From Scenedesmus sp. ARA3 (lineage: Eukaryota; Chlorophyta; Chlorophyceae; Sphaeropleales; Scenedesmaceae), in assembly GCA_004335835.1 (NCBI GenBank), contig RWJK01001243.1, positions 4,969 to 68,968 of the forward strand: DNA of 64,000 nt. Reading direction: 5' to 3'. Positions 1-64,000 of the stretch are shown piece after piece. Positions within the stretch are counted from its first letter, which is position 1; every line of letters begins with the position of its first letter. The notes under the pieces were generated by a model. That model ran no database searches. It was not told where the DNA came from and was given only the letters and a program-made list of their open reading frames with translations. The position numbers and the translations under genes are program-made.

Positions 1-194
1 CCCCCCCTTGCGGCACCGCCTAAAGAAACAAGACAATCACAACCGCTCACACTCAACTGACAACCCTGGCTGTTTCCACAACACAACACTATGATGGGCG
101 CATTTCGCAACTGCTACGGCCACCTGAATGGCTGTCAAACCACCAGCTAGCAGCTGTAACCCAGCTACCGCAGACATAGGACACACCACAGCTG

Positions 195-2360
195 CTAAAA
201 CAGCTCTGACACCAGGTCCTCGTCTGAGCCTGTTGTTGGCTCAGACAGGTTGCCCCTGATGTACACGATCTGCTCTCCCAGTGACAGGCCCAGCCTGTTG
301 CGATCACTGGTGTAAACCCTGCCCCAGATGCTCCAGTTGCGCTCAGAGGCGCACGTTGTCATGTGCATGCCCAGCAGCCGAGTGGCGGCCTTGGCGATGA
401 GAGGAAACTCCTCCTTGCCATACTCGCTCCAAAGCACGCAGCGCATCTCTGCAGTTGGCACGCGCCCACCCTCCCGCTTGTGAAGAGATGACACAAAATC
501 TGCCAGCTCTTCGGGCAGCGCCTTCAGCCTGAAGTCGCTCCACTCCTCCTTGATCTTGTTCTTCTGCTCCTGCGTGGTGCACTGTGCAACGCGCGTCAGC
601 ACCTGCAGGCACTTGGCGGGCGCGTCGCCCTTGAGGTCAGCAGCTGGTGGCATGTAGGTGCCACCGTCAGGACCAGCCCTGTGCCTGAAGTTGAAGGGGT
701 CCACCACGTAAGCAGCGTAGAACTCATCGTGCCAGTGCTTCTCCTTGCGCGCCTCAAACAGCTCCTCCACCGGGTCAGTGATGCTGATGGGAGCGTTGGC
801 AGCCCACTCAGCCACGTGCTGCTCTAGCGCCTTGTACAGGGGCAGCATCTGGCTCAGCAGGGGGCTGTGACGGATGGCAAGGGATGCACAGCAGTAGAAG
901 CAGCAATGTACAGCAGCGGCAGCAGCAGCAGCAGCAGCAGGCGGCAGCAGTGTTGAGCAGCAGCTATCAACATACATGTGCAGCAATACATGTTGAATGC
1001 TGTCGAGAACAGTTGCTGCTGCAGCCGGCGCAACCTATTGCCGCTAAACCACAACCTATTGACGTGAACACACCTGTCGGCCTCAATGCGGTGAATGGCG
1101 TTCACAACAGGGTTCAGCAGCTCCAGCATGCTGTCAACGTCCCTCCAGAAGTTGCCTCCTATCACAGCAGCTTAAATGTCATATGCCTTTGTGCTGCTGT
1201 CTGCCAGCTCGCTGCAGTTGTCATCAGCAACTGCGGCCTTGATGGCACCCTTGCTGCTCTTCAAGTCCTTCAGGCAGAGGGCGTGGTTGGCAAAGCTAGT
1301 GGGGCAGGGGGATGCAAACGCCTGGGTCTGCAGCAGCAGCAGCACAACAGCAGCAACAGCAGCAGCAACAAGGAATAATAAGCAGCTGGAAAATAAAATG
1401 AGGTGGCAGCGTGGGTAGAAACTGATCAGCAGCTGGGCAACGTATTGTCAGCAATCAAGCCATGCAAGCAGGTGAAGCCATGCCACAAGCTTTACCAACA
1501 AAGCAATCCCGCAGGCCTCACCTTCTTGTAAATCTCTTGCTGTTGCTCCTGAATGGCAGCCTTGATGCGCTCGTTGTCGTTGATGCCGTTCACCAGCATC
1601 AGCGCTGTCTCAAGGACACCACTGGCCCACTTGGTCTTCTTCTTGTTGGCCAGGTCCTTGACGAACAGGCTCAGGGCGTGCGCCTGGCAGCCCAGCAGCA
1701 CCATGTGGGGGAACTTCTCCCTGATCATGGCCAGTGCGCTGCGGTTGGCTGCTGTGCTGTCCATCACCATGCCAATCAGCCTGCAGCAGGTTGGCAGTCA
1801 TGACTGCTGATCAGCAGCAGGAGACACAATTATGTGTCAACAACAGTGACAAGAACATGCTGGCAACCCAACCAGGTAAGCAAACGTCTTCAGCATCAAA
1901 AGCTGACAAATTGCAGCAGCAGTTGCAAAAAAAAAAACAAATTGCAGCAGCAGTTTGTCACTGAAACAGAAACCTAAGCATTTGGTTGAGCACAAGTTGA
2001 CCAACAACTGCAGCACACTGGCAGGCACCTTTTGGGCTGGTTGTTGGTCACTTTGTTGGCCATCTCGATGTGTCTGTCACAGATCCACTGCGCGTTCTTG
2101 ATCACACCGCGTGCTGTCAGGATCTCTAGAAACATGCTGCCGCCATTGGGACTCAGCAGGTTGAAGTTCACCAGCGGCGTTGCCTGCCCTGCCGCCTTCC
2201 TCTTCCAGCCGTCACTGGACAGGGCGCCAACCTCCCCCTCGCCCTCCCATTGGAACTGCTTGCTCCTCTCGTCTTTGAGCTCTATGTAGAGGCCAGGGAA
2301 GCACAGGCAGCGCTGCGAAGCATCGCTGTCTGTTGAAGGAGCCCCCTCATTCAGAGACTA
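195..2360 (-). pseudogene. hAT transposase remnant with introns and in-frame stops
   Basis: Phase-compatible blocks can be read at 2029-2357, 1522-1780, 1074-1327 and 195-864. The 1522-1780 block (NRSALAMIREKFPHMVLLGC) resembles the DUF659/RNase H-like part of hAT transposases. The last block carries the hAT dimerisation signature, including TTCASERNWSIWG and RNRLGLSLGEQIVYIR, and ends at 195. Two in-frame stops break it: TAA at 1172-1174, just before a block reading NFWRDVDSMLELLNPVV, and TAG at 2358-2360 near the visible N-terminal side. No BED zinc finger was found upstream. The copy is probably inactive. Confidence 0.8.
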
Positions 2361-2639
2361 CAGTGCTTCGATGTTTGCTACCGGCTCCCCCAACACCTTG
2401 CTTTACGTGTTTCAGTTGTTGTGTAATATGTAAGACGTAATTTGTGTAGTCGATAAGACCCTTTAGCACTGTGATCGAGCTACTTTAGAAGCCGCGCGGT
2501 CTTGTCATTTGACCAAATTCAAAAGGATCGATGCGATTCACCCCTGAGCACCCTATAAATCATTGTATGTTAGGTTATATGCACGTATCAGTGCTTGTTA
2601 GGCTTGAACGGCGCCGTTCGAGCAAAACAGCACTTCAGC

Positions 2640-2771
2640 CTACGGTGAAGCAGCCGTAGGTAACCACCGTAGGCCACCCGTAGGGCGCCTACGGCTGCTA
2701 CGGCCCCGCTTCACACCTACGCGGTAGTCTACGCCGTAGTCACCTACGCCGTAGAGCCCACGTCTACGGCC
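2640..2771. repeat. hAT subterminal repeats
   Basis: About ten copies of CTACGGC or its complement GCCGTAG crowd into about 130 bp directly inside the terminal repeat. Such subterminal arrays bind transposase in Ac-like elements, by analogy. Confidence 0.7.
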
Positions 2772-2783
2772 TTTACATCCCTA
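2772..2783. repeat. hAT terminal inverted repeat (right end)
   Basis: Reads TAGGGATGTAAA on the minus strand. It is followed by the flank, not by more subterminal motif, which fixes the edge of the element at 2783. Confidence 0.65.
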
Positions 2784-2808
2784 CTCACTACTAGTCACTA
2801 GTAGTGAG
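2784..2808. repeat. Near-perfect 25-bp palindrome at the transposon edge
   Basis: Twelve-base arms at 2784-2795 and 2797-2808 are exact reverse complements around a single central C at 2796. The left arm contains the presumed 8-bp hAT target-site duplication, so the insertion sits at one end of the palindrome. From here to 3101 nothing coding is established. A 60-codon minus-strand ORF at 2832-3014 is the only open stretch, and I could not assign it. Confidence 0.7.
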
Positions 2809-3101
2809 GCCTGCATCAGCTTGCAGGTAGCTTAGAGGTAAGTCTTGGCAAGCAGATCACGGTGCTGTTGTGCCCATGCTTGTGTCTCTTCCCATTTTGA
2901 CTTGCTGGCACCACACCTCAGCACCCTCACCAAGCGCCTATATTCACGCCCCCAGAACCCTCTGGTACTGTGCACGGGGGCTGCCAGCAGCCAACTGCAC
3001 AGGGCTTTGTTCATCAGCTGCAGCTACATCCACTGGCCTGTTTTGCACAAGTGACACTCCACTCATCCAAACACATGCACAACTGCTGATTGCATGTGCA
3101 G

Positions 3102-4501
3102 GTCAGCAGGGCGGCGTGTGGTGTACATTGGGCTTGGGTCCATGCTGGGCTGCATGTTCAGCACTGAAGAGGCCACAGCCATTCTGGCAGTGCTGGCGGG
3201 TGCTGTGCTGCGTGTGCAGCGGCAGCAGCCCTGCTGTGCTATCATCCACTGCGCCACAGGTGAGGGCAGATAAGCTGTTGACTCAGCATCTTGGATCTCC
3301 TGTATACCGCGCATGTCAGTGAATGTGCACGCTGGGTACTGCGTACAGGTGCAGCATGCTTGATTGCAGCTGACTAAAATTGAGGCACAGAGATGTGTTG
3401 TTTGTTGTTATCTGCAGCAGGGCCTGGCTATAGCCAGCTCCCCTTGTTAAATTGACAGCTGCCTTCTAAGTGTACACTTAGACCACATGTGGTCTGCGTG
3501 CTGCTGCTGGTGTGTGCAGACCTCGCAGGAGGGGCAGCTGTCCTGCCACACCCAGCTGCTATCGACAGCAGTAGCAGCAGCAGCAGCACTGACAGTGCAT
3601 TGTTAGCTGAAGCTGCTGCTGGGCCGCCGCCTTACATGTGGCTGGATGTGCCAGTGCCGCACAGCCTGCTGCTGCCGCTTGTAGACCTGGCAGTGCACCA
3701 TGGCGGCATGGGCACCACGCATGCAGTAGTAGCAGCAGGTGAGGTGTGGCGCGGTGATGACAGAATGACTGCAGTTGCATGCATGCAAGCAGGCTAGCGA
3801 CCGCTTCTGGTGGCCATGTCCCACTGGGGTAGTGACACGCGATGTGATTGTGGTGCAGGGCATTTCAAGGTGTGAGAGTGTGAGAGTATGAAATGGGTCA
3901 CTGCATGCCAAAGGTTTCCTTGGCCCAGTGCAGGCAAGAGGCGCTGCAATACACAGAGCTTAAGCATGCAAAGCACATGTTAAGCAGGACAAAACATTGG
4001 AAATGCTGTATCCTGAGATGCAAAGTCACTTGGCAGATAACAACTTGAGCGACGTGCTAGCTGGTGCATTCTCTAGTTAACCCTGTTGTGATGATTTATC
4101 AACGTCTTCAAGCAGCCACATGCTGATGCTGGGCCATCACGTGTCCTGCCACCATCACTGCAATGCTCGGTGACGACCAAATCTACGCTGTGAGCTGTGT
4201 GCTTTGCTGTGTTTTGTGTGCATGCAGGCGTGCCTGCGCTGGTGCTGCCAGTGGCGCAAGCAGCAGACCAGCCGTTTGGGGTGACATAATCCAGCGCAGG
4301 AAGGCTGGTCGGCTGGCATGCAAGCCCGCCAGCATAATAACAGCAGAGCAGCTTGCAGGAGACCTGCAGGAAGTGCTGAGTGGTTTGGAAGGGTTCAAGC
4401 AGGCGGCTGTGGCGCTAAGTCAGCAGATGCAGGAGAGGCAGGGCAAGCAGGCAGCGGTGAAGTTTATCCAGGGCATGCTGGGCAAAGCAGGCAGCAACTG
4501 A
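3102..4501 (+). CDS. Sterol 3-beta-glucosyltransferase-like (UGT80/GT1) protein, 3' part, frameshifted
   Basis: Three joined exons are readable: 3102-3259, 3520-3738 and 4228-4501. They give the C-terminal, UDP-sugar-binding half of a GT1 enzyme: RRVVYIGLGSM, then a PH...VDLAVHHGGMGTT nucleotide-sugar motif, then GVPALVLPVAQAADQPF. This arrangement is typical of sterol glucosyltransferases, which move glucose from UDP-glucose to the 3-OH of sterols. Junction phases agree. In the last exon the frame breaks inside the expected QPFWGD motif. Only three T are present at 4274-4276, and the +1 frame continues VWGDIIQRR to the stop at 4499-4501. Either a base is missing from the assembly or this copy is broken. 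N-terminal exons were not found; they may lie left of the transposon. Confidence 0.75.
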
Positions 4502-5139
4502 TGGGGCATGTGTGCTCTGTGCAGCTGCCCTGTGCCAGGTGGCATTGCCCATACAGAGACGCAGCTAGTACACCTGCCAATGTGTACCCGCAGGTGTGAA
4601 GACCCAATCCAAGCAGTTGATATTTGATGTTTTGAAGCTGATACTGCTCAAGGGCGTGGTAGGAAGCTCATGGAAACATGATCGGCTGGTGATGAATCCA
4701 GCAGTGGGCCAGCCTGGCCGTCATCATCTTGACATTGGTCACTGGCATCCTGATGTGAGGGGCGTGCTTGTTCGCCTCAATAACCCTTTTCAGCGTATAC
4801 TGTGACCAACTTCAACATGCGCAGACACAGGCACTGACTCGCCACCTTGTGGTTAGGTGGGCTAACTACAAGGTCGCGAGGTGGATGTCATTCAGGGACT
4901 AGTAGTAACCACTGGGAGAGTGGGCCCAAACCGATCGAATGCGGTACTTGCAGACACACATTGTGCTGATCACTGTCTTTTATTCATGTTAGTGTCACTG
5001 ATTGCGTTGTCCCTGCCCTGCAAGATCGCACTTGGATACGTTCGGTGCTCTTGTGCACACAGCTGAGTTCGTGAACGTAATCGACATCTTATCAACAAGT
5101 AATTGCAGAGTAGCCACCGTTTGTGTGTTTCGGTACACA
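4502..5139. other. Intergenic, no gene seen
   Basis: The downstream flank of the glucosyltransferase and the promoter region of Z-ISO. Short ORFs here show no codon bias or recognisable motifs. Confidence 0.5.
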
Positions 5140-7613
5140 ATGCAGGCATCCATCAGCAGAATGAGGCCAGCACAGCTGCACACTGGCCACAGGCAGCAGC
5201 AGCGCCTGCTGCGGCCGCAGCATCCGCTCATTAGCACAGTTGCAGCTGCAGTACGCTCAAAATCGTCGTCAGGACTGCAGCCAAGCAGCAGCAGCCAGGG
5301 CAGCAGCGGCAGCAGCAGGCTTCTTACCAGCTGCAGGACTCAGGCCCCAGAGCAGGTTGACCTGCAGACAGCAGAGCAGCAGCGTGTGGGTGAAGATGCA
5401 GCAGCATTCGACCTCAGCAAGCAGTCTTTGAAGTCCTGGGGTGTTTTTGGTGTGCTGCTTACCGGAGTGCTGGGAGCAATGTACATGGTGGGTCCCAGCC
5501 ACAGTGAATGCCAGTCACTAGCAGCTGCTGGCACAGTGCACTATTGTTGGAGCGTAACTCCTTGCTGTGAGAAGGGGCTTACACCACCAGCTCTGCCTGA
5601 TCAGAAGCTGCCAAGTTGCGTGTGCTTGAAATCCACATGTCACACCTTTGTGATAGGTCTCTCCAGCACGCGCTTGCATACCAGCAGCTCACCATGCATG
5701 ATGCGATATGTGCTACTGCTGCTGCTGTCCATGCGTGGCAGTGCTAGTTAGCGTCAAGCTTGACCAGCAGCAGATGCACGACACCAGTTTGTCACATTTG
5801 GGCATGTAATGATTTCATAGTTGTGCCCCGTCACCTTCACACTGAGCAAGAGCAGCGCAGAGCTGTGCGCAACTGTTCAACTCCTGCAACGCTTTGCCAA
5901 AGTGCCCGTCCATCTGCACGTGCCAGCATGGCACAGCTTCACAGTTCAGCTCACAGTGCTTTCTCTGCTAGCAGCTTAGCGTCATTCTCCCAGTGCTGCA
6001 GTGCTACTGACATCACTGCATTGGACAAACCGCAACACATTCCTACACACACCTAATACTTGCATGGTACAACACTGACATATGCGCATGCTTTGTGTTG
6101 CCACAGGTGTGGATCAGGCCTGGTGGTGGCCTTGCTGAGGACTACTTAGCGTTGCTTAAGTCATTCACAAATGACAACACAGAGGCAACCATCCTGCTCA
6201 TCCTGGGAGTGTTTGCTCTGTTCCACAGCGGGCTTGCAGGCCTGCGGCCACAGGGTGCGTGTGGAGCAGCGCCGTAGGCAGCACTCTGTGGCGGCACTAC
6301 GCCTTGCAGCAGTGTGCACACAGTTCAGTACTGGATGGATTTGCTTGTATGAGTGCTGCAGCCAGCGTCCCTGTGCAGTTGGGCAGTGGGCGGTGCGCGT
6401 GATTTGACATGCACTGGCAGTCAGGGAAGCGCATGGCACACAGCCTGGCAGTTGAGTTGGTTCCTTGCCACAAGTGCATGCTGCGCTTCCGCACTGTTGT
6501 TCCACTGTTGGCCTCACAATATTACTCCACCGCTGCCCTCCTACACCTTGCAGGAGAGAAGCTGATCGGTGCGCGCGCCTACCGTGTGATGTTTGCCCTG
6601 GTCAGCCTGCCCCTGGCAACAGTAGCCCTGGTGTACTTCATCAACCACCGCTACAGCGGCACGCCCTTGTGGGACCTGCGGGGTGTAACTGGCATGCACG
6701 AGTTTGTGTGGCTGCTCAACTTTGTGTCGTTCTACTTCCTGTACCCCAGCACCTTCAACATCCTTGAGGTGGCTGCTGTGGATGAGCCGAAGCTGCACCT
6801 CTGGGAGACTGGCATCATGCGCATCACACGGCACCCGCAGGTAACAGCTGCTGCTGATGCTGGTTTTGCGCTGAGCAGAGATTAGGCGTGTTGGAGGAGC
6901 TGCATTAAAGGAAGCACAGTGGATTGCTGCGTTGTGCACCACATGCGCCGTGCGTGTGGCAGGTGGTTGCACATGGAGGTGCATCCTGTTTGACAACCAC
7001 ATACGCTCACTCTCAGAACCCCTCACGCCGCTGTCGCTGCTGCTGGCTGCTGCTGATGTTGCTTCTTGTACAGGCGGTTGGCCAGGCACTGTGGTGCTTT
7101 GCGCACACGCTGTGGGTGGGCAACAGCTTCATGGTCACCACCAGCCTAGGGCTCATGGCGCACCACCTGTTCGGCTGCTGGCATGGCGACAGGCGGCTGC
7201 AGGCCAAGTATGGCGAGGCATTTGAGAAGGTGCGGCTTTTTTGGCTTGATGTGGTGTCGCTTGATTTAGCAGCTGGGTTAGCTCATGTAGCGTTGCGGCG
7301 CAGGGCTGAAGACACAGCAGCTGCATGGACCAGAGCATGACGCAGCACGTCGCAGCTGCTTGTGTTACTTGCAGGAACCATACTGCTGAGGTCTTTGACC
7401 TCTGTTCCTGCTGCTGCTGCCGTCTGCACGCAGGTGAAGGCACGCACCAGCACTTTGCCTTTTGCAGCCATTGCTGATGGCCGCCAGCAGCTGCCCAAGG
7501 ATTACTACAAGGAGTTCCTGCGAGCACCATACCTTGCAGTGACGGCGTTCACGCTGGGCGCGTACCTGTGCCACCCGCTGATGCAGCAAGCCAGCTACTC
7601 GTTGCACTGGTGA
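5140..7613 (+). CDS. Z-ISO: 15-cis-zeta-carotene isomerase (NnrU-domain membrane protein), plastid
   Basis: Five exons (5140-5487, 6107-6254, 6554-6840, 7074-7229, 7434-7613) join in phase to 372 residues. The first about 100 residues are Ser/Gln/Arg rich and look like a chloroplast transit peptide. They are followed by a hydrophobic segment (WGVFGVLLTGVLGAMYMV). The rest matches plant Z-ISO: FALFHSGLAGLR, RVMFALVSLPLA, LWETGIMRITRHPQ, ALWCFAHTLWVGNSF, HHLFGCWHGDRRL and DYYKEFLRAPYLA. Z-ISO isomerises the 15-cis double bond of 9,15,9'-tri-cis-zeta-carotene and carries heme b. The histidines known as heme ligands in maize correspond here to His156 and His272, and the ligand-switch cysteine corresponds to Cys269. 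The start is the ATG opening the transit peptide. Nothing looks broken. Confidence 0.93.
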
Positions 7614-8093
7614 TAGCAGTTGGCTGCAGCGAATCAGCCATCCATTCTAAATGTTGGCAATGATTGGCTTTGGTTGGCCTTGGTTTGGATGTGCCCGCAC
7701 TGCTGCTGATAGCAAGGACCACAGGCACACTGATTGTGAAGCAGGGTGCTGCCATCCTACCAGGCAGCTTCGGACAGACGATGCCTTTTGCACCATCACT
7801 GTTGCGTGCGCAGGAGAAGCTTTCGCGTTATGACAAGGCTGTTACTATGTGATGTTTCAAACATCATGTTTGACAAGGCTGTTATTATTTAACCACATCT
7901 GACCACGTCGCACCTCCTACTTAGCCTCTTCCGCACCGCTGGTTTTCAACCGAATACGCATCAGTGTGCCAAGTATCCTGATAGTTAATCTTACGTTCGC
8001 GTCTGCCTGCGAACTGCATAAGCAGCATCACGCCAAGTTACAGCGTTGAGAAAGCTCGAAAACATTGAGCAAGATGTATTTTCATCCACTTTT
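7614..8093. other. Intergenic, no gene seen
   Basis: The spacer between Z-ISO and the next plus-strand gene. It contains a short direct repeat (GACAAGGCTGTTA near 7832 and 7871) and nothing else I can support. Confidence 0.5.
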
Positions 8094-11000
8094 ATGTTTT
8101 TACTTAGTTTTGACGGCAAATGTCCTCGCCTTCGGGGCTTGCGCCAGGCTGTACGGCCCTATGGTCATATGTTGCCTGCAACCTTCGCCGGGCCAGGCAG
8201 CTCTGCTCACGACCAAGCGCTACTGCTGAGCACGCCATCCAGCAACTCAAAGTAAGTCACTGATATAAGCTTGAACTAGAGCAGGGCTTGCCTACTAGCT
8301 CAGCTCATACGCAATGCCTTCCTCATGTGCAGCACCACCCATATGCCTGATGTGAACGGAGTGTTCACTGGCGCAGCCCCTGGCAGCAGCAGCTCGCCCT
8401 CTAGAAACAGATCTACAGGAGGTAGATTACTCACGTCTACAGACAGCGCCCCAAGCTCAAATAGCATTGCTGGCGTCATTGCCTCCAACATTAGCACCAG
8501 CTGCAGTACTACTAGTTGCCCGGACTGTTTAACCGGCGAGGTCTTGCACGGCTGGGATATGGTATTGCCAATACCAACAGGCACCTCCAAAAATGCTTTC
8601 ACAACAATGTCTGAGGTGCGACAAGACATGCAGTCCAAAGAGAGGGAGTGCAACCAAAATGCCCTGGTGCATGTCACATGAGCAGGAGTCCTGCTGCCAG
8701 CAGAGCATGCATGTGGACAGCAGCACTGGTTGTGGCGTCCATCGATGACACCACAAATAAGGAAAGCATAGCAGGCATGCATTACAGATGTGTGCCATGT
8801 TTCGAAACATTGATTGAATTTAATCGCGTCAGCATACAGGCATTGCTTGCAGCCTCAAGTCATGCACCACCTGCGCGGCTGACATTCACAGGGCATCTCA
8901 GTTATCCAAGTGAAGCTGGTTGTACTGACAGCATATACATATACCTGGCAATATGAGGAGTTTTCATCGACATCGAATTTTATAGGCTGTGCAACCTCAC
9001 CCAGTATGCAGACCCTGGCAACAGCACCTGCCCTTATGTGGGTTTACAGATTAAGTGTATTGGCGCTGGCAGCCCTTGGAGTTACTGCCGCATCCCTTAC
9101 AAATTTGAATCCCCGGCCCAGTGCGGCGCCACAACCACTGCAGCAGACTCCATCGGCAGCAATGCATCGTCCCAGGACGCCACGGTGCCCTCGCCCACTG
9201 ACAGTAGCAACTCTTTGTCAACCGATACAGCATCCTCCCTTGCAGGAAACAACGTCCCACCCTCCACAGACATGAGCAGCGCCCCAACATCATCAGGCAC
9301 TGCTGGCCTTGTCGCCTCCGACATCAGCACCAACTGCAGTTGCCCAGACTGTGATGGCATCCTTGTAATGGGGAACGCCCCCTCCACTTATGTACACAAT
9401 TACGTACACTTCATGTCGTCCGGCACCTCCAAGTCCGCTTTCACAGCAGTGTCTGAGGTGAGTCACTGTAGGCACTCAGTGTTGATTTTATCAGCACTTA
9501 CTTCATGCATCCTGGTTCAAGGCCTGGACATGCTGCAACGGCATTGAGGCCCATGCAAAGCCACCACGCCTGGAGCCGCACGGCACGGGCATGCAGTCAT
9601 ATTTGGGTCCTGAGCTTTTCATGCTTAGTTGCTGCTTGTCAGGATATATTTGCCGCACCAAGCTGCAGTGCTTTCACCTGCACGTGTGCAATCACAGGAT
9701 GCCTCTATTTTCAGAGTGAAACTTGTGGTAGTCACTTCAAGGGCAGCATGGCCATATCAGTATGAAGAAGTGTTCAGCACCCCAAACAACACCGGCCGTG
9801 GAACCCAGGTGGTGGACTGGTCGGCGGCAGTGTTCAACGTCACCAGCTATGCAGCCCCTGGCAATAGCACCTGCCCTGACGTGGGATGGATGTTGGAGTT
9901 TGTTCACAGAACCCGCCCTAATTACGATAATACTTGTTACATCAACTACAAATATGAGGAGCTAGCCAAGTGCGGCACCACAAGCACAGCAACCGTAATC
10001 ACCTCCAACATCAGCACCAACTGCACTTGCTCTGACTGTGAGGGCATTTCAAACAAAATTAATCTGGAGGAAGGCGGGAGGGTTGGGCACTGGCCAGCAC
10101 CAGACTCCTTCAATTTTAGCTACACAGCAGTGTCCAAGGTAAGGCAGATGCATGCCAGACAAAGGGACTGCAACCTTACAGCTCAACTAGCAGCATGAAC
10201 AGCTGCCCGAGTTTTGGGACCCATACACTGCCAGCGCACATGAAGGCTGCATAGCACGGACACCCATTTCAGTGATATGTATTGTTACTCGTTTACATCT
10301 ACAGCATGTTGGCTCCAACTTGCTGCGCCACCTGCACGTGTATTTACAGGACGCTTCAGTATTTCGAGTGAGGCTGGTTAAGATGACACCAGGCGTTTAC
10401 CCGAATGAAGTGTTGTTCAGCACCCCAAACATCACCGGCTGTGCAACCCAGGTGGTGGACTGGTCAGGTATACTGCTCAATCCTGGAACTGCAGTGCAAT
10501 GTGAAATAGTTTGTGTCACGGCTGTCAACGCTACTCTTGGCTGCCCCTTACACTACAAGTTTGATGATCACCCGCAGCTAGCCCAAAGCGGCACAGCAAG
10601 CACAGGAATGTCGAGTGGCAATGGTGCATCTTCCTCGGACACAGCGGCACCCCAGGCGGCCAGTGGCAATGCCACACCAGATGCAGGGCCCCAACTTGCA
10701 GGAAGCAATGTCCCCGCTTCCACGGACATGAACACAACCCCAACCTCATCAGGCCTTGCTGGCCTCGTCACCTCCAACATCAGCACCAACTGCAGCTGCC
10801 CCGGCTGTTCAGGAGTCATGGTCTTAGAGGGCTTCAATGAGCTAACCTCGATACCAGTGAATACCTCCAAAATTACCTTCACAGCACTGTCCGAGGTGAG
10901 GCAGTCCAGAGACAGGAACTGCAACCCAACCAACCAGGTTCTAGCCCTGAATCATGGACATGCTGCATAGCTGTTACAGTAGCTGTCAGCAACCCATGAA

Positions 11001-12595
11001 ATGCCACTGCACATGAGATGGATGCTTGGACATGCACATCCCACAAGTGCATACTGCGTTTTAATCACAGTCCCTGGGTGCTGGCATGAAGTTGCCTCAA
11101 AATTTCACCACCTGCACATGTGTGTTCACAGGATGCCTCTACTTTTCGAGTGAAGCTGGTTGCACTGGCGCAAGCGACAACATCACCATGGCAGTACGAC
11201 GAGTTTTTCAGCACCCCAAACATGACGGGTTGCGCAGCCCAAGTGGTGGACTGGTCTGATGTACTGCTCAACCTCACACAGTATGCAGATCCTGGCACCA
11301 GCACCTGCCCCCGCATAGGATACATGATAGAGTGCATCGCCGCTGTCAGCCCCTCACGCTACTGTACCTTCCGATACAAGTTGGAAGAGCTGGCCCAATG
11401 CGGCACCACAAGCACAGCAACAGCGTCCGGAAGCAGCAGTGCATCTCACCTAGACACGCCCGTAGGCAGCAGTGCTGCACAGCTCCCTGCTTCTCCACCT
11501 AGTACTGCTGGTTCCACAGCAGAACCCAGCTCCACACCTCAGCTAGGCCAGGCAGAGGCCGACGTGCCACCCTTGGCCAGTGAAGTTGACAGCCTGGACG
11601 CCCAACTGGCCTACTACTTTGCCAGCATTGGCAAGGCCGGCAACTTCAACATCACCAAGCAGCAGTGCCTGGCCCAGCCATTCATATTTGGCAACCTCAC
11701 ACTGGCCAGCGACCTGCCCCTGAAGTGTGAGGCCCTGCGCGCGTGCCTCAGCAGCTACCGGGTGTGGATGTTTCGTGGCGCAGCATGCAACGTGGCGCTG
11801 CTGTACACAACTGGAGGCAGCGGCTGCAGTGGCGGTGTGGGCACTGTCACCTGGAACTCTGACGGTGAGTGCTTGGCAGGTGTTCGTGCCATGCATGCTG
11901 TCCAGCAGTGGCTGCTGCTGTGTGGCTGTGACACATGCGCAAGTACAAGATGTGGGTGTGCTGTGTAGCGGTTTCTTGCTGAGGGTGTTTGCATATGATC
12001 ATCCTGCTGCAGCTGTTGATAGGCCTTGGGCAGCTGTGGGTGTTGTGACTGCGTTACTGTGCCTCCAGCTGTAGGAGGCTTGCAGGAAAGCCACTGGTGC
12101 AACAATGCTGAAACAGAAAGCGGCATTGTTCAGCGCTGCTTGCAGGACACCTCCCAATGCATGTAGCTGCGCATGTAGCTGTGACTAGATGGGAGAACTG
12201 CTTGCTGGCAGCTTTCCTGCAGGCTATGTGCTTGTGCTTGGCAGCTACGGCATCGCTGCATGAATTGAGGCTGCGATGCTGCTCTGGGCAAACTTTAGCC
12301 ATGAATCTGCTGGTAAATGTGTGGTGCTGCTGCTGCTGTTCTGTTGTGCCGCCTGCCAGGCACTTGGGGCGCTGTTGGGGTCTTCACAAACTCAATATCT
12401 GGAGTAACCAGCTTCTATGCAACCCGCAAGACTGCCAACGCAATGGATGTATCTGTGGAGATCAATGGGGGATGCCATGCCAAGTACACACCCTCAACTG
12501 GATTGATGCGCAACAACAACTCTGCAACCAGGTTATCCTGTGGTCTGCTGGGACTCAGTGCATTGATAGCTGTAGTTCTAGCACTGATGATCTGA
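8094..12595 (+). CDS. Tandem-module cysteine-rich secreted-type protein with GPI-like tail, family not recognised
   Basis: Exons: 8094-8251 (start uncertain), five module exons at 8333-8615, 8892-9457, 9698-10138, 10350-10895 and 11132-11864, and a last exon at 12360-12595. Junction phases agree except in the second module. The module pattern is FRVKLV..., Y.EEVFSTPN.TG..TQVVDW, YA.PG.STCP and C.Y.Y.EEL.QCG. It is followed by a Ser/Thr-rich linker and SNISTNCSC..C, with many N-X-S/T sites. Module exon 1 keeps only the linker half. The final exon ends in a hydrophobic run after NNNSATRLSCGLLGLSALI, which looks like a GPI-attachment signal. A surface or cell-wall role is inferred. No clear signal peptide was found in the chosen first exon; another ATG at 8074 opens a hydrophobic but soon-terminated frame. 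I do not recognise the family. Confidence 0.7.
8333..11864 (+). repeat. Tandem array of five duplicated module exons
   Basis: Units start at 8333, 8892, 9698, 10350 and 11132. Each intact exon starts and ends in phase 0 (441 and 546 nt for units 3 and 4), so a unit can be added or skipped without shifting frame. Flanking introns also share sequence, for example CACCTGCACGTGT.. before the acceptors of units 3 and 4. This indicates that exon plus intron were duplicated together. Confidence 0.8.
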
Positions 12596-14189
12596 TTGTG
12601 CACATCATTGGGCTTGGTCCCTCGAGGCCTGTGAATGGCATGTACTGTGTTGCAATGGCACTTGATGGCATATGAACTGACACAGCGCTCGTACAACAGT
12701 GCTGTCAAATATCTCTGCACATTGCGCGATCAGTCCTTGTGCACAGAATCTGTCAGTTTCTGTGTTGTTTCCTTTGGCTGATACCTGTGTGCACATGCAG
12801 ATTTTGCACTTTTCTTTCATGATTTTGGCCCTAGTTGTTGTGCATCACTGGGCTACACACGCAGGCCATAGAGACAAGACTAGCACTTGAATCCTTTTGG
12901 CAGGGATGGTTACTGTATTACAACATCATAGGCGTGTCATTTTTGGTTTTTTCATCAACTACTGCTGTAGCGTTGGCCCAGCCATCTGGCAGCACTGACA
13001 GCACGCCCCTCCTTTGTATTTTGAGCACCCTGTCTTGACCTGAAGACATTGCACTGATCATTGTTCATTTCTTGGTAGTCTGTGTGGGTGTGTATGCAAG
13101 AAAAACATGCAGTAGTTCAGCCGCAATAATGCCAGCAGCAGGGAAGCAATGATAGGTCCAGGTTGTTCCTTGTTGACATGGTGAGCAGTATGCTGCCCAC
13201 ATGATAGCATCAGGACAAATGTGCTGAAGTTTCTGTATCAGTGGGGCCAATGCTCCTCCTTCAGGGTACATCCCGCAGGAATGCGTGGCGTTGTTGCATC
13301 TTGGTACGTGTGAGTGAACTGCAGCCTGCAAGGTTTGGCGCCTGCAACGTGTTTGATTTGAATGTTTCTCAGTGAGGACTTGGCAGCAAGCTGTTGGTGA
13401 ACGGCGGCAGAGGCCATGCTGCGGTTCAGTCATTGCAGACGGCCACCCTAAAATCATGTGTACATGTGCCTGAGCTCATCAGGCTGCGGTACTGCACAGT
13501 CTGTGCACGATGCAAGATGCATTGCGCATTGAGTGAGGCAAGCTTCGCGTGCTTGCATTTGTTCTCAACGGGGCCCTGGTTAACCCAGGCTGCCTAGGCA
13601 AGCTGGGACACGTCTTGAGCGGTCACCGCTATGTCAAATACCTTGTTACTGTATGAGCTGCATCTGGGTCAGAACAGCGCGGCGCTGCCGTGTTGTGACT
13701 TGCTGCATACATAGCTGCCTTTGACGGCCGGTATATCCTACATCAACTAGTAGTTGCTTGCCTTTGTGTCGCAGCCATTATGCAGATGCCGATGGCCGTT
13801 AGGTACGGCTGCCGTGGTGATTTCCTCTTGATTTGTCAGGCTACAGCTGGCCTGGTAACATTCCTCCAGTGCCCGGCACGCAGCATGGTGTGTCAGCTTA
13901 CAGCAGCACCTGTGCAAAGGTGCCTCGTTTGCGCCGATGCAGTGTGCCATACACGGCGGGAAGCTGTGTAGTTGCGCACCAACCCATACTGAGCCTCGGC
14001 AAAGTTCAGAGAACGAAGGGTTAGAAACGCTAAAATCAAGCCTTCCGCCGTCTGTGGTGGCATGCACAACACAGGATGGCCACAGCAGTGCACACGGAGG
14101 CGCATGAGGTTGCAAAACTATGCAGCCAACAATTTCTGTGAAACATATGTCGCCTACTGCCTCAAAGCATAATCAGATATTCACGTTGC
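12596..14189. other. Convergent intergenic region, no gene seen
   Basis: Lies between the ends of the plus-strand modular gene and the minus-strand adenylate kinase, so it should hold both 3' UTRs. No ORF here has coding character. Confidence 0.5.
13898..13902 (-). terminator. Candidate TGTAA polyadenylation signal of adenylate kinase
   Basis: TTACA on the plus strand reads TGTAA in sense, 288 nt after the adenylate kinase stop. TGTAA is the usual chlorophycean poly(A) signal. It is a five-base motif, so chance occurrence is possible. Confidence 0.3.
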
Positions 14190-16693
14190 TCAGTCGTCGT
14201 ACACCAGGCACTCTGGCTGCTCAGGGTTGCTGGCGCAGAAGTCCTCCAGGGGATCCCCGATCTTGGCATATGCCTGGTCCAGGGCAGCAGAGATGGCTGA
14301 TGCCACGGCCTCCATGGAGTGGTCACCCTCAATCTGCAGTGCATGTGCACGGCAGACGCAGCATGCAGTGAGTGAGTGGGTTTGCGTGTAATTGAGTGCT
14401 TGCCTCGTTCAAGGTGACACAGATGGCTGCAGGCGCGGCATGCATGAAGTGGCATCCCCAATGTGTTGCTTGCTCGCTCGCAAACAGGATGCATCAGATG
14501 GTGAGGGGATGCCTCACAAGCTACTGCCCAAACTACTGGTAGTATGTATGCTAATGGAGCGGTCTTGTCCCGTGCAAGCTGCATAGATGCTGGTGCTTGA
14601 CACAACACAGGACCCAGCCTGGTGCGAAAGCGAGAGCCAAGTCTGCTGCAACCCTCGCGCAAGACACTGCCACAAATGTGTGGTCCAGCACCATCACCCA
14701 CCTCGCACAGGCAATCCCTGTAGTACCCGATGACTGAGTCGACGTTCTTGAAGTGGGTCTCTAGCCGCGTCTTGCACTGCAGCCACAACCACCCAATGAC
14801 AGCAGCGCAGCAAACAGCAAAGCAGGGCCGTCAGCATATTCAGTCGCACATCGGCTGGTGTTAGCGGTGTTTGCCGGAAGCATGCTGGTTGCGTGCCTGC
14901 AGCGCTTGCATCCTGACTGCCGGCTTGTCCATGCATGAACAGGCTGTTCCTGCTGCAGCAGCGCATTGGCCTTTGTCTATCTGTCATTGCCATGCCTTGA
15001 GCCGGGACACAAACACACGCTCGAACCACATGTAACGACAGCATACACACATGTTAGCATATAGCAAGCAGCGCGCCCTCACCTTCTCCTCTGTGTCGTC
15101 GCTGCGCTGCTACAGCATGCATGCACCACCCCAACGCCTTGTGCCAACAACCCAGGCAAACAAGAAAACACGACTGGCTACAGTGGACTTTGCCGCACTT
15201 TCTCCTCTGCGTCGTCGCTGCGCTGCACTATTGTGCAGGCATTACCACCACCACCGCATCCTGCCTTGAACAATACACATGTAAGCTGAATGACACAAAT
15301 GGCCGTAGTATGGCTTGCCGCACCTTCTCCTCTGTGTCATCGCTGCGCTGCACCAGTCTGTCCATGATCTCAGCCGGAGGCGGCTTGTACTTGAGGTGGT
15401 AGATGGCACCTGTCTGTGGGTCCATGCGGCGGCCCACCACGCGCTCCACCAGCAGCTCAGCAGGCACCTGTGCGTTACAAATATGTTACATTGTTACAAA
15501 GGTGTTACACAAATTCAAGCAGATCAATCCAGATCGCTTCCCAGAGATGTATAAAATCACAGCTGCTGCAGCTGTGCATTTGCATACTGGCAGCCTACCC
15601 ACCACAACAACCAGCAGGCTTCTATGAGGGCACCCCAGTTCAAACAAGGATGAAAATCCAAGTATCAAATGCTTTTGGATAATAAGCTCACATCGATGAG
15701 CAGGAAGATGTCTGGCCGGATGCCCTCAGCCTCAATGGCCTCAGCCTGGCTGGCGCTGCGGGGGTAGCCGTCCAGCAGCCAGCCGCGCTGCTGCACGTCA
15801 TCACCCGCAAGCCTGCGGCAGCAGCAGCAGCAGCAGCAGAATGCAGTAGTGTCAGCAACGCGGGCCTTACGGATATGAGCAAGCACTGCTGAGCAATGCT
15901 CTGGGCAGAACGGTGACAGGCGGCTGCAGACGCTAAGAATGCGCCATGGCAGCTTGCAGTAGATGCGCCTGCCTGCCCGGCTACGCGGCTGTGCCCTCGG
16001 CCCTCCTGCTCGCCTGCCAATGCTGCGGTGCGAGTGCCTGCTGTTGCGCTGCTTGACACGCTACTACTCCTTGTTCTGCTGATGAGCCGTACAGTGGTGT
16101 TCATGACGCTACTGCTGCTGCCGTTGCACGGCAGGTGCACCTGGAGCCCATCATATCAGACAAGAAATGTCAGCCGCCCGCCTGCTGTGCATGCTGCTTC
16201 TGCTGTTGTTGCTGATGCAGCCGCTGCTGCCACTACCGCCGCTCCCACTGTGCATGCTGCTGCTGATGCTGCTGCTGCTGTCCCACCTGCTCTTGACCAT
16301 CTCCACCACCACCTCATCTGGCACCAGCACGCCCTGGTCCATGAAGTCCTTGGCCTTCTTGCCTGCAGGCGTTATGACAATGTTTTTACATTGTTGAGGT
16401 TGTAATACATTGTCCTAGGAGCTTTTGGTTGTCATGTAGAGCTGCAGCCACACTACATGTATGTCTCAAGAACCTTGCTGCCTCGGCTGCCAGTAACATG
16501 CATTTGCTGGTCTTGTTGCTGCACCTGCTGTGTTGAGCTGGCCTTGCTGACGGACACAAAGCGCAGCTGCCAGAAGCAGCTGCAGCACTGAACTTTTCCT
16601 TACTAATGGTTCAACACAACGCACCTGCGGGTGTGCCCTGCTGCACCTGCTCACGCAGCAGGTCTCCAACAGAGATGTGCACCAGGTTGAACT

Positions 16694-16750
<57 letters not shown>

Positions 16751-16800
16751 NNNNNNNNNNNNNNNNNNNNNNNNNNNNNNNNNNNNNNNNNNNNNNNNNN

Positions 16801-16863
<63 letters not shown>

Positions 16864-17649
16864 TGCATGCAGGGGTGCAGCAAATGTGCCAAAGTGAGAG
16901 TTTGTGATGCTCCTGTTGCTGGTGTATGTAGCTAAGTGCATGAGCTGTAGGGAATCTGGCTTTATTGAAGGGACGCTGCGTACATCAATCCAAGTGCAAC
17001 CTGCAAATCCATGGCAGCCTCGCCATGCTGCTCACACACTGCTATTGTGTATCCGCTGGGTGGCTGTGTGGTAGCAGGCTGCATGCACGTCCGCAGGTTG
17101 CATAGGGTGGGTCTGCAACGACAGCAGATGTCACTGCACAGGCGGCGCCTTTGGCTGGCTCTGCACTGACCTTGTCCACAATCTTCTCGCACTGTGTGCC
17201 CTTGCCAGCTGCTGGTGCTCCAGCGATCATGACGCGCAGCGGCCGCTTGGTTGTCGTTGCTGCATCAGCCTGCAAGCAGTTGAGGGGCAACGCACAATGT
17301 GTGTGCCAAGTGAGTGCCAAGTGAATTGCAAGCAGTAGACAGCAAGACCCAGAGGTAACTTGGCAGCTGCTGAGCAGCTCATTGGGGCCCATACAGGTCG
17401 CAACGGTACATATCCCATCAATGGAATCTTTTCCTGTGATCAGCTGTTTGTCCTGTGCGGAAATTCATGAGCAGATGATTTACCTTCACGACCAGGCAGC
17501 GGCGAGCCACGCGACCAGCACCTGCAGCACAATTTGCGTCAGCTTTCTGTCGCAATCAAACTAGATCTGCAGGTTAAACATGTGTACGTACGTGCACGCG
17601 CTGGGGCGAAGGCCGCCCTGCTGTATGTCCTCTGCTGGCAGAGCTGCAT
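14190..17649 (-). CDS. ADK: Chloroplast adenylate kinase with CP12-like C-terminal tail
   Basis: Nine exons join in phase to 273 residues: 17592-17649, 17484-17521, 17171-17269, 16625-16691, 16287-16362, 15692-15812, 15324-15467, 14702-14776 and 14190-14333. The enzyme interconverts 2 ADP with ATP and AMP. Visible features are an Arg/Ala-rich transit peptide starting MQLCQQRTYSRAAF, the P-loop GAPAAGKGTQCE, HISVGDLLREQV, the NMP and lid region LVPDEVVVEMV, DGYPRSASQAEAIE, and the lid RRMDPQTGAIYHLKYKPP. The last exon adds DPLEDFCASNPEQPEC plus LVYDD. This closely resembles the cysteine-pair C-terminus of CP12, as reported for Chlamydomonas ADK3. Such a tail can form a disulfide and bind GAPDH, which would link the enzyme to redox control of the Calvin cycle (inferred). 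The gene shares a 211-bp divergent promoter with the phosphatase to its right. Confidence 0.92.
15079..15356 (-). repeat. Three tandem copies of adenylate kinase exon 7 3' end plus splice donor
   Basis: The functional exon end encoding QRSDDTEEK and its GT donor lie at 15318-15356. Two further copies follow in the intron at about 15195-15228 and 15079-15110. Both still read (Q)RSDD(T/A)EEK followed by GTGCGG or GTGAGG. Donor spacing is 126 and 115 bp. Confidence 0.85.
15819..15839 (-). repeat. (CTG)n, sense, next to the adenylate kinase exon 6 acceptor
   Basis: Seven CAG triplets on the plus strand (CTG in sense), a few bases from the acceptor preceding 15812. Confidence 0.7.
16692..16860 (-). 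repeat. Long (CTG)n microsatellite with 50-N assembly gap, abutting a 3' splice site
   Basis: CAG triplets on the plus strand run into the acceptor of adenylate kinase exon 4 (exon starts at 16691). They are interrupted by exactly 50 N at 16751-16800. The N run is likely a placeholder for a repeat the assembler could not span, so the true length is unknown. The polyglutamine and polyleucine ORFs predicted here are artefacts of an intron. Confidence 0.9.
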
Positions 17650-17860
17650 TTACGTTTTTGTGTTGAGCAAGCTTCACAGCTGCTCCTACAATTGGGACGA
17701 GCCCTCGAAACCCGCTAATATCTGGTGATCTTTGGCAGTTGACACTAGGCACGAACCCCAATAACAAGTGCTCCGGCACTAGTGTCTCTTCGATCTTCTG
17801 CCTGGCCAGAAGGCTGGGTCCTCACGTCTGCTGCATGTGTGTGAGTGAACGCACGCGGCT
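17650..17860. promoter_or_regulatory. Divergent (bidirectional) promoter region
   Basis: 211 bp separate the adenylate kinase start (minus) from the phosphatase start (plus), so both promoters and 5' UTRs must lie here. I see no obvious TATA box. Confidence 0.5.
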
Positions 17861-19374
17861 ATGCTTTCAAGCTCAAACTCTGTCAACATAAGACGGTGCC
17901 GGACACTCTGCCCGCTCAACTGCAAGCTGCACAGGGTACCACTGCTGCAGACGATTCAAACAAGAACCATGGCAGCAGCAGCAGACTGCAAGTATGAAAA
18001 CAAGGCTGACTTCAACTTGGGGCCTACAACAGGTGATCCAGTAGGCAGAGGTCACTGTAAGAGCAGCACAAACCCTCCTGCTGCTGACTCAGCCCACATG
18101 GGTCGTGCAAAAGCAAGCAGCAGAACAGCACAGCCGGCCGCAGTAGATCAACACATCTGCACTGATAGATGGATCAGACTGGTTGATGGCAGCTACTCTG
18201 GCCCCATGAACATGCAACTGCTTGCAACAACCAACTCAGCGTACTGTTGCAGTGCACACAACTTGTCTGCACTGCACGCTGCATTGGTGCAGCCAACTGC
18301 ACCCTACTAGGATGCAGTGCCTCTCGTTGCAGCAGCGTGCTATGAAAAACAGTTACGCGGTGACATTCATACATGATGCACTGCAGCCGAGGAGGCCATG
18401 GTGTATGGCGCTGCCAGGCCTGGCGCAAAGCAGCAGAGGTGAGAGGCCATGCACATGTAAAAGGACGAAACTATACAGAAAATATGTGCGTGTAAGTCAG
18501 TTACTGGTGCTTGTTCTTGCCATCGAGATGTGGTGCAAAGCAGCTGCGGATTGCCTGATTCCGCCTCGCGCCAGCTGCCTAGCAAGTAACAGGTTCTGCT
18601 GAACACCTCATGCTGTGTGCTGTCTGCTGCTGTGGTGGTGCTGCTGCAGGTGCTACACGCCTGAGCTGAGGGTGACAGCGGATGAGGGTGAGCTACGGCA
18701 GCAGCAGCAGCAGCCAGCTGCTAGTTTTTGCCGCCGTTTTGGAGCTGCAGCAGTGCTGCTGAGGGTGTATGCACATGCAGAGGGAGTTGCCCATGCCTTG
18801 TTCAACTGCTGCTCTCTCTGTTTGCTTGCTGGTAAGAGCCGAGGTACACCAGCCAAGGACCAGCAAAATGAGTTAGCTGCTATTTGAATCCGATGAAGGT
18901 GTGAGGCGCTGCTGCCACTGTTGCTTGCTGCTGCTGCTGCTGTCGCTGCTGCTGCTGTTGCCGCTGCTGCTGTGCCGCTGCAGTTGCTGAGTGGGTTGAC
19001 GCAATCAAGGCAGTTGGCGTGACGCGCGTGGTCAGCATGCTGTCAGACTCAGAGCTGGTTACATATGCAGAGCCGCTGCCTGCAGCCATGGAGGCAGCTT
19101 TCGGCGCTGGCAAGTACATCAACATAAATGCAAAGGCACAAGGTGCGTGGCTGTTGTTTGCAATGGCAGCAGTGACGTGTTGCTTTCAGGTTGAGGAGCA
19201 AAGACGCTGCGGCAGCGCAACACCTGGTGTGAAGGCGTAGCTTGGTCCATGCTGACCTGCCTTGCGTGATTTGTGGCGAACACGCCACTGATAGATAGCA
19301 GCGCTGTCAAACAGCAGACTGTTTGCTGCTTTGCTGTCTGCGGTTGTTTGGTAGCGCTGCTCATGCTCATGTTA

Positions 19375-19415
<41 letters not shown>

Positions 19416-19956
19416 GCAGAGGGGCCAGCAGAGATCCTCAAGGCCTTGCAGGCAGCAACAGCAGCAGGCGACACAGTGAGTTCATGCTTGTACTCTGCTT
19501 CGCAGTCGACAGCACTATCGAGACAAGTCGCAGGCTGACTTGAAGTGCTGCTTGCATACTGCAGCTGGAGATGCGCACAACAGCTGATGCAATGCTTGCA
19601 GGACAGGGCGTCCCACCTAAAAGCGTATTCGAGGACACACAGCTCCAGCGTACAGCCCATTTGGCCTGTCTCCTGCTACGAACTCAACGCCCCACCAGCC
19701 ATGTGCTTGATTCATTGGCGCCTCAAAGGCTCTGGTGCCGCTGCTGCTGCTCATGCAGGCGGTGGTGCACTGCTGGGGCGGTGGCGGCCGCACCGGCATT
19801 GCACAGGCGGCCTACCTCATGGCATCTAAGGGTATGAGTGCAGAGGAGGCAGCAGAGGCAGTAGCCAGCTATGCAAAGGCACATGGGCTGTCACGGCGTG
19901 TGGATGTGGCTGCGCTGAAGGAATTTGCTGCAGCGGCTGGCGTAGCGAAGCTGTAG
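17861..19956 (+). CDS. Small tyrosine/dual-specificity phosphatase-like protein (CX5R)
   Basis: Six exons (17861-18056, 18387-18438, 18650-18687, 18984-19142, 19420-19475, 19759-19956) join in phase to 232 residues. Recognisable blocks are FNLGPTTGD, MVYGAARPG, CYTPELRVTADEVAEWV, GVTRVVSMLSDSEL and the P-loop VVHCWGGGGRTGIA. The P-loop places the nucleophile at Cys172 and the arginine at Arg178, the CX5R signature of cysteine phosphatases. The C-terminus is helical and Ala rich. The first about 35 residues (MLSSSNSVNIRRCRTL..) could be an organelle-targeting peptide; a second Met at residue 37 is an alternative start. The join between exons 1 and 2 is the least certain. The substrate is unknown. 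Confidence 0.8.
19378..19413 (+). repeat. (CTG)12 at the 3' splice site of phosphatase exon 5
   Basis: Twelve CTG triplets in sense orientation, followed by CCGCAG and the exon at 19420. Confidence 0.85.
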
Positions 19957-20051
19957 GTGGTGGCAGTTGCTGCTGCTGCTCATGTAGGCTGTTGTCGTGG
20001 ATGTGGCTGCGCTGAAGGAGTTTGGCAGCAGCTGGCGCAGAAAAGCTGTAA
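19957..20051 (+). repeat. Partial tandem duplicate of the phosphatase 3' end
   Basis: The segment around 19996-20051 repeats the last coding block (GGATGTGGCTGCGCTGAAGG, then ..GCTGTA) that ends the gene at 19956, with small indels. Its end supplies TGTAA at 20047-20051, a possible poly(A) signal for the gene itself. Confidence 0.7.
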
Positions 20052-20639
20052 ACTATTGTTGCTGCCTGTCAGGCTGTAGTCATAGGGCATACAGCTGGGT
20101 GATGTGCGGGTTTTGGCGGCAATTCGCGGGCTGACGCTGTCATAAAGTCGTTTGAATGCTACCAGTGCCACGCATCTGGGGGCAGACATCAACAGGCCAT
20201 AGCGGCTTTTTGTTGGCGTGGCTGTGCATCGCAGGATAGGTGTTATGTGCGTGGGGCGCCGCTCAGGGCAGTGCAGTACGTGCCTCTAAATACCGTACAT
20301 GAGAATCGTGGCGTGCGCGGTGTGCATAGTGTCAAATGGTTATGGCCTCTGCATCTTGTGGCTTTGGACCCCATGTGCGTCATGAGTCAATTAACTGCAG
20401 TTGCTGCCAGGACCTGCTTGTAAGCCCCTCGCATCACAAATGTTCTGGCACCTGCTGCACCTGCCAACCACCCTCTGCGCTCTCCCAAGGTTAACGAGTG
20501 CACAGCCCCAGCTGACTTCAATTGGGATCATTTGCAAACGACAGCCGTTTACAGCCACTGCTCTGCCAACGGACAGGCTCCATGCCACACAAAGCAGACC
20601 TTCGACACCACAACCGCGCAGCGGTAAAAACAAGCGCGC

Positions 20640-21339
20640 AGCGCTTTCTCTGCCCCTGTCGCAGCACGGCCACACGCCCTCTACTGCAGCAGGCGGCGCC
20701 GCGGCCACCTACTCCATCTCTCCCACAAGCTGCGGCACCCCCATGCATATGGTCACATATGCCATGCATGTGGTGTCACATATGCCATGCACTCGAATCG
20801 AATAATTTCTGACAACATATCAACCTAGTCATTGCCATGGTGCCAGGTGCCACTGACTGGCCTCGATTGGCACCGACTGCAATTTGCAGGTGACACCCTG
20901 ATTCAGTCTGCTTCAGCACGCCCACACTCCCTCCACTGCAGCCGGCAGCACCACCGCCACCTGCTCCATCACCCCAACCCTCTGCAGCACCCTCACCCCC
21001 TTGCCTGACGGCGGTGCAGCAGGAAACATGCTGCCAGTCAAACAGCCTTCGTGCAGCCCTCCACTGCAGCAGGCAGTGCCACCTCCGCCTGCTCCATCAC
21101 CCCGACCCGCTGCAGGACCCGCAGGCATGCCTGCGCAGGTGGCGTTGCATAGTCACCCAGCTACACATGCTGCCAGTCAAACAGCCTCCGCCAGCACGCC
21201 CACACGCCCTCTACTGCTGCAGGCAGCACCACCTGTGCTTGCTCCATCACCCCAACCCGCTGCAGCACCCTCACACCCTTGCCTGAGGGCAGTGCATACT
21301 CACCCCAGTCAGCACATGCTTCTAGGCAAACAGCCTTCG
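20640..21339 (-). repeat. Degenerate copies of the cyclase C-terminal coding block
   Basis: The cyclase end at about 21340-21440 (GKGVRVLQRVGVME.., LPAAVEGVWAC) recurs downstream in sense. Copies lie at about 21195-21290, 21055-21130, 20922-21010 and, decayed, 20640-20745. The copies at 21195-21290 and 20922-21010 still have the same open frame. They may be 3' UTR sequence or alternative terminal exons. The region 20052-20640 to their left shows nothing else. A TGTAA in sense lies at 20549-20553. Confidence 0.75.
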
Positions 21340-22724
21340 TCAGCATGCCCACACTCCTTCAACTGCAGCTGGCAGCTCCACAGTCACCTCCTCCATCACC
21401 CCAACCCGCTGCAGCACCCGCACACCCTTGCCTGACGGCGGCGCAGCAGGGAACTGCCGACCACGCAGCACAACAGGGCTGAAGCACACCATCTCAACAG
21501 GCTTAGGACTCCCTTTAAACATGAAGGAGCCTAGCCAGCTGCACTCAACAGGCACTGCTGCTGCTGCTGGTGCTGCTGCTGCTTGGTGTGCATTGTCCGG
21601 TGTGCCGTCAATGACTGCAGCCAGGCTGCTGCTGCTGCTGGTGGTGAGCGTGCTGCTGCTGCGCCAGTGCTGCAGGATGCTTGCAGCCAGGGCTGTGTCA
21701 GTCACCACTTGGCCACCATGCGCTGCTGCGTCAGCATACCTGCAGGGCAGCAGCGCAGCACAGCAGATATCAGCCGAAGTGTTGACATTACACGCCAAGG
21801 TGAAGCAGCAGCCTAAAAGGTGGCACACTGCAAGTTGGTTAACATAGTAGTGCAACAAAGTTCAAGGAGCTTGCCACAACACTTTGCACCCCCTGCCGAT
21901 GCAGCTCTCAGCTGGACCGCCTGCATGCATGTTGCATAGGCTGCATTGCTTCACTGAAAAACCCTGCGCACCTGGCTGCTCTGTTGACAAAGCCGGCATG
22001 GTAGTCAGCCCTGCACCCAGCGCAGCAGACACCGCACAGAGCAGCAGCACAAACAAGACTCTGTTCAGCAAGTTGGTGAACGCGCAGCAATACTAGGACA
22101 CAGTAGTGGCAGACATTGGTACAGGATCAAGAACGCACTTACAACGAACAGGAAGAAGGCAATAGCTCGGACAGCACCAGCACCGCCACCAGCAGCACTG
22201 CAGCACCATCGCCAACAGCAGCAGCAGCAGTACTAAGGCCTCTCACCTGCCAAGGTGGTCAGGCAGGATGCATGTCGGCACACCCTCAGCAAGACCCATC
22301 TTGAACCTGCGGCGGTGGCAGCAGCAGCAGCGGCAGCAGCCGCAGCAACATCATGTGCCTTAGACACAGACACAGACACAACACAACAATATTCCCTGCT
22401 TGTTTGTCTCTGTGTGCGAAGGCAGCACCACCACACGTGCTTGCATGGTCAAACCCAGACCAAACGGCGCTTGGGGCCTGCATGCCACCTGGAATTCCTG
22501 AACAGTGCCGGCCTTTGCTGGCTAAGCAGAGCTGCCCGCCTGCTGTGGGTGTTGATGTCAACAGCATGTTGCCAACAATAGGCATTGCCACACTAATCCT
22601 GGGTGTGCACACCCACCGCGGCCCCCTGAAGACCAGCCGCCCCGCTGCGTCCAGCTGCACGCCGAAGGCGGGGAAGCGCAGCAGCTCGTAGGGGAGCGGC
22701 AGGTACAGCGACGCCTCCTGCAAC

Positions 22725-22761
<37 letters not shown>

Positions 22762-24639
22762 GTTATAAGGCTGGAAGGAGGCATGAGCGCCTATAGCTTC
22801 TGCTAAAACCGTTGCTGACAACGATGCTGCCTGCAACCAGGAGAACCCCATGCTGCTGCTGCATCCGCCACATTCAATGCAGTGCTCTGTGCAGACACGC
22901 ACATCCACAGCTACTGCTGCACCCGTTACACACCCAACAACACCCAACACACTCCCTCGGCACACCCATTGCACACTCGTTACACACCCAAGACACACCC
23001 GTATCAAACCCGTATCACACCCTCTCACCTGCACTCTGAGGCACCACGCTGTTGCTGCAGCCGGTGTGGTGAATGCACCACATCCACATTACTCAAGGCG
23101 TAAAGTACCAAAAATACTCGAATCATGCCCAATGCAACAACCCTCACCTGCGATGTGAGGCACCACGCTGTTGCTGCAGCCGGTGTGGTGAATGCACCAC
23201 ATCCACATTACTCAAGGCGTAAAGTACCCAAGATACTCAATCACGCCCAATGCAACAACCCTCACCTGCACTGTGAGGCACCAGGCTGCTGCTGCAGCTG
23301 GTGTGGTGAATGCTGCCAGGTAGCGCAGCTCCAGGCACAAGCCCTGAGAGACATCAATAAGTTCATGCACTGCTGCTCCTCTTGTACGCTCTCACCTGCA
23401 CTGTGAGGCACCACGCTGCTGCTGCAGCTGGTGTGGTGAAAGCTGCCAGGTAGCACCACTCCAGGCACAAGCCCTTAGATGCATACTGCTGTTCATGCCT
23501 GCTACATCCTCTATGTACCCTCTCATCTGCACTGTGAGGCACCACGCTGCTGCTGCAGCTGGTTTGGTGAAGGCACCACATCCGCATTACTCAGGGCGTA
23601 AATGACTCAATCACGCCCAATGCAACACCCTCTCACCTGCACTGTGAGGCACCATGCTGCTGCTGCAGCTGGTGTGGTGAAGGCGGCCAGGTAGCGCAGC
23701 TCCCCTGCCTGTGCGCGAATGAGGTAGCTGCCTGGGAAGTGCCGCAGCAGCTGCAGCATCATACGGTGCAGCGCCACGTGCACAGACCTGCGGCAGTACA
23801 GCAGCAGCAGCAGCAGCCAAGGAGGAACCAGAGGCAGGGGAGGCAGACAGTGTAAAGCAGCGGGCCGCAGGTTTATCGCGGCAGCATACTTGGTGTACAG
23901 GCAGTGTGCAGGCAGATATACGGCCATGTACAAATTTGTTATTCGTTCACCTTGCCCGCGCAGGGTGGCCTGACAGCTGCCCCAAACCCTCTACAAGATG
24001 CTGTTATCACTGCACTCAAGCCCCTGCTCATAAGCAACACTCTGCAAACTGTCGGCTCACCTGGCCAGCGCAGGGTGGCCTGACAGCTGCGCCACTCCCT
24101 CCACAGCAGCAAACACAATGCTGACCTCAGGGAAGCGCAGCAGCCCAGGACCCTGCATCAGCCGGCCATCAGCAGACGCTGCTGCAGCAGCAGCATTCAC
24201 AGCAGCCTGGCCCTGTGGTTGTCCAGGACTCGCCATGGCTGGGCGTGCTGCTCCTGTAAGTGAGAACATTGCGAGGCTGCTTGCTATGCTGCTGGCTGTT
24301 TCAAGGCTGCTGCGGGGTTTCTGCTGCTGCTGCTGCTGCTGCACTGGTGACATGACACGTGACGCGTCTGCAGCTGGGGTGCTGGTTGCTGCTGCTGCTG
24401 AGGTGTTGTCAAGTGTGCTGCCGCCGCCGCTGCTGCTGCGGCGCACGGAAGGTGAGGCGCTTCTGGCCCTACTTGGGCTGCGCGTGTAGGTTGGTGCGGC
24501 AGGCACTGCAGCAGCAGCAGCAGTGCTGCTGTCCAACACTGGTATGCTACTGATGTCCGAGGTTTGGCTGCTGTGGTTTGTGATCTGGCTAGGCGCAGCA
24601 CGCGGCTCCTGCAGGCAAGTTGGGGTGCCGGGCCTGAAC

Positions 24640-24685
<46 letters not shown>

Positions 24686-27600
24686 GACTGCTGAGTGTGC
24701 CAGCAGCATCTGCTGCTGATGCTGGCCAGAGTGTTGACCTGGTGACCTCCTGCTGCTGTCGTTGCACTGAGCTAGACAGCGCATTGCCCGGTGGACCACC
24801 CGCAGCAGCGGCGGCAGCAGCAGCAGCGGCGCTGGCAGCCGCAAAGGGCGACTGCCGAGCCAGCGCAGCAACGGGGCCTGTTGCTGCATAACCAGCCGTT
24901 CCAATTGCTGTTAGAGAGGTAGCAGGGCCAAACGCACTGCTGCTGCTGCTGCCGGACCCTGCTGTTGGCTGTACTGCTGCTGCTGCAGCAGCTGGTGGCG
25001 ATGGTGGGGGTGTTGGTTCTTCTGCGCCATTTTGAGGGACCATGGTGACGAGGCTTTGACCAGACCTAACAACTGGCAGCCTCCCTTTGCTGAGGGCTCT
25101 CAGTGTAAGCAGGTCCTCCTCCTTTAGGTGCTGTTGCCGCTGCCACGGCTCCCCTGCTGCTGCTGCTGCTGCTGCCCCTGCTGCTGCTGTTGGTTGTGAT
25201 AAGGTTGGTGAGAAAGGTGGCAGTGCTGGTGCTGGTGCTGATGCAGGTGACAGGGGTCCAGAGGGTGCGGCGGCGAGCAGCAGCTGCTCGGACGGTTCTG
25301 TTAGCAGCAGGGAGCTGTCTGAGGCGGCGCTGATGCTGCGAGAACTCAAGCCGGGCGCTGCACATCAACGCAGCAAACATGAAGATATGTGATGCAACGC
25401 CTGGAGTTATCGAGAGTAGTTTTGACCAAGATGAACAATGACTGGCGCACCAAAAACATGCACAAGCAATCACGCGGGTGAGCTAGGGTGACAAATCCTG
25501 ACAAATTAAGCAGCTGAAGCTGAAGCTGCAGCAATCACTGCACTGACAAATCCTGGCAGTCAAGCAGCTGCAAGAAGCAAGCCAGTCCTCACCATCAAAA
25601 TAAGCAGGGTCAATACAACGCCAATGCGCAGGCAGGGCCAGCTTGCAGCCAAACAGTGCCGCCCTGCCCACCAGGCCTGGTGACACAATCTGGTACAGCC
25701 GGATGCTTGGCGGCAGCAGCTGCAGCAGCGTGGTGATGTTCAAGCTGCTGCTGTTGCTGGTGGCTTCCAGGGGACTGGGGTTGCTGGGGTTTGCTGCTGC
25801 AGGGGTGTCCCACTCTGCAGGAGCCTCCAGCATGCTGTAGCACGACAGCAGCAGGAGGCACAGCAGATGTATCAACAGTATGGTGAGTCAGCTGCAGCAA
25901 TGCAAAGCATGCTTTCTGTTGTGATCATCGCACATTATGTGCTTTACAGCTGTTGCAGATGCGGCGCTGTAGCATGCCACAAACCCGCAGGAGCAGCACA
26001 TATAAGACCGAGCCGGCAACACCATTTGATCTGCAACCGCCAAGACAAATGAACTGCGAGAAACTACTTTTATCCAGAAGCAAAACGTGTGTTGCTGACT
26101 CACCTGTCACCATGCAGCGCTTCTTCCACCACACCCACACCAAACACGCCACTACAACGTTTTCTCGCTGCAATCGTAAGCACATTCATGTTATGTGCGC
26201 CTACCCACCTGTCAGCATGCAGCGCTTCTTCCTCCACCACACCTACTCCAAACACGCCACGCGTCAGCTGCTGCCACCAGCCGCGCGGCCGCCGCACCGC
26301 AGCCACCCTGCGGCTGCTGCTGCTGCCGCTGCTGCTGAGGCTGCCCTTGCGCCACTGCTGCTGCTGCTGCTGCTTGCTGCTGCTGACACCTAGGCCAAGC
26401 CCTACTAGGGTTAGGCTGTTGCGCCTGAGCCCTGCCAGTGCAGCAGACATTGATGGCTGCCTATTGACCATGCTTGATGTTTGCATGCCAGCCGTACTCC
26501 TGCTTGGCCGACGCCCTGCATAGCTGACATTGCCTGCAGGCAGCAGATCATCTGGCTGCTCCAGATCATAGTCAGTGGCATGCTGTGCTGCTGCTGCTGC
26601 AGCAGCAGCAGCAGCAGCAGCACCTGCAAAGCTGCCGTTGCCATTGCCAGCCAGCTGTCCTTGCAGGTACTGCTGGTACTGCTGCACCAGTCTGCCGCCT
26701 GCCTCCCCTGTCCACAGCACACACATGCTGCTGCCAGTGATAGCCACTGCTGCTGCTGCTGCTAGTGAGGATGCAGCGGTGTTTGCAGGTGCTGTTGGGG
26801 GCATAATCTCATAGCAGCCCATGTCCAAGGTGACTGCATGCTGCTGGGATGCATCAGCTGCTAAATGCGGTTTGCCATCAGCGGCGTGGAAGGAACCCCT
26901 GCAGGGGTGGAAGCGATTAGTCATGAGGAAGCAGAACACACCGCAAGGAGTTGGGCTGGGTTTGGCATGCTGCAGTAAACAGCATCCGCATCCATCGGTT
27001 CATATCAAGCTCTTTAAGATGATTGCACAGGCAGTCAACAGGGCACCTAGAGAATTCATCACTCTGTGTGTGCTTGGCACTCGCCAACATGGCAGTGGTG
27101 CACACTGCAGCCACTGATGACCACAGCCCACTCACCCTCTGCTGCTGCTGAAGATGCGGCTCAAGAAGCGAGGCGACACGCCGCCGCTGCTGCTGACGCC
27201 GCTGCCGCTGGGCCGTCTGCCTCGCTTGCTGCTGCTGTGCTTATCTTCATGCTTGCTGCTGCTGGCGTAGAGCTTGTCATAGTCGAGTCCATCTGCTGTG
27301 ATGAGCCCCAAGCGCCGCATGCCTTCCTTGACTGCTGAAAAGGTTGGCTCATCCAGCAGCACTTGGCCGCCGTTGGCTGCGTTGGACACGTCTGTTTGAT
27401 TGGATGTGGGTGGGCGGGTGGGCAGCAGAGCAAGGACACAGTGGGAAGCAGGGAGCACTCAGTTATCAATGCGCTGGTTGCAAAAATTGGCTCATGCAGC
27501 AGCACTTGACCGCCATTGGCTGCATTGGACACATCTGTCCAGCTGCAGTGGTGTGGGTGCGCAACAGCAAAAAGGATACAGGTACAATCGTGGATGAGCG

Positions 27601-28866
27601 AGTCAATTGCGCTGGCGTCTGAGTAGTATTGAGGCAGCACCTGGCCGCCATTGGCTGCTTAGAACACGCCTGTCGAGTTGTGGGAGCGTTGCGGGAGGAC
27701 AGAGTGACGATGGGCAGCAAATCAAGAAAACAGTAAAGACCAGTACAGAGGTCGCCAAGGGAGCGGCACTGGCTAGTGCTGGTTGCACTGGTAGCGCACA
27801 GATGGCAGCTGTACAAGCGCAAAAGCCAGCGTTTCTGCTGAGCGTGCTGCTGTTGCTGACCTTTGACACTTAACCAGCAGAGCACGCATGCCATATATCA
27901 AGCCACCTGGCCAACCTTCTGCATTGCAAGCGGTTAAACGCCCTCTGTTGGCATGCATTCCACGCAGCTGCGAGCTCACCTTGCGCCGTCTTGTACACAG
28001 CCGAGTTCTTCACCTCACGCCCTTTAGCCACCACGCCCGTAGCCACCCCCATGCGCACCCGCAACCCCCTGAACAGCACCCCATGCACCCCACCCTGCTG
28101 CAGCAGCTGCTGCTTCTGCCTTTGCCACAGGAGCATCAGAGCAAACATGCAGCACACCAACCCACTAGCCACCTTCTGCACTGCAGGCTGTTGCACATTT
28201 TGATTTTATGCGTTCCATGCAGCTGCAAGCTCACCTTGTGCAGTCTTGTACACAGCCGAGTTCTTCACCTCGCGCCCCTTTGTCACCACGCCAGTAGCCA
28301 CACCCATGCGCACCCTTAGCCCCCTAAACAGCACCCCATGAACCCCACCCTGCTGCAGCAGCTGCTGCTGCAGCCAGCTGTTCTCTCTCCGCTGCCGCAG
28401 CCAGCCAGGGAAAAAGCTGCCGCTGCTGCGCGCCCCATGTGCATTACTGCTGAGGCTTGCGCCACTGCCCGCACCGTCACTTTGCCAGAAAGAGTGAGAG
28501 CGCAGCTTGGGCAAAGTGTGAGAGCGCCAGGGGGACCCGGAAGCTGGCCCTGCAGTGCGCCCTGCTGCTGCTGCAGCAGCAGAGGGGTCTACAGCTGAGG
28601 CTGAGCTCCTGTCAGGACCACTGTCAGGACCAGTCTGATCAAGCTGGCTGGCAGAGACAGATGGCAGCCTGCTGTCAGGCCCACTGTCAGGACTGCTGTC
28701 AGGCCCAGCCTGCTGTGACATATGGATAGGCAGCCCTCTGGCTTCTGCAGCAGAGTCAGCTTCAAGATCTGCTGCTCCTGCTGCTGCTGCAGTGTGTGAC
28801 ATGGGGCTCAAGATGCGCAGCCAATTCAGCCCCAGCTCCATTGAAGTCCTTGAGCCAAGTGGCGCA

Positions 28867-28900
<34 letters not shown>

Positions 28901-31900
28901 GCTCTGGGCTGTGTGGCTGGTCGCTGCCGTGCCTTAGAACCCCTGCAGCTGCTGCTGCTGGTGGTGGTGATGTTGCTGCAGGGGCTGGCAGCTGCAGCTG
29001 CTGGTTGTGCAGTAGCGATGATGGGGCCTCCCATGAGTCATGGTAGGTCATTGAGGGAGGCCAGGACTGCTCCAGTAGCGCCTGCTGCACCTGCGGGGGT
29101 GTGCATAAGAACAGACAGCCATAGCGGCGCTTAGTTACACACAACATACACAAGCCACATTTGACATGGTAGGACATTGAGGGAGGCCAGGACTGCTCCA
29201 GCAGTGCCTGCTGCACCTACAGGGACGTCAGTAACAACAGACAGCACTGCGGTGCTTAGTTACACACAACATACACAAGCCACATATGACATGGTAGGCC
29301 ATTGAAAGAGGCCAGGACTGCTCCAGTAGTGCCTGCTGCACCCGCAGATATGCGAAGGCACAGCAGGTGCAGTGCTTCAGAGGTGTAACTACAAACAACA
29401 CAGACGCAATTGTAGTGACAGCAAGGCATAGCCTTCTGCAAAAGCACAACAAGAGGAACTACACTGAAAGTGCAGCTGCACCCCAAAAACTTCATTCAAA
29501 CTGTGAGCTTCACGCCGTGAAGGTCGAATGGTCATGCAGCTGCAGCACACAGGCCACCACTTTTTCCAGCTCGTGGAGGCAACACTACAACTGAAAGAAA
29601 ATGAAGCAGCGACCTCACACACTGTGAACTTCACGATGTGAGTTTTAAAGTGTGAAGTTCACACACCTGCAGCGTGAAGGCCACTGCGTCCTCCGGCTCG
29701 TAGAAGCTCACAGTGAAGCTGTCTCCCTCCTGCTCCAGCACATAGCCAACCTGGTCATACACGGCACGCTTGATCACCTGGTTGTGCAGCAGCAGAGCCT
29801 GCAGCAGATGTGCGGGGCAGGGCAGTGATTGGGCAAGGTGTTGAACTTGCGCAGGCTTAGTTTGCGTCAATGTGTGCAGGCAGAACAACGCATGCTCGAT
29901 CACTTGGTTGTGCAGCAGCAGCGCCTGCAGCAGATGTGTGCAGCAAGGCAGAACACAAACCGCAGCATGTCCAGCCATGACATGCTCTGTGGATGCAGGC
30001 GATATGCAGGGACAAAGGAGCAATCTTGAACGCTTGTAACATGCTGGGTTTGATTTGCAGCAGGGCCGCACACAAACCGCAGCATGTCCAGCCATGATAT
30101 GCTCTGTGGATGCAGGCGATATGCAGGGACAAAGGAGCAATCTTGAACGCTTGTAACATGCTGGGTTTGATTTGCTCTTTGTGCCAGTACATGTGCAACA
30201 GAAAGGCAAAGCGGAAACAGCAGTCACCCAGCAAGCATCTTAACTCAATAGCACTCAGCATCTGTGGACATTTGGGAGCAGCAAGTGCAGTCTCCACAGG
30301 TACTGGGCTAAGTAGTAATACCATCTACTGCCACTCTTGCATAGGTCTGGTGGTCGCACTTGTGAACACCAACACTTGCACCAGACCTGTGTGAGAGCGT
30401 AAGCATCAAACATGCCTGTGCCATGTGGTTGCGTGCGTCATTAGTCAGCATGGTGTAGCCCTGGTTGTGGGTTACCGTACAACCAGCAACACAGCAGAAC
30501 ACGACAATTGAAAGACAACATTGAGCATCCAGATGCATCACGACCTGCGCCATGTCGTCGGGCTCGTCATTTGTGAGCGTGTGCTTCTGGATGTTAATCA
30601 CCACACAACAGCAAGACAGTAGAGCACAAGACTATGGTGCGAACTTCCATACCTGTGCCAGGTCGTCGGACGCGTCATTAGTCAGCATTGAGTACTCCTG
30701 GATGCTGGTCACCACACAACCCACAAGACAGCCGAGAACACAATTACTGTTCACCCTTCCACACCTGCGCCATGTCGTCGGGCGCGTCATTGGTCAGCGT
30801 GGAATAACCTTGGATGTCAGTCACCACGATACTCATGCGCCCGCTGCGGGGCGGCCCCAGCGCGCGCTTGCGCTGCTGCCAAATGAGCGCCGGCAGCCGC
30901 GAGGCCTTGCGAGAGTAGGCGCGCGCCAGCTGCAGCAGCAGCAGCAGCAGCAGCAGCGGCAGCAGCAGCAACAGCGGTAGCAGCAGCAACGGCGGCAGGA
31001 GGAGCAATGGCGGCAGGAGGAGCAGCAGCGGCGGCGGCAGCAAGTGTATGTTCTGCTTGCATTGAGCAGCATGCTGGTTGCCAGATCAGCGCCGGCAGCC
31101 GTGAGGCCTTGCGGTGTAAGCGCGCACGAGCTGCGGCAGCAGCAGCAGCGGCAGCGCCGGCGGCGGCAGCGGCAGCGGCGGGTGAGGTGGTCCCCTTGAG
31201 GTGCACAGCATGCACAGCATGCAGAAAGGAAGAACAACAGCAGCAAGCATCACACAGCAGAAGAGCACTCACACAGTAGCAAGGCAGCGTCTGCTGTCAG
31301 CCAGCCTCCAATCAACCCCACACATGTGCACACAACCTAGACTGCAGCAGGCCAGGCACAAAGCAGAGCAGCAGCTGCAGGTAAGCTACAACCCCCAAAC
31401 TTCCAAAATATGCTAAATTACTCACCAGCCAGGCCATGAGTGCCACCACCAGCACAGGCACCACCACAGCCACTGCCACCCTCCATGCCACGCCTGAAGA
31501 GCCGGAGGACTGCGCTGCTGCTGCTGATGCATTGGTGCCCACCACTGTACGGCCCGACATGAGGCCTGCTGGAGCACTGCTGCCTACGGGAAGCAAATCA
31601 TTGGCGCACAAACGCGGTATTCAGCGGATAGTAAAACTGTTGTACAGGAGGTATGCACATGCGCGGTTGACAGCAGTCGTAGCGGAGACTCATTCTATAT
31701 ACAAGTGACAGGAAGCAGCGGGTGGTGGCGCAAGCCTGGCGGAAGCACCATACGGTTTGTAGGACAGTGCTGGTCCCCGTTGATTACTTGTGCTCACAGC
31801 GCTGCTGGCCTGACATGCAAGCTGCATGGCTGACACCCGGCAAAGTTGTGACACAGACACAGTAGTTGACTGCAACATAACACCCTCAGCTACACAGATG

Positions 31901-32436
31901 TGCAGTCACAGCCACCAGCAGTCCACACAGGCAGCCAGAAGTTGCCACTCAGCAGCGCTTACTTTGGCAGATGAAAGCAGCAGGCTTGGCACAGTCAAAG
32001 TACCTGGCAGCAGCCAACAACACAGGCAACAGGGCACAGCAGCAGTGGATGCTGACCTGATCAATATGCCTTGCATTATGCATGGTGACAGGACACAGAC
32101 CGCAGTTTGTATGCTGTAGACACTTGACACTGCAGCACTCGGCACAGCCTCCTGAACAGCACATTGACCCCATCTCAAAAACAGCATTCCTGCTGATCCT
32201 AGATCATGTTTGCGTCAGTGTGCATTGAGCCAAAACTTATCACTCGATGCTTCTGTCTCACAGGATGTCTCAGGTCGCTGTGGCACAGGAGCTGTGACTG
32301 GTAGTAACACCTGCACAGCACGCACCAAATGCCAGGCAGGTATGCTGCAGGGTCATATGCCTCCTGCGGCTGGGTGGGTGGCATCTGCACCAGCAGCCGC
32401 CCACACACCAACTTGGCACTCTCGGGAACATACTGC

Positions 32437-32475
<39 letters not shown>

Positions 32476-35400
32476 GCAGCAGAGAACCTTCACAGGCTGC
32501 TGCTGAGCACACGGCAGGAGAGACCCGTTTCCAGCCGCTGGCTCAAAATTGCATGTGTAGCAATACCTGTAGCACTTGATTGAAATTAGATGCACAGATT
32601 ACATTCATTCCAAAAGCCTCTGCTCAAGCAACCCCACCTGCTGGTTCCAAATCAAAGCGTGCTCTGTCCACACCGAGAGCAGCCCTACTAGCCCCGCTGC
32701 TCAGGGTCATTGCCAACATTCAACACCTAAGCCGTCCCCAAGCAACCCCACCTGCTGGTTCCAGATCAAATCGTGCACTGTCCAAACAGAGGGCAGCCCC
32801 ACCAGCCGCCGCAGCTGCCACTGCTCCACAGGCTCCCCATCAAGCCACTTGAGACTGGCCCCAGGTCCCGTACAACAACCTTAATCAACCGCTAGCTCCG
32901 AGTCTTGCAAGCAGCTTGCAGCACCAGCACTTTCTGCAATCTACTTTCCCATGCTATGTTCAATTCAAAAAAAAACTGTCCCCAATCACCGCGAGCAATT
33001 CACCTGCTGATTCCAGATCAAATCGTGCACTGTCCAGACAGAGGGCAGGCCCACCATCCGCCGCAGCTGCCACTGCTCCACAGGCTCCCCATCTAGCCAC
33101 TTGAGTGAGTTCTCAGGGCCCGTACAACAGCCTTTTTGAAACCGCTAGCTCAGAGTTTTGTAAGCAGCGCGCAGCACAGCGCTTTGCTTGATGTATACTG
33201 TCAAGTCACCTGCGGTCTACAGAGCTGTCGTTAGTCATTGCCAGCAATTCACCTGCTGGTTCCAGATCAGATCGTGCACAGTCCAAACAGAGGGCAGGCC
33301 CACCAGCCGCCGCAGCTGCCACTGCTCCACAGGCTCCCCATCAAGCCACTTGAGTGAGTTCTCAGGGCCGGCCTGGCTGTTGGGCTGCCGCTGCTGCTGC
33401 TGCATGCGTGGCAGCTGGGAGCTGAGCTGGTCCAGCTGCTGCGTGGAGACACCTGCACAGTTGTGTTGCATAGCAAGGTACAAAACGTAGCATGAAGCAA
33501 AGTGGGGAGAGCAGAAATTGTATATAAGTGGGAGCCGGCGGTTGTGATGGCCAAGCATGCTGCATGTATGGCGGCGGTAGGCATTACAGCAGCATCAGCC
33601 ACCATGGAGATAGTGCACAGCCACAGTTGCTGTCATTCTAAGAATGTCAACATCAGCTGAGGAAATTCCCGCTTGCACAAGATTGCTGCCAGTTGCATGG
33701 ACATGCCCAAACAGAAGCCGCTGCAAGCGTAAAAACCCACCGCCAGGCTCTGCCGCTAGCCCCGTGTGGTTTGGCGCGGCAGGGTTGAACATGGTGTTCA
33801 CACCCATTGCCCCGATCCACGCAGATTGCACGGCCGTCTGCGTTGGCAGCGTCTGCAGCAGCGAGCGGTAGGCCTCATCTAGCGATGGCCTGTCATCCAG
33901 GAGGGCCAGGCTGCCATTTGGAAGCCTTTCGCATGCTGCGCTGGCTTCGTCGAAAGTGACGCGCTCCGGGAACAGCGTGTAGAAAGTGCCATCCATGGAG
34001 GTAGTTTTCACAGCAGGGCCTGCGCAGGTGAAGGCTAAGTTCAGCATAAATGATGTTGATGTGGGTGGCGACAACCTTACACTGCCTATGTTTTTGTGGT
34101 TGGCGCACCAGGCGCCGCAAAGTACCCCAGCAGCCAACAGCTGCCCCTGCTGCTGTTCCAGCAACTGGGACCTGCTGCTGCTGCTTGCTGCTGCTGCTGC
34201 TGCTGCTGCTAATGATGATGCACAGCGCCTGCTCAGTCTGCTCTGCAAGCTGTTGTACGCCCTCAGTCAGTGCCGCTGCTGCTGCGCAGCCACACCGCCT
34301 GTTGCGTAACATGCCCCATATCATGTATCACAACTCACTCAGGATTAGCCCCAGCTGCCTCCAGTCCGCCAAGTTGTCAAAGCAGTCCACCTGCACAGCA
34401 GCCAGCACCAACAACACACTCGCTCTCCAATTGCGCTATTCTCATTCAGCACATGCTGTTGTCCAACCCCCCCCTCCCACCTTGGTTGCAGCTGCACGCC
34501 AGCGCTTGGCAAACCATCATCATGTGCAAGGGAGAGGCTTGAGTGCTGGTTCCCGTCTGCAGCAACTACTGCATGCAAAACACGAATATGAAAGCTGCAT
34601 TGGAGCATGTCGTCCAAGCCTAGGTGTACAGCTTCACGTAGTTCAGCCAAGTAGGATACTGCTAACCACCTGCGAGTCTGGGATCCATATGTCCTTCTTA
34701 GGCGGCCCTGTCCATCCATTCTGGCCCTTGAAGGGGTCTGCCTTCACAAAGCAGTTGAAGGGAGCAACACCGGTTGACCCTGCAAGAGTGTTGCGTTGCA
34801 GTGCAAGGAGCCGCAGGTGAAAAGAAGTCCAGGTTGCAAGTTTCATAGGCACTACTCAGGCACTACTCTGGAAGCTGGCCTGTGCTTGCAGTTGGCTGCT
34901 TGGCAAAGGCTGCAGCTGCTGGTCAAGTGCACTTTGCGTGTGTGTGGCGTGGCGCACCTGGCTGTGCTGCCACGTAGGTCCAGATGGTGCAGGCGCTGGT
35001 GTTGGCACACAGCGCGTCACAGTCCGATGGCTCCTCAATGTCCTTAGTGTACTGCTGGCTGTTAGTGACACAGCAGGTTAAAAGTAACACAAAAGGCAGG
35101 AGAGAAAAGCAGCAGGCGGTATGTGTGTGGCTGTGCATCTTGCATGCAGTGCCGTTATGCTTGCTGAATTGGAACGCAAGCTTGCTCTAGCAGGTGTTGC
35201 ACATGTGATGTGCAGCTGTATCGCTTGGCTATCTGTCACACAAATGTCCAGCCTGCACTGTAGGCAAGTGCACATCTTGTATTCTGGAGCTCCTGACTGA
35301 CTGGAAGAACCCTAGGTCAACAGGAATTCCAGCTGGCGCATATGTGCTGCAGCTGTGTGGCGCTCACTCACAGGTTTGTCCCAGCCACGTCTGTGCCAAA

Positions 35401-36766
35401 AGCACACCACTGCTGGTGGTCCAGCTGCTCCTGCTGGCTGGCAGGTACAGCTGCAGGCATGAACGTACGCCAACAGCATGAGGGCAGCGGTGCTGAACAC
35501 TTCGAACTGCACTGCAAGGCCAGGGAAATGCCCGACGTGCAACGCATGAGAAAACGTAGTACAAAACAGAGCATTTGAACACGGCGCTTTGAGAGGGCTG
35601 CCACTGCATGTTACAGCCGTTGCTACACTGCTACTCTGCATTGACAAGGTGCGCCTCCAGCTCACTCACTTGCTCGGCCTGTGTGTATCAGCTCGTGGGT
35701 CGCTGCCCCGAAAGCATCCCATGCTGCTGCAGGTTTGATGCACAGCCAGGCGATGGATCGCAGCTGTATCCTGCCACTGCTGGATAAATTGCCCAGCACT
35801 GCAGGCCAGGGGGCTGCTGGCTGCAGCTGCAGCTGATGTGTCAGGCTGCCTGTGGTGTTGGTGAGCAGGCTGCAGCTAGCAGCTGCTGGGCCTGTTGCGC
35901 CTGCAGGATGGTCAGGATGAAAGAGCATGCCATGCGAAACGACAGTTTTAGGCATGGTAGATGCACAACTGTGCACCCGCAAGCAATGGTGGACCAGGAT
36001 CCCCCTGCCCGAAGGCTCCTAGTGCTCCGAGTGGGCTGATCACGCAGGCACAGCAGCCCAGTAGCACGAGGTCATGCGATAGACATACCATGTACAGGAT
36101 GGAACAGCAATGCTGTAAGTTGCTATGGGTGTATGAAACGCCAGGCTTGGCTGATGGCAGCGTGCATCACATATGCAGGAGTCATAGTTATGCGGCTGCT
36201 TAGCGTAAGGCAACAGTTGGCGCTGAACTCTGCTGTGCATGTCCTCACTGCCTGGCTCACAGGAGCACCTGCAACCTTGTTCATTGGTAAGCATGCATTG
36301 CTGCACCAGAGCAGCCCTTGCTGTTTGTGGCTCACCCAAATGCTGGCCTACGGCACGGAAAGCTGTGCAAGCTGCCTCGGAGTCACAAGCCGCTGCACAT
36401 GCCCTTGCTGCTTCCCCAGAAGTGCCCTCTGCTGCTGCTGCAGGCAGAGACGCGTTCCGCAGCAGCTGCCCCAGCGTCTTGTAGTCTTCGATACAGTAAT
36501 AGGTCTCCGACTCTTTTTGCGCTGCACAGGGTCAGGAAACGCGCACAGCAGACAGGCCAAGGTCCCAGCAGCTGACGTGTGATCGAGCATATTGAACCTG
36601 CCGCATCGAATCCTTGCCTGACAGTGATCCTAAGCAATGATTTGCGCCTGAACGAGATGGCTTGCTGCGTGATCTGGCCTCGGGTCAATAGATGCCTACC
36701 TTGTGCATCACAACTTCTCAGAGTGAAAAGCAGCAAGAAACAGCAGGCCCACGCCCATGCCCTCAT
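21340..36766 (-). CDS. Receptor-type nucleotidyl cyclase: PAN/C-type-lectin ectodomain, one TM, two class III cyclase domains
   Basis: Twenty-three exons join in phase to 1,989 residues: 36700-36766, 36336-36521, 35670-35900, 35372-35450, 34958-35058, 34670-34779, 34339-34390, 33741-34019, 33253-33452, 32311-32432, 31426-31579, 30765-30929, 29667-29798, 28235-29090, 27136-27391, 26209-26898, 25593-25834, 24061-25357, 23637-23787, 22617-22717, 22247-22306, 21972-22010 and 21340-21739. In order, the protein has a signal peptide (MRAWAWACCFLLLF.., 1-21), cysteine-rich PAN-like segments (about 25-90 and 190-235), a C-type-lectin-like region (about 280-470; FPERVTFDEASAACERLP, KWLDGEPVEQW) and one membrane span (about 507-527). 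C1 begins MSIVVTDIQGYSTL with Asp565 and has QEGDSF with Asp608. A 285-residue exon carries a low-complexity insert within C1. After a long linker, C2 runs from about 1718 (VSIVFAAVEG) to about 1950 and contains FVNRAAR. The product should be cGMP or cAMP. Glu replaces the adenine-specifying Lys in C1, so the base is uncertain. Ligand unknown. Confidence 0.85.
22727..22757 (-). repeat. (CTG)n, sense, at the 3' splice site of cyclase exon 20
   Basis: CAG triplets on the plus strand, separated from the exon at 22717 by a few bases ending TTGCAG in sense. Confidence 0.75.
23033..23700 (-). repeat. Six tandem copies of cyclase exon 19 3' end and splice donor
   Basis: The real exon end (AAFTTPAAAAAWCLTVQ plus GTGAGA) lies at 23635-23700. 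Five copies of about the last 55 coding bases plus donor follow in the intron, with donors at about 23525, 23394, 23274, 23156 and 23037. Spacings are 110, 131, 120, 118 and 119 bp. The copy at 23525 has AT in place of the GT donor. Confidence 0.9.
23950..24095 (-). repeat. Duplicate of cyclase exon 18 3' end
   Basis: The exon end at 24061-24095 (SGHPALAR region) is repeated at about 23950-23985, 109 bp further into the intron. Confidence 0.8.
26098..26262 (-). repeat. Duplicate of cyclase exon 16 3' end and donor
   Basis: The real end (VFGVGVVEEEALHADR) and its donor lie at 26207-26262. A copy reading VFGVGVVEEALHGDR, also ending in GTGAGT, lies at about 26098-26152. Confidence 0.85.
27343..27680 (-). 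repeat. Three copies of cyclase exon 15 5' end and acceptor
   Basis: The real exon start (DVSNAANGGQVLLDEPTF) lies at 27343-27391. Copies precede it in sense at about 27484-27540 (DVSNAANGGQVLLHEPIF, in frame) and about 27625-27680 (diverged). Spacing is about 135-140 bp. Confidence 0.85.
27960..28380 (-). repeat. Duplicate of about 150 bp of cyclase exon 14 3' end and donor
   Basis: The real segment (VLFRGLRVRMGVATGVV .. AVYKTAQ) lies at 28235-28380. A close copy with its own donor lies at about 27970-28130 in the following intron. Confidence 0.88.
29041..29347 (-). repeat. Three copies of cyclase exon 14 5' end and acceptor
   Basis: VQQALLEQSWPPSM is encoded at the true exon start (29041-29090), again at about 29168-29219, and again at about 29291-29342. 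Each is preceded in sense by an AG acceptor or close relative. Spacing is about 125 bp. Confidence 0.88.
29770..29945 (-). repeat. Duplicate of cyclase exon 13 5' end and acceptor
   Basis: ALLLHNQVIK at the exon start (to 29798) is copied as ALLLHNQVIEH at about 29893-29930, again behind CTGCAG. Confidence 0.82.
29953..30180. repeat. Nearly identical 117-bp tandem duplication in a cyclase intron
   Basis: The stretch beginning ACACAAACCGCAGCATGTCC at 29953 repeats at 30070 with about one visible base change over roughly 105 bp (GACATG versus GATATG). This is the youngest-looking duplication in the window. Confidence 0.9.
30410..30830 (-). repeat. Four copies of cyclase exon 12 3' end and donor
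   Basis: The true end (YSTLTNDAPDDMAQ) sits at 30765. Intronic copies at about 30652-30713 (YSMLTNDASDDLAQ), 30543-30602 (TLTNDEPDDMAQ) and 30410-30475 are progressively more diverged. The first two keep a GT donor. Confidence 0.88.
30890..31133 (-). repeat. Duplicate of cyclase exon 12 5' end and acceptor; (CTG)n at the acceptor
   Basis: LARAYSRKASRLPALIW at the exon start (to 30929) has a shifted copy at about 31078-31128. The real acceptor is preceded by a CTG run in sense (30933-30956). Confidence 0.8.
32441..32473 (-). repeat. (CTG)n, sense, near the 3' splice site of cyclase exon 10
   Basis: Eleven CAG triplets on the plus strand, a few bases from the acceptor that opens the exon ending at 32432. 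Confidence 0.8.
32625..33370 (-). repeat. Four copies of cyclase exon 9 3' end and donor
   Basis: The true end (LPSVWTVHDLIWNQQ) has its donor at 33251-33252. Copies in the following intron have donors at about 33002, 32750 and 32636. The first reaches back to the conserved EPVEQWQLRR block. Spacings of about 249, 252 and 114 bp look like multiples of a unit near 120 bp. Confidence 0.88.
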
Positions 36767-37568
36767 CCTATCGCCTTATACTTAATGCCAACAGCTTCAT
36801 CGTCACTCTTGTTACTTCTTCAATCAGCAAGCAAACTGAATCGCATGTGGTTTGGTATTGCGGTGGTTCCCTCAGAGCAAAAGCAGCAGGCAACCACAGC
36901 TCATCCAGACTTCACAAATGTTGCCAGAAAGCGTACCATGCGCACCTGCAAGCCTTTTGTGTAATTGCAGTTAATCAATGGGCAAGCAGCAAGTGACTGT
37001 CACCTGCCAGGTGACGTGTGTTACACCGCAGCACTGTACCTGCCGACCACTGTCGCAGCATCAGCATGCCTGACCAGAGCTTGATTTGCACCTGGAACCG
37101 CAGCGAGTGCAAGACACGACCACGGCACCTGCAGACCCCTGTGGGGAGCTGCACACATAAATAACAGCACGTCCAAAACTGGGTAATCCCATGCATGGGG
37201 TGACGGACACCACCCTAACAAGCCACAGGCTCCAGCAAGAACAGCAAGGCCTTCAGTGCGCAAGGTGCACACCTTTCAGCTGGCCCATTTCCAGCATCAT
37301 CCGCATACATGAAATGTAGAATAAGTGTAAGCGTGACAATCACGTAGGTCACCACAACGAGTCAGCCATTCCCATTGAGTTTGGAAAGGAATGTGTGCGT
37401 CACAGAAAGCCGCTGCTCCATGTGTGTGGCCAGCGACGCCACAGGCAGTGCATTGTTGAGGATATGATGTGGCAGGCATTGCGAGTCATGGTGGGGATAG
37501 TAATTGGCGCCAGAATTAGAATAAATAGATCACATGGCCTTGAAGTCAGCCCCTGGCTCATTGTATGC
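36767..37568. other. Intergenic between ammonium transporter and cyclase
   Basis: Holds the cyclase promoter and the transporter 3' UTR. TGTAA in sense occurs at 37021-37025. No ORF of coding quality is seen. Confidence 0.5.
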
Positions 37569-38124
37569 TTACTCTGAGCTGGCGACCTCACCCACGCCCC
37601 CAGAACTTGCTGCAGCAGGTGCTACATGAGCTTCAGGGCATATCTCTGAAGCAGCATCTTTGGCAGAGCCTGCTGGAGCAGCCACAACTTCACCTGCCGC
37701 AGCAGCCGCATCTCCTGCTGCTGCTGCTGCAGCCGTCGCCGCTGCCGCATGGCTGCCTACCTCTCTCGGGCTTGCTGGCCCCACCATCACACTCGCGGCA
37801 CTGCCCAGCGCTGCGCTGCCAGCAGCAGACAAGCTCTGCCCTAAGGGGCTGCCAGGCCTTCGGCCCTCAAGGCTTGCTGCACTTGCTGCCACCAAACTAC
37901 GCCTCCTGAGGTCCAGTGAGCTGCTGAGCTCAGCAGGGGAGCTGGAGCGGCTGGCAGTGCTGCTGCTGCAGCCGCCATCATGCCGGTTATGATCATAGCT
38001 GTGGTGTGGTGTGGTGTGCTGTGGTGTGCATCTAGCGCTGCTGCTGCCAGCTGCAGTAGTGTGACTGCCAGTTCCAGCGCTGCTCACTGTGGCATGACTG
38101 CCAGGCATCCTGCTGTGATGCGCT

Positions 38125-38157
<33 letters not shown>

Positions 38158-40330
38158 GTCTGGCGCTGCACTGCACTGATACTCACAGACTGCGCCCGCT
38201 GCGCCTGCTGCTGCAGCAGCAGCGCATCCTGCTGCAGCCTCGCAGGCAGCGCTCCTGCATGCCCATAGCTACTGCTGCTACAGCCACCGCTGCTGTAGCC
38301 TGCCCCTGGCGCAAGCACCAACATGCTGCCTGCCCGCATGCCGACTTGCAGCTGGTCAGGTGAAGGCGATGCACTTCTCGAGCCTCCTGTTGACCAGAAG
38401 CGAGCAGAAGCTGGAGGCATTGCAGACACAGAATGAGACCGCAGCGAAGCTGGCCCTCCTACTGCTCTGCCCAACCCCGCTGCCGCCGCTGCTGCTGTAT
38501 TGCTAAGCGCTGACGGTGGCACGTAGGGGCATGGCTGCAGCCCTGCAGGCAGGTTTGAAGTTGGCATCATGCACAGGGGCGTGTCGGTCAAGCTGCTGCT
38601 GCTGCCGATCATCCGCAGGCCCTCAAGGGCCGCAGCAGGAGCAGCAGCGCCGCCACTCTCACTCCAGCTGCGGCGCGGCACTCCCGTCTCCGCATACATA
38701 GCTGCAGCAGCTGCTGCGTTGCGCGCCTGCACGCAGCCCTGCTGTCCCTGCTGACTCATAGCGCTCAGCTGCACCGGCGCTATGCCCTGCCGGCTGGATG
38801 CTGCGCTGTGTGTCCCGTGGAAGCTGCCATTCCCAGCGATACCTGCGATTGCAGCGCTGCTTGCGCGGCCCGCATGGTGCGACCAGTCCGCATTAATGCT
38901 GGCGAGCGACGGCATGCAAACATTCATCTCCGTGTCAGCCATGAGGTGCGGCATCTCCCCAGCGCAGTGCTCATCTGCACACAACGCCGCCTGCGTCCTG
39001 CTGTGCTGCTGCAGCTGCAGAAGCAGCTGCTGCTGCAGAAGCAGCTGCTGCTGCTGCGCTGTGGCGCTGTGAGTCTGCTGCGGCCCCATGCAGCTCTTGC
39101 TGGAGGGCCGCGGCTGCCGCCTGAGCCCTGAGAGGCTTGGGGAAGACTGCGCTGCGTCAGCAGCGTCAACAGCACCAAGCGAGAGCCAGCCTGCAGGACG
39201 CAGGGCAGCAACAGTGTGCGTCAGTTGTGCTGCAGTGCTGTTTGCACCATGTGCACCATGTGCTGTTACAGTTGAAGTGTCAAGCTGGTGGCTGCCTTGC
39301 ATAAGATTCTGATTTGCAGAAGTGCGGGATGTGCCAAGCAAGCAACCAGACCCGACAGTGCCCTCGGTGCATGCAGCACAGTTCTCCAAAATGTTGAGGT
39401 CTGCAAAACCTGCTGGCAGAACCAAGCCATGGCTCTCCTTTATACAGAGTCGCACAGCAGGCCTCACACAGCCAACTTGGCACAGACACCAAGCAGCGAA
39501 CAAATAGTGCCAATCCACTGCTCGCACCCACCTATGCCTTCCGATGCAGCAGGCACCCGCAGCAGCTTGAGCAGCTTCAGCACCGCAAACAGCGCCAGGG
39601 ACAAGGCCAGGGACCACAGGAACACCACCAGTGCACCCAGCAGCTGTATGCCTAGCTGCTTGCCATCGCCTTTGTAGAAGATGCCGCTGCTGCCGGCTGG
39701 TGCTGGGTAGCCCACAGCTGGCAGCAGCGCCTGCGGCCATGTATGTAGAAGCAATGAAATGATGTTGATGACAGTGTACAACAACGTAGCTGCGCTTGGC
39801 CACAAATTTTGCAGCACACGCAAGCTGCAAACACCATATGGTGCTATTCCATGTCAAATTCAAACGTCAACACCAGCATCAGCAGTCCTGAGTTCACACA
39901 GCAGGGTGCCAGCACAGCAGGCAGCTTGAGCCCTGCGCACTGCAAGCTGCACGAGGATAATCACTGGCGCCAGCTGCAGCCTGGAAATAACACAACGCTC
40001 ACAGCAGCGCTGGTTCAGCAGCACTCAGCCAGCTTTTCTGTCCACTCACCGGTGTTGCAAAGATGCCTGGTGCAATGGCCCCCCAAATGCCTGGCAGCAG
40101 GTGCACCGCAGTCACATGCACCGGGTCATCAACCTGCAGCAGCCGCACAAGGCGTAGCCCAGCCAGGTAGGCTGCGCCGCCTAACAGCCCGATGACAAAC
40201 GCCGCGTACATCTCCACAACAGCGCAGCCTGCACGCGCAGCAGCCAAGCCGCAGCAGCCGCAATCAGCAGGGTCCAGGGCAGCAACAGCAGCCGTTGATC
40301 CAACTCATCGTGCATTGCATTGCTGCTGCT

Positions 40331-40363
<33 letters not shown>

Positions 40364-42809
40364 GCCTTTGCTGCCTCAAGGCCTCTTGCAAGTGGTGTAT
40401 GCTGGAGTCTTCTGTTGTGTCCCTCACTTGCGACAGTGGATAGCAAGCATAATCGGCTACAGCATTGGCACTGCAGTGCTATCTACAGTAGGCCGTACTC
40501 CTTCACACTGCGCTGCCCGCAAGTGCGCTAGCCACGTCAGTGCGGCATAGTGCTTGATTTCTGGCAGCTGCTGCTCACTTGCGCTGATGGCCACCAGTCC
40601 TGCAAGCGCCCCATCCAGGGCACAGCGCAGGTTGAGGCCCGACCCAAGCAGCTGCCCACTGAACACGCCAAGGCAGCCTGCTGATGCTGCCAGAGTAACA
40701 GAAACTGACACCTACAGCAAGGGAGATGGCGCAACGCAAAGACGTAAGTGGGACAGACATGTGTTTCACCCACACATGCGCTGTACTGCTGGCACAGCCG
40801 TGAGAGCACGAGAGCGCTGCTTGCGAATGGTAGCTAGGTGACGTCTTGGGCACGTGCAACGCGCCGCAACCCACGCAATGCTTGGTGTGTGTTCTGGCTG
40901 CTGCTGAGTGATCCTATGTATTCCCCGACAGCATTGTGCTGCAGCTGCTTTACGGAAACGGAAATGCACATAGGTACATGTAGTGCAGCCTCTTACCCTG
41001 GCAGCCACCATCACAGAGCTAACTGTGAGCACCACATTGCTGGGGGCCAGCCCATACCAGCTCAGCCAGATGAACATCCCACCCAGCGCTGACAGCAGCA
41101 AGCTGCTGCCGCTGCTGCCGCTGCCGCCACCGCTGCCATTTGTGCTGCCGCTGCTGCTGTATGCCAGCACACACTGCCTCGGCCCCACCAGCCAAGCGCC
41201 TGCTAGGCCAGCTGCGCCAGCTGTTATGTGCACTACTGCGCTGCCTGCGCAATCAATGAAGCCATTCGCTCCTAGCACGGGCCCACCATAGCGGCGCCGA
41301 GCAGACAGCCACCCTGCAGATACAGGAGCAGAAAAGTATGTACTGATGCTTGCTAGTGTTTTGCAGCAGTTGCATTGTGGTGCGGTGAGCGTGCTTATGT
41401 CAAATACCCACAAAAGTGCCAGATTGCTATTTCACCGCCATCAACAGCTCATCACGGGCAGTGCATTGCCCCAAGCAGCTTGGACAGCTGCCTATGAGTC
41501 TGGCTTTCCATTCTTCCTGATGCTGTTCTTCCACATAACAGCGCCGCTGCTCCTGCTGCTTCTGCTACTGCTGCTGCTGCCGCTGTGCAAGTGCCGCACC
41601 TTCAGTGGACCACACCCAGTGCACCACCATGGGATAGATCCAGCAACTCATCACAACTGCTAGCAGCACGTGAGCCACTAGCTTCCCTCGCTCAGCCAAG
41701 GCACATGAGGCCACAGCCACTGCCATTGCACAGTAGGCAAAGTGCAGCATCCACAGTGGGAATAGCTCAGGCTGCTGGTTGAGGTTCGGCTCTGTGCTGC
41801 TGTTTGGTAGGAACCAATCCTGCAAGCAAGCGTCCCGCGGCAGGCACAGAGTCAGCGCCTCACAGTTGCATTGATAGCTGCTTCACATCTCTGGAATCTG
41901 CAACAATGTGTAAACGTTTCACGTTTTGACGCTCTTGCTGCTGTCACGTTGCCTGAGCTGTGCGTGCGCATATGCTGCTGCCGCTGTTGCTGCTGGCGCA
42001 GCAGCTAGCAGCGGCATGAACGACTCCTGAGTGCTCAACACCCTGCCAATTTTAGCACGAGGACAGACTCCAACAGCTCACCTTTCCTCCAATGAAGGCG
42101 TTCCGCAAAGGTCCGCCCTCTCCAAACGCAAAGGGATAGCCAACTGCCCACCAAGTGATCGCCACAATGCACACTTGCAGGAGCACCTGGAGCAGTGAGT
42201 AAAAAAGCACAATGCTCAGGGGCGCTTGCATGAATTGTTCAAGCACGCTTGGAAGCAGTGCCACGCTGCTGCATGAGGCCACGCTGCTGCATGAGGCCAC
42301 GCTGCTGCATGAGGCCACGCTGCTGCATGTTGGCAAGCACAATACTGCACAGGGGGGTACCCAGGGTTGCCCACCTTGACTGCCACCTGCCTGGCCAGTG
42401 AGGCCCTGACATGGCCTGCTTCCAGCAGCACAAAGCCAGCCTGCAGGCATCCACAAGATTATGTTTTAAGTCTCTGTTTTCACTTCATCAGGAAGAGGCC
42501 ACTGCTGATACATACAGCAGCTGCAGCAGTGCTGCTGTGAGCGGCTGCACCGGCTCTACGTCGCAGCAGCCAGCTTCAGCATGGCAGCTGTCTACATGTT
42601 CAATAAGGGCGTGGTCAGCGGCAACACACCTGCCCAAAAAACAGCAGGTAGGCCCCACACAGCATCCAAAGTGCCTCTACTTCGCTCCTGTCGTGCCATT
42701 GCGTGGTGGTGCTGGAGGCAGCAGGTGGCAAGGCAAGGTATGCACGATCAAGACCAGCCAGCTCCTTGCCGAAGCCAGCCTTGCTGTTGCCTGTGCTGTT
42801 TCCTTCCAT
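37569..42809 (-). CDS. AMT: Ammonium transporter (AMT/MEP family) with very long cytosolic C-terminal extension
   Basis: Nine exons (42630-42809, 42375-42440, 42082-42186, 41600-41819, 40997-41313, 40579-40711, 40050-40228, 39532-39730, 37569-39409) join in phase to 1,079 residues. The N-terminal about 466 residues are a complete AMT core: ALWMLCGAYLLFFGQAGFVL, WWAVGYPFAFGEGG, IYPMVVHWVWS, GFIDCAGSAVVHITAGAAGLAGA, the CAVVEMYAA helix and VHLLPGIWGAIAPG. Both histidines expected of the twin-His pore are present (VVH and AVHLL). The usual Asp of FIDCAGS and the pore aromatic motifs are also present. The 612-residue tail from the last exon is rich in Ser, Ala, Gln and Gly and shows no domain I recognise. 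Ordinary AMTs are about 450-550 residues long. The function is NH4+/NH3 uptake at the plasma membrane or another membrane. Confidence 0.9.
42260..42329. repeat. 18-bp minisatellite, almost four copies, in an AMT intron
   Basis: GCCACGCTGCTGCATGAG repeats at 42260, 42278, 42296 and, truncated, 42314. The run lies inside the intron between AMT exons 2 and 3. Confidence 0.9.
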
Positions 42810-45800
42810 CGAGCTTTTTTAAGTGGTTTTCAACATCGTAGGTGTCTCATGCGTCTGCAAGCAAGAGAGCCTGATGTGCAAGCAGTGGAAGTAGCCATGA
42901 CATCAACATCTGCCAGGAAGCGTTTCAAACAGGTGATTGTGCTGGAGAAACCATTGATATAAACCAAACTGGCATGAACAACGGTCTGACGAACTACAGG
43001 CCTGTGTGGGCGTGTGACTGCAGATGCTGTCGTATCCACTACTGCCGTCTTGATTAGGCTGAGTCGTGGATCTTCAGCAGAACGATATTGAACATAAGAA
43101 ACGAACGAAGACACTGCTTACGTGATGGCCGTTTCGAGCTCAGTGCAATTTTGAAAGCAGTTGACCGCTGATGTGACATGTCTGCTCACTGCCCGTGGTG
43201 TGCTCTGCTGCGCCTACATAAGTCTATATCTTAAGCCTAATTAAATTTTGACCCAAATCAGGTGAATCGCTTGAATGCAGTCTCTGACATGCGTGCCATA
43301 CTTCGCGCCTCCAGCCAGCCTGGCCTGGCACGGCAGGTGGGCACTTCCAGGACTAGGTCCTTATCAGCAGGACAGGTCCAGTGACCTGCGGACTCGCACA
43401 GTGCACCGGTGAAGCTATAATGGCTTCTCTACCTCTGACCACACATCACCCCGGCACACAGCCAGCGCTCTAGAGTCCAGATCTGGGTTCCTAGGCCTGG
43501 GCGCAGCTCCAGGTGATCTGGCGAATTGCAACACACAAGCGCCAACCCTGCTCACACTCCCAGCGGGTTACCAGTGATATTTTTTTCTAAGAAACCGAAT
43601 CAAATCCGGGTTACTGATGTTACACTGGCCTTCATTCGTTCAAGTGTCAGCCAAAAGACCCCAAAGTGCCCAATCCCACTTCATCCCACACACTACCAGG
43701 GGGAAGACTTTGAACCAACGAGCAGTCAAGTAACAAGTGACAGCATGTGCCCACTAGTCAAAGGCCACACCCAGCCATGCAGCATGCGGCAGCGGCAGCA
43801 GCAGCATACGCTGCTAGCTGTGCTTATCAGCCGGCATGCTGCATGGCAGTCTGGGCAAGTTTGTGGCTGGAGGCATGCCGCAGCAACGGAGCAGTTTTGG
43901 CAGCCGCATCATGCTTAGTGATAGACACATCACATTTTGGTCATCACCCGACTGCATCCACCCAAGTTCAGGCTGCTGTGAGGATCAGCACGAGTGGCAG
44001 TGATTGCACACACATACGTGGCATCACAGGCCCCGTCATAACATTCAAAACACCCAAAATGACATGTCACACAAAGGAAGCAGTTCTCACGTCCGTACAC
44101 ACACCGCCGCATACATCCCAAATGCCGCTTGTTGTGACAGCAACAGGGGCCGGCATGTCCCTACCGGCAAGAACTGCTGCACACCGCTGGGTCTCTGCTG
44201 CTGCTACCTTAATCTACGCCGCTGGCTGGGTTGATTAGTGAGAGTCCAACTCAGCACAAGCATAACAAGGAGCACGTAACAAGTGCTGACACAGCCACAC
44301 ATTGCACCAACAGCAGGCATCTGTGTTGCCTCGATCACACAGCACATCACCAGCCAGAACACACGCCAACCCACATAATTGCGGCTGCACTGAAACACGC
44401 CTGACCAGGTATCCGTAGCGCCACAGGGCTGCTTGGAACACTGCTAGCTAGCTTGCTGCCTTGGCTACTGAGCTTCCACGCAGTTCACGCAACAGCAGCC
44501 CCAGATCCCTCTCCTGGCTGAGCTCACAGCAGTACAAGCCATGGTACGTGAGTTGCAGTCGGAATGCACATGCAGCAGAGTGTCACGCGTGCCTCTGTCA
44601 ACACAACCAGCCGGCCTGCCGCACATACAGCAGGCAGATGCGGCGTACATACGGGTACGGTAGCAGACAATGCCCCAGGCCAGTGCTCAGTTGCCCTGAA
44701 TGCAAGTCAGCGCCGATGCATGCAACCAGAAACGGATCACACACTGGAGAGCACACCTGCATGCGTTGTGTTGGGTAACTAGACAGCGCTGAGAGTGCAG
44801 GGCTGCAGCACATGTGTTCATTGGGCTGTGGCAGAACACCAGGTGCTGAGCTGCTGTATGCATGTACAGGGCGGTCGTAGAGCAAGGTGGGCTTGCATGC
44901 ACACTGACAGGCATGTACAGACCACAGTGCGATTACAACCTCCCACACTTCCAGCCAGCCTTTGGCACAGCAACCCATGGAAAGAAGTTGCTTGCCGCCA
45001 GGGGATGGTAGCCACCAAGCACGCGTGTATCCGCATCAACATACCATGGCAGCGGCTCAACCTACAACTTCAACTGGCTGTGACAAGCAACTGGGTACAA
45101 CGAAGCAGCCAGGCTGCAACTTAGGCTCAAGTGTTGCGCCTCAGGGCACATGTGCACATGTGCTGCTCCTGCATGTGATCGAAGACTGCTCTTCAACACA
45201 GCAGCAGTATGCATCAGCGCCAAGAACTACTATATGCAGAGTCCACAGCACCCCCACAGCCTCCACAGGGATAGGCTCTCTCAGAATCCACAAGATCTCA
45301 GAATCCAAAAGACTCTTGCTGTCTCGACAGCATCACAGTATGTACAAGCAACAGGCAGGCGGCAAGCCAGGGGGGAGCGCACATGATGGCGTCGCTGTCC
45401 TCCTGCACCAAAACACAAATCCAAGCAAGCTGTGTGCTCGAGTCTGGGACGCAGTAAACCAAGGCCAGCCTACTGTACATGGCCACAGGCAAATGCAACG
45501 AAATCTAGGCTGCCTGCAGCGGCTGCATACGCACATCAACAGGTGCAATGCGGCAGTGTCTGCAACAAGGGGCACGTATAAACAGCAGTGAAAGCGGCTC
45601 TGCAACCAAGGTGTATGTAAGGCAGGGATGCAATTTGGGAATGACAAAGAGCAAGGGAGCTTGCAGTTAGAGGGAGCCACAACGGTGTGGCACTGGATGG
45701 CAGGCCTCCCCACAGTAATCCGGAAGTGAGATTATGCACATCAGCCGCAGGTGCAGCATGCTATGAACAAGGCGAGACGGCACAAAAGCTGTGCATAGAT

Positions 45801-46203
45801 ACAGGCAATGCACACGATGCCAGAGCAATGCAAGCTCATACGCGCCAGCCTTTGCACTGCAGTCATCAGACATGTACATCCTTCAAATGGGACAAGTGTG
45901 CATCATACATATCATGAAAGCACGCCTCCCACAGTGACAGCACCTGTCATTGAACACATTTTATACTGTATTTCATCAGGCAGATGCGCCTGCCACATAC
46001 AGGCTTTGTACGACTTGCTCATACCATGGGCGACGCAGCCAATGCGAGATATGTCAACCAGTAAACGTAACAAGCCAACTGCACAACACCAGAGTGCACC
46101 ACACTGCTGCGCCTGTGCTTAGCAACGATTAGACAACAAATACAACCTCACACGCAACTCTAGCGCAGTCTGCCCTCCACATCACAGTAGAATACCCCTA
46201 TCT
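42810..46203. other. Long gene-poor interval
   Basis: AMT promoter on the left side and downstream region of the kinase on the right. From about 43.5 to 46.2 kb the plus strand is rich in A and C, so the kinase sense strand is T/G rich, suggesting a long 3' UTR. The first TGTAA in kinase sense is at 44933-44937. ORFs here show no conserved motifs. Confidence 0.45.
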
Positions 46204-49200
46204 CTATCGCCTAGGAGACTTCAGGAAGCCAAAGCAGCCATTGTTCTGGCCGCTGAGGTCACCCAGCTGCTGCTGCTGCTCTGTCTCACTCATCGTCCTG
46301 CAATCTGCAGAGATGGTGAGCACTGTGCGCTTTGCAGCAGCTGCAACCTCCTGGCAGCTGCCATGCCTGCGCACTTCCACGCCATCAGCAGCACTCTCCG
46401 CAACAGGCCCAGCCCTAGACTTGCCAGGCGCAGGCACACCACTCACGCCAGCAGCAAAGCTGTCATGGCAGCTGCCAAACGGGCTATGCGCATTGCAGGC
46501 CCTGCTGGCATGGCACGGCGGCGACGGCGGCTGCGGCGGCTGGTGCGGCGAGTGTTGCTGCTGCTGCTTGCTGCCCGGCTGCTGCTGCTGCTGCTGGGTG
46601 TAGCCCCAGCTGTGGCTGCTGCTGACGCTGCCGCGCGTGCTACCTGCCATGCCGCTTTCACAGCTGCTGCTGCAGCTGCAGCTGCAGCTGCTGGTGCTCG
46701 GACTGGCTGCTGCGTCAGTGTCACTACGGGAAGGGCTGCTCTGCTCACGCGGCGACGCCCCAGCTGACTTGGGCGAGTCGAACAAACTACGAACAGCGCC
46801 TTTGACACCATGCTGCTGCTGCTGCTGCAGGGCACCGCCCGGGGCAGCAGGTGACACTGCCATTGGGCTGCTAGATGCCGAGCCCTGCCGCAGCTGCTGC
46901 TGCTGCTGCTGCTGCTGCTGGCCGTCGCCGCCCATGCTGCTGTCCTTGCCTTCTGCCCTGCCTTCGCTGATTCCTGCAAGCCCTTGCAGGCTCCTGCAGC
47001 TGTCTGATCGCGGCACGCCTTGAAGGCTGGCTGGCAGCTTGACCAGCTGCAGGGGCTTAGGAGGCGGGAAGGGGCTGGCAGTTGTACTAGGGCTGACAAG
47101 CAAGCCTGAGCTGGGCCCCCGAGGGAGCTCCGCAGGCCTGCTGCTGCTGCTGCTACTGCTGCTGCTGGCGCCGTGCACGCCCAGAGAGGCCGCAGAGTCA
47201 TGGCCAGACATGCCGTGCTTGGCTGCTGCTGCTGCGCTGCTGCCGGCTGCTGCTGTGCCGGCTGGCGTGCCGCTGTAGAACCTGCCTCCGGGCTCAAAGC
47301 ATGCATTGCTTGGCTCAGGTGGCTGCAGCAGCATGAAGGCTTTGAGGGACTCCAGGTCGTTTGCAGACTGGCAGCGGTGCACAAATGCGCGCAGCTTGTC
47401 TGCTGCAGCACCCAGCATTGGAAGGCCCATCAGGGTGGACGGGCTGCTGGGTGCAGCTGGCGCTGCTGCTGCTGCTGCTGCTGCTGCTGGAGGTGCGGTC
47501 TGCACAGCTGCTGCGGCGAAGGGAGACGGCGCAGTGGCGGCTTGCGTGGTGACTGTGCCATGGCTGCAGCGCAGGACTGTCGGCGGCTGTGCTGCAGCTG
47601 CAGCTGCAGCGGCAGAGCCAGAGACGGCGTTGACAGCAATGGCAGATCCAGGCACTGGCAGCCTGCCGCAGCTCGGTACCCTGCTGACGCTGCAGGGCTG
47701 CCTGCTAACTGCTGCTGCTGCTGCGGGTGCGGCTGCAGGTGCTGTGACACCCTCCATGCCAGCTGCACCATGCGCTGCTGCTGCTGCTGCTGCTGCCGGG
47801 CACGCCTCGCCGCTTGCCGACACAAACACCTCATCCTCATCTTCTTCTAGCTCATGCAGCTTGCCGCTGCTGCCCTTGCTGATGCTGCCAGGCAGGCCCT
47901 CGCCCATCTTCGCGCGCAGTTGGTGCTGCTGCTGCTGCTGCTGCTGCTCGCTGCGTGCGGCCGCCGGGTCCGTGTACATCGACAGGTTGTGGAAAGACAC
48001 CGCGCGGCCGGCGTTGACCGACTGCATCTTGCTGGGCCGCACAGTGCCTGCATACTGGTGGATCCACGGGTGCTCTGCCAGCTGCTGGATGCCTGGGCGC
48101 TTCGCAGTGTCCTTGGTGAGGCTCCATGTGACAAAGTGCCTGCAGGAGTCGCTGATCCAGGCTGGGAACCTGGGCGAGCTGTGCAGGATGTTCTCGATCG
48201 TGCCGCGCTTGTGGCCCGCGTCGAAGGGCGCGCGGCCGACCGTGAGCTCGTACGCGAGCACGCCGACTGCCCACGCGTCGACCAGGTAGGTGTAGTGCAG
48301 GTGGGTCTTCTCCTTGTGATCGTTGGGGTGGCACTTGTCGGGGCAAATGACGACCTCGGGTGCCATGTAGTCGAGTGTGCCCACACGCGTGACTGGGCGC
48401 TCCTGTGTGATGTCGATGGACAGCCCAAAGTCTGCAGCCAGAGCAGCCAACAGCACGCAGCGCAGCAGCAGGAGACGTCAGAGGACAGGATGCGGCCGGC
48501 GCCATTGAGCTGCTGATAGAGATACAAGCTGCTCTGCAGTGGGCAGCGTGCTGCTATACAGGCACAGCTGGGGATCCCACAGGAGCTGCCACTGCAGCCT
48601 GCGGCTGGCTAGCACGTCTGAACAACCACTGCGCCAGACCTAGTGACAGCACTTGTAAAGCATATGGCCTATTCAGAGCATGTAGCAAAAGATGGGAAGG
48701 CCTGGCGCACCTGCCACCTTGAGCACCCCAGTGGCCGTGAACAGAAGGTTCTCCGGCTTGATGTCGCGGTGGATGATGTTGAGCATGTGCAGGTACTCCA
48801 GCGCCGACAGGAACGGGCCCAGCACCTGAGCGCAGCAGCAGCAGCAGCAGCAGCAGCAGCCATGCAATGCAGTGAGCAGCAGGAACACCACATCAAGGGG
48901 CAGGCAGTTGACTACCAACGATGCTGGTATGTACGGCACATGCTGATAGCTGCCGCGGCACACCAGCCCCTGCCTCTAAACTGCCCAGCCCAGTCAGCAT
49001 TATCTTGCCTTCTGTTGTCTGTTTCACACTGTTCTCCCTGCACACAGCGTCCCCCAGCACTGCCACACATCACAAATCAGTGCCGCACCTGGCGCACTGC
49101 GTCGGACTCTGTCATGCTGCCGCCCCGCCTGTCCAGCTCCCCAAACACGTCACCACGCGAGGCATACTCAGTGACCAGGTAGATGCCCACCTCATCTTCA

Positions 49201-50455
49201 AAGGCGGCATACTGCAAAACATCAGCAGTAGCAGAAGTGCATTCGCCAGTCAGAGATGGGTTGAGGCTGCAGCAGGTGTGCACAGAGTTGCAGGGGGCTC
49301 AGCTGCCTGCAAACAACAATGGAATGCTACCAGGCAGGCAGCTGCAGCTGGTGCTAAGAGGGCTGCAAACTGAATGCAAGCATACAGGGCAAGCAAACTA
49401 GTGAAACCCTAGCATGCCGTGTGCTGATGGTGCTGTATACCTGCACAGCTATGCCGGCAGGCCCCGATCACAAAGCTGCAAGGTTGGTGAGCTGCAGGGG
49501 TGCTGGTCCTCTGCCAGATACCATCTGTATGTGGCGCAAAAGTATTCAATTATGTCAAGCATCCCTGTCAGGCCTGCCCAGGCTACTGCACATGTCCCAG
49601 CCTGCCCACCCAGCAAACTGCTACCACGCAACCTCGCACTCTCCTGCAAGGAAACTAGCACAGCCAGTTGCTCACCAGCTGCAGCACGTTCTTGTGGTCC
49701 AAGCAGCTGTGGATGCGGATCTCTCGCTGCACTTGGTAGTTGTTCAGCTGCGAGAGCTTGCACCTGTGGTACACTTTGATAGCCACCTGCGTGCCTGTGG
49801 CCTTGTCAATAGCCAGGTGCACTGTGGAGGCATAGCCACCGCCCAGCTTCTTTGCCACCACAAACTGGTCAATACTCCTGCAAGCAAGAGCCCACAGGAT
49901 GTGAGTGAGATGTGCCAGGACCTGCAGGGTGCTGCTGTGCTCGCCCCACCTGCTGCAATGTAACTCCGTCACACAGAGCGAGCGTGGTCCAGCCCGCGCA
50001 GCTCGGAAGAGTATTTACTCACCATTTGGGGCGGTGGAGGTCCCGAGGGCAGTGTCTCGTCACCACGATCGTCCCTGTGCCAGGCTTCTCGGGCTGCTTG
50101 TCAGGCCTGTACAGAAACGCAGGCCAGAAACAAAAAAACACTATAATTCACCAAAGTTGCACGTGAAAGCGCTGTGCGTTGCCGCAGATCAGGTGGCAAC
50201 TGTTGCATCGCCAGCTGGGCTGTGTCCCAGACTTCTGTCATTTTATTGGGCATTTCTTGTCGATATACTTGCACACGCATCAGCCACGGACCCGCACATG
50301 CTACAGCCCGACCATAGGAACTACAACTGCACACACGGCGCCGAGTGTGCAGGCCAAGGCCGACACGAACATGACCGAAACATTCATCTGTAATACTTTA
50401 AGCTGTTTTCAAACGCCATCACTCACCTAGCAGCCTGCTGTGCTGGTGCGAACAT
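46204..50455 (-). CDS. Aurora/CALK-like serine/threonine protein kinase with long low-complexity tail
   Basis: Six exons (50427-50455, 50023-50106, 49676-49877, 49089-49211, 48711-48825, 46204-48431) join in phase to 926 residues. All catalytic motifs are present: glycine loop [18 protein letters not shown] lysine, [15 protein letters not shown] hinge, [15 protein letters not shown] and [20 protein letters not shown] lead-in resembles Aurora kinases. After APE comes a basic insert ([19 protein letters not shown]) before [14 protein letters not shown] associate this with the algal Aurora-like CALK group, whose Chlamydomonas member acts in flagellar length and disassembly control. The remaining about 600 residues are Ala/Ser/Gln rich without a visible domain. 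The subfamily call is less certain than the kinase call. Confidence 0.88.
48833..48860 (-). repeat. (CTG)n, sense, at the 3' splice site of kinase exon 5
   Basis: Nine CAG triplets on the plus strand lie 7 bp from the exon edge at 48825. Confidence 0.8.
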
Positions 50456-52451
50456 GGTTGCCCTTCCCTCCTTTCTGGCCTGCGCGTGGGGCTGCCCCAA
50501 GCTCTCGTAACTTAACACATACGTCTAAAAGTGCAATCAAGATGGTTTGTGATGCCACCTGACAGCAAACGCTCGCAAGAAAGACCCTCACAGGCAGCTC
50601 CTTACTCAGCAGTTGTGGTGCATCGCTAGCTCGACATACATAAAACTATTTACGTTTCGGGTCATCACAAGTAAAGTTGATGCTGGGTAACTTGAAACAG
50701 GACAAACTGGCGGGTGCTATGATGCGAATGACTCAGCTGAGCAACACCCGAACCCTGTTCGCGGCTCAAAGCAGGGAAGATGGCTGTCTGCAGCTTCTCA
50801 TGAACCCTGTTATCATTTGATAGGGGGCTGCCGGAGTTAACATCACCGCAATGGCTCTTGCGCAACGGCTCAAGGTACCAGACTCGGAGTACTACACGCA
50901 ACAGCAGCATGTAGCAGCCTGAAACTCTTTTCAAGTCCGTTATGAACTTTTTATCACGTTCTTCGGTCGTCCTGTCTCCCATCAATACTCACCCGCCACC
51001 AGACAACCTTGACGCGACGCACATGATGCCGGTGCAGCAGTCACCACCTGGATCGCCTTGAATGGCGCGTGTGCCAGGTCCTACAACACACTCAACCATA
51101 AGGTATGTGTAGCTGTGCAGCTGGCTGCTGGCCGAAACCACCAGGGACGGTGTCAGGTACAAACTGATGTGTGTCTCAGCCTGAGAGCCAGTGGCAGGCT
51201 GCCAATTCACTGGAAACACGCCTTTTCAACGTGTACGTTCTACTGGCTGCTAAACCTTTTCAAACCCTGAAATTACAGTAGATTTCTCTAGAGCTTGGTG
51301 ATGTTGTACACACGGTCAGGCGCCACATTGCTGGCGTGACGCAACACGGTGTTGATGCAGCTCAGCCTGGGCAGCTGCCGTAGGACACTTCAAAGGTGCA
51401 GTCACATCTATCATGTTAACACTGAAGCCATCACCCGCTGCCATACAGACACACAATCGTCATTCACACACTGGCAGAGGGCACCAGCCAAGCCAAAGCA
51501 ACTGTGCCATACACCCTGTACCCACTAGAGCCGCTCTCTTCCTGTGCAGCGAGAAAATAGGCGTGCATAGTGCTGTTCCATTGTGCTGGAAAGCATTGCC
51601 GTGATTCTATGCGTGCGCACATCAGTCAGCGCTTGCACAACAGGCGAGTGCAAAAGAACCCTGGACGCCAGGCAAAGCAAATGCAGCCTGAGGACAGCTG
51701 CACCACTGGTGCCTCTTTGCAGGTGGGACCCGCCTCCTGGCACAACAATATGTGTGTCAGCAGGAAAGCAGGAACAACCAGGGCGGCTGTATCCCGTTAC
51801 ATTTGCAGCACTCTTGACACAGGAGAACAGTTAACAACCCTGTGCAGCATCATGAAGTAACAAAAGCCCAGTGCAGTCCCGTTTCCAATCATACTCACAA
51901 CCTCCTTGTTGACATGAGCATGAATGCACAGTGCAGTCACACTATGCAATTGTCTCATCTGCAATGTATGTCACCAGCTAGCTGAGGCGTGGCGTACATT
52001 GATGCCGCTCACTGAGCAGCGTCGCCAATGCCAGGACTACACAAAGGTGGCCCCTGTAGGTGTTTGCCAGCAACACAGTGCCTGGCAGGCGCGTCTTCAC
52101 AGGCATCCAGGATATACAAATGACCACAACTAAGTTGGCAACGTCGAGAAGCTCAGTCTGCATGTGTGCAATGTATCCGAATAATTCTTGACAGTCATTC
52201 TCATGCGCATGTGCATACATGCAGTGCATGCACTCGCTCACAACAGCTGTCAATGCCAGCTGCTGCCTTCCTTCTCCGTTTACTGCTGCTTGCAGTCTTC
52301 TGTTGCACGCTCTCAAAGCAGCCACATGCACGAGCTTCAACCCCCGCCAACCAAACTGCTGCTGCCAGAAAGATCGTCGCTATGGATACGTCCAGCATCC
52401 CTCGCCATTTACGCAGGAATGGACAACACCATGACACGCTATACTTCACTG
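50456..52451. other. Intergenic, no gene supported
   Basis: Kinase promoter side and AIDA-like gene 3' side. TGTAA in AIDA sense is at 51797-51801, about 650 nt after its stop. Minus-strand ORFs at 50665-50985 and 50989-51219 are open, but neither is recognisable and no splice model joins them. Confidence 0.4.
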
Positions 52452-55379
52452 TTAGTGCTGCACCAGGCGGCGCGTGATGTGCAGGTACATGGGCTTGCTG
52501 GTCAGCAGGGTAGGCCTGGCCTTGCGCTTGGCGTCAACAGGCTTGCGGTAAACCTCAAGCACAGCGCCGCCTGCAGCCTCGAGCTCCACACCCTCGAGGT
52601 AGCTGTAGCATTTGATGCTTTTCTGCAGCAGAAGAACGGGCAGCACAAAACGCGGCTTGTGAAGTGGCAGGCACACAACATGATGTAAGTCCACTAGTTG
52701 CATTGCTATCAGCAACCCCTGATGCATGCATTATCCCAGTTGCACAGCCACCAGCTGCTGCCAGCAGTGTGACGCTGTACTGTTGCGAACCAGGCACTTC
52801 AGGCCTCCCTAACCCAGACAGACAGCGTGTCATCACAGCAGCATGATGCAGTCGCACCTTCTTCTTCGCTAGCTTGTAATGCTGCAGCTCAAAAAACACC
52901 GCAGCATCGTCCGGCAGGCAGTTGAGTGGTGTCTGCATGTGCCAGCTGAAGCCCAGGCTGAACTTGTCTGGGTCAGAGGGGAAGCACATGATGGCAGGCG
53001 ACTCCTGCACAGCCTCCAGCAGCTTGCCTGCAGCACTGGCGGCGCGCATGTTGTTGACAGTGAGATGCAGTCTGCATGTAAGCATTCACCGTCGTCATAT
53101 CCGGGGTCGATCACAATGTTGTGCAGCTGTCAGGCAAGCTGAAAGTAGTGTCCCGTCGCCGCAAGCATGGCTGCGAGGACAGCAGGCTGTTGATGTGCAG
53201 GTCATGCGCACCAACATATTAGAATGTTCTGCCTGCGCCCAGCAAGGAGGGCTGAGTTGCACAGCCAGGATGGTGATGAACCGGTTTGAAGCAAGCCATG
53301 AGCATGCCGGCATTCTGGGTGAGGCCTACATGCTAAGCGTGTACAAAGCGGTCTGCGCGAACCAAATGCATGTGCACTGAGCAGACCTGCTTTGTCCCTG
53401 ACGCGAACGATGATGCGCGGGTCCGCCATGGCCGCAGCACCGTTCACAGACAGCGTGGCTGCACAACAGGCACACACACAACAGCAGGTACCACCATGTG
53501 AGCCATGTGCCATGCTGCAGCGAGGCGTGGCAAGCAATACAGGCTACATAGGCAATTGTCATGCCTATAATCCCTGTGGTGAAGTCAAAACAGCACAACC
53601 TTCAGCTTGAAGGGCTGAGTGGCAACCTGGCACAGGAGAGCAGTTCCTGTGCAACGCTTGCACCATGACATCTTACCAAAGTCGATGGACAGAGTTGTAT
53701 CACCCGGCTGCAGGTCATCAGGTGGTGGCCGCAGCGTGCCTGCATCTGCTGCTGCAACAGCAGCTGCAGCGGCTGCTGCTGCCGCTCCTGCCGCTGCATG
53801 CTGGCCCGTCACAGACAGCCGGCTTGTCACTTCTGCAATGCTGTCCATTTCATCGTTAGGGTTGTATATTGTTACTGCTACATTGTCCACTGAGCCGCGC
53901 ATGCTGCTGCGCATGCATACTCCGTTCCGTGCTTTGCTGTCTGTATCACCTGCTGCTGCCACTGCTGCTGGTAGAGGTGCTGCTTTTATCACTGCTGCAA
54001 GCGCTGGCGGTAAGCACACTGCAGCAGGGGCAGCAACACGGTGGCAGCCAGTCCAGGTGAGGTCATTGTTTGGTCGCGCCGTGGCAGCTGCTTGCTTGGC
54101 GACTGCAGTACTGTGCAAGAACAGTGTCGATGCTGTCTTCTGGCAACCACCAACGTCTAACGTCCTGTGCTATTACCCTTTCTCCCCGCCTCCCTTCCCC
54201 TGATAGCCTCCCTCCCCTCGATAGCCACAACAGACACTCAGGATGCGCACCGTCAGACACAATGAGGCCCGCCATGAAAGGCTTCAGTGCCTGCATGCCA
54301 GGCAAGCCCACACTGCCACGCACTCCAGCGTTGAGTTCCTGCAAAGACAGTATCACAGTGGATGGGGCGGTGTCGCATGGCAAGACTTGCAGGAAACACG
54401 TGTAATGCGTGTTGCTGTGGTGAGTGCCCAGTATAACACTGGATTGCATCCCAAAACTGACACAAGCAGGTGATTTGTGCGGCAACGGCTGCGCAGATGC
54501 AGCACCTGCAAGTGGGCCATGCAGCCTGTATTTGCTTACCTGTATGCGCAGCTTGAGTATGTTTGCCAGCTGCCCAATGGCCTGCCTGCGATGCCCTGGT
54601 AAGTCCAGCACATTCTCAACGTGCTCCTGTGCAGTTACCGTGTGCAACACAAACGTCACAATTGGTGCAGGCACATCTATGCATGTCACAGGCGGATGTC
54701 AACACCACCCATCCCTTGGTCTCAGAAACAATGGCTGACGTACCAGAGTGAATGCTGACTCTTTGTTTCCAGCGCGCGCAGCAGTTGCTGGCCATGGCAT
54801 GCTGTGGCTTGTGCCTCTCCAAGCCGCTGCTACAGTTGCAGTTTTTGGCAAAGCTGATGATACGGCAGAGCAAGGTGTTGCTCACCACAGCAGCAGCGAC
54901 TTGAAGGCGCTGGTAGCCATTGACTGCTTCTTCCACCTGCAGCCGTGCAGATGGTGGACACTTAACCATGTTGACCCCAAGCTCCCCACAGTTGCACCTT
55001 ATTTAAGTGTATGCTGCCATGTTGCATCACATCAGCTGCTCGGTAATCAATGTGTGCTGCAGCAGCAGCTGAACACGTGTTGACTGCTGATGCATCTATA
55101 GGCATGGTGTCAACCACCCTTGCGCGGTGCCTCAGGCTGTGAAGGCACCATGTGTGTGCTTCCCCCAGCAGTAACAGAGCTTACCTGTCCCCATGTATCA
55201 TGATCAACTGCTTCCTGCACTCGACCACAGCAGCAACATACAGCGCGTGTTTGAACAGCTACATGGAATGCTGACTTGCGACATGCAATGGGGTGCCAGT
55301 AAAACCAGTCCGAGGCAATGCAGATCAGCGTGCCTCCCACCTGAAAGGCCTTGTTCCAGGTGAACCTTGTGTCCTCCAT
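52452..55379 (-). CDS. AIDA-like protein with C-terminal Aida-type C2 domain
   Basis: Nine exons (55341-55379, 55185-55214, 54886-54936, 54540-54626, 54251-54338, 53677-54018, 53387-53458, 52858-53027, 52452-52622) join in phase to 349 residues. Animal AIDA (axin interactor, dorsalization-associated) is slightly over 300 residues. The N-terminus (FTWNKAFQEAVDHDTWGQ, VEEAVNGYQRL) follows the AIDA helical domain. The C-terminus follows the Aida C2 domain: DPRIIVRVRDKAGKLLEAVQ, DDAAVFFELQHYKLAKKK, KCYSYLEGVEL, LEVYRKPVDAKRK and LLTSKPMYLHI. Similarity is from remembered family patterns, so it needs a profile search. An Ala-rich linker separates the two halves. Aida-type C2 domains are predicted to bind membranes; the algal role is unknown. 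Confidence 0.8.
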
Positions 55380-55707
55380 GTCCTGCTGGCTTATGTGTAG
55401 CAGTCAACATACACCTAAGCAGTCGCTGGCCGAGCGCTGCTGACGCAATTGCTGTAGCAGGTCAGCACCATGCCTGCTTGCCACAGATACACAGACATAT
55501 CTTAATGTGCTCACAAACCATCTACTGAGCGCCTTGGCACGTAACAGCCTGCATAAGTCAGCGCCCCAAAATTATCTCGAGATACGGAGCCCCAAGCCAC
55601 TGTCATTTACAATCAGCGCCCTTCAGATACCCTCACCCTGCCTGGAGTCGTTCATTTTGCGCTAACTTAAATGCTTGAGAAGTCCGGATGAGCTTCAAAT
55701 CCTTTTC
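55380..55707. promoter_or_regulatory. Divergent promoter region
   Basis: 328 bp separate the AIDA-like start (minus) from the first ATG of the plus-strand unit. No TATA-like element stands out. Confidence 0.4.
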
Positions 55708-56083
55708 ATGAGCCTTGTCGAACATTGCCTAGCTACCCTTGCTGACCACATTGACAGAGTACCGGATCTATCAGGTGTTCCAGAGCACCTTATTGCAGCG
55801 TTATTTGCTGTGAGTAGCGTTGCCGAGCCCCCCTTGGTGTCAACAGCAGCTGTTCCTAGCAGCCGGTCCCCGACACCAGCGTGGACACGCTTTGAAGCCC
55901 TTTGTGTTCTTGCAGTTGGTCCTCGAGCGCGGGAGGCTCACGCCTAGAGTGCTGGCCGTGTTTCAGGCGTGCGACTGCGAAACCGTGCTCCAGGCCATTC
56001 AGGCGCTTGATATACGCGACCGAGTGCCACCAGTCGTGGCTGATACCCCTAACAATTGGTTAGGCTGGCAGCGGAAGTTCTAA
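55708..56083 (+). CDS. 89-residue Leu-rich hypothetical protein, probable first cistron
   Basis: Two exons (55708-55809 and 55916-56083) join in phase 0. The product starts MSLVEHCLATLADHID, continues DLSGVPEHLIAALFA and ERGRLTPRVLAVFQ, and ends NNWLGWQRKF. It looks like a short helical Leu-rich module, reminiscent of elongin-A or F-box-associated N-terminal segments, but I do not recognise a named family. An in-frame stop lies upstream at 55663. Its stop codon is 9 nt before a GTAAGA donor at 56093, which links it to the methyltransferase exon. Confidence 0.55.
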
Positions 56084-56267
56084 GTGCCTCAGGTAAGAGC
56101 TAGGGCCCCGGTGTAGACAGCAGGTTCTGCACGGACGCTGCCAGCGTGTTTCGGGGAAGCCAAGGGTTCGGCGTATGTTGTATATGCATCAGCTTTTGTC
56201 TTTGTACTAGCTGAACGCGTGCGCTGTTCTCGTTCTGCCCGCAGGACACAGCATTGCCTCGTCGTCC
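56084..56267 (+). other. Inter-cistron region containing an intron
   Basis: A donor (CTCAG then GTAAGA) at 56092/56093 and an acceptor (CCGCAG) ending at 56244 define a 152-nt intron. Once removed, 32 nt separate the upstream stop from the methyltransferase ATG. Confidence 0.55.
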
Positions 56268-57944
56268 ATGCTGGCAACTTTCCCCTCCTCCGTTCCTGTC
56301 GCAGCAGTTCTGGCAGGCATCTGGAGGGATGACCTGCGGTTGGTGTCCAAGCCAACATCACAGCAGCAGCAGCTGTTGCAGCCTGCTTCAGTGCCTGGAT
56401 CGCAGGTGCTGCAGCAAGAAACGCCACAACAGCAGCAGCCTGTGCAAATGACCAGCCAGCATCAGGTGCAGCCTCAGCCACAGCAAGCACTAGCAGCACA
56501 CAAAACTCCAGACGACGGCCAGTCAGGGGAGCAGAGAAAGGCAGGTGGTGATCAGCATGCGGTGCCAGCCGCATCAGCAGCTGCACCGGCAGGCACCACT
56601 GCAGTGTCTCCTGCAAGCAGTGCTCCGCGCGTGGGCTACTCAACCGACAGCTACTGGAATGACCGCTATGCAGAGCGCAGCACACACTTTGACTGGTTCT
56701 TCAACTACAGCGCGCTTGCATCTCTGATCAGGGAGACATGCGAGCGCAAAGAACCTTGCCTGCATGTAGGCTGCGGGAACAGTGGCCTTTCGGAGGGCAT
56801 GGTGCACGATGGTTACCAGGTGAGGCCAGCAGTGCTGTGATCAAACTTACAGGGGCCCTGGCAGCTGCTTTTAGGAGGATGTTTTCGCTTGGATTTGGGC
56901 AGCAGTTGCCTCTTACCAACTGTGGGCAGCAGTTGTGGGTGCGTATGCATGTACTGTGGTGCCCGTGTGCATCTTACAGCTCATATGTGTACTGGTGTGC
57001 TTCTCACTGCGGACGCTGTTGCTGCTCTTCGTCACTGCTAGGTCATCAACGTGGACATCTCTGGCGTGGTGATCGAGCAGATGCGCCGCATGAGCAGCCT
57101 GCCCGGGCAGTCTTGGGAGGTGGCCGACTGCCGCTCCATGCCGCAGTACAGCGACGCCTCCTTTGGCAGCGTGCTGGACAAGGGCACGCTCGACGCGGTG
57201 CTCTGCAGCAGCCACGGCCAGACAGACACAGTGGACTACATGAATGAGGTGCACCGCCTGCTGGCTCCTGGCGGCACATTCCTGCTGATCAGCCTTGGGC
57301 AGCCACACGCACGGCTCGCGGCGCTCAACGTGCAGCAGCCACCCGTGGTGGCGTCGTGCAGCGCAGCATCCGGCAGCTCACTCGCTGCAGCCCCCTGCAG
57401 CCCGGGCAGCTCGGCAGGCAGCCTCACGCTGCCGTACCTGTCAGAAACGTACCGCGCAGCGCACGCTGCAGCTGCAGCTGCGCTGGCTGCGGCGTCGGGC
57501 AAGCCAGCCAGCAGCTACAGCTGGACGTGGGAGAGTGTGCAGGTGTACCTTCTGCCCAAGCCCAGCCTGTACTTGGCCAGCGAGCAGAGCCTCGCTGGGC
57601 GCCCCTCAACGCGCACTGCAGCACACTCAGACAAGGATCAGCCTGTGGAGTGGCTGGGGCCGTTTGCGCCTGGGGCGGAGCTGGAGGCAGTTGTAGCTGA
57701 GCAGGGCTTGGACCTGGCGGAGTACTTCACTGGGTTTGCCTGCAAGAAGCGCAGCAGCGACGAGCAGCAGGCCGTGTGTGCAGTGCCGGAGGGCGGGGCG
57801 GTTGTGCTGCCAGTAGCAGCAGCGGTGGTAGCAGCAGCGCCAGATGGGCCCATAGATGAGGAGGAGGCTGGCAGCAGTGAGTGTATCGCAGCTGATCAGC
57901 CTAGCGCTGCCGTGCCGGGTGACGCTGCTGGTGTGAAGGCATGA
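56268..57944 (+). CDS. METTL13/EEF1AKMT4-like class I SAM methyltransferase
   Basis: Two exons (56268-56819, 57042-57944) give 484 residues. After a Gln/Ala/Pro-rich N-terminus of about 120 residues comes the domain. It has YWNDRYAERSTHFDWFFNYS, motif I LHVGCGNSGLSEGM, VINVDISGVVIEQM with the acidic SAM-ribose residue, and DASFGSVLDKGTLDAVLC. The LDKGTLDA string is characteristic of the METTL13/EEF1AKMT4 family. Next comes VHRLLAPGGTFLLISLGQ. These enzymes methylate lysine on eEF1A in animals; the algal substrate is inferred only. An Ala-rich insert (about residues 290-325) separates the core from a WESVQVYLLPKPSLYL strand. The start ATG is the first in frame after the acceptor at 56244. Confidence 0.85.
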
Positions 57945-60900
57945 TTTCATGCGGAAGCGCTGCTGCATGGCTGGTTTGTAGGTCCCATATGGTTCAGGTC
58001 AATGGTGGTGGGTGCGTGCAGGTTCACGCACTTGTGCAGATCATTGTTGTGCATTGGATGCTTTAGGCAGTGGTACCCTGCATGTGTGCTATATAGCTGC
58101 AAACCAGCGGTTGGCTGTAGTGAAGAGCAGCGTCTTGTACTGGTCAGTCTGTGGTTATGCCCTCTCAGTGGTGCCTTGAGCTGGTCGAGTGCGAGTTTGT
58201 GCATAGCCGCATCTTGTGCTCGGTGCTTCGCTGCAGGCACTGTGCGCGCTGTGTGTGCTTCGACCAACAACGTGCTCAGAATTCTTTGCCGGCGCAGCCT
58301 GCTATAGTGCGGCAGGCTGCAGGTGTGCTTTGTGCTGTGCGTTCCACATACTGCTGCGGCGATTGTATGTTGCCTGCTGCTACTGCCACTTGTTGGCATG
58401 GTGCAGTCAGTGGTGGTAGCTGTGTCATTTTGCTGGCATGCAGTGATATGTGGGCTCAACACAGCTTGTGGCTGCTATGTGCATGCACCTGCTGCGCAGA
58501 GCATCTGCAGTTGGTACCAAGCACTTCTTCCCACAGCGTGGCAGTGCGATGCAGCAGCCGATTGACAGTTGACAAAGCACTGCCCGTGCACACCCTGAGT
58601 GGGTATGAGTGGGACTGCACTGGCTTGCTGGTGCCCTCATGGCCACGATTTCAAAGTTTCTGCAGTAGAGGCCTGCTGTACCTGGCCACCATGTTGTGGC
58701 TTGGCCTGGGCACTGCGTGGGGTATCTGCTTCAGGGTGTCCTTGTGACAGTGCCTCAAGCTGCCTCAGGCTGCTGCAATGAAAGCCAAGGCAAGCGCGTG
58801 GGTGGTGGTGACATGCGTGTGTCTGGCGCTGCCCTTGCATGCATGCAGGTACTGTGGAGCCGGGGCGAATCCCTTGGTGCCGTGGACTTTGCGGCCTTGC
58901 AGCCCTTTTGCTGCGTGTGTTTAGGTTTGTGGTAGGCAGATTGCTTGGATTCCCGCAGCTGTTTCAAGACAGCTCATGCATTGTACGTCTCGGTTGCCCC
59001 CCTGTTGTTGAGAGTGGTGGTCGTGTGGGCCCTCTTTGGTTCAGAGTCTGGAAGTCTGTGGCAGCCGTGCCTGCTGATACTTTTTGGCCAAGGCCCTTAT
59101 CGGTGGGTGGCGTTAGAGTAAGCAGCTTGGTTCAAATGGCCATGCTCACAGTCTTCAGCGTGTGTTGTGCAGTGTGGACTTGCGAGGCTTCCAGCGTGAG
59201 CTGCTGCAGCACCTGAATACAGCTGGTCCAACAGAGTCCTTTGCTATGGCTGCTGCGGTTGTGCGTTTGCAGCCGTCAGTATGCGAGCTATTGAAGCGGA
59301 GACAGGCCACCGTTTGCCAAAGATACTAAGGAGGTGATGGCCAGTATGACGGTGGCGCACTCGAGTGTAGGGCGTTGTGTTGTCCTCGCGTGGCTGCGCA
59401 GTCACTCAGTTGTCGGCTCCTCTTTTGCGGGCTGGCGGGTGCTGGCGCCAGTGTGTGGTTTACAATGAGTTGTGAGCGCAGCGTAAGCTCTGCTTGAGCT
59501 GCTCTGTGCTTGCTGTGATGGCCTGTGCATGATGTTTGCGTGCCGGGAGCCTATCACATGTTTTGATATGTTACGTTTGTCTGTCAGGCTGGCGTGTTTG
59601 GAAGTGGTGTGTTCCCTGGCTGCAGCAGCAGCATGCTCTGGCATGCAGTGCTGCTGCAGCGGCTAGGTCGAGGCTGCAGGCCTGGCACTCAGCATCTGAG
59701 CGGCACAGTGCAGTAGTGGCTCACTTGGTGCTGAGGTGTGTGCTCCAGCGCACATCAAACAGCATGCCACTGTGTACTTAAACCTGTGCTGGCTATCCTT
59801 GCTGCTCTGCCTTCTGGTGCGCCGATGGTGGTGTGTTGTGCCCCAGTTGTGTGGTGCTTCAGCAGGCTGTTTTTGTTCTCGGCATGTGCACGTCTCACTG
59901 CAGCGGCGCACTTTGCACGCCGCCTGGCTTTTTGCAAGCTGGTCTACAGCGGTGTTCCTGATTCAGTTTCTGTTTCCTATCGGTTGCTGTCTTTGTGTCG
60001 GTTCCTTGGCTGTGTGATTGTGCTTTGTAGTTGTGCCTGCATGGGAGGGAGGTGGGTGGGGAGGTCGGGCAAGGGGGGGTGAATCAACAGTCAGGGGATG
60101 GGTTGGGATGGGTGGAAGTGTGCCTGCAATGGTTGCAATGACCTTGACTGGCATGCAGCAGCTGTTCTCCCAGCTGCACTTTGGAGCACACACATGTCGT
60201 CTGCATTTGGCGCGGATCAGCAGCTTAGGGATCCTGCTGCATGCGCCTGCAGCTACATCAAACGCACACCATGGTTGACTTTCAAGTGCGCGTGACAGGC
60301 GTAGACAGGCAGTGTCGTAGCGTCTTGCTGCACGTGGTGCGCTCTTCAGGCAAGGCAATTGGCGCCTTGGTGTTACGATGTGACTTTACTTATCCATGCG
60401 GTGTACCACGTGATGCAAGGCATGTATGCAGCTACGTGCTTGCATGCTGCTTGCCAATCCAGTTTTTGTTCTGTAGCCTCTTGGCAGGTGTGCCAGTGGT
60501 TTTCTAGGGTCCTGCATTGCATTAATATGCTTTGCGTTGCATTGCTAGGCCACATTGCACAGACCTGTGTGAGCAGGTGCCCAGATGCTTCTGTGCTTGC
60601 AGCGCACGAGGCAGGGCTGTCAATGTATGCTTGGGTTGCCAGACGGCATTTAGTGCAGTTTTCGATGATATGTTGCACGTCGCCAGCACTTGCTTTCGCG
60701 TGCAACTTGTCAGCTGGCAAATCCCAGGGAGCATTAGCCCAGGTGGTGTCAGCTATTGCTTTGTTCGTCGTTCTGCTCTTTTTCAGCGCAGGCCCTGTGC
60801 TGTCTGCAAAAGCAACAGCAGCTCTTTATCCCTTCGCATCCCTCATGCTCAGCAGCAGCTTGGTGTGAGTGTGTGTGCATGAACCAGGCGCTGGTGAATC

Positions 60901-62390
60901 AATAACACACAGCTATTTCCAGCGCCCTGGCAAGCGCACAGTGATGCATTGGCCTCAACACGTTGCTGGGTTGGTTTGGCATGTGTGGGATGGTGTGCTT
61001 TGTTGCTTGCTCTGCTGGCTTGGCTGTGGCAGCCTGCCACGTGGCGGAGTCTGCAGGTGCAACTGGTGCTGCTCCATGTGGGCTGCAAGCTAGGCTCTGT
61101 GACAACAGACGTGATTTATTCCAGGTAACTTGACTTTTACTACAGGACAGGCGTAGTGCTCTAGTGCATGAGCTCGTGCCCAGCAATTGAGCGCATTGCA
61201 AGGACCCTTTACTTCTGTAACTGTGTGAGTTAACGGTGAGCCAGCTGGCTCTGCAGATACTTCAATCGCAGTGCAAAACAAGCAAGGTTCAAATTGAAGA
61301 AGCTAGTAGGATGACGTGCATGCATGGTAGCTGCAGCCTGCCAAGCACGGCTGACACCCTTGCGCCTGTGCAGTCCAGCTGTCAAGTAGTGCGCAACTCA
61401 GGCCAGCTGATGGAAGCCTTGACTGGTGTTGCTGCGCTGCTAGCAGCTGCCACAGACAATCTGTGCAGCGCACTGCTGTAGCAGATGCACTTTACGCAGC
61501 AGACCTGGTCGCTACACGCCCTACCTGGAGGAATGAAAGTCTGCAGGTGCTAGTCGACTAGACGTCCCTCGAACTGCGCCGACTTGTCTTGACTCAACGC
61601 CTTACAAAAGTTGTGAGTTTTGTCCAAGCCCAAATCAGCTGCCGCAATTCAAATTTCTTCTGATCCTCTTGCACACAAGTTGCACAGCTTGCAGCATCGT
61701 GCCGCAAAGGATCTGAGTAGATCTATGCACACAGTGGTGGCTGCCGTGGTGGCAGCATGCATTGCTGCAGCACATAACACACCTGCATGCAACACGGGCA
61801 CTGCGCGTTGCTCGTTTGCAAGGCTTTCGTGTGCCCAATGCTGCCTGTACGCACAGCACCACTCCACGCAAAAAATGGCATCTGTGCTAACAGAGCCAGC
61901 ACAGGGCACCCCATGCACACCACACCCTCTGTGTCACTCTGTACAACGGCCGCCACGGCACAGCAGCGCTGCACACGCTGCAGCCTACACGAACACGCAC
62001 ACTACTTATCCCAACTACCGGTACATGTCAAGCGGCAATAGAAGGGCGCACATGCTCGCGCACGTTACTCCCAAGTCTTAGCATACACACTCAACTGCAC
62101 ACTGCAGCTCGTTCCCTGGGAGGATCTTTAGGTGACACTCCGCAACTCTACCCTGCATCTCCCCTGCGACTGCAGTACTACACTCGCCCGGTATGGCACA
62201 GCAGCAAGCGAAAACGCTAGTGCACTGTGGCGGCATGCGCAGTGCCATGGTGCACAGGCACAGCTGCCTGCGATGCCATACCACACCAGGGACCCCTTGC
62301 ACACATTTAAAGCACCATACAGGCACTGAAACCACGCACTGCATATACACATCTCTAAGAGTAAACCGTATGCCCCTGCTCTCTGCTCTA
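57945..62390. other. Long gene-poor interval, G/T rich on plus strand to about 61.3 kb
   Basis: No ORF here has recognisable motifs. The plus strand stays G/T rich from 57.95 kb to about 61.3 kb, and the first TGTAA after the methyltransferase stop is at 61216-61220. A very long 3' UTR or a non-coding transcript would fit. From 61.5 to 62.39 kb the composition changes to A/C rich, consistent with the 3' flank of the minus-strand gene at the right edge. Confidence 0.45.
61216..61220 (+). terminator. First TGTAA downstream of the methyltransferase
   Basis: A candidate poly(A) signal 3.27 kb after the stop. It also roughly marks where the G/T-rich strand bias ends. Confidence 0.25.
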
Positions 62391-63573
62391 CTAACTCAGT
62401 CTTTGCAGCCCATGTGAAGGCCTGACAGTGGTGCTCCCTGCTACCACCGGCACAGCAAGGATGCCTGACCCTTGCCGCTGTTGCTGCTGCTGCTGCAGGG
62501 TAGTCTGCAGCAGCCTGCCCTCGTTTGGCAACACTGGCAGCAAAGCGCCGTTGCCGCTGCTGCTGCTGCCTGTACTGCTCAGCATCCCGAGCAAGCTCTG
62601 CTGCTGCGGGAGTGTGGTCACCCTCGAGGTGTATTCCTGCTGCGCCACACCTGCAGCAGACTGCTGCAGCTGCTGCTCCTGAAACGGCTCGCCAGATGCA
62701 ACTGCCACCTGCAACAGACTGTCCTGCACACAGCAGCTGCTGCTGCCGCTTACAGGCTGCTGCTCCAGCTGCGGCGTAGCTTCGACGCAAGGTGGATGCA
62801 ATCTGCCATTGCCATTGCTGGGACTGTCAAGCATGCTCACACCATTGCTGCTGCTGCTGCTGCTGCTGCGTCCGTTTCCGTTGCTGCTCAAGCTAGCCCC
62901 ATTGCTGCTGTGGTCAACTGCCACAGTGCCGCCGCCGCCATCGCTGCTGCTGTCGCTGCTGCCATCAGCAGTTGCCAATGCTGCGCTGGCACTGTCACCT
63001 GCTGCTGCTGCAGCTGCAGCGACAGCCGAGCTCTGCCCTGCTTCCTGCAGTAGCTGTAGCTGTCGCCGCTGCTGCTGCTCCTGCTGTTGTACGTCTACTT
63101 GCTGCTCTACGCTGCTCTGTACCTGCTGCTGCTGCTGTTGCTGCGCCTGCACCTGTTCCTGCTGCTGTGCTGGCATCTGCGGTAAGTCCTGCCACACCGG
63201 CTGCTGCGCACCGGGGTGCAACCGCCGCACCTCCTGCAGAGAGGATGCCACAGAGCGTCGGGCTTCCACTGCTGACTCAGCGAGTGGCACCCAAATCGGC
63301 ACATCCTGCTGCTGCTGCTGCTGCTGAACGGCCAAACTATCTGCTGCTGCTGCTGTGGGTGCTGGGCCTTGCAGCCGCTGCTGCTCCTGCAGCTCCTGCA
63401 GCTCCTGAAGCCGCTGCAGCAGCTGCAGCCTGGTCAGCTTTGAGCGCGGCCGCTGGTGCGGCACCGCAGGGAAGCCAAACAGCAGCAGCTTCAGCCGGGC
63501 CAGCACGCCACGCGGCATGCGGCGCCAGCTGCGCCTGTCGCCCAGCACGCCCCAGTACTCCCGCAGGTCGAGG

Positions 63574-63634
<61 letters not shown>

Positions 63635-64000
63635 GCTCACGGTGTCAGGTCAGGCTGGCAGTAGCAAGCATTGACGTAGGGCGGGGAGGCGAATGCTGCA
63701 TGCACACACGCGGCAGTCAAGCGAGTCAGCCATCTGCCACCATACAACTGGTCCTAGTCTGTGTCGAGTCAGCACCATTACCATCTCAAAGGGATCGCAG
63801 GTTTCGACGTGCGTCCACGTGCGTCGAACTAGACCTCAGATTACAGTTGTTAGACTCAACTGTAAAGGCTGTGGTTGCTGCATGTTTGGCGCTCTATGGA
63901 TCATGGATCAGCGCCTCACCTGTACGTCCGACTGGAAGTGCACATACACCTTGGCCCGCATCAGGTCCGGAAATGCTTGCAGGAACTCCTTGTCTGCATA
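62391..64000 (-). CDS. Unrecognised protein, 3' part only (runs off right edge)
   Basis: Two exons are visible: 63920-64000 (continuing beyond the window) and 62391-63575, joined in phase 0. The conserved-looking part reads DKEFLQAFPDLMRAKVYVHF, then SDVQ, DLDLREYWGVLGDRRSWRRM, PRGVLARLKLLLFGFP and AVPHQRPRSKL. It then enters about 330 residues of Gln/Ser/Ala/Leu low complexity. I do not recognise the family. The basic, Leu-rich stretch before the tail looks structured. The intron between the two exons ends in a long CTG run. Confidence 0.65.
63580..63633 (-). repeat. (CTG)18, sense, at the 3' splice site of the right-edge gene
   Basis: CAG triplets on the plus strand lie 4 bp from the exon boundary at 63575. 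Confidence 0.85.

Follow-up and report, generated by a model that had tools for sequence, protein, structure and literature searches.

Head-to-tail duplications of about 120 bp across exon-intron junctions in an alga at or near Tetradesmus obliquus

Head-to-tail duplications of approximately 120 bp straddle exon-intron junctions in the alga analysed here, which is Tetradesmus obliquus or a very close relative or strain of it, and the exon part of the duplicated unit is on average far better kept than the intron part. The phenomenon is genome-wide, though uneven among genes, and the copies lie outside the annotated or transcript-derived proteins that were compared. The mark of coding evolution in copies that are seemingly untranslated suggests that sequence has been swapped between these copies and working exons.

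Copies of exon edges in two neighbouring genes

Tandem copies in the window, the whole stretch of 64,000 nucleotides that was analysed, were located by self-BLAST and TRF. The preliminary description placed copies of exon edges in introns of an adenylate kinase gene and a cyclase gene, and both programs detect them there, at 15077-15353 in the former and along the latter at 20.9-33.4 kb. The putative cyclase owes its name to that description, to a by-eye resemblance to class III cyclases and to distant relatives, some of which carry PF00211; a Pfam scan of two pieces of it gives no family at 1e-3. Paralogues and loci are found when the assembly is searched for the adenylate kinase and cyclase families. 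On the contig of the window, the adenylate kinase search matches only the window's own gene and the cyclase search matches nothing. The features are as follows.

15324..15467, minus strand: adenylate kinase exon with its 3' edge copied, real donor side (gene model; residues 154-203 of P0001 map here)
15193..15231, minus strand: first intronic copy of the edge of the 15324..15467 exon, 125 bp downstream (self-comparison; protein mapping)
15071..15110, minus strand: second intronic copy of the same edge, 241 bp (self-comparison; protein mapping)
33253..33369, minus strand: cyclase exon 3' edge, real copy (self-comparison, gene model)
32625..33120, minus strand: the 33253 edge copied three times in the intron, at 249, 501 and 615 bp (self-comparison)
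31079..31178, minus strand: CTG-rich copy, about 201 bp upstream, of the 5' edge of the 30929 exon (self-comparison)
30765..30827, minus strand: cyclase exon 3' edge (DIQGYSTLTNDAPDDMAQ), real copy, joined directly to the 29798 exon in the relative P0123
30411..30715, minus strand: the 30765 edge copied three times in the intron, where the gene model called 30653-30697 an exon
29939..30175, minus strand: 117-bp tandem duplication, fully intronic, 96.7% identical, adjoining the copy of the 29798 edge
29890..29951, minus strand: 5'-edge copy belonging to the 29667-29798 exon, 126 bp upstream
29165..29345, minus strand: 5' edge of the exon that starts at 29090, copied twice, 126 and 251 bp upstream
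27835..28375, minus strand: 260-bp duplicated unit across cyclase exon edges
27479..27680, minus strand: 5' edge of the exon that starts at 27376, copied twice, 143 and 278 bp upstream
26098..26155, minus strand: 3'-edge copy belonging to the 26209 exon, 105 bp downstream
23947..23995, minus strand: 3'-edge copy belonging to the 24061 exon, 110 bp downstream
23637..23787, minus strand: cyclase exon with the real donor at 23636 (gene model)
23017..23574, minus strand: the 23636 edge copied five times in the intron, as d1-d5 (self-comparison)
20904..21454, minus strand: repeated C-terminal block of the cyclase gene, units of about 128-149 bp (self-BLAST, TRF)

Frequency, spacing and placement of the copies

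The census covers 224 kb (window included) of the 87-Mb assembly in 19 stretches, the window among them; L017, which is wholly masked, was left out, L034 is about half masked, and L001-L016 stand outside all counts. Exon edges were taken from a self-trained ab initio gene model, by which a few edges in the window are mis-modelled. A copy was called at a score of 40 or above between an exon edge and its adjoining intron, and the same edges compared with other introns served as the control. Before the counts, 11 of the 98 self-BLAST pairs were removed for an internal short period.

In the 224 kb, 46 of the 454 predicted exon edges have a copy in the adjoining intron as against 0 of the 1362 controls, on donor and acceptor sides alike, which bears out the earlier view that tandem duplication across splice junctions is too common here for coincidence. 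Fifteen of these edges are in the window, all between 15323 and 33252, and 31 are elsewhere in the sample, so that the process is not local to one gene or two neighbours as had been supposed. The gene model mistook a copy for an exon at rows 21063, 21203, 23265, 23343, 30652 and perhaps 21387, and the distinct real edges in the window therefore number about 10, in fair agreement with the "about a dozen" borders first counted. Copies are present in 13 of the 19 stretches (the window, L018-L021, L024, L026, L027, L030, L031 and L033-L035) and absent in this census from L022, L023, L025, L028, L029 and L032. Genes differ in copy load (heterogeneity p=0.0014).

The single-unit spacing over the whole sample is 91-150 bp with a mean of 122.2 and an sd of 14.5 (n=57, after exclusion of 13 of the 70 spacings as longer than 160 bp), close to the 103-140 bp, or double, of the preliminary description. 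Arrays advance by regular steps, such as 126/251 and 147/295. At least two copies, many evenly spaced, occur at 22 of the 46 edges, and one edge has five. Approximately 25-145 bp of exon edge, typically 25-80 bp, is repeated per unit together with the splice motif; internal exons in the gene models have a median length of 159 bp. A random placement of tandem repeats with respect to splice sites, the outcome named beforehand as speaking against the description, is not what the 224 kb show: 47 of the 52 genic tandem loci are at exon edges and 5 are intron-only, whereas placement predicts an edge share of 22-36%. The two kinds are about equally detectable in simulation (370/1220 and 422/1327 in one of three settings).

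The best copies keep GT in 18 of 24 cases and AG in 21 of 22, as had been claimed, but the claim that they keep the reading frame fails as regards spacing, because the nearest copy lies at a multiple of 3 for only 14 of the 46 edges, which is the chance level. Frame-preserving use of the copies is rejected. The proteins compared, from T. obliquus and relatives, skip the copies while their flanking exons match (P0131 and P0132 for ValRS, P0001 for adenylate kinase), and the relative P0123 joins cyclase exons across the copies. Eleven proteins from other assemblies, T. obliquus cyclases among them, yield nothing informative on annotated copies. The proposal that the copies act as spare or alternative splice sites is not supported, since their spacing is blind to frame, these proteins skip them and some contain stops.

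Preservation of the copies and their origin

Over the 46 edges the identity is 0.911 in the exon part and 0.653 in the flanking intron, which neutral duplication, simulated for donor-side units only and with a dN/dS of 0.08 assumed for the working exon, puts at 0.77-0.78. At the 31 edges with a spacing of 160 bp or less, the values are 0.912 and 0.678. When the exon identity is 0.92 or higher, the intron identity is 0.647 (22 edges) or 0.666 (the 14 near ones) as compared with 0.85-0.88 in the simulation. Mismatches in 70 copies number 67/54/198 at the three codon positions, and dN/dS between copy and exon is 0.22 (bootstrap 0.16-0.29) as compared with 0.52-0.60 simulated. In the 30 copies whose spacing is not divisible by 3 it is 0.21 (0.15-0.29), and in the 17 copies that have lost the splice dinucleotide it is 0.29 (0.16-0.44) as against 0.18 where the dinucleotide is kept, with overlapping intervals. 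The persistence of a low dN/dS in frame-breaking copies and in those without the dinucleotide indicates that the codon pattern does not come from translation of the copy.

We favour, tentatively and with slightly more doubt than confidence, the explanation that duplications of about 120 bp straddle splice junctions and that coding copies, diverged alleles among them, later serve as the template for the exon part. A head-to-tail duplication across the junction puts the exon edge and its splice motif into the intron. The exon part would remain competent for recombination, because selection always acts on one copy, the working exon, and similarity is thereby maintained, while the intron part would drift apart. 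Unequal exchange or gene conversion would then re-template the exon-edge copies, and units would be added or shuffled. No function in splicing would be necessary. Part of the exchange may occur between diverged alleles, because a T. obliquus strain is described as diploid and strongly heterozygous in PMC12636532, which cites Biondi et al. 2024; with neutral copies, only allelic exchange would leave both lineages coding for most of their separation.

The array at 23017-23703 bears on this explanation most directly. Its intron blocks are of the types X (after the real edge, d3 and d4), Y (d1 and d2) and Z (d5). Between d3 and d4 the identity is 0.92 in the intron and 0.89 in the edge, and between the real copy and d3 it is 0.96 in the edge and 0.67 in the intron. 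At two variable sites d3 agrees with the real edge and differs from d4 and d5, and at one site it goes with d4 and d5. The direct evidence for exchange is thin, amounting to one array with two sites against one, and sharing between d4 and d5 by another route fits as well. A runs test for mosaic exon edges in 18 copy pairs gives 59 runs where 64.5 are expected, a difference that is not significant (p=0.098). Several units (L033 2331, 6642 and 7706; L019 6704) have nearly equal exon and intron identity, which is predicted by plain neutral duplication and speaks against exchange. Allelic exchange requires strongly diverged alleles (dS of about 0.23), whereas ValRS here and in the other T. obliquus assembly are 99% identical in amino acids. 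A 712-bp ValRS piece is single-copy in the assembly, which also counts against the favoured explanation.

It is unlikely that the copies arise from a haplotype-mixing assembly, in which two alleles of an exon edge of a heterozygous diploid, alike in exons and different in introns, are laid end to end with an overlap near the read length. Such joins would yield the placement at edges, an allele-like codon pattern, unalignable introns and a spacing near that of short reads, and homozygous and heterozygous regions would produce the unevenness among genes. The diploid, heterozygous strain of PMC12636532 fits, as does the short-read draft of UTEX 393, which differs in size from the present assembly and was made by merging two assemblies and filling gaps (PMC5255914). 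However, a join of two alleles can produce neither the edges with at least two copies nor five copies with alternating intron types, and edges about 10% apart probably share too few k-mers to be merged. Some ValRS copies in L033 show decay in the form of a stop or of several altered residues, unlike a living allele, and the single-copy ValRS piece is also contrary to this origin.

Purifying selection on functional copies, which might for instance be regulated exons of a decoy or alternative kind, is improbable. The low dN/dS, its slightly lower value where the dinucleotide is kept, the retention of AG and unchanged peptides such as that of the copy at L033 3566-3504 (21/21 residues) would fit; but dN/dS is no different where the spacing breaks the frame, GT is lost in 6 of 24 cases, the proteins P0001, P0131 and P0132 skip the copies, and in-frame stops occur in 4 of the 70 copies, making up 4 of 117 nonsynonymous changes as compared with a neutral share of 5%.

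Marginally more improbable is duplication mutationally targeted to exon borders, for instance by nucleosome edges or by replication or transcription structures, with a later fate as in the favoured explanation. The edge share probably exceeds even generous corrections for survival, the unit length is narrow and the median internal exon is near nucleosome size, but targeting alone leaves dN/dS and the intron divergence unexplained. Plain tandem duplication at random places with neutral decay, the edge seeming preserved only through constraint on the working exon, is disfavoured as the sole process and the least probable of these, because, although it fits the units with nearly equal identities and the three copies at L033 6583-7060 with homologous, decaying intron parts, it fails on the edge share (47/52 against 22-36%), the intron identity (65% against 77-78%) and dN/dS (0.22 against 0.52-0.60).

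Returning to re-templating from coding copies, a further-reaching form of it is possible but doubtful: working exon edges would be homology anchors maintained by selection, unequal exchange, in which the diverged homologues of a diploid alga would also take part, would keep copying them into neighbouring introns in steps of about 120 bp, and untranslated introns genome-wide would bear a codon-phase signature and store old exon alleles.

Relation to known systems and implications

Internal gene duplication, including tandem duplication of exons that may be mutually exclusive, was reportedly treated by Gao and Lynch in 2009 (cited in PMC4974935). Exon sequence is likewise repeated inside one gene here, but the copies mostly comprise part of an exon, typically 25-80 bp of its edge, and are absent from the compared proteins, whereas a tandem or mutually exclusive exon is complete, has its own acceptor and donor and is used in mRNA. 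The arrays are minisatellites in that similar units of 10 bp or more lie head to tail, in two to six evenly spaced copies, but their position is tied to splice junctions and the homology is concentrated in the exon-derived part. They resemble the products of concerted evolution in that, by the simulation and in the 23017-23703 array, copies are more alike than the age of the flanks predicts, and block similarities conflict in that array; what is homogenised here, however, would be the edge of a coding exon, and its partners would be non-coding and in the same intron. The model of intron gain by duplication of AGGT-containing sequence, to which the preliminary description pointed, is related, though not identical. 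In the potato RdRp case (PMC4974935), short intragenic tandem duplications also include splice signals, but here existing introns lengthen with the same spliced product in the genes compared, and the junction region, not the exon interior, is duplicated, at about 10% of sampled edges. A search of titles and abstracts gives no published description of splice-junction copies in Tetradesmus or other algae.

If the duplications are real, approximately one in ten exon edges of this alga has a duplicated splice-junction sequence. They would make introns grow stepwise, confuse gene prediction and provide cryptic splice sites on which intron gain or alternative splicing could readily draw. They would also record naturally how coding and non-coding copies have exchanged sequence, a record by which old alleles could be dated, and the lengthening of introns and the gain of splice sites would be measurable by comparing strains already sequenced.

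Copies of exon edges in the window and in the sampled assembly

The preliminary description reported tandem copies of exon borders in the adenylate kinase gene and in a long minus-strand gene, termed a cyclase there, and these copies are detected by self-BLAST and TRF. On the minus strand, exon tails with CAG/GTGAG-like donors (the slash marks the junction) recur downstream, and exon heads after CAG recur upstream. The window adenylate kinase is matched by the Tetradesmus obliquus protein OEZ85_013152 across the whole query, with 100% identity according to the tool and one different residue by eye. A valyl-tRNA synthetase (ValRS) gene elsewhere in the assembly shows 99% identity to T. obliquus OEZ85_004004, with 95% of the query covered. 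These matches identify the organism, a green alga in the Sphaeropleales, as T. obliquus or a strain very near to it. On contig C988, two exon sets resembling adenylate kinase lie about 1.4 kb from each other and form a distinct case of tandem duplication, of a gene or a domain. Among the open-licence papers listed by literature searches, no title or displayed abstract reports genome-wide splice-junction copies in algae.

The eukaryotic assembly (87.27 Mb, 1567 contigs) was sampled at 0.26%, by the window and 18 usable of 19 further stretches (~160 kb), 224 kb in all. These stretches were taken mostly at fixed places along evenly numbered contigs; L018-L020 are the right neighbour of the window, and L031 and L035 were picked because they contain other cyclases. 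CAG/CTG/GCA trinucleotide runs (poly-Ala, poly-Gln and poly-Ser) abound throughout the sample, in introns as well as exons, and needed masking. The k-mer spectrum of the 224 kb has peaks at distances of 100-150 bp and 220-270 bp, beside short-period repeats below 60 bp. A self-trained gene finder gave 236 introns, with AG/GTGAG donors and TGCAG/G acceptors. When its ValRS model is compared with the T. obliquus ValRS protein P0131, 17 of 18 predicted exons match (the last one partially, though along its full extent in P0132), and the remaining one is a copy of the neighbouring exon that lies in an intron.

In these predicted gene models, the adjoining intron carries a copy for 46 of the 454 exon edges (donor 24/229, acceptor 22/225), affecting 39 of the 236 introns, and none of 1362 control searches reaches the census score; in the window, 5 or 6 of the 15 edge rows involve a copy mistaken for an exon by the gene model. 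At least two copies are present at 22 of the 46 edges. The single-unit spacing is 122.2 bp on average (sd 14.5, range 91-150, n=57), excluding 13 longer spacings, eight of which are 225-252. The copies are distributed unevenly among genes (p=0.0014): ValRS has 8 copied edges in 17 introns, and other genes have none in 16 or none in 13. By stretch, L033 has 8 edges, and L022, L023, L025, L028, L029 and L032, with 4-16 predicted introns each, have none.

Placement, decay and codon phase of the copies

Repeat placement relative to splice sites disagrees with random placement. Of the loci, 47 are at exon edges, 5 lie in introns only and 4 are intergenic, with neighbouring events merged, such that an intron-only unit beside an edge (e.g. 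29939-30175) is scored as edge; the edge share expected under random placement is 0.22-0.36 (unit of 100-145 bp with 25 bp or more to either side). In the 40 exon bases closest to the junction, exon and copy are 0.85-0.91 identical; just beyond the splice motif, the identity falls to ~0.60 (donor) and ~0.70 (acceptor), the unrelated baseline being ~0.52. For two intronic copies of one edge, the identity is 0.861 in the exon part and 0.581 in the next 40 intron bases, for 25 pairs selected by similarity to the exon. Exon-copy mismatches at codon positions 1, 2 and 3 number 67, 54 and 198, with a dN/dS of 0.22 (bootstrap 0.16-0.30 or 0.16-0.29 in two calculations), which changes little, to 0.20 over 31 edges, when the window is excluded.

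Duplication with neutral decay was simulated for units on the donor side, which were then aligned and counted in the same way as the observed data. The simulated intron identity is 0.77-0.78, as compared to 0.653 observed (46 edges) or 0.678 (31 edges with spacing of 160 bp or less); at the best-preserved exon edges, it is 0.85-0.88, as compared to 0.647 (22 edges) or 0.666 (14 near ones). The simulated dN/dS is 0.52-0.60, and edge and intron-only duplications are about equally detectable. Placement, decay and codon phase are all at odds with randomly placed duplication and subsequent neutral decay.

It is also unlikely that the codon pattern arises from translation of the copy itself, because the pattern is kept in 30 copies with frame-breaking spacing (dN/dS 0.21) and in 17 copies without the splice dinucleotide (0.29, with a wide interval of 0.16-0.44). 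In 22 polarised arrays, the copy-unique changes still lean to the third position (25/26/57 by codon position; 53 synonymous, 54 not), and the exon-unique changes number 4/2/20.

The copies were also proposed to act as alternative splice sites, but no sign of such use is seen in the proteins checked or in the spacing, as far as can be judged from sequence. The real exons occur once in the ValRS proteins P0131 (from another T. obliquus assembly) and P0132 (a transcript-derived relative) and in the adenylate kinase P0001; in the relative P0123, the focal cyclase exons are joined and the copies are absent. The nearest-copy spacing is divisible by 3 in 14 of 46 cases. The best copies keep GT in 18/24 cases (donor side) and AG in 21/22 (acceptor side), and an in-frame stop is present in 4 of 70 copies.

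Possible re-templating from coding exons

In one lineage, only one copy of the two would be a working exon at any time, and neutral copies should therefore give a dN/dS of ~0.5 or more. The low dN/dS suggests that, during most of the time since they separated, both lineages were coding. Such a both-coding pattern would be produced if the copies were re-templated from coding exons, including those of other alleles. One T. obliquus strain is diploid with extensive heterozygosity, according to a statement in PMC12636532 that cites Biondi et al. 2024. The array at 23017-23703, with five intronic copies (d1-d5) of a cyclase donor edge, provides the most direct hint of exchange limited to the exon edge. 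Its intron blocks, of three types, are ordered X Y Y X X Z. Between copies d3 and d4, similarity is 0.92 in intron X and 0.89 in the edges; between d3 and the real exon, it is 0.96 in the edge and 0.67 in the intron blocks. At two variable sites d3 goes with the real edge, apart from d4 and d5, and at one site it goes with d4 and d5. A mosaic runs test on 18 copy pairs is not significant (p=0.098).

Several observations do not favour re-templating. The copies at L033 6583-7060 have decayed as plain duplication predicts, and exon and intron identity are nearly equal in several pairs, in a comparison that, for long alignments, counts copy-copy edge columns among the intron ones. Allelic exchange would need a large allele divergence (dS ~0.23). 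An assembly that mixes haplotypes would mimic the pattern, imitating placement, codon pattern and unevenness alike, but the multi-copy arrays, the decayed copies with stops and a 712-bp ValRS piece that matches the assembly once speak against it.

Other repeats and a young-looking unit

Further features of the sampled DNA are as follows.
Window 1-2563, minus strand: predicted proteins that by eye resemble a hAT-type transposase.
Window 8444-11445: several direct repeats of another class than the 120-bp one, separated by 0.6-2.3 kb, with identities of about 70-90%.
Window 42260-42329: minisatellite with 3.9 perfect copies of an 18-bp unit.
L024 6798-7019: a predicted intron contains a perfect tandem array of 27-bp units; 4 of its 5 listed pairs were removed by the internal-period filter and one was retained as an intron-only locus.

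A young-looking unit of 117 bp, 96.7% identical and wholly intronic, is present at window 29939-30175, and is a spot where the duplication breakpoint might be read.
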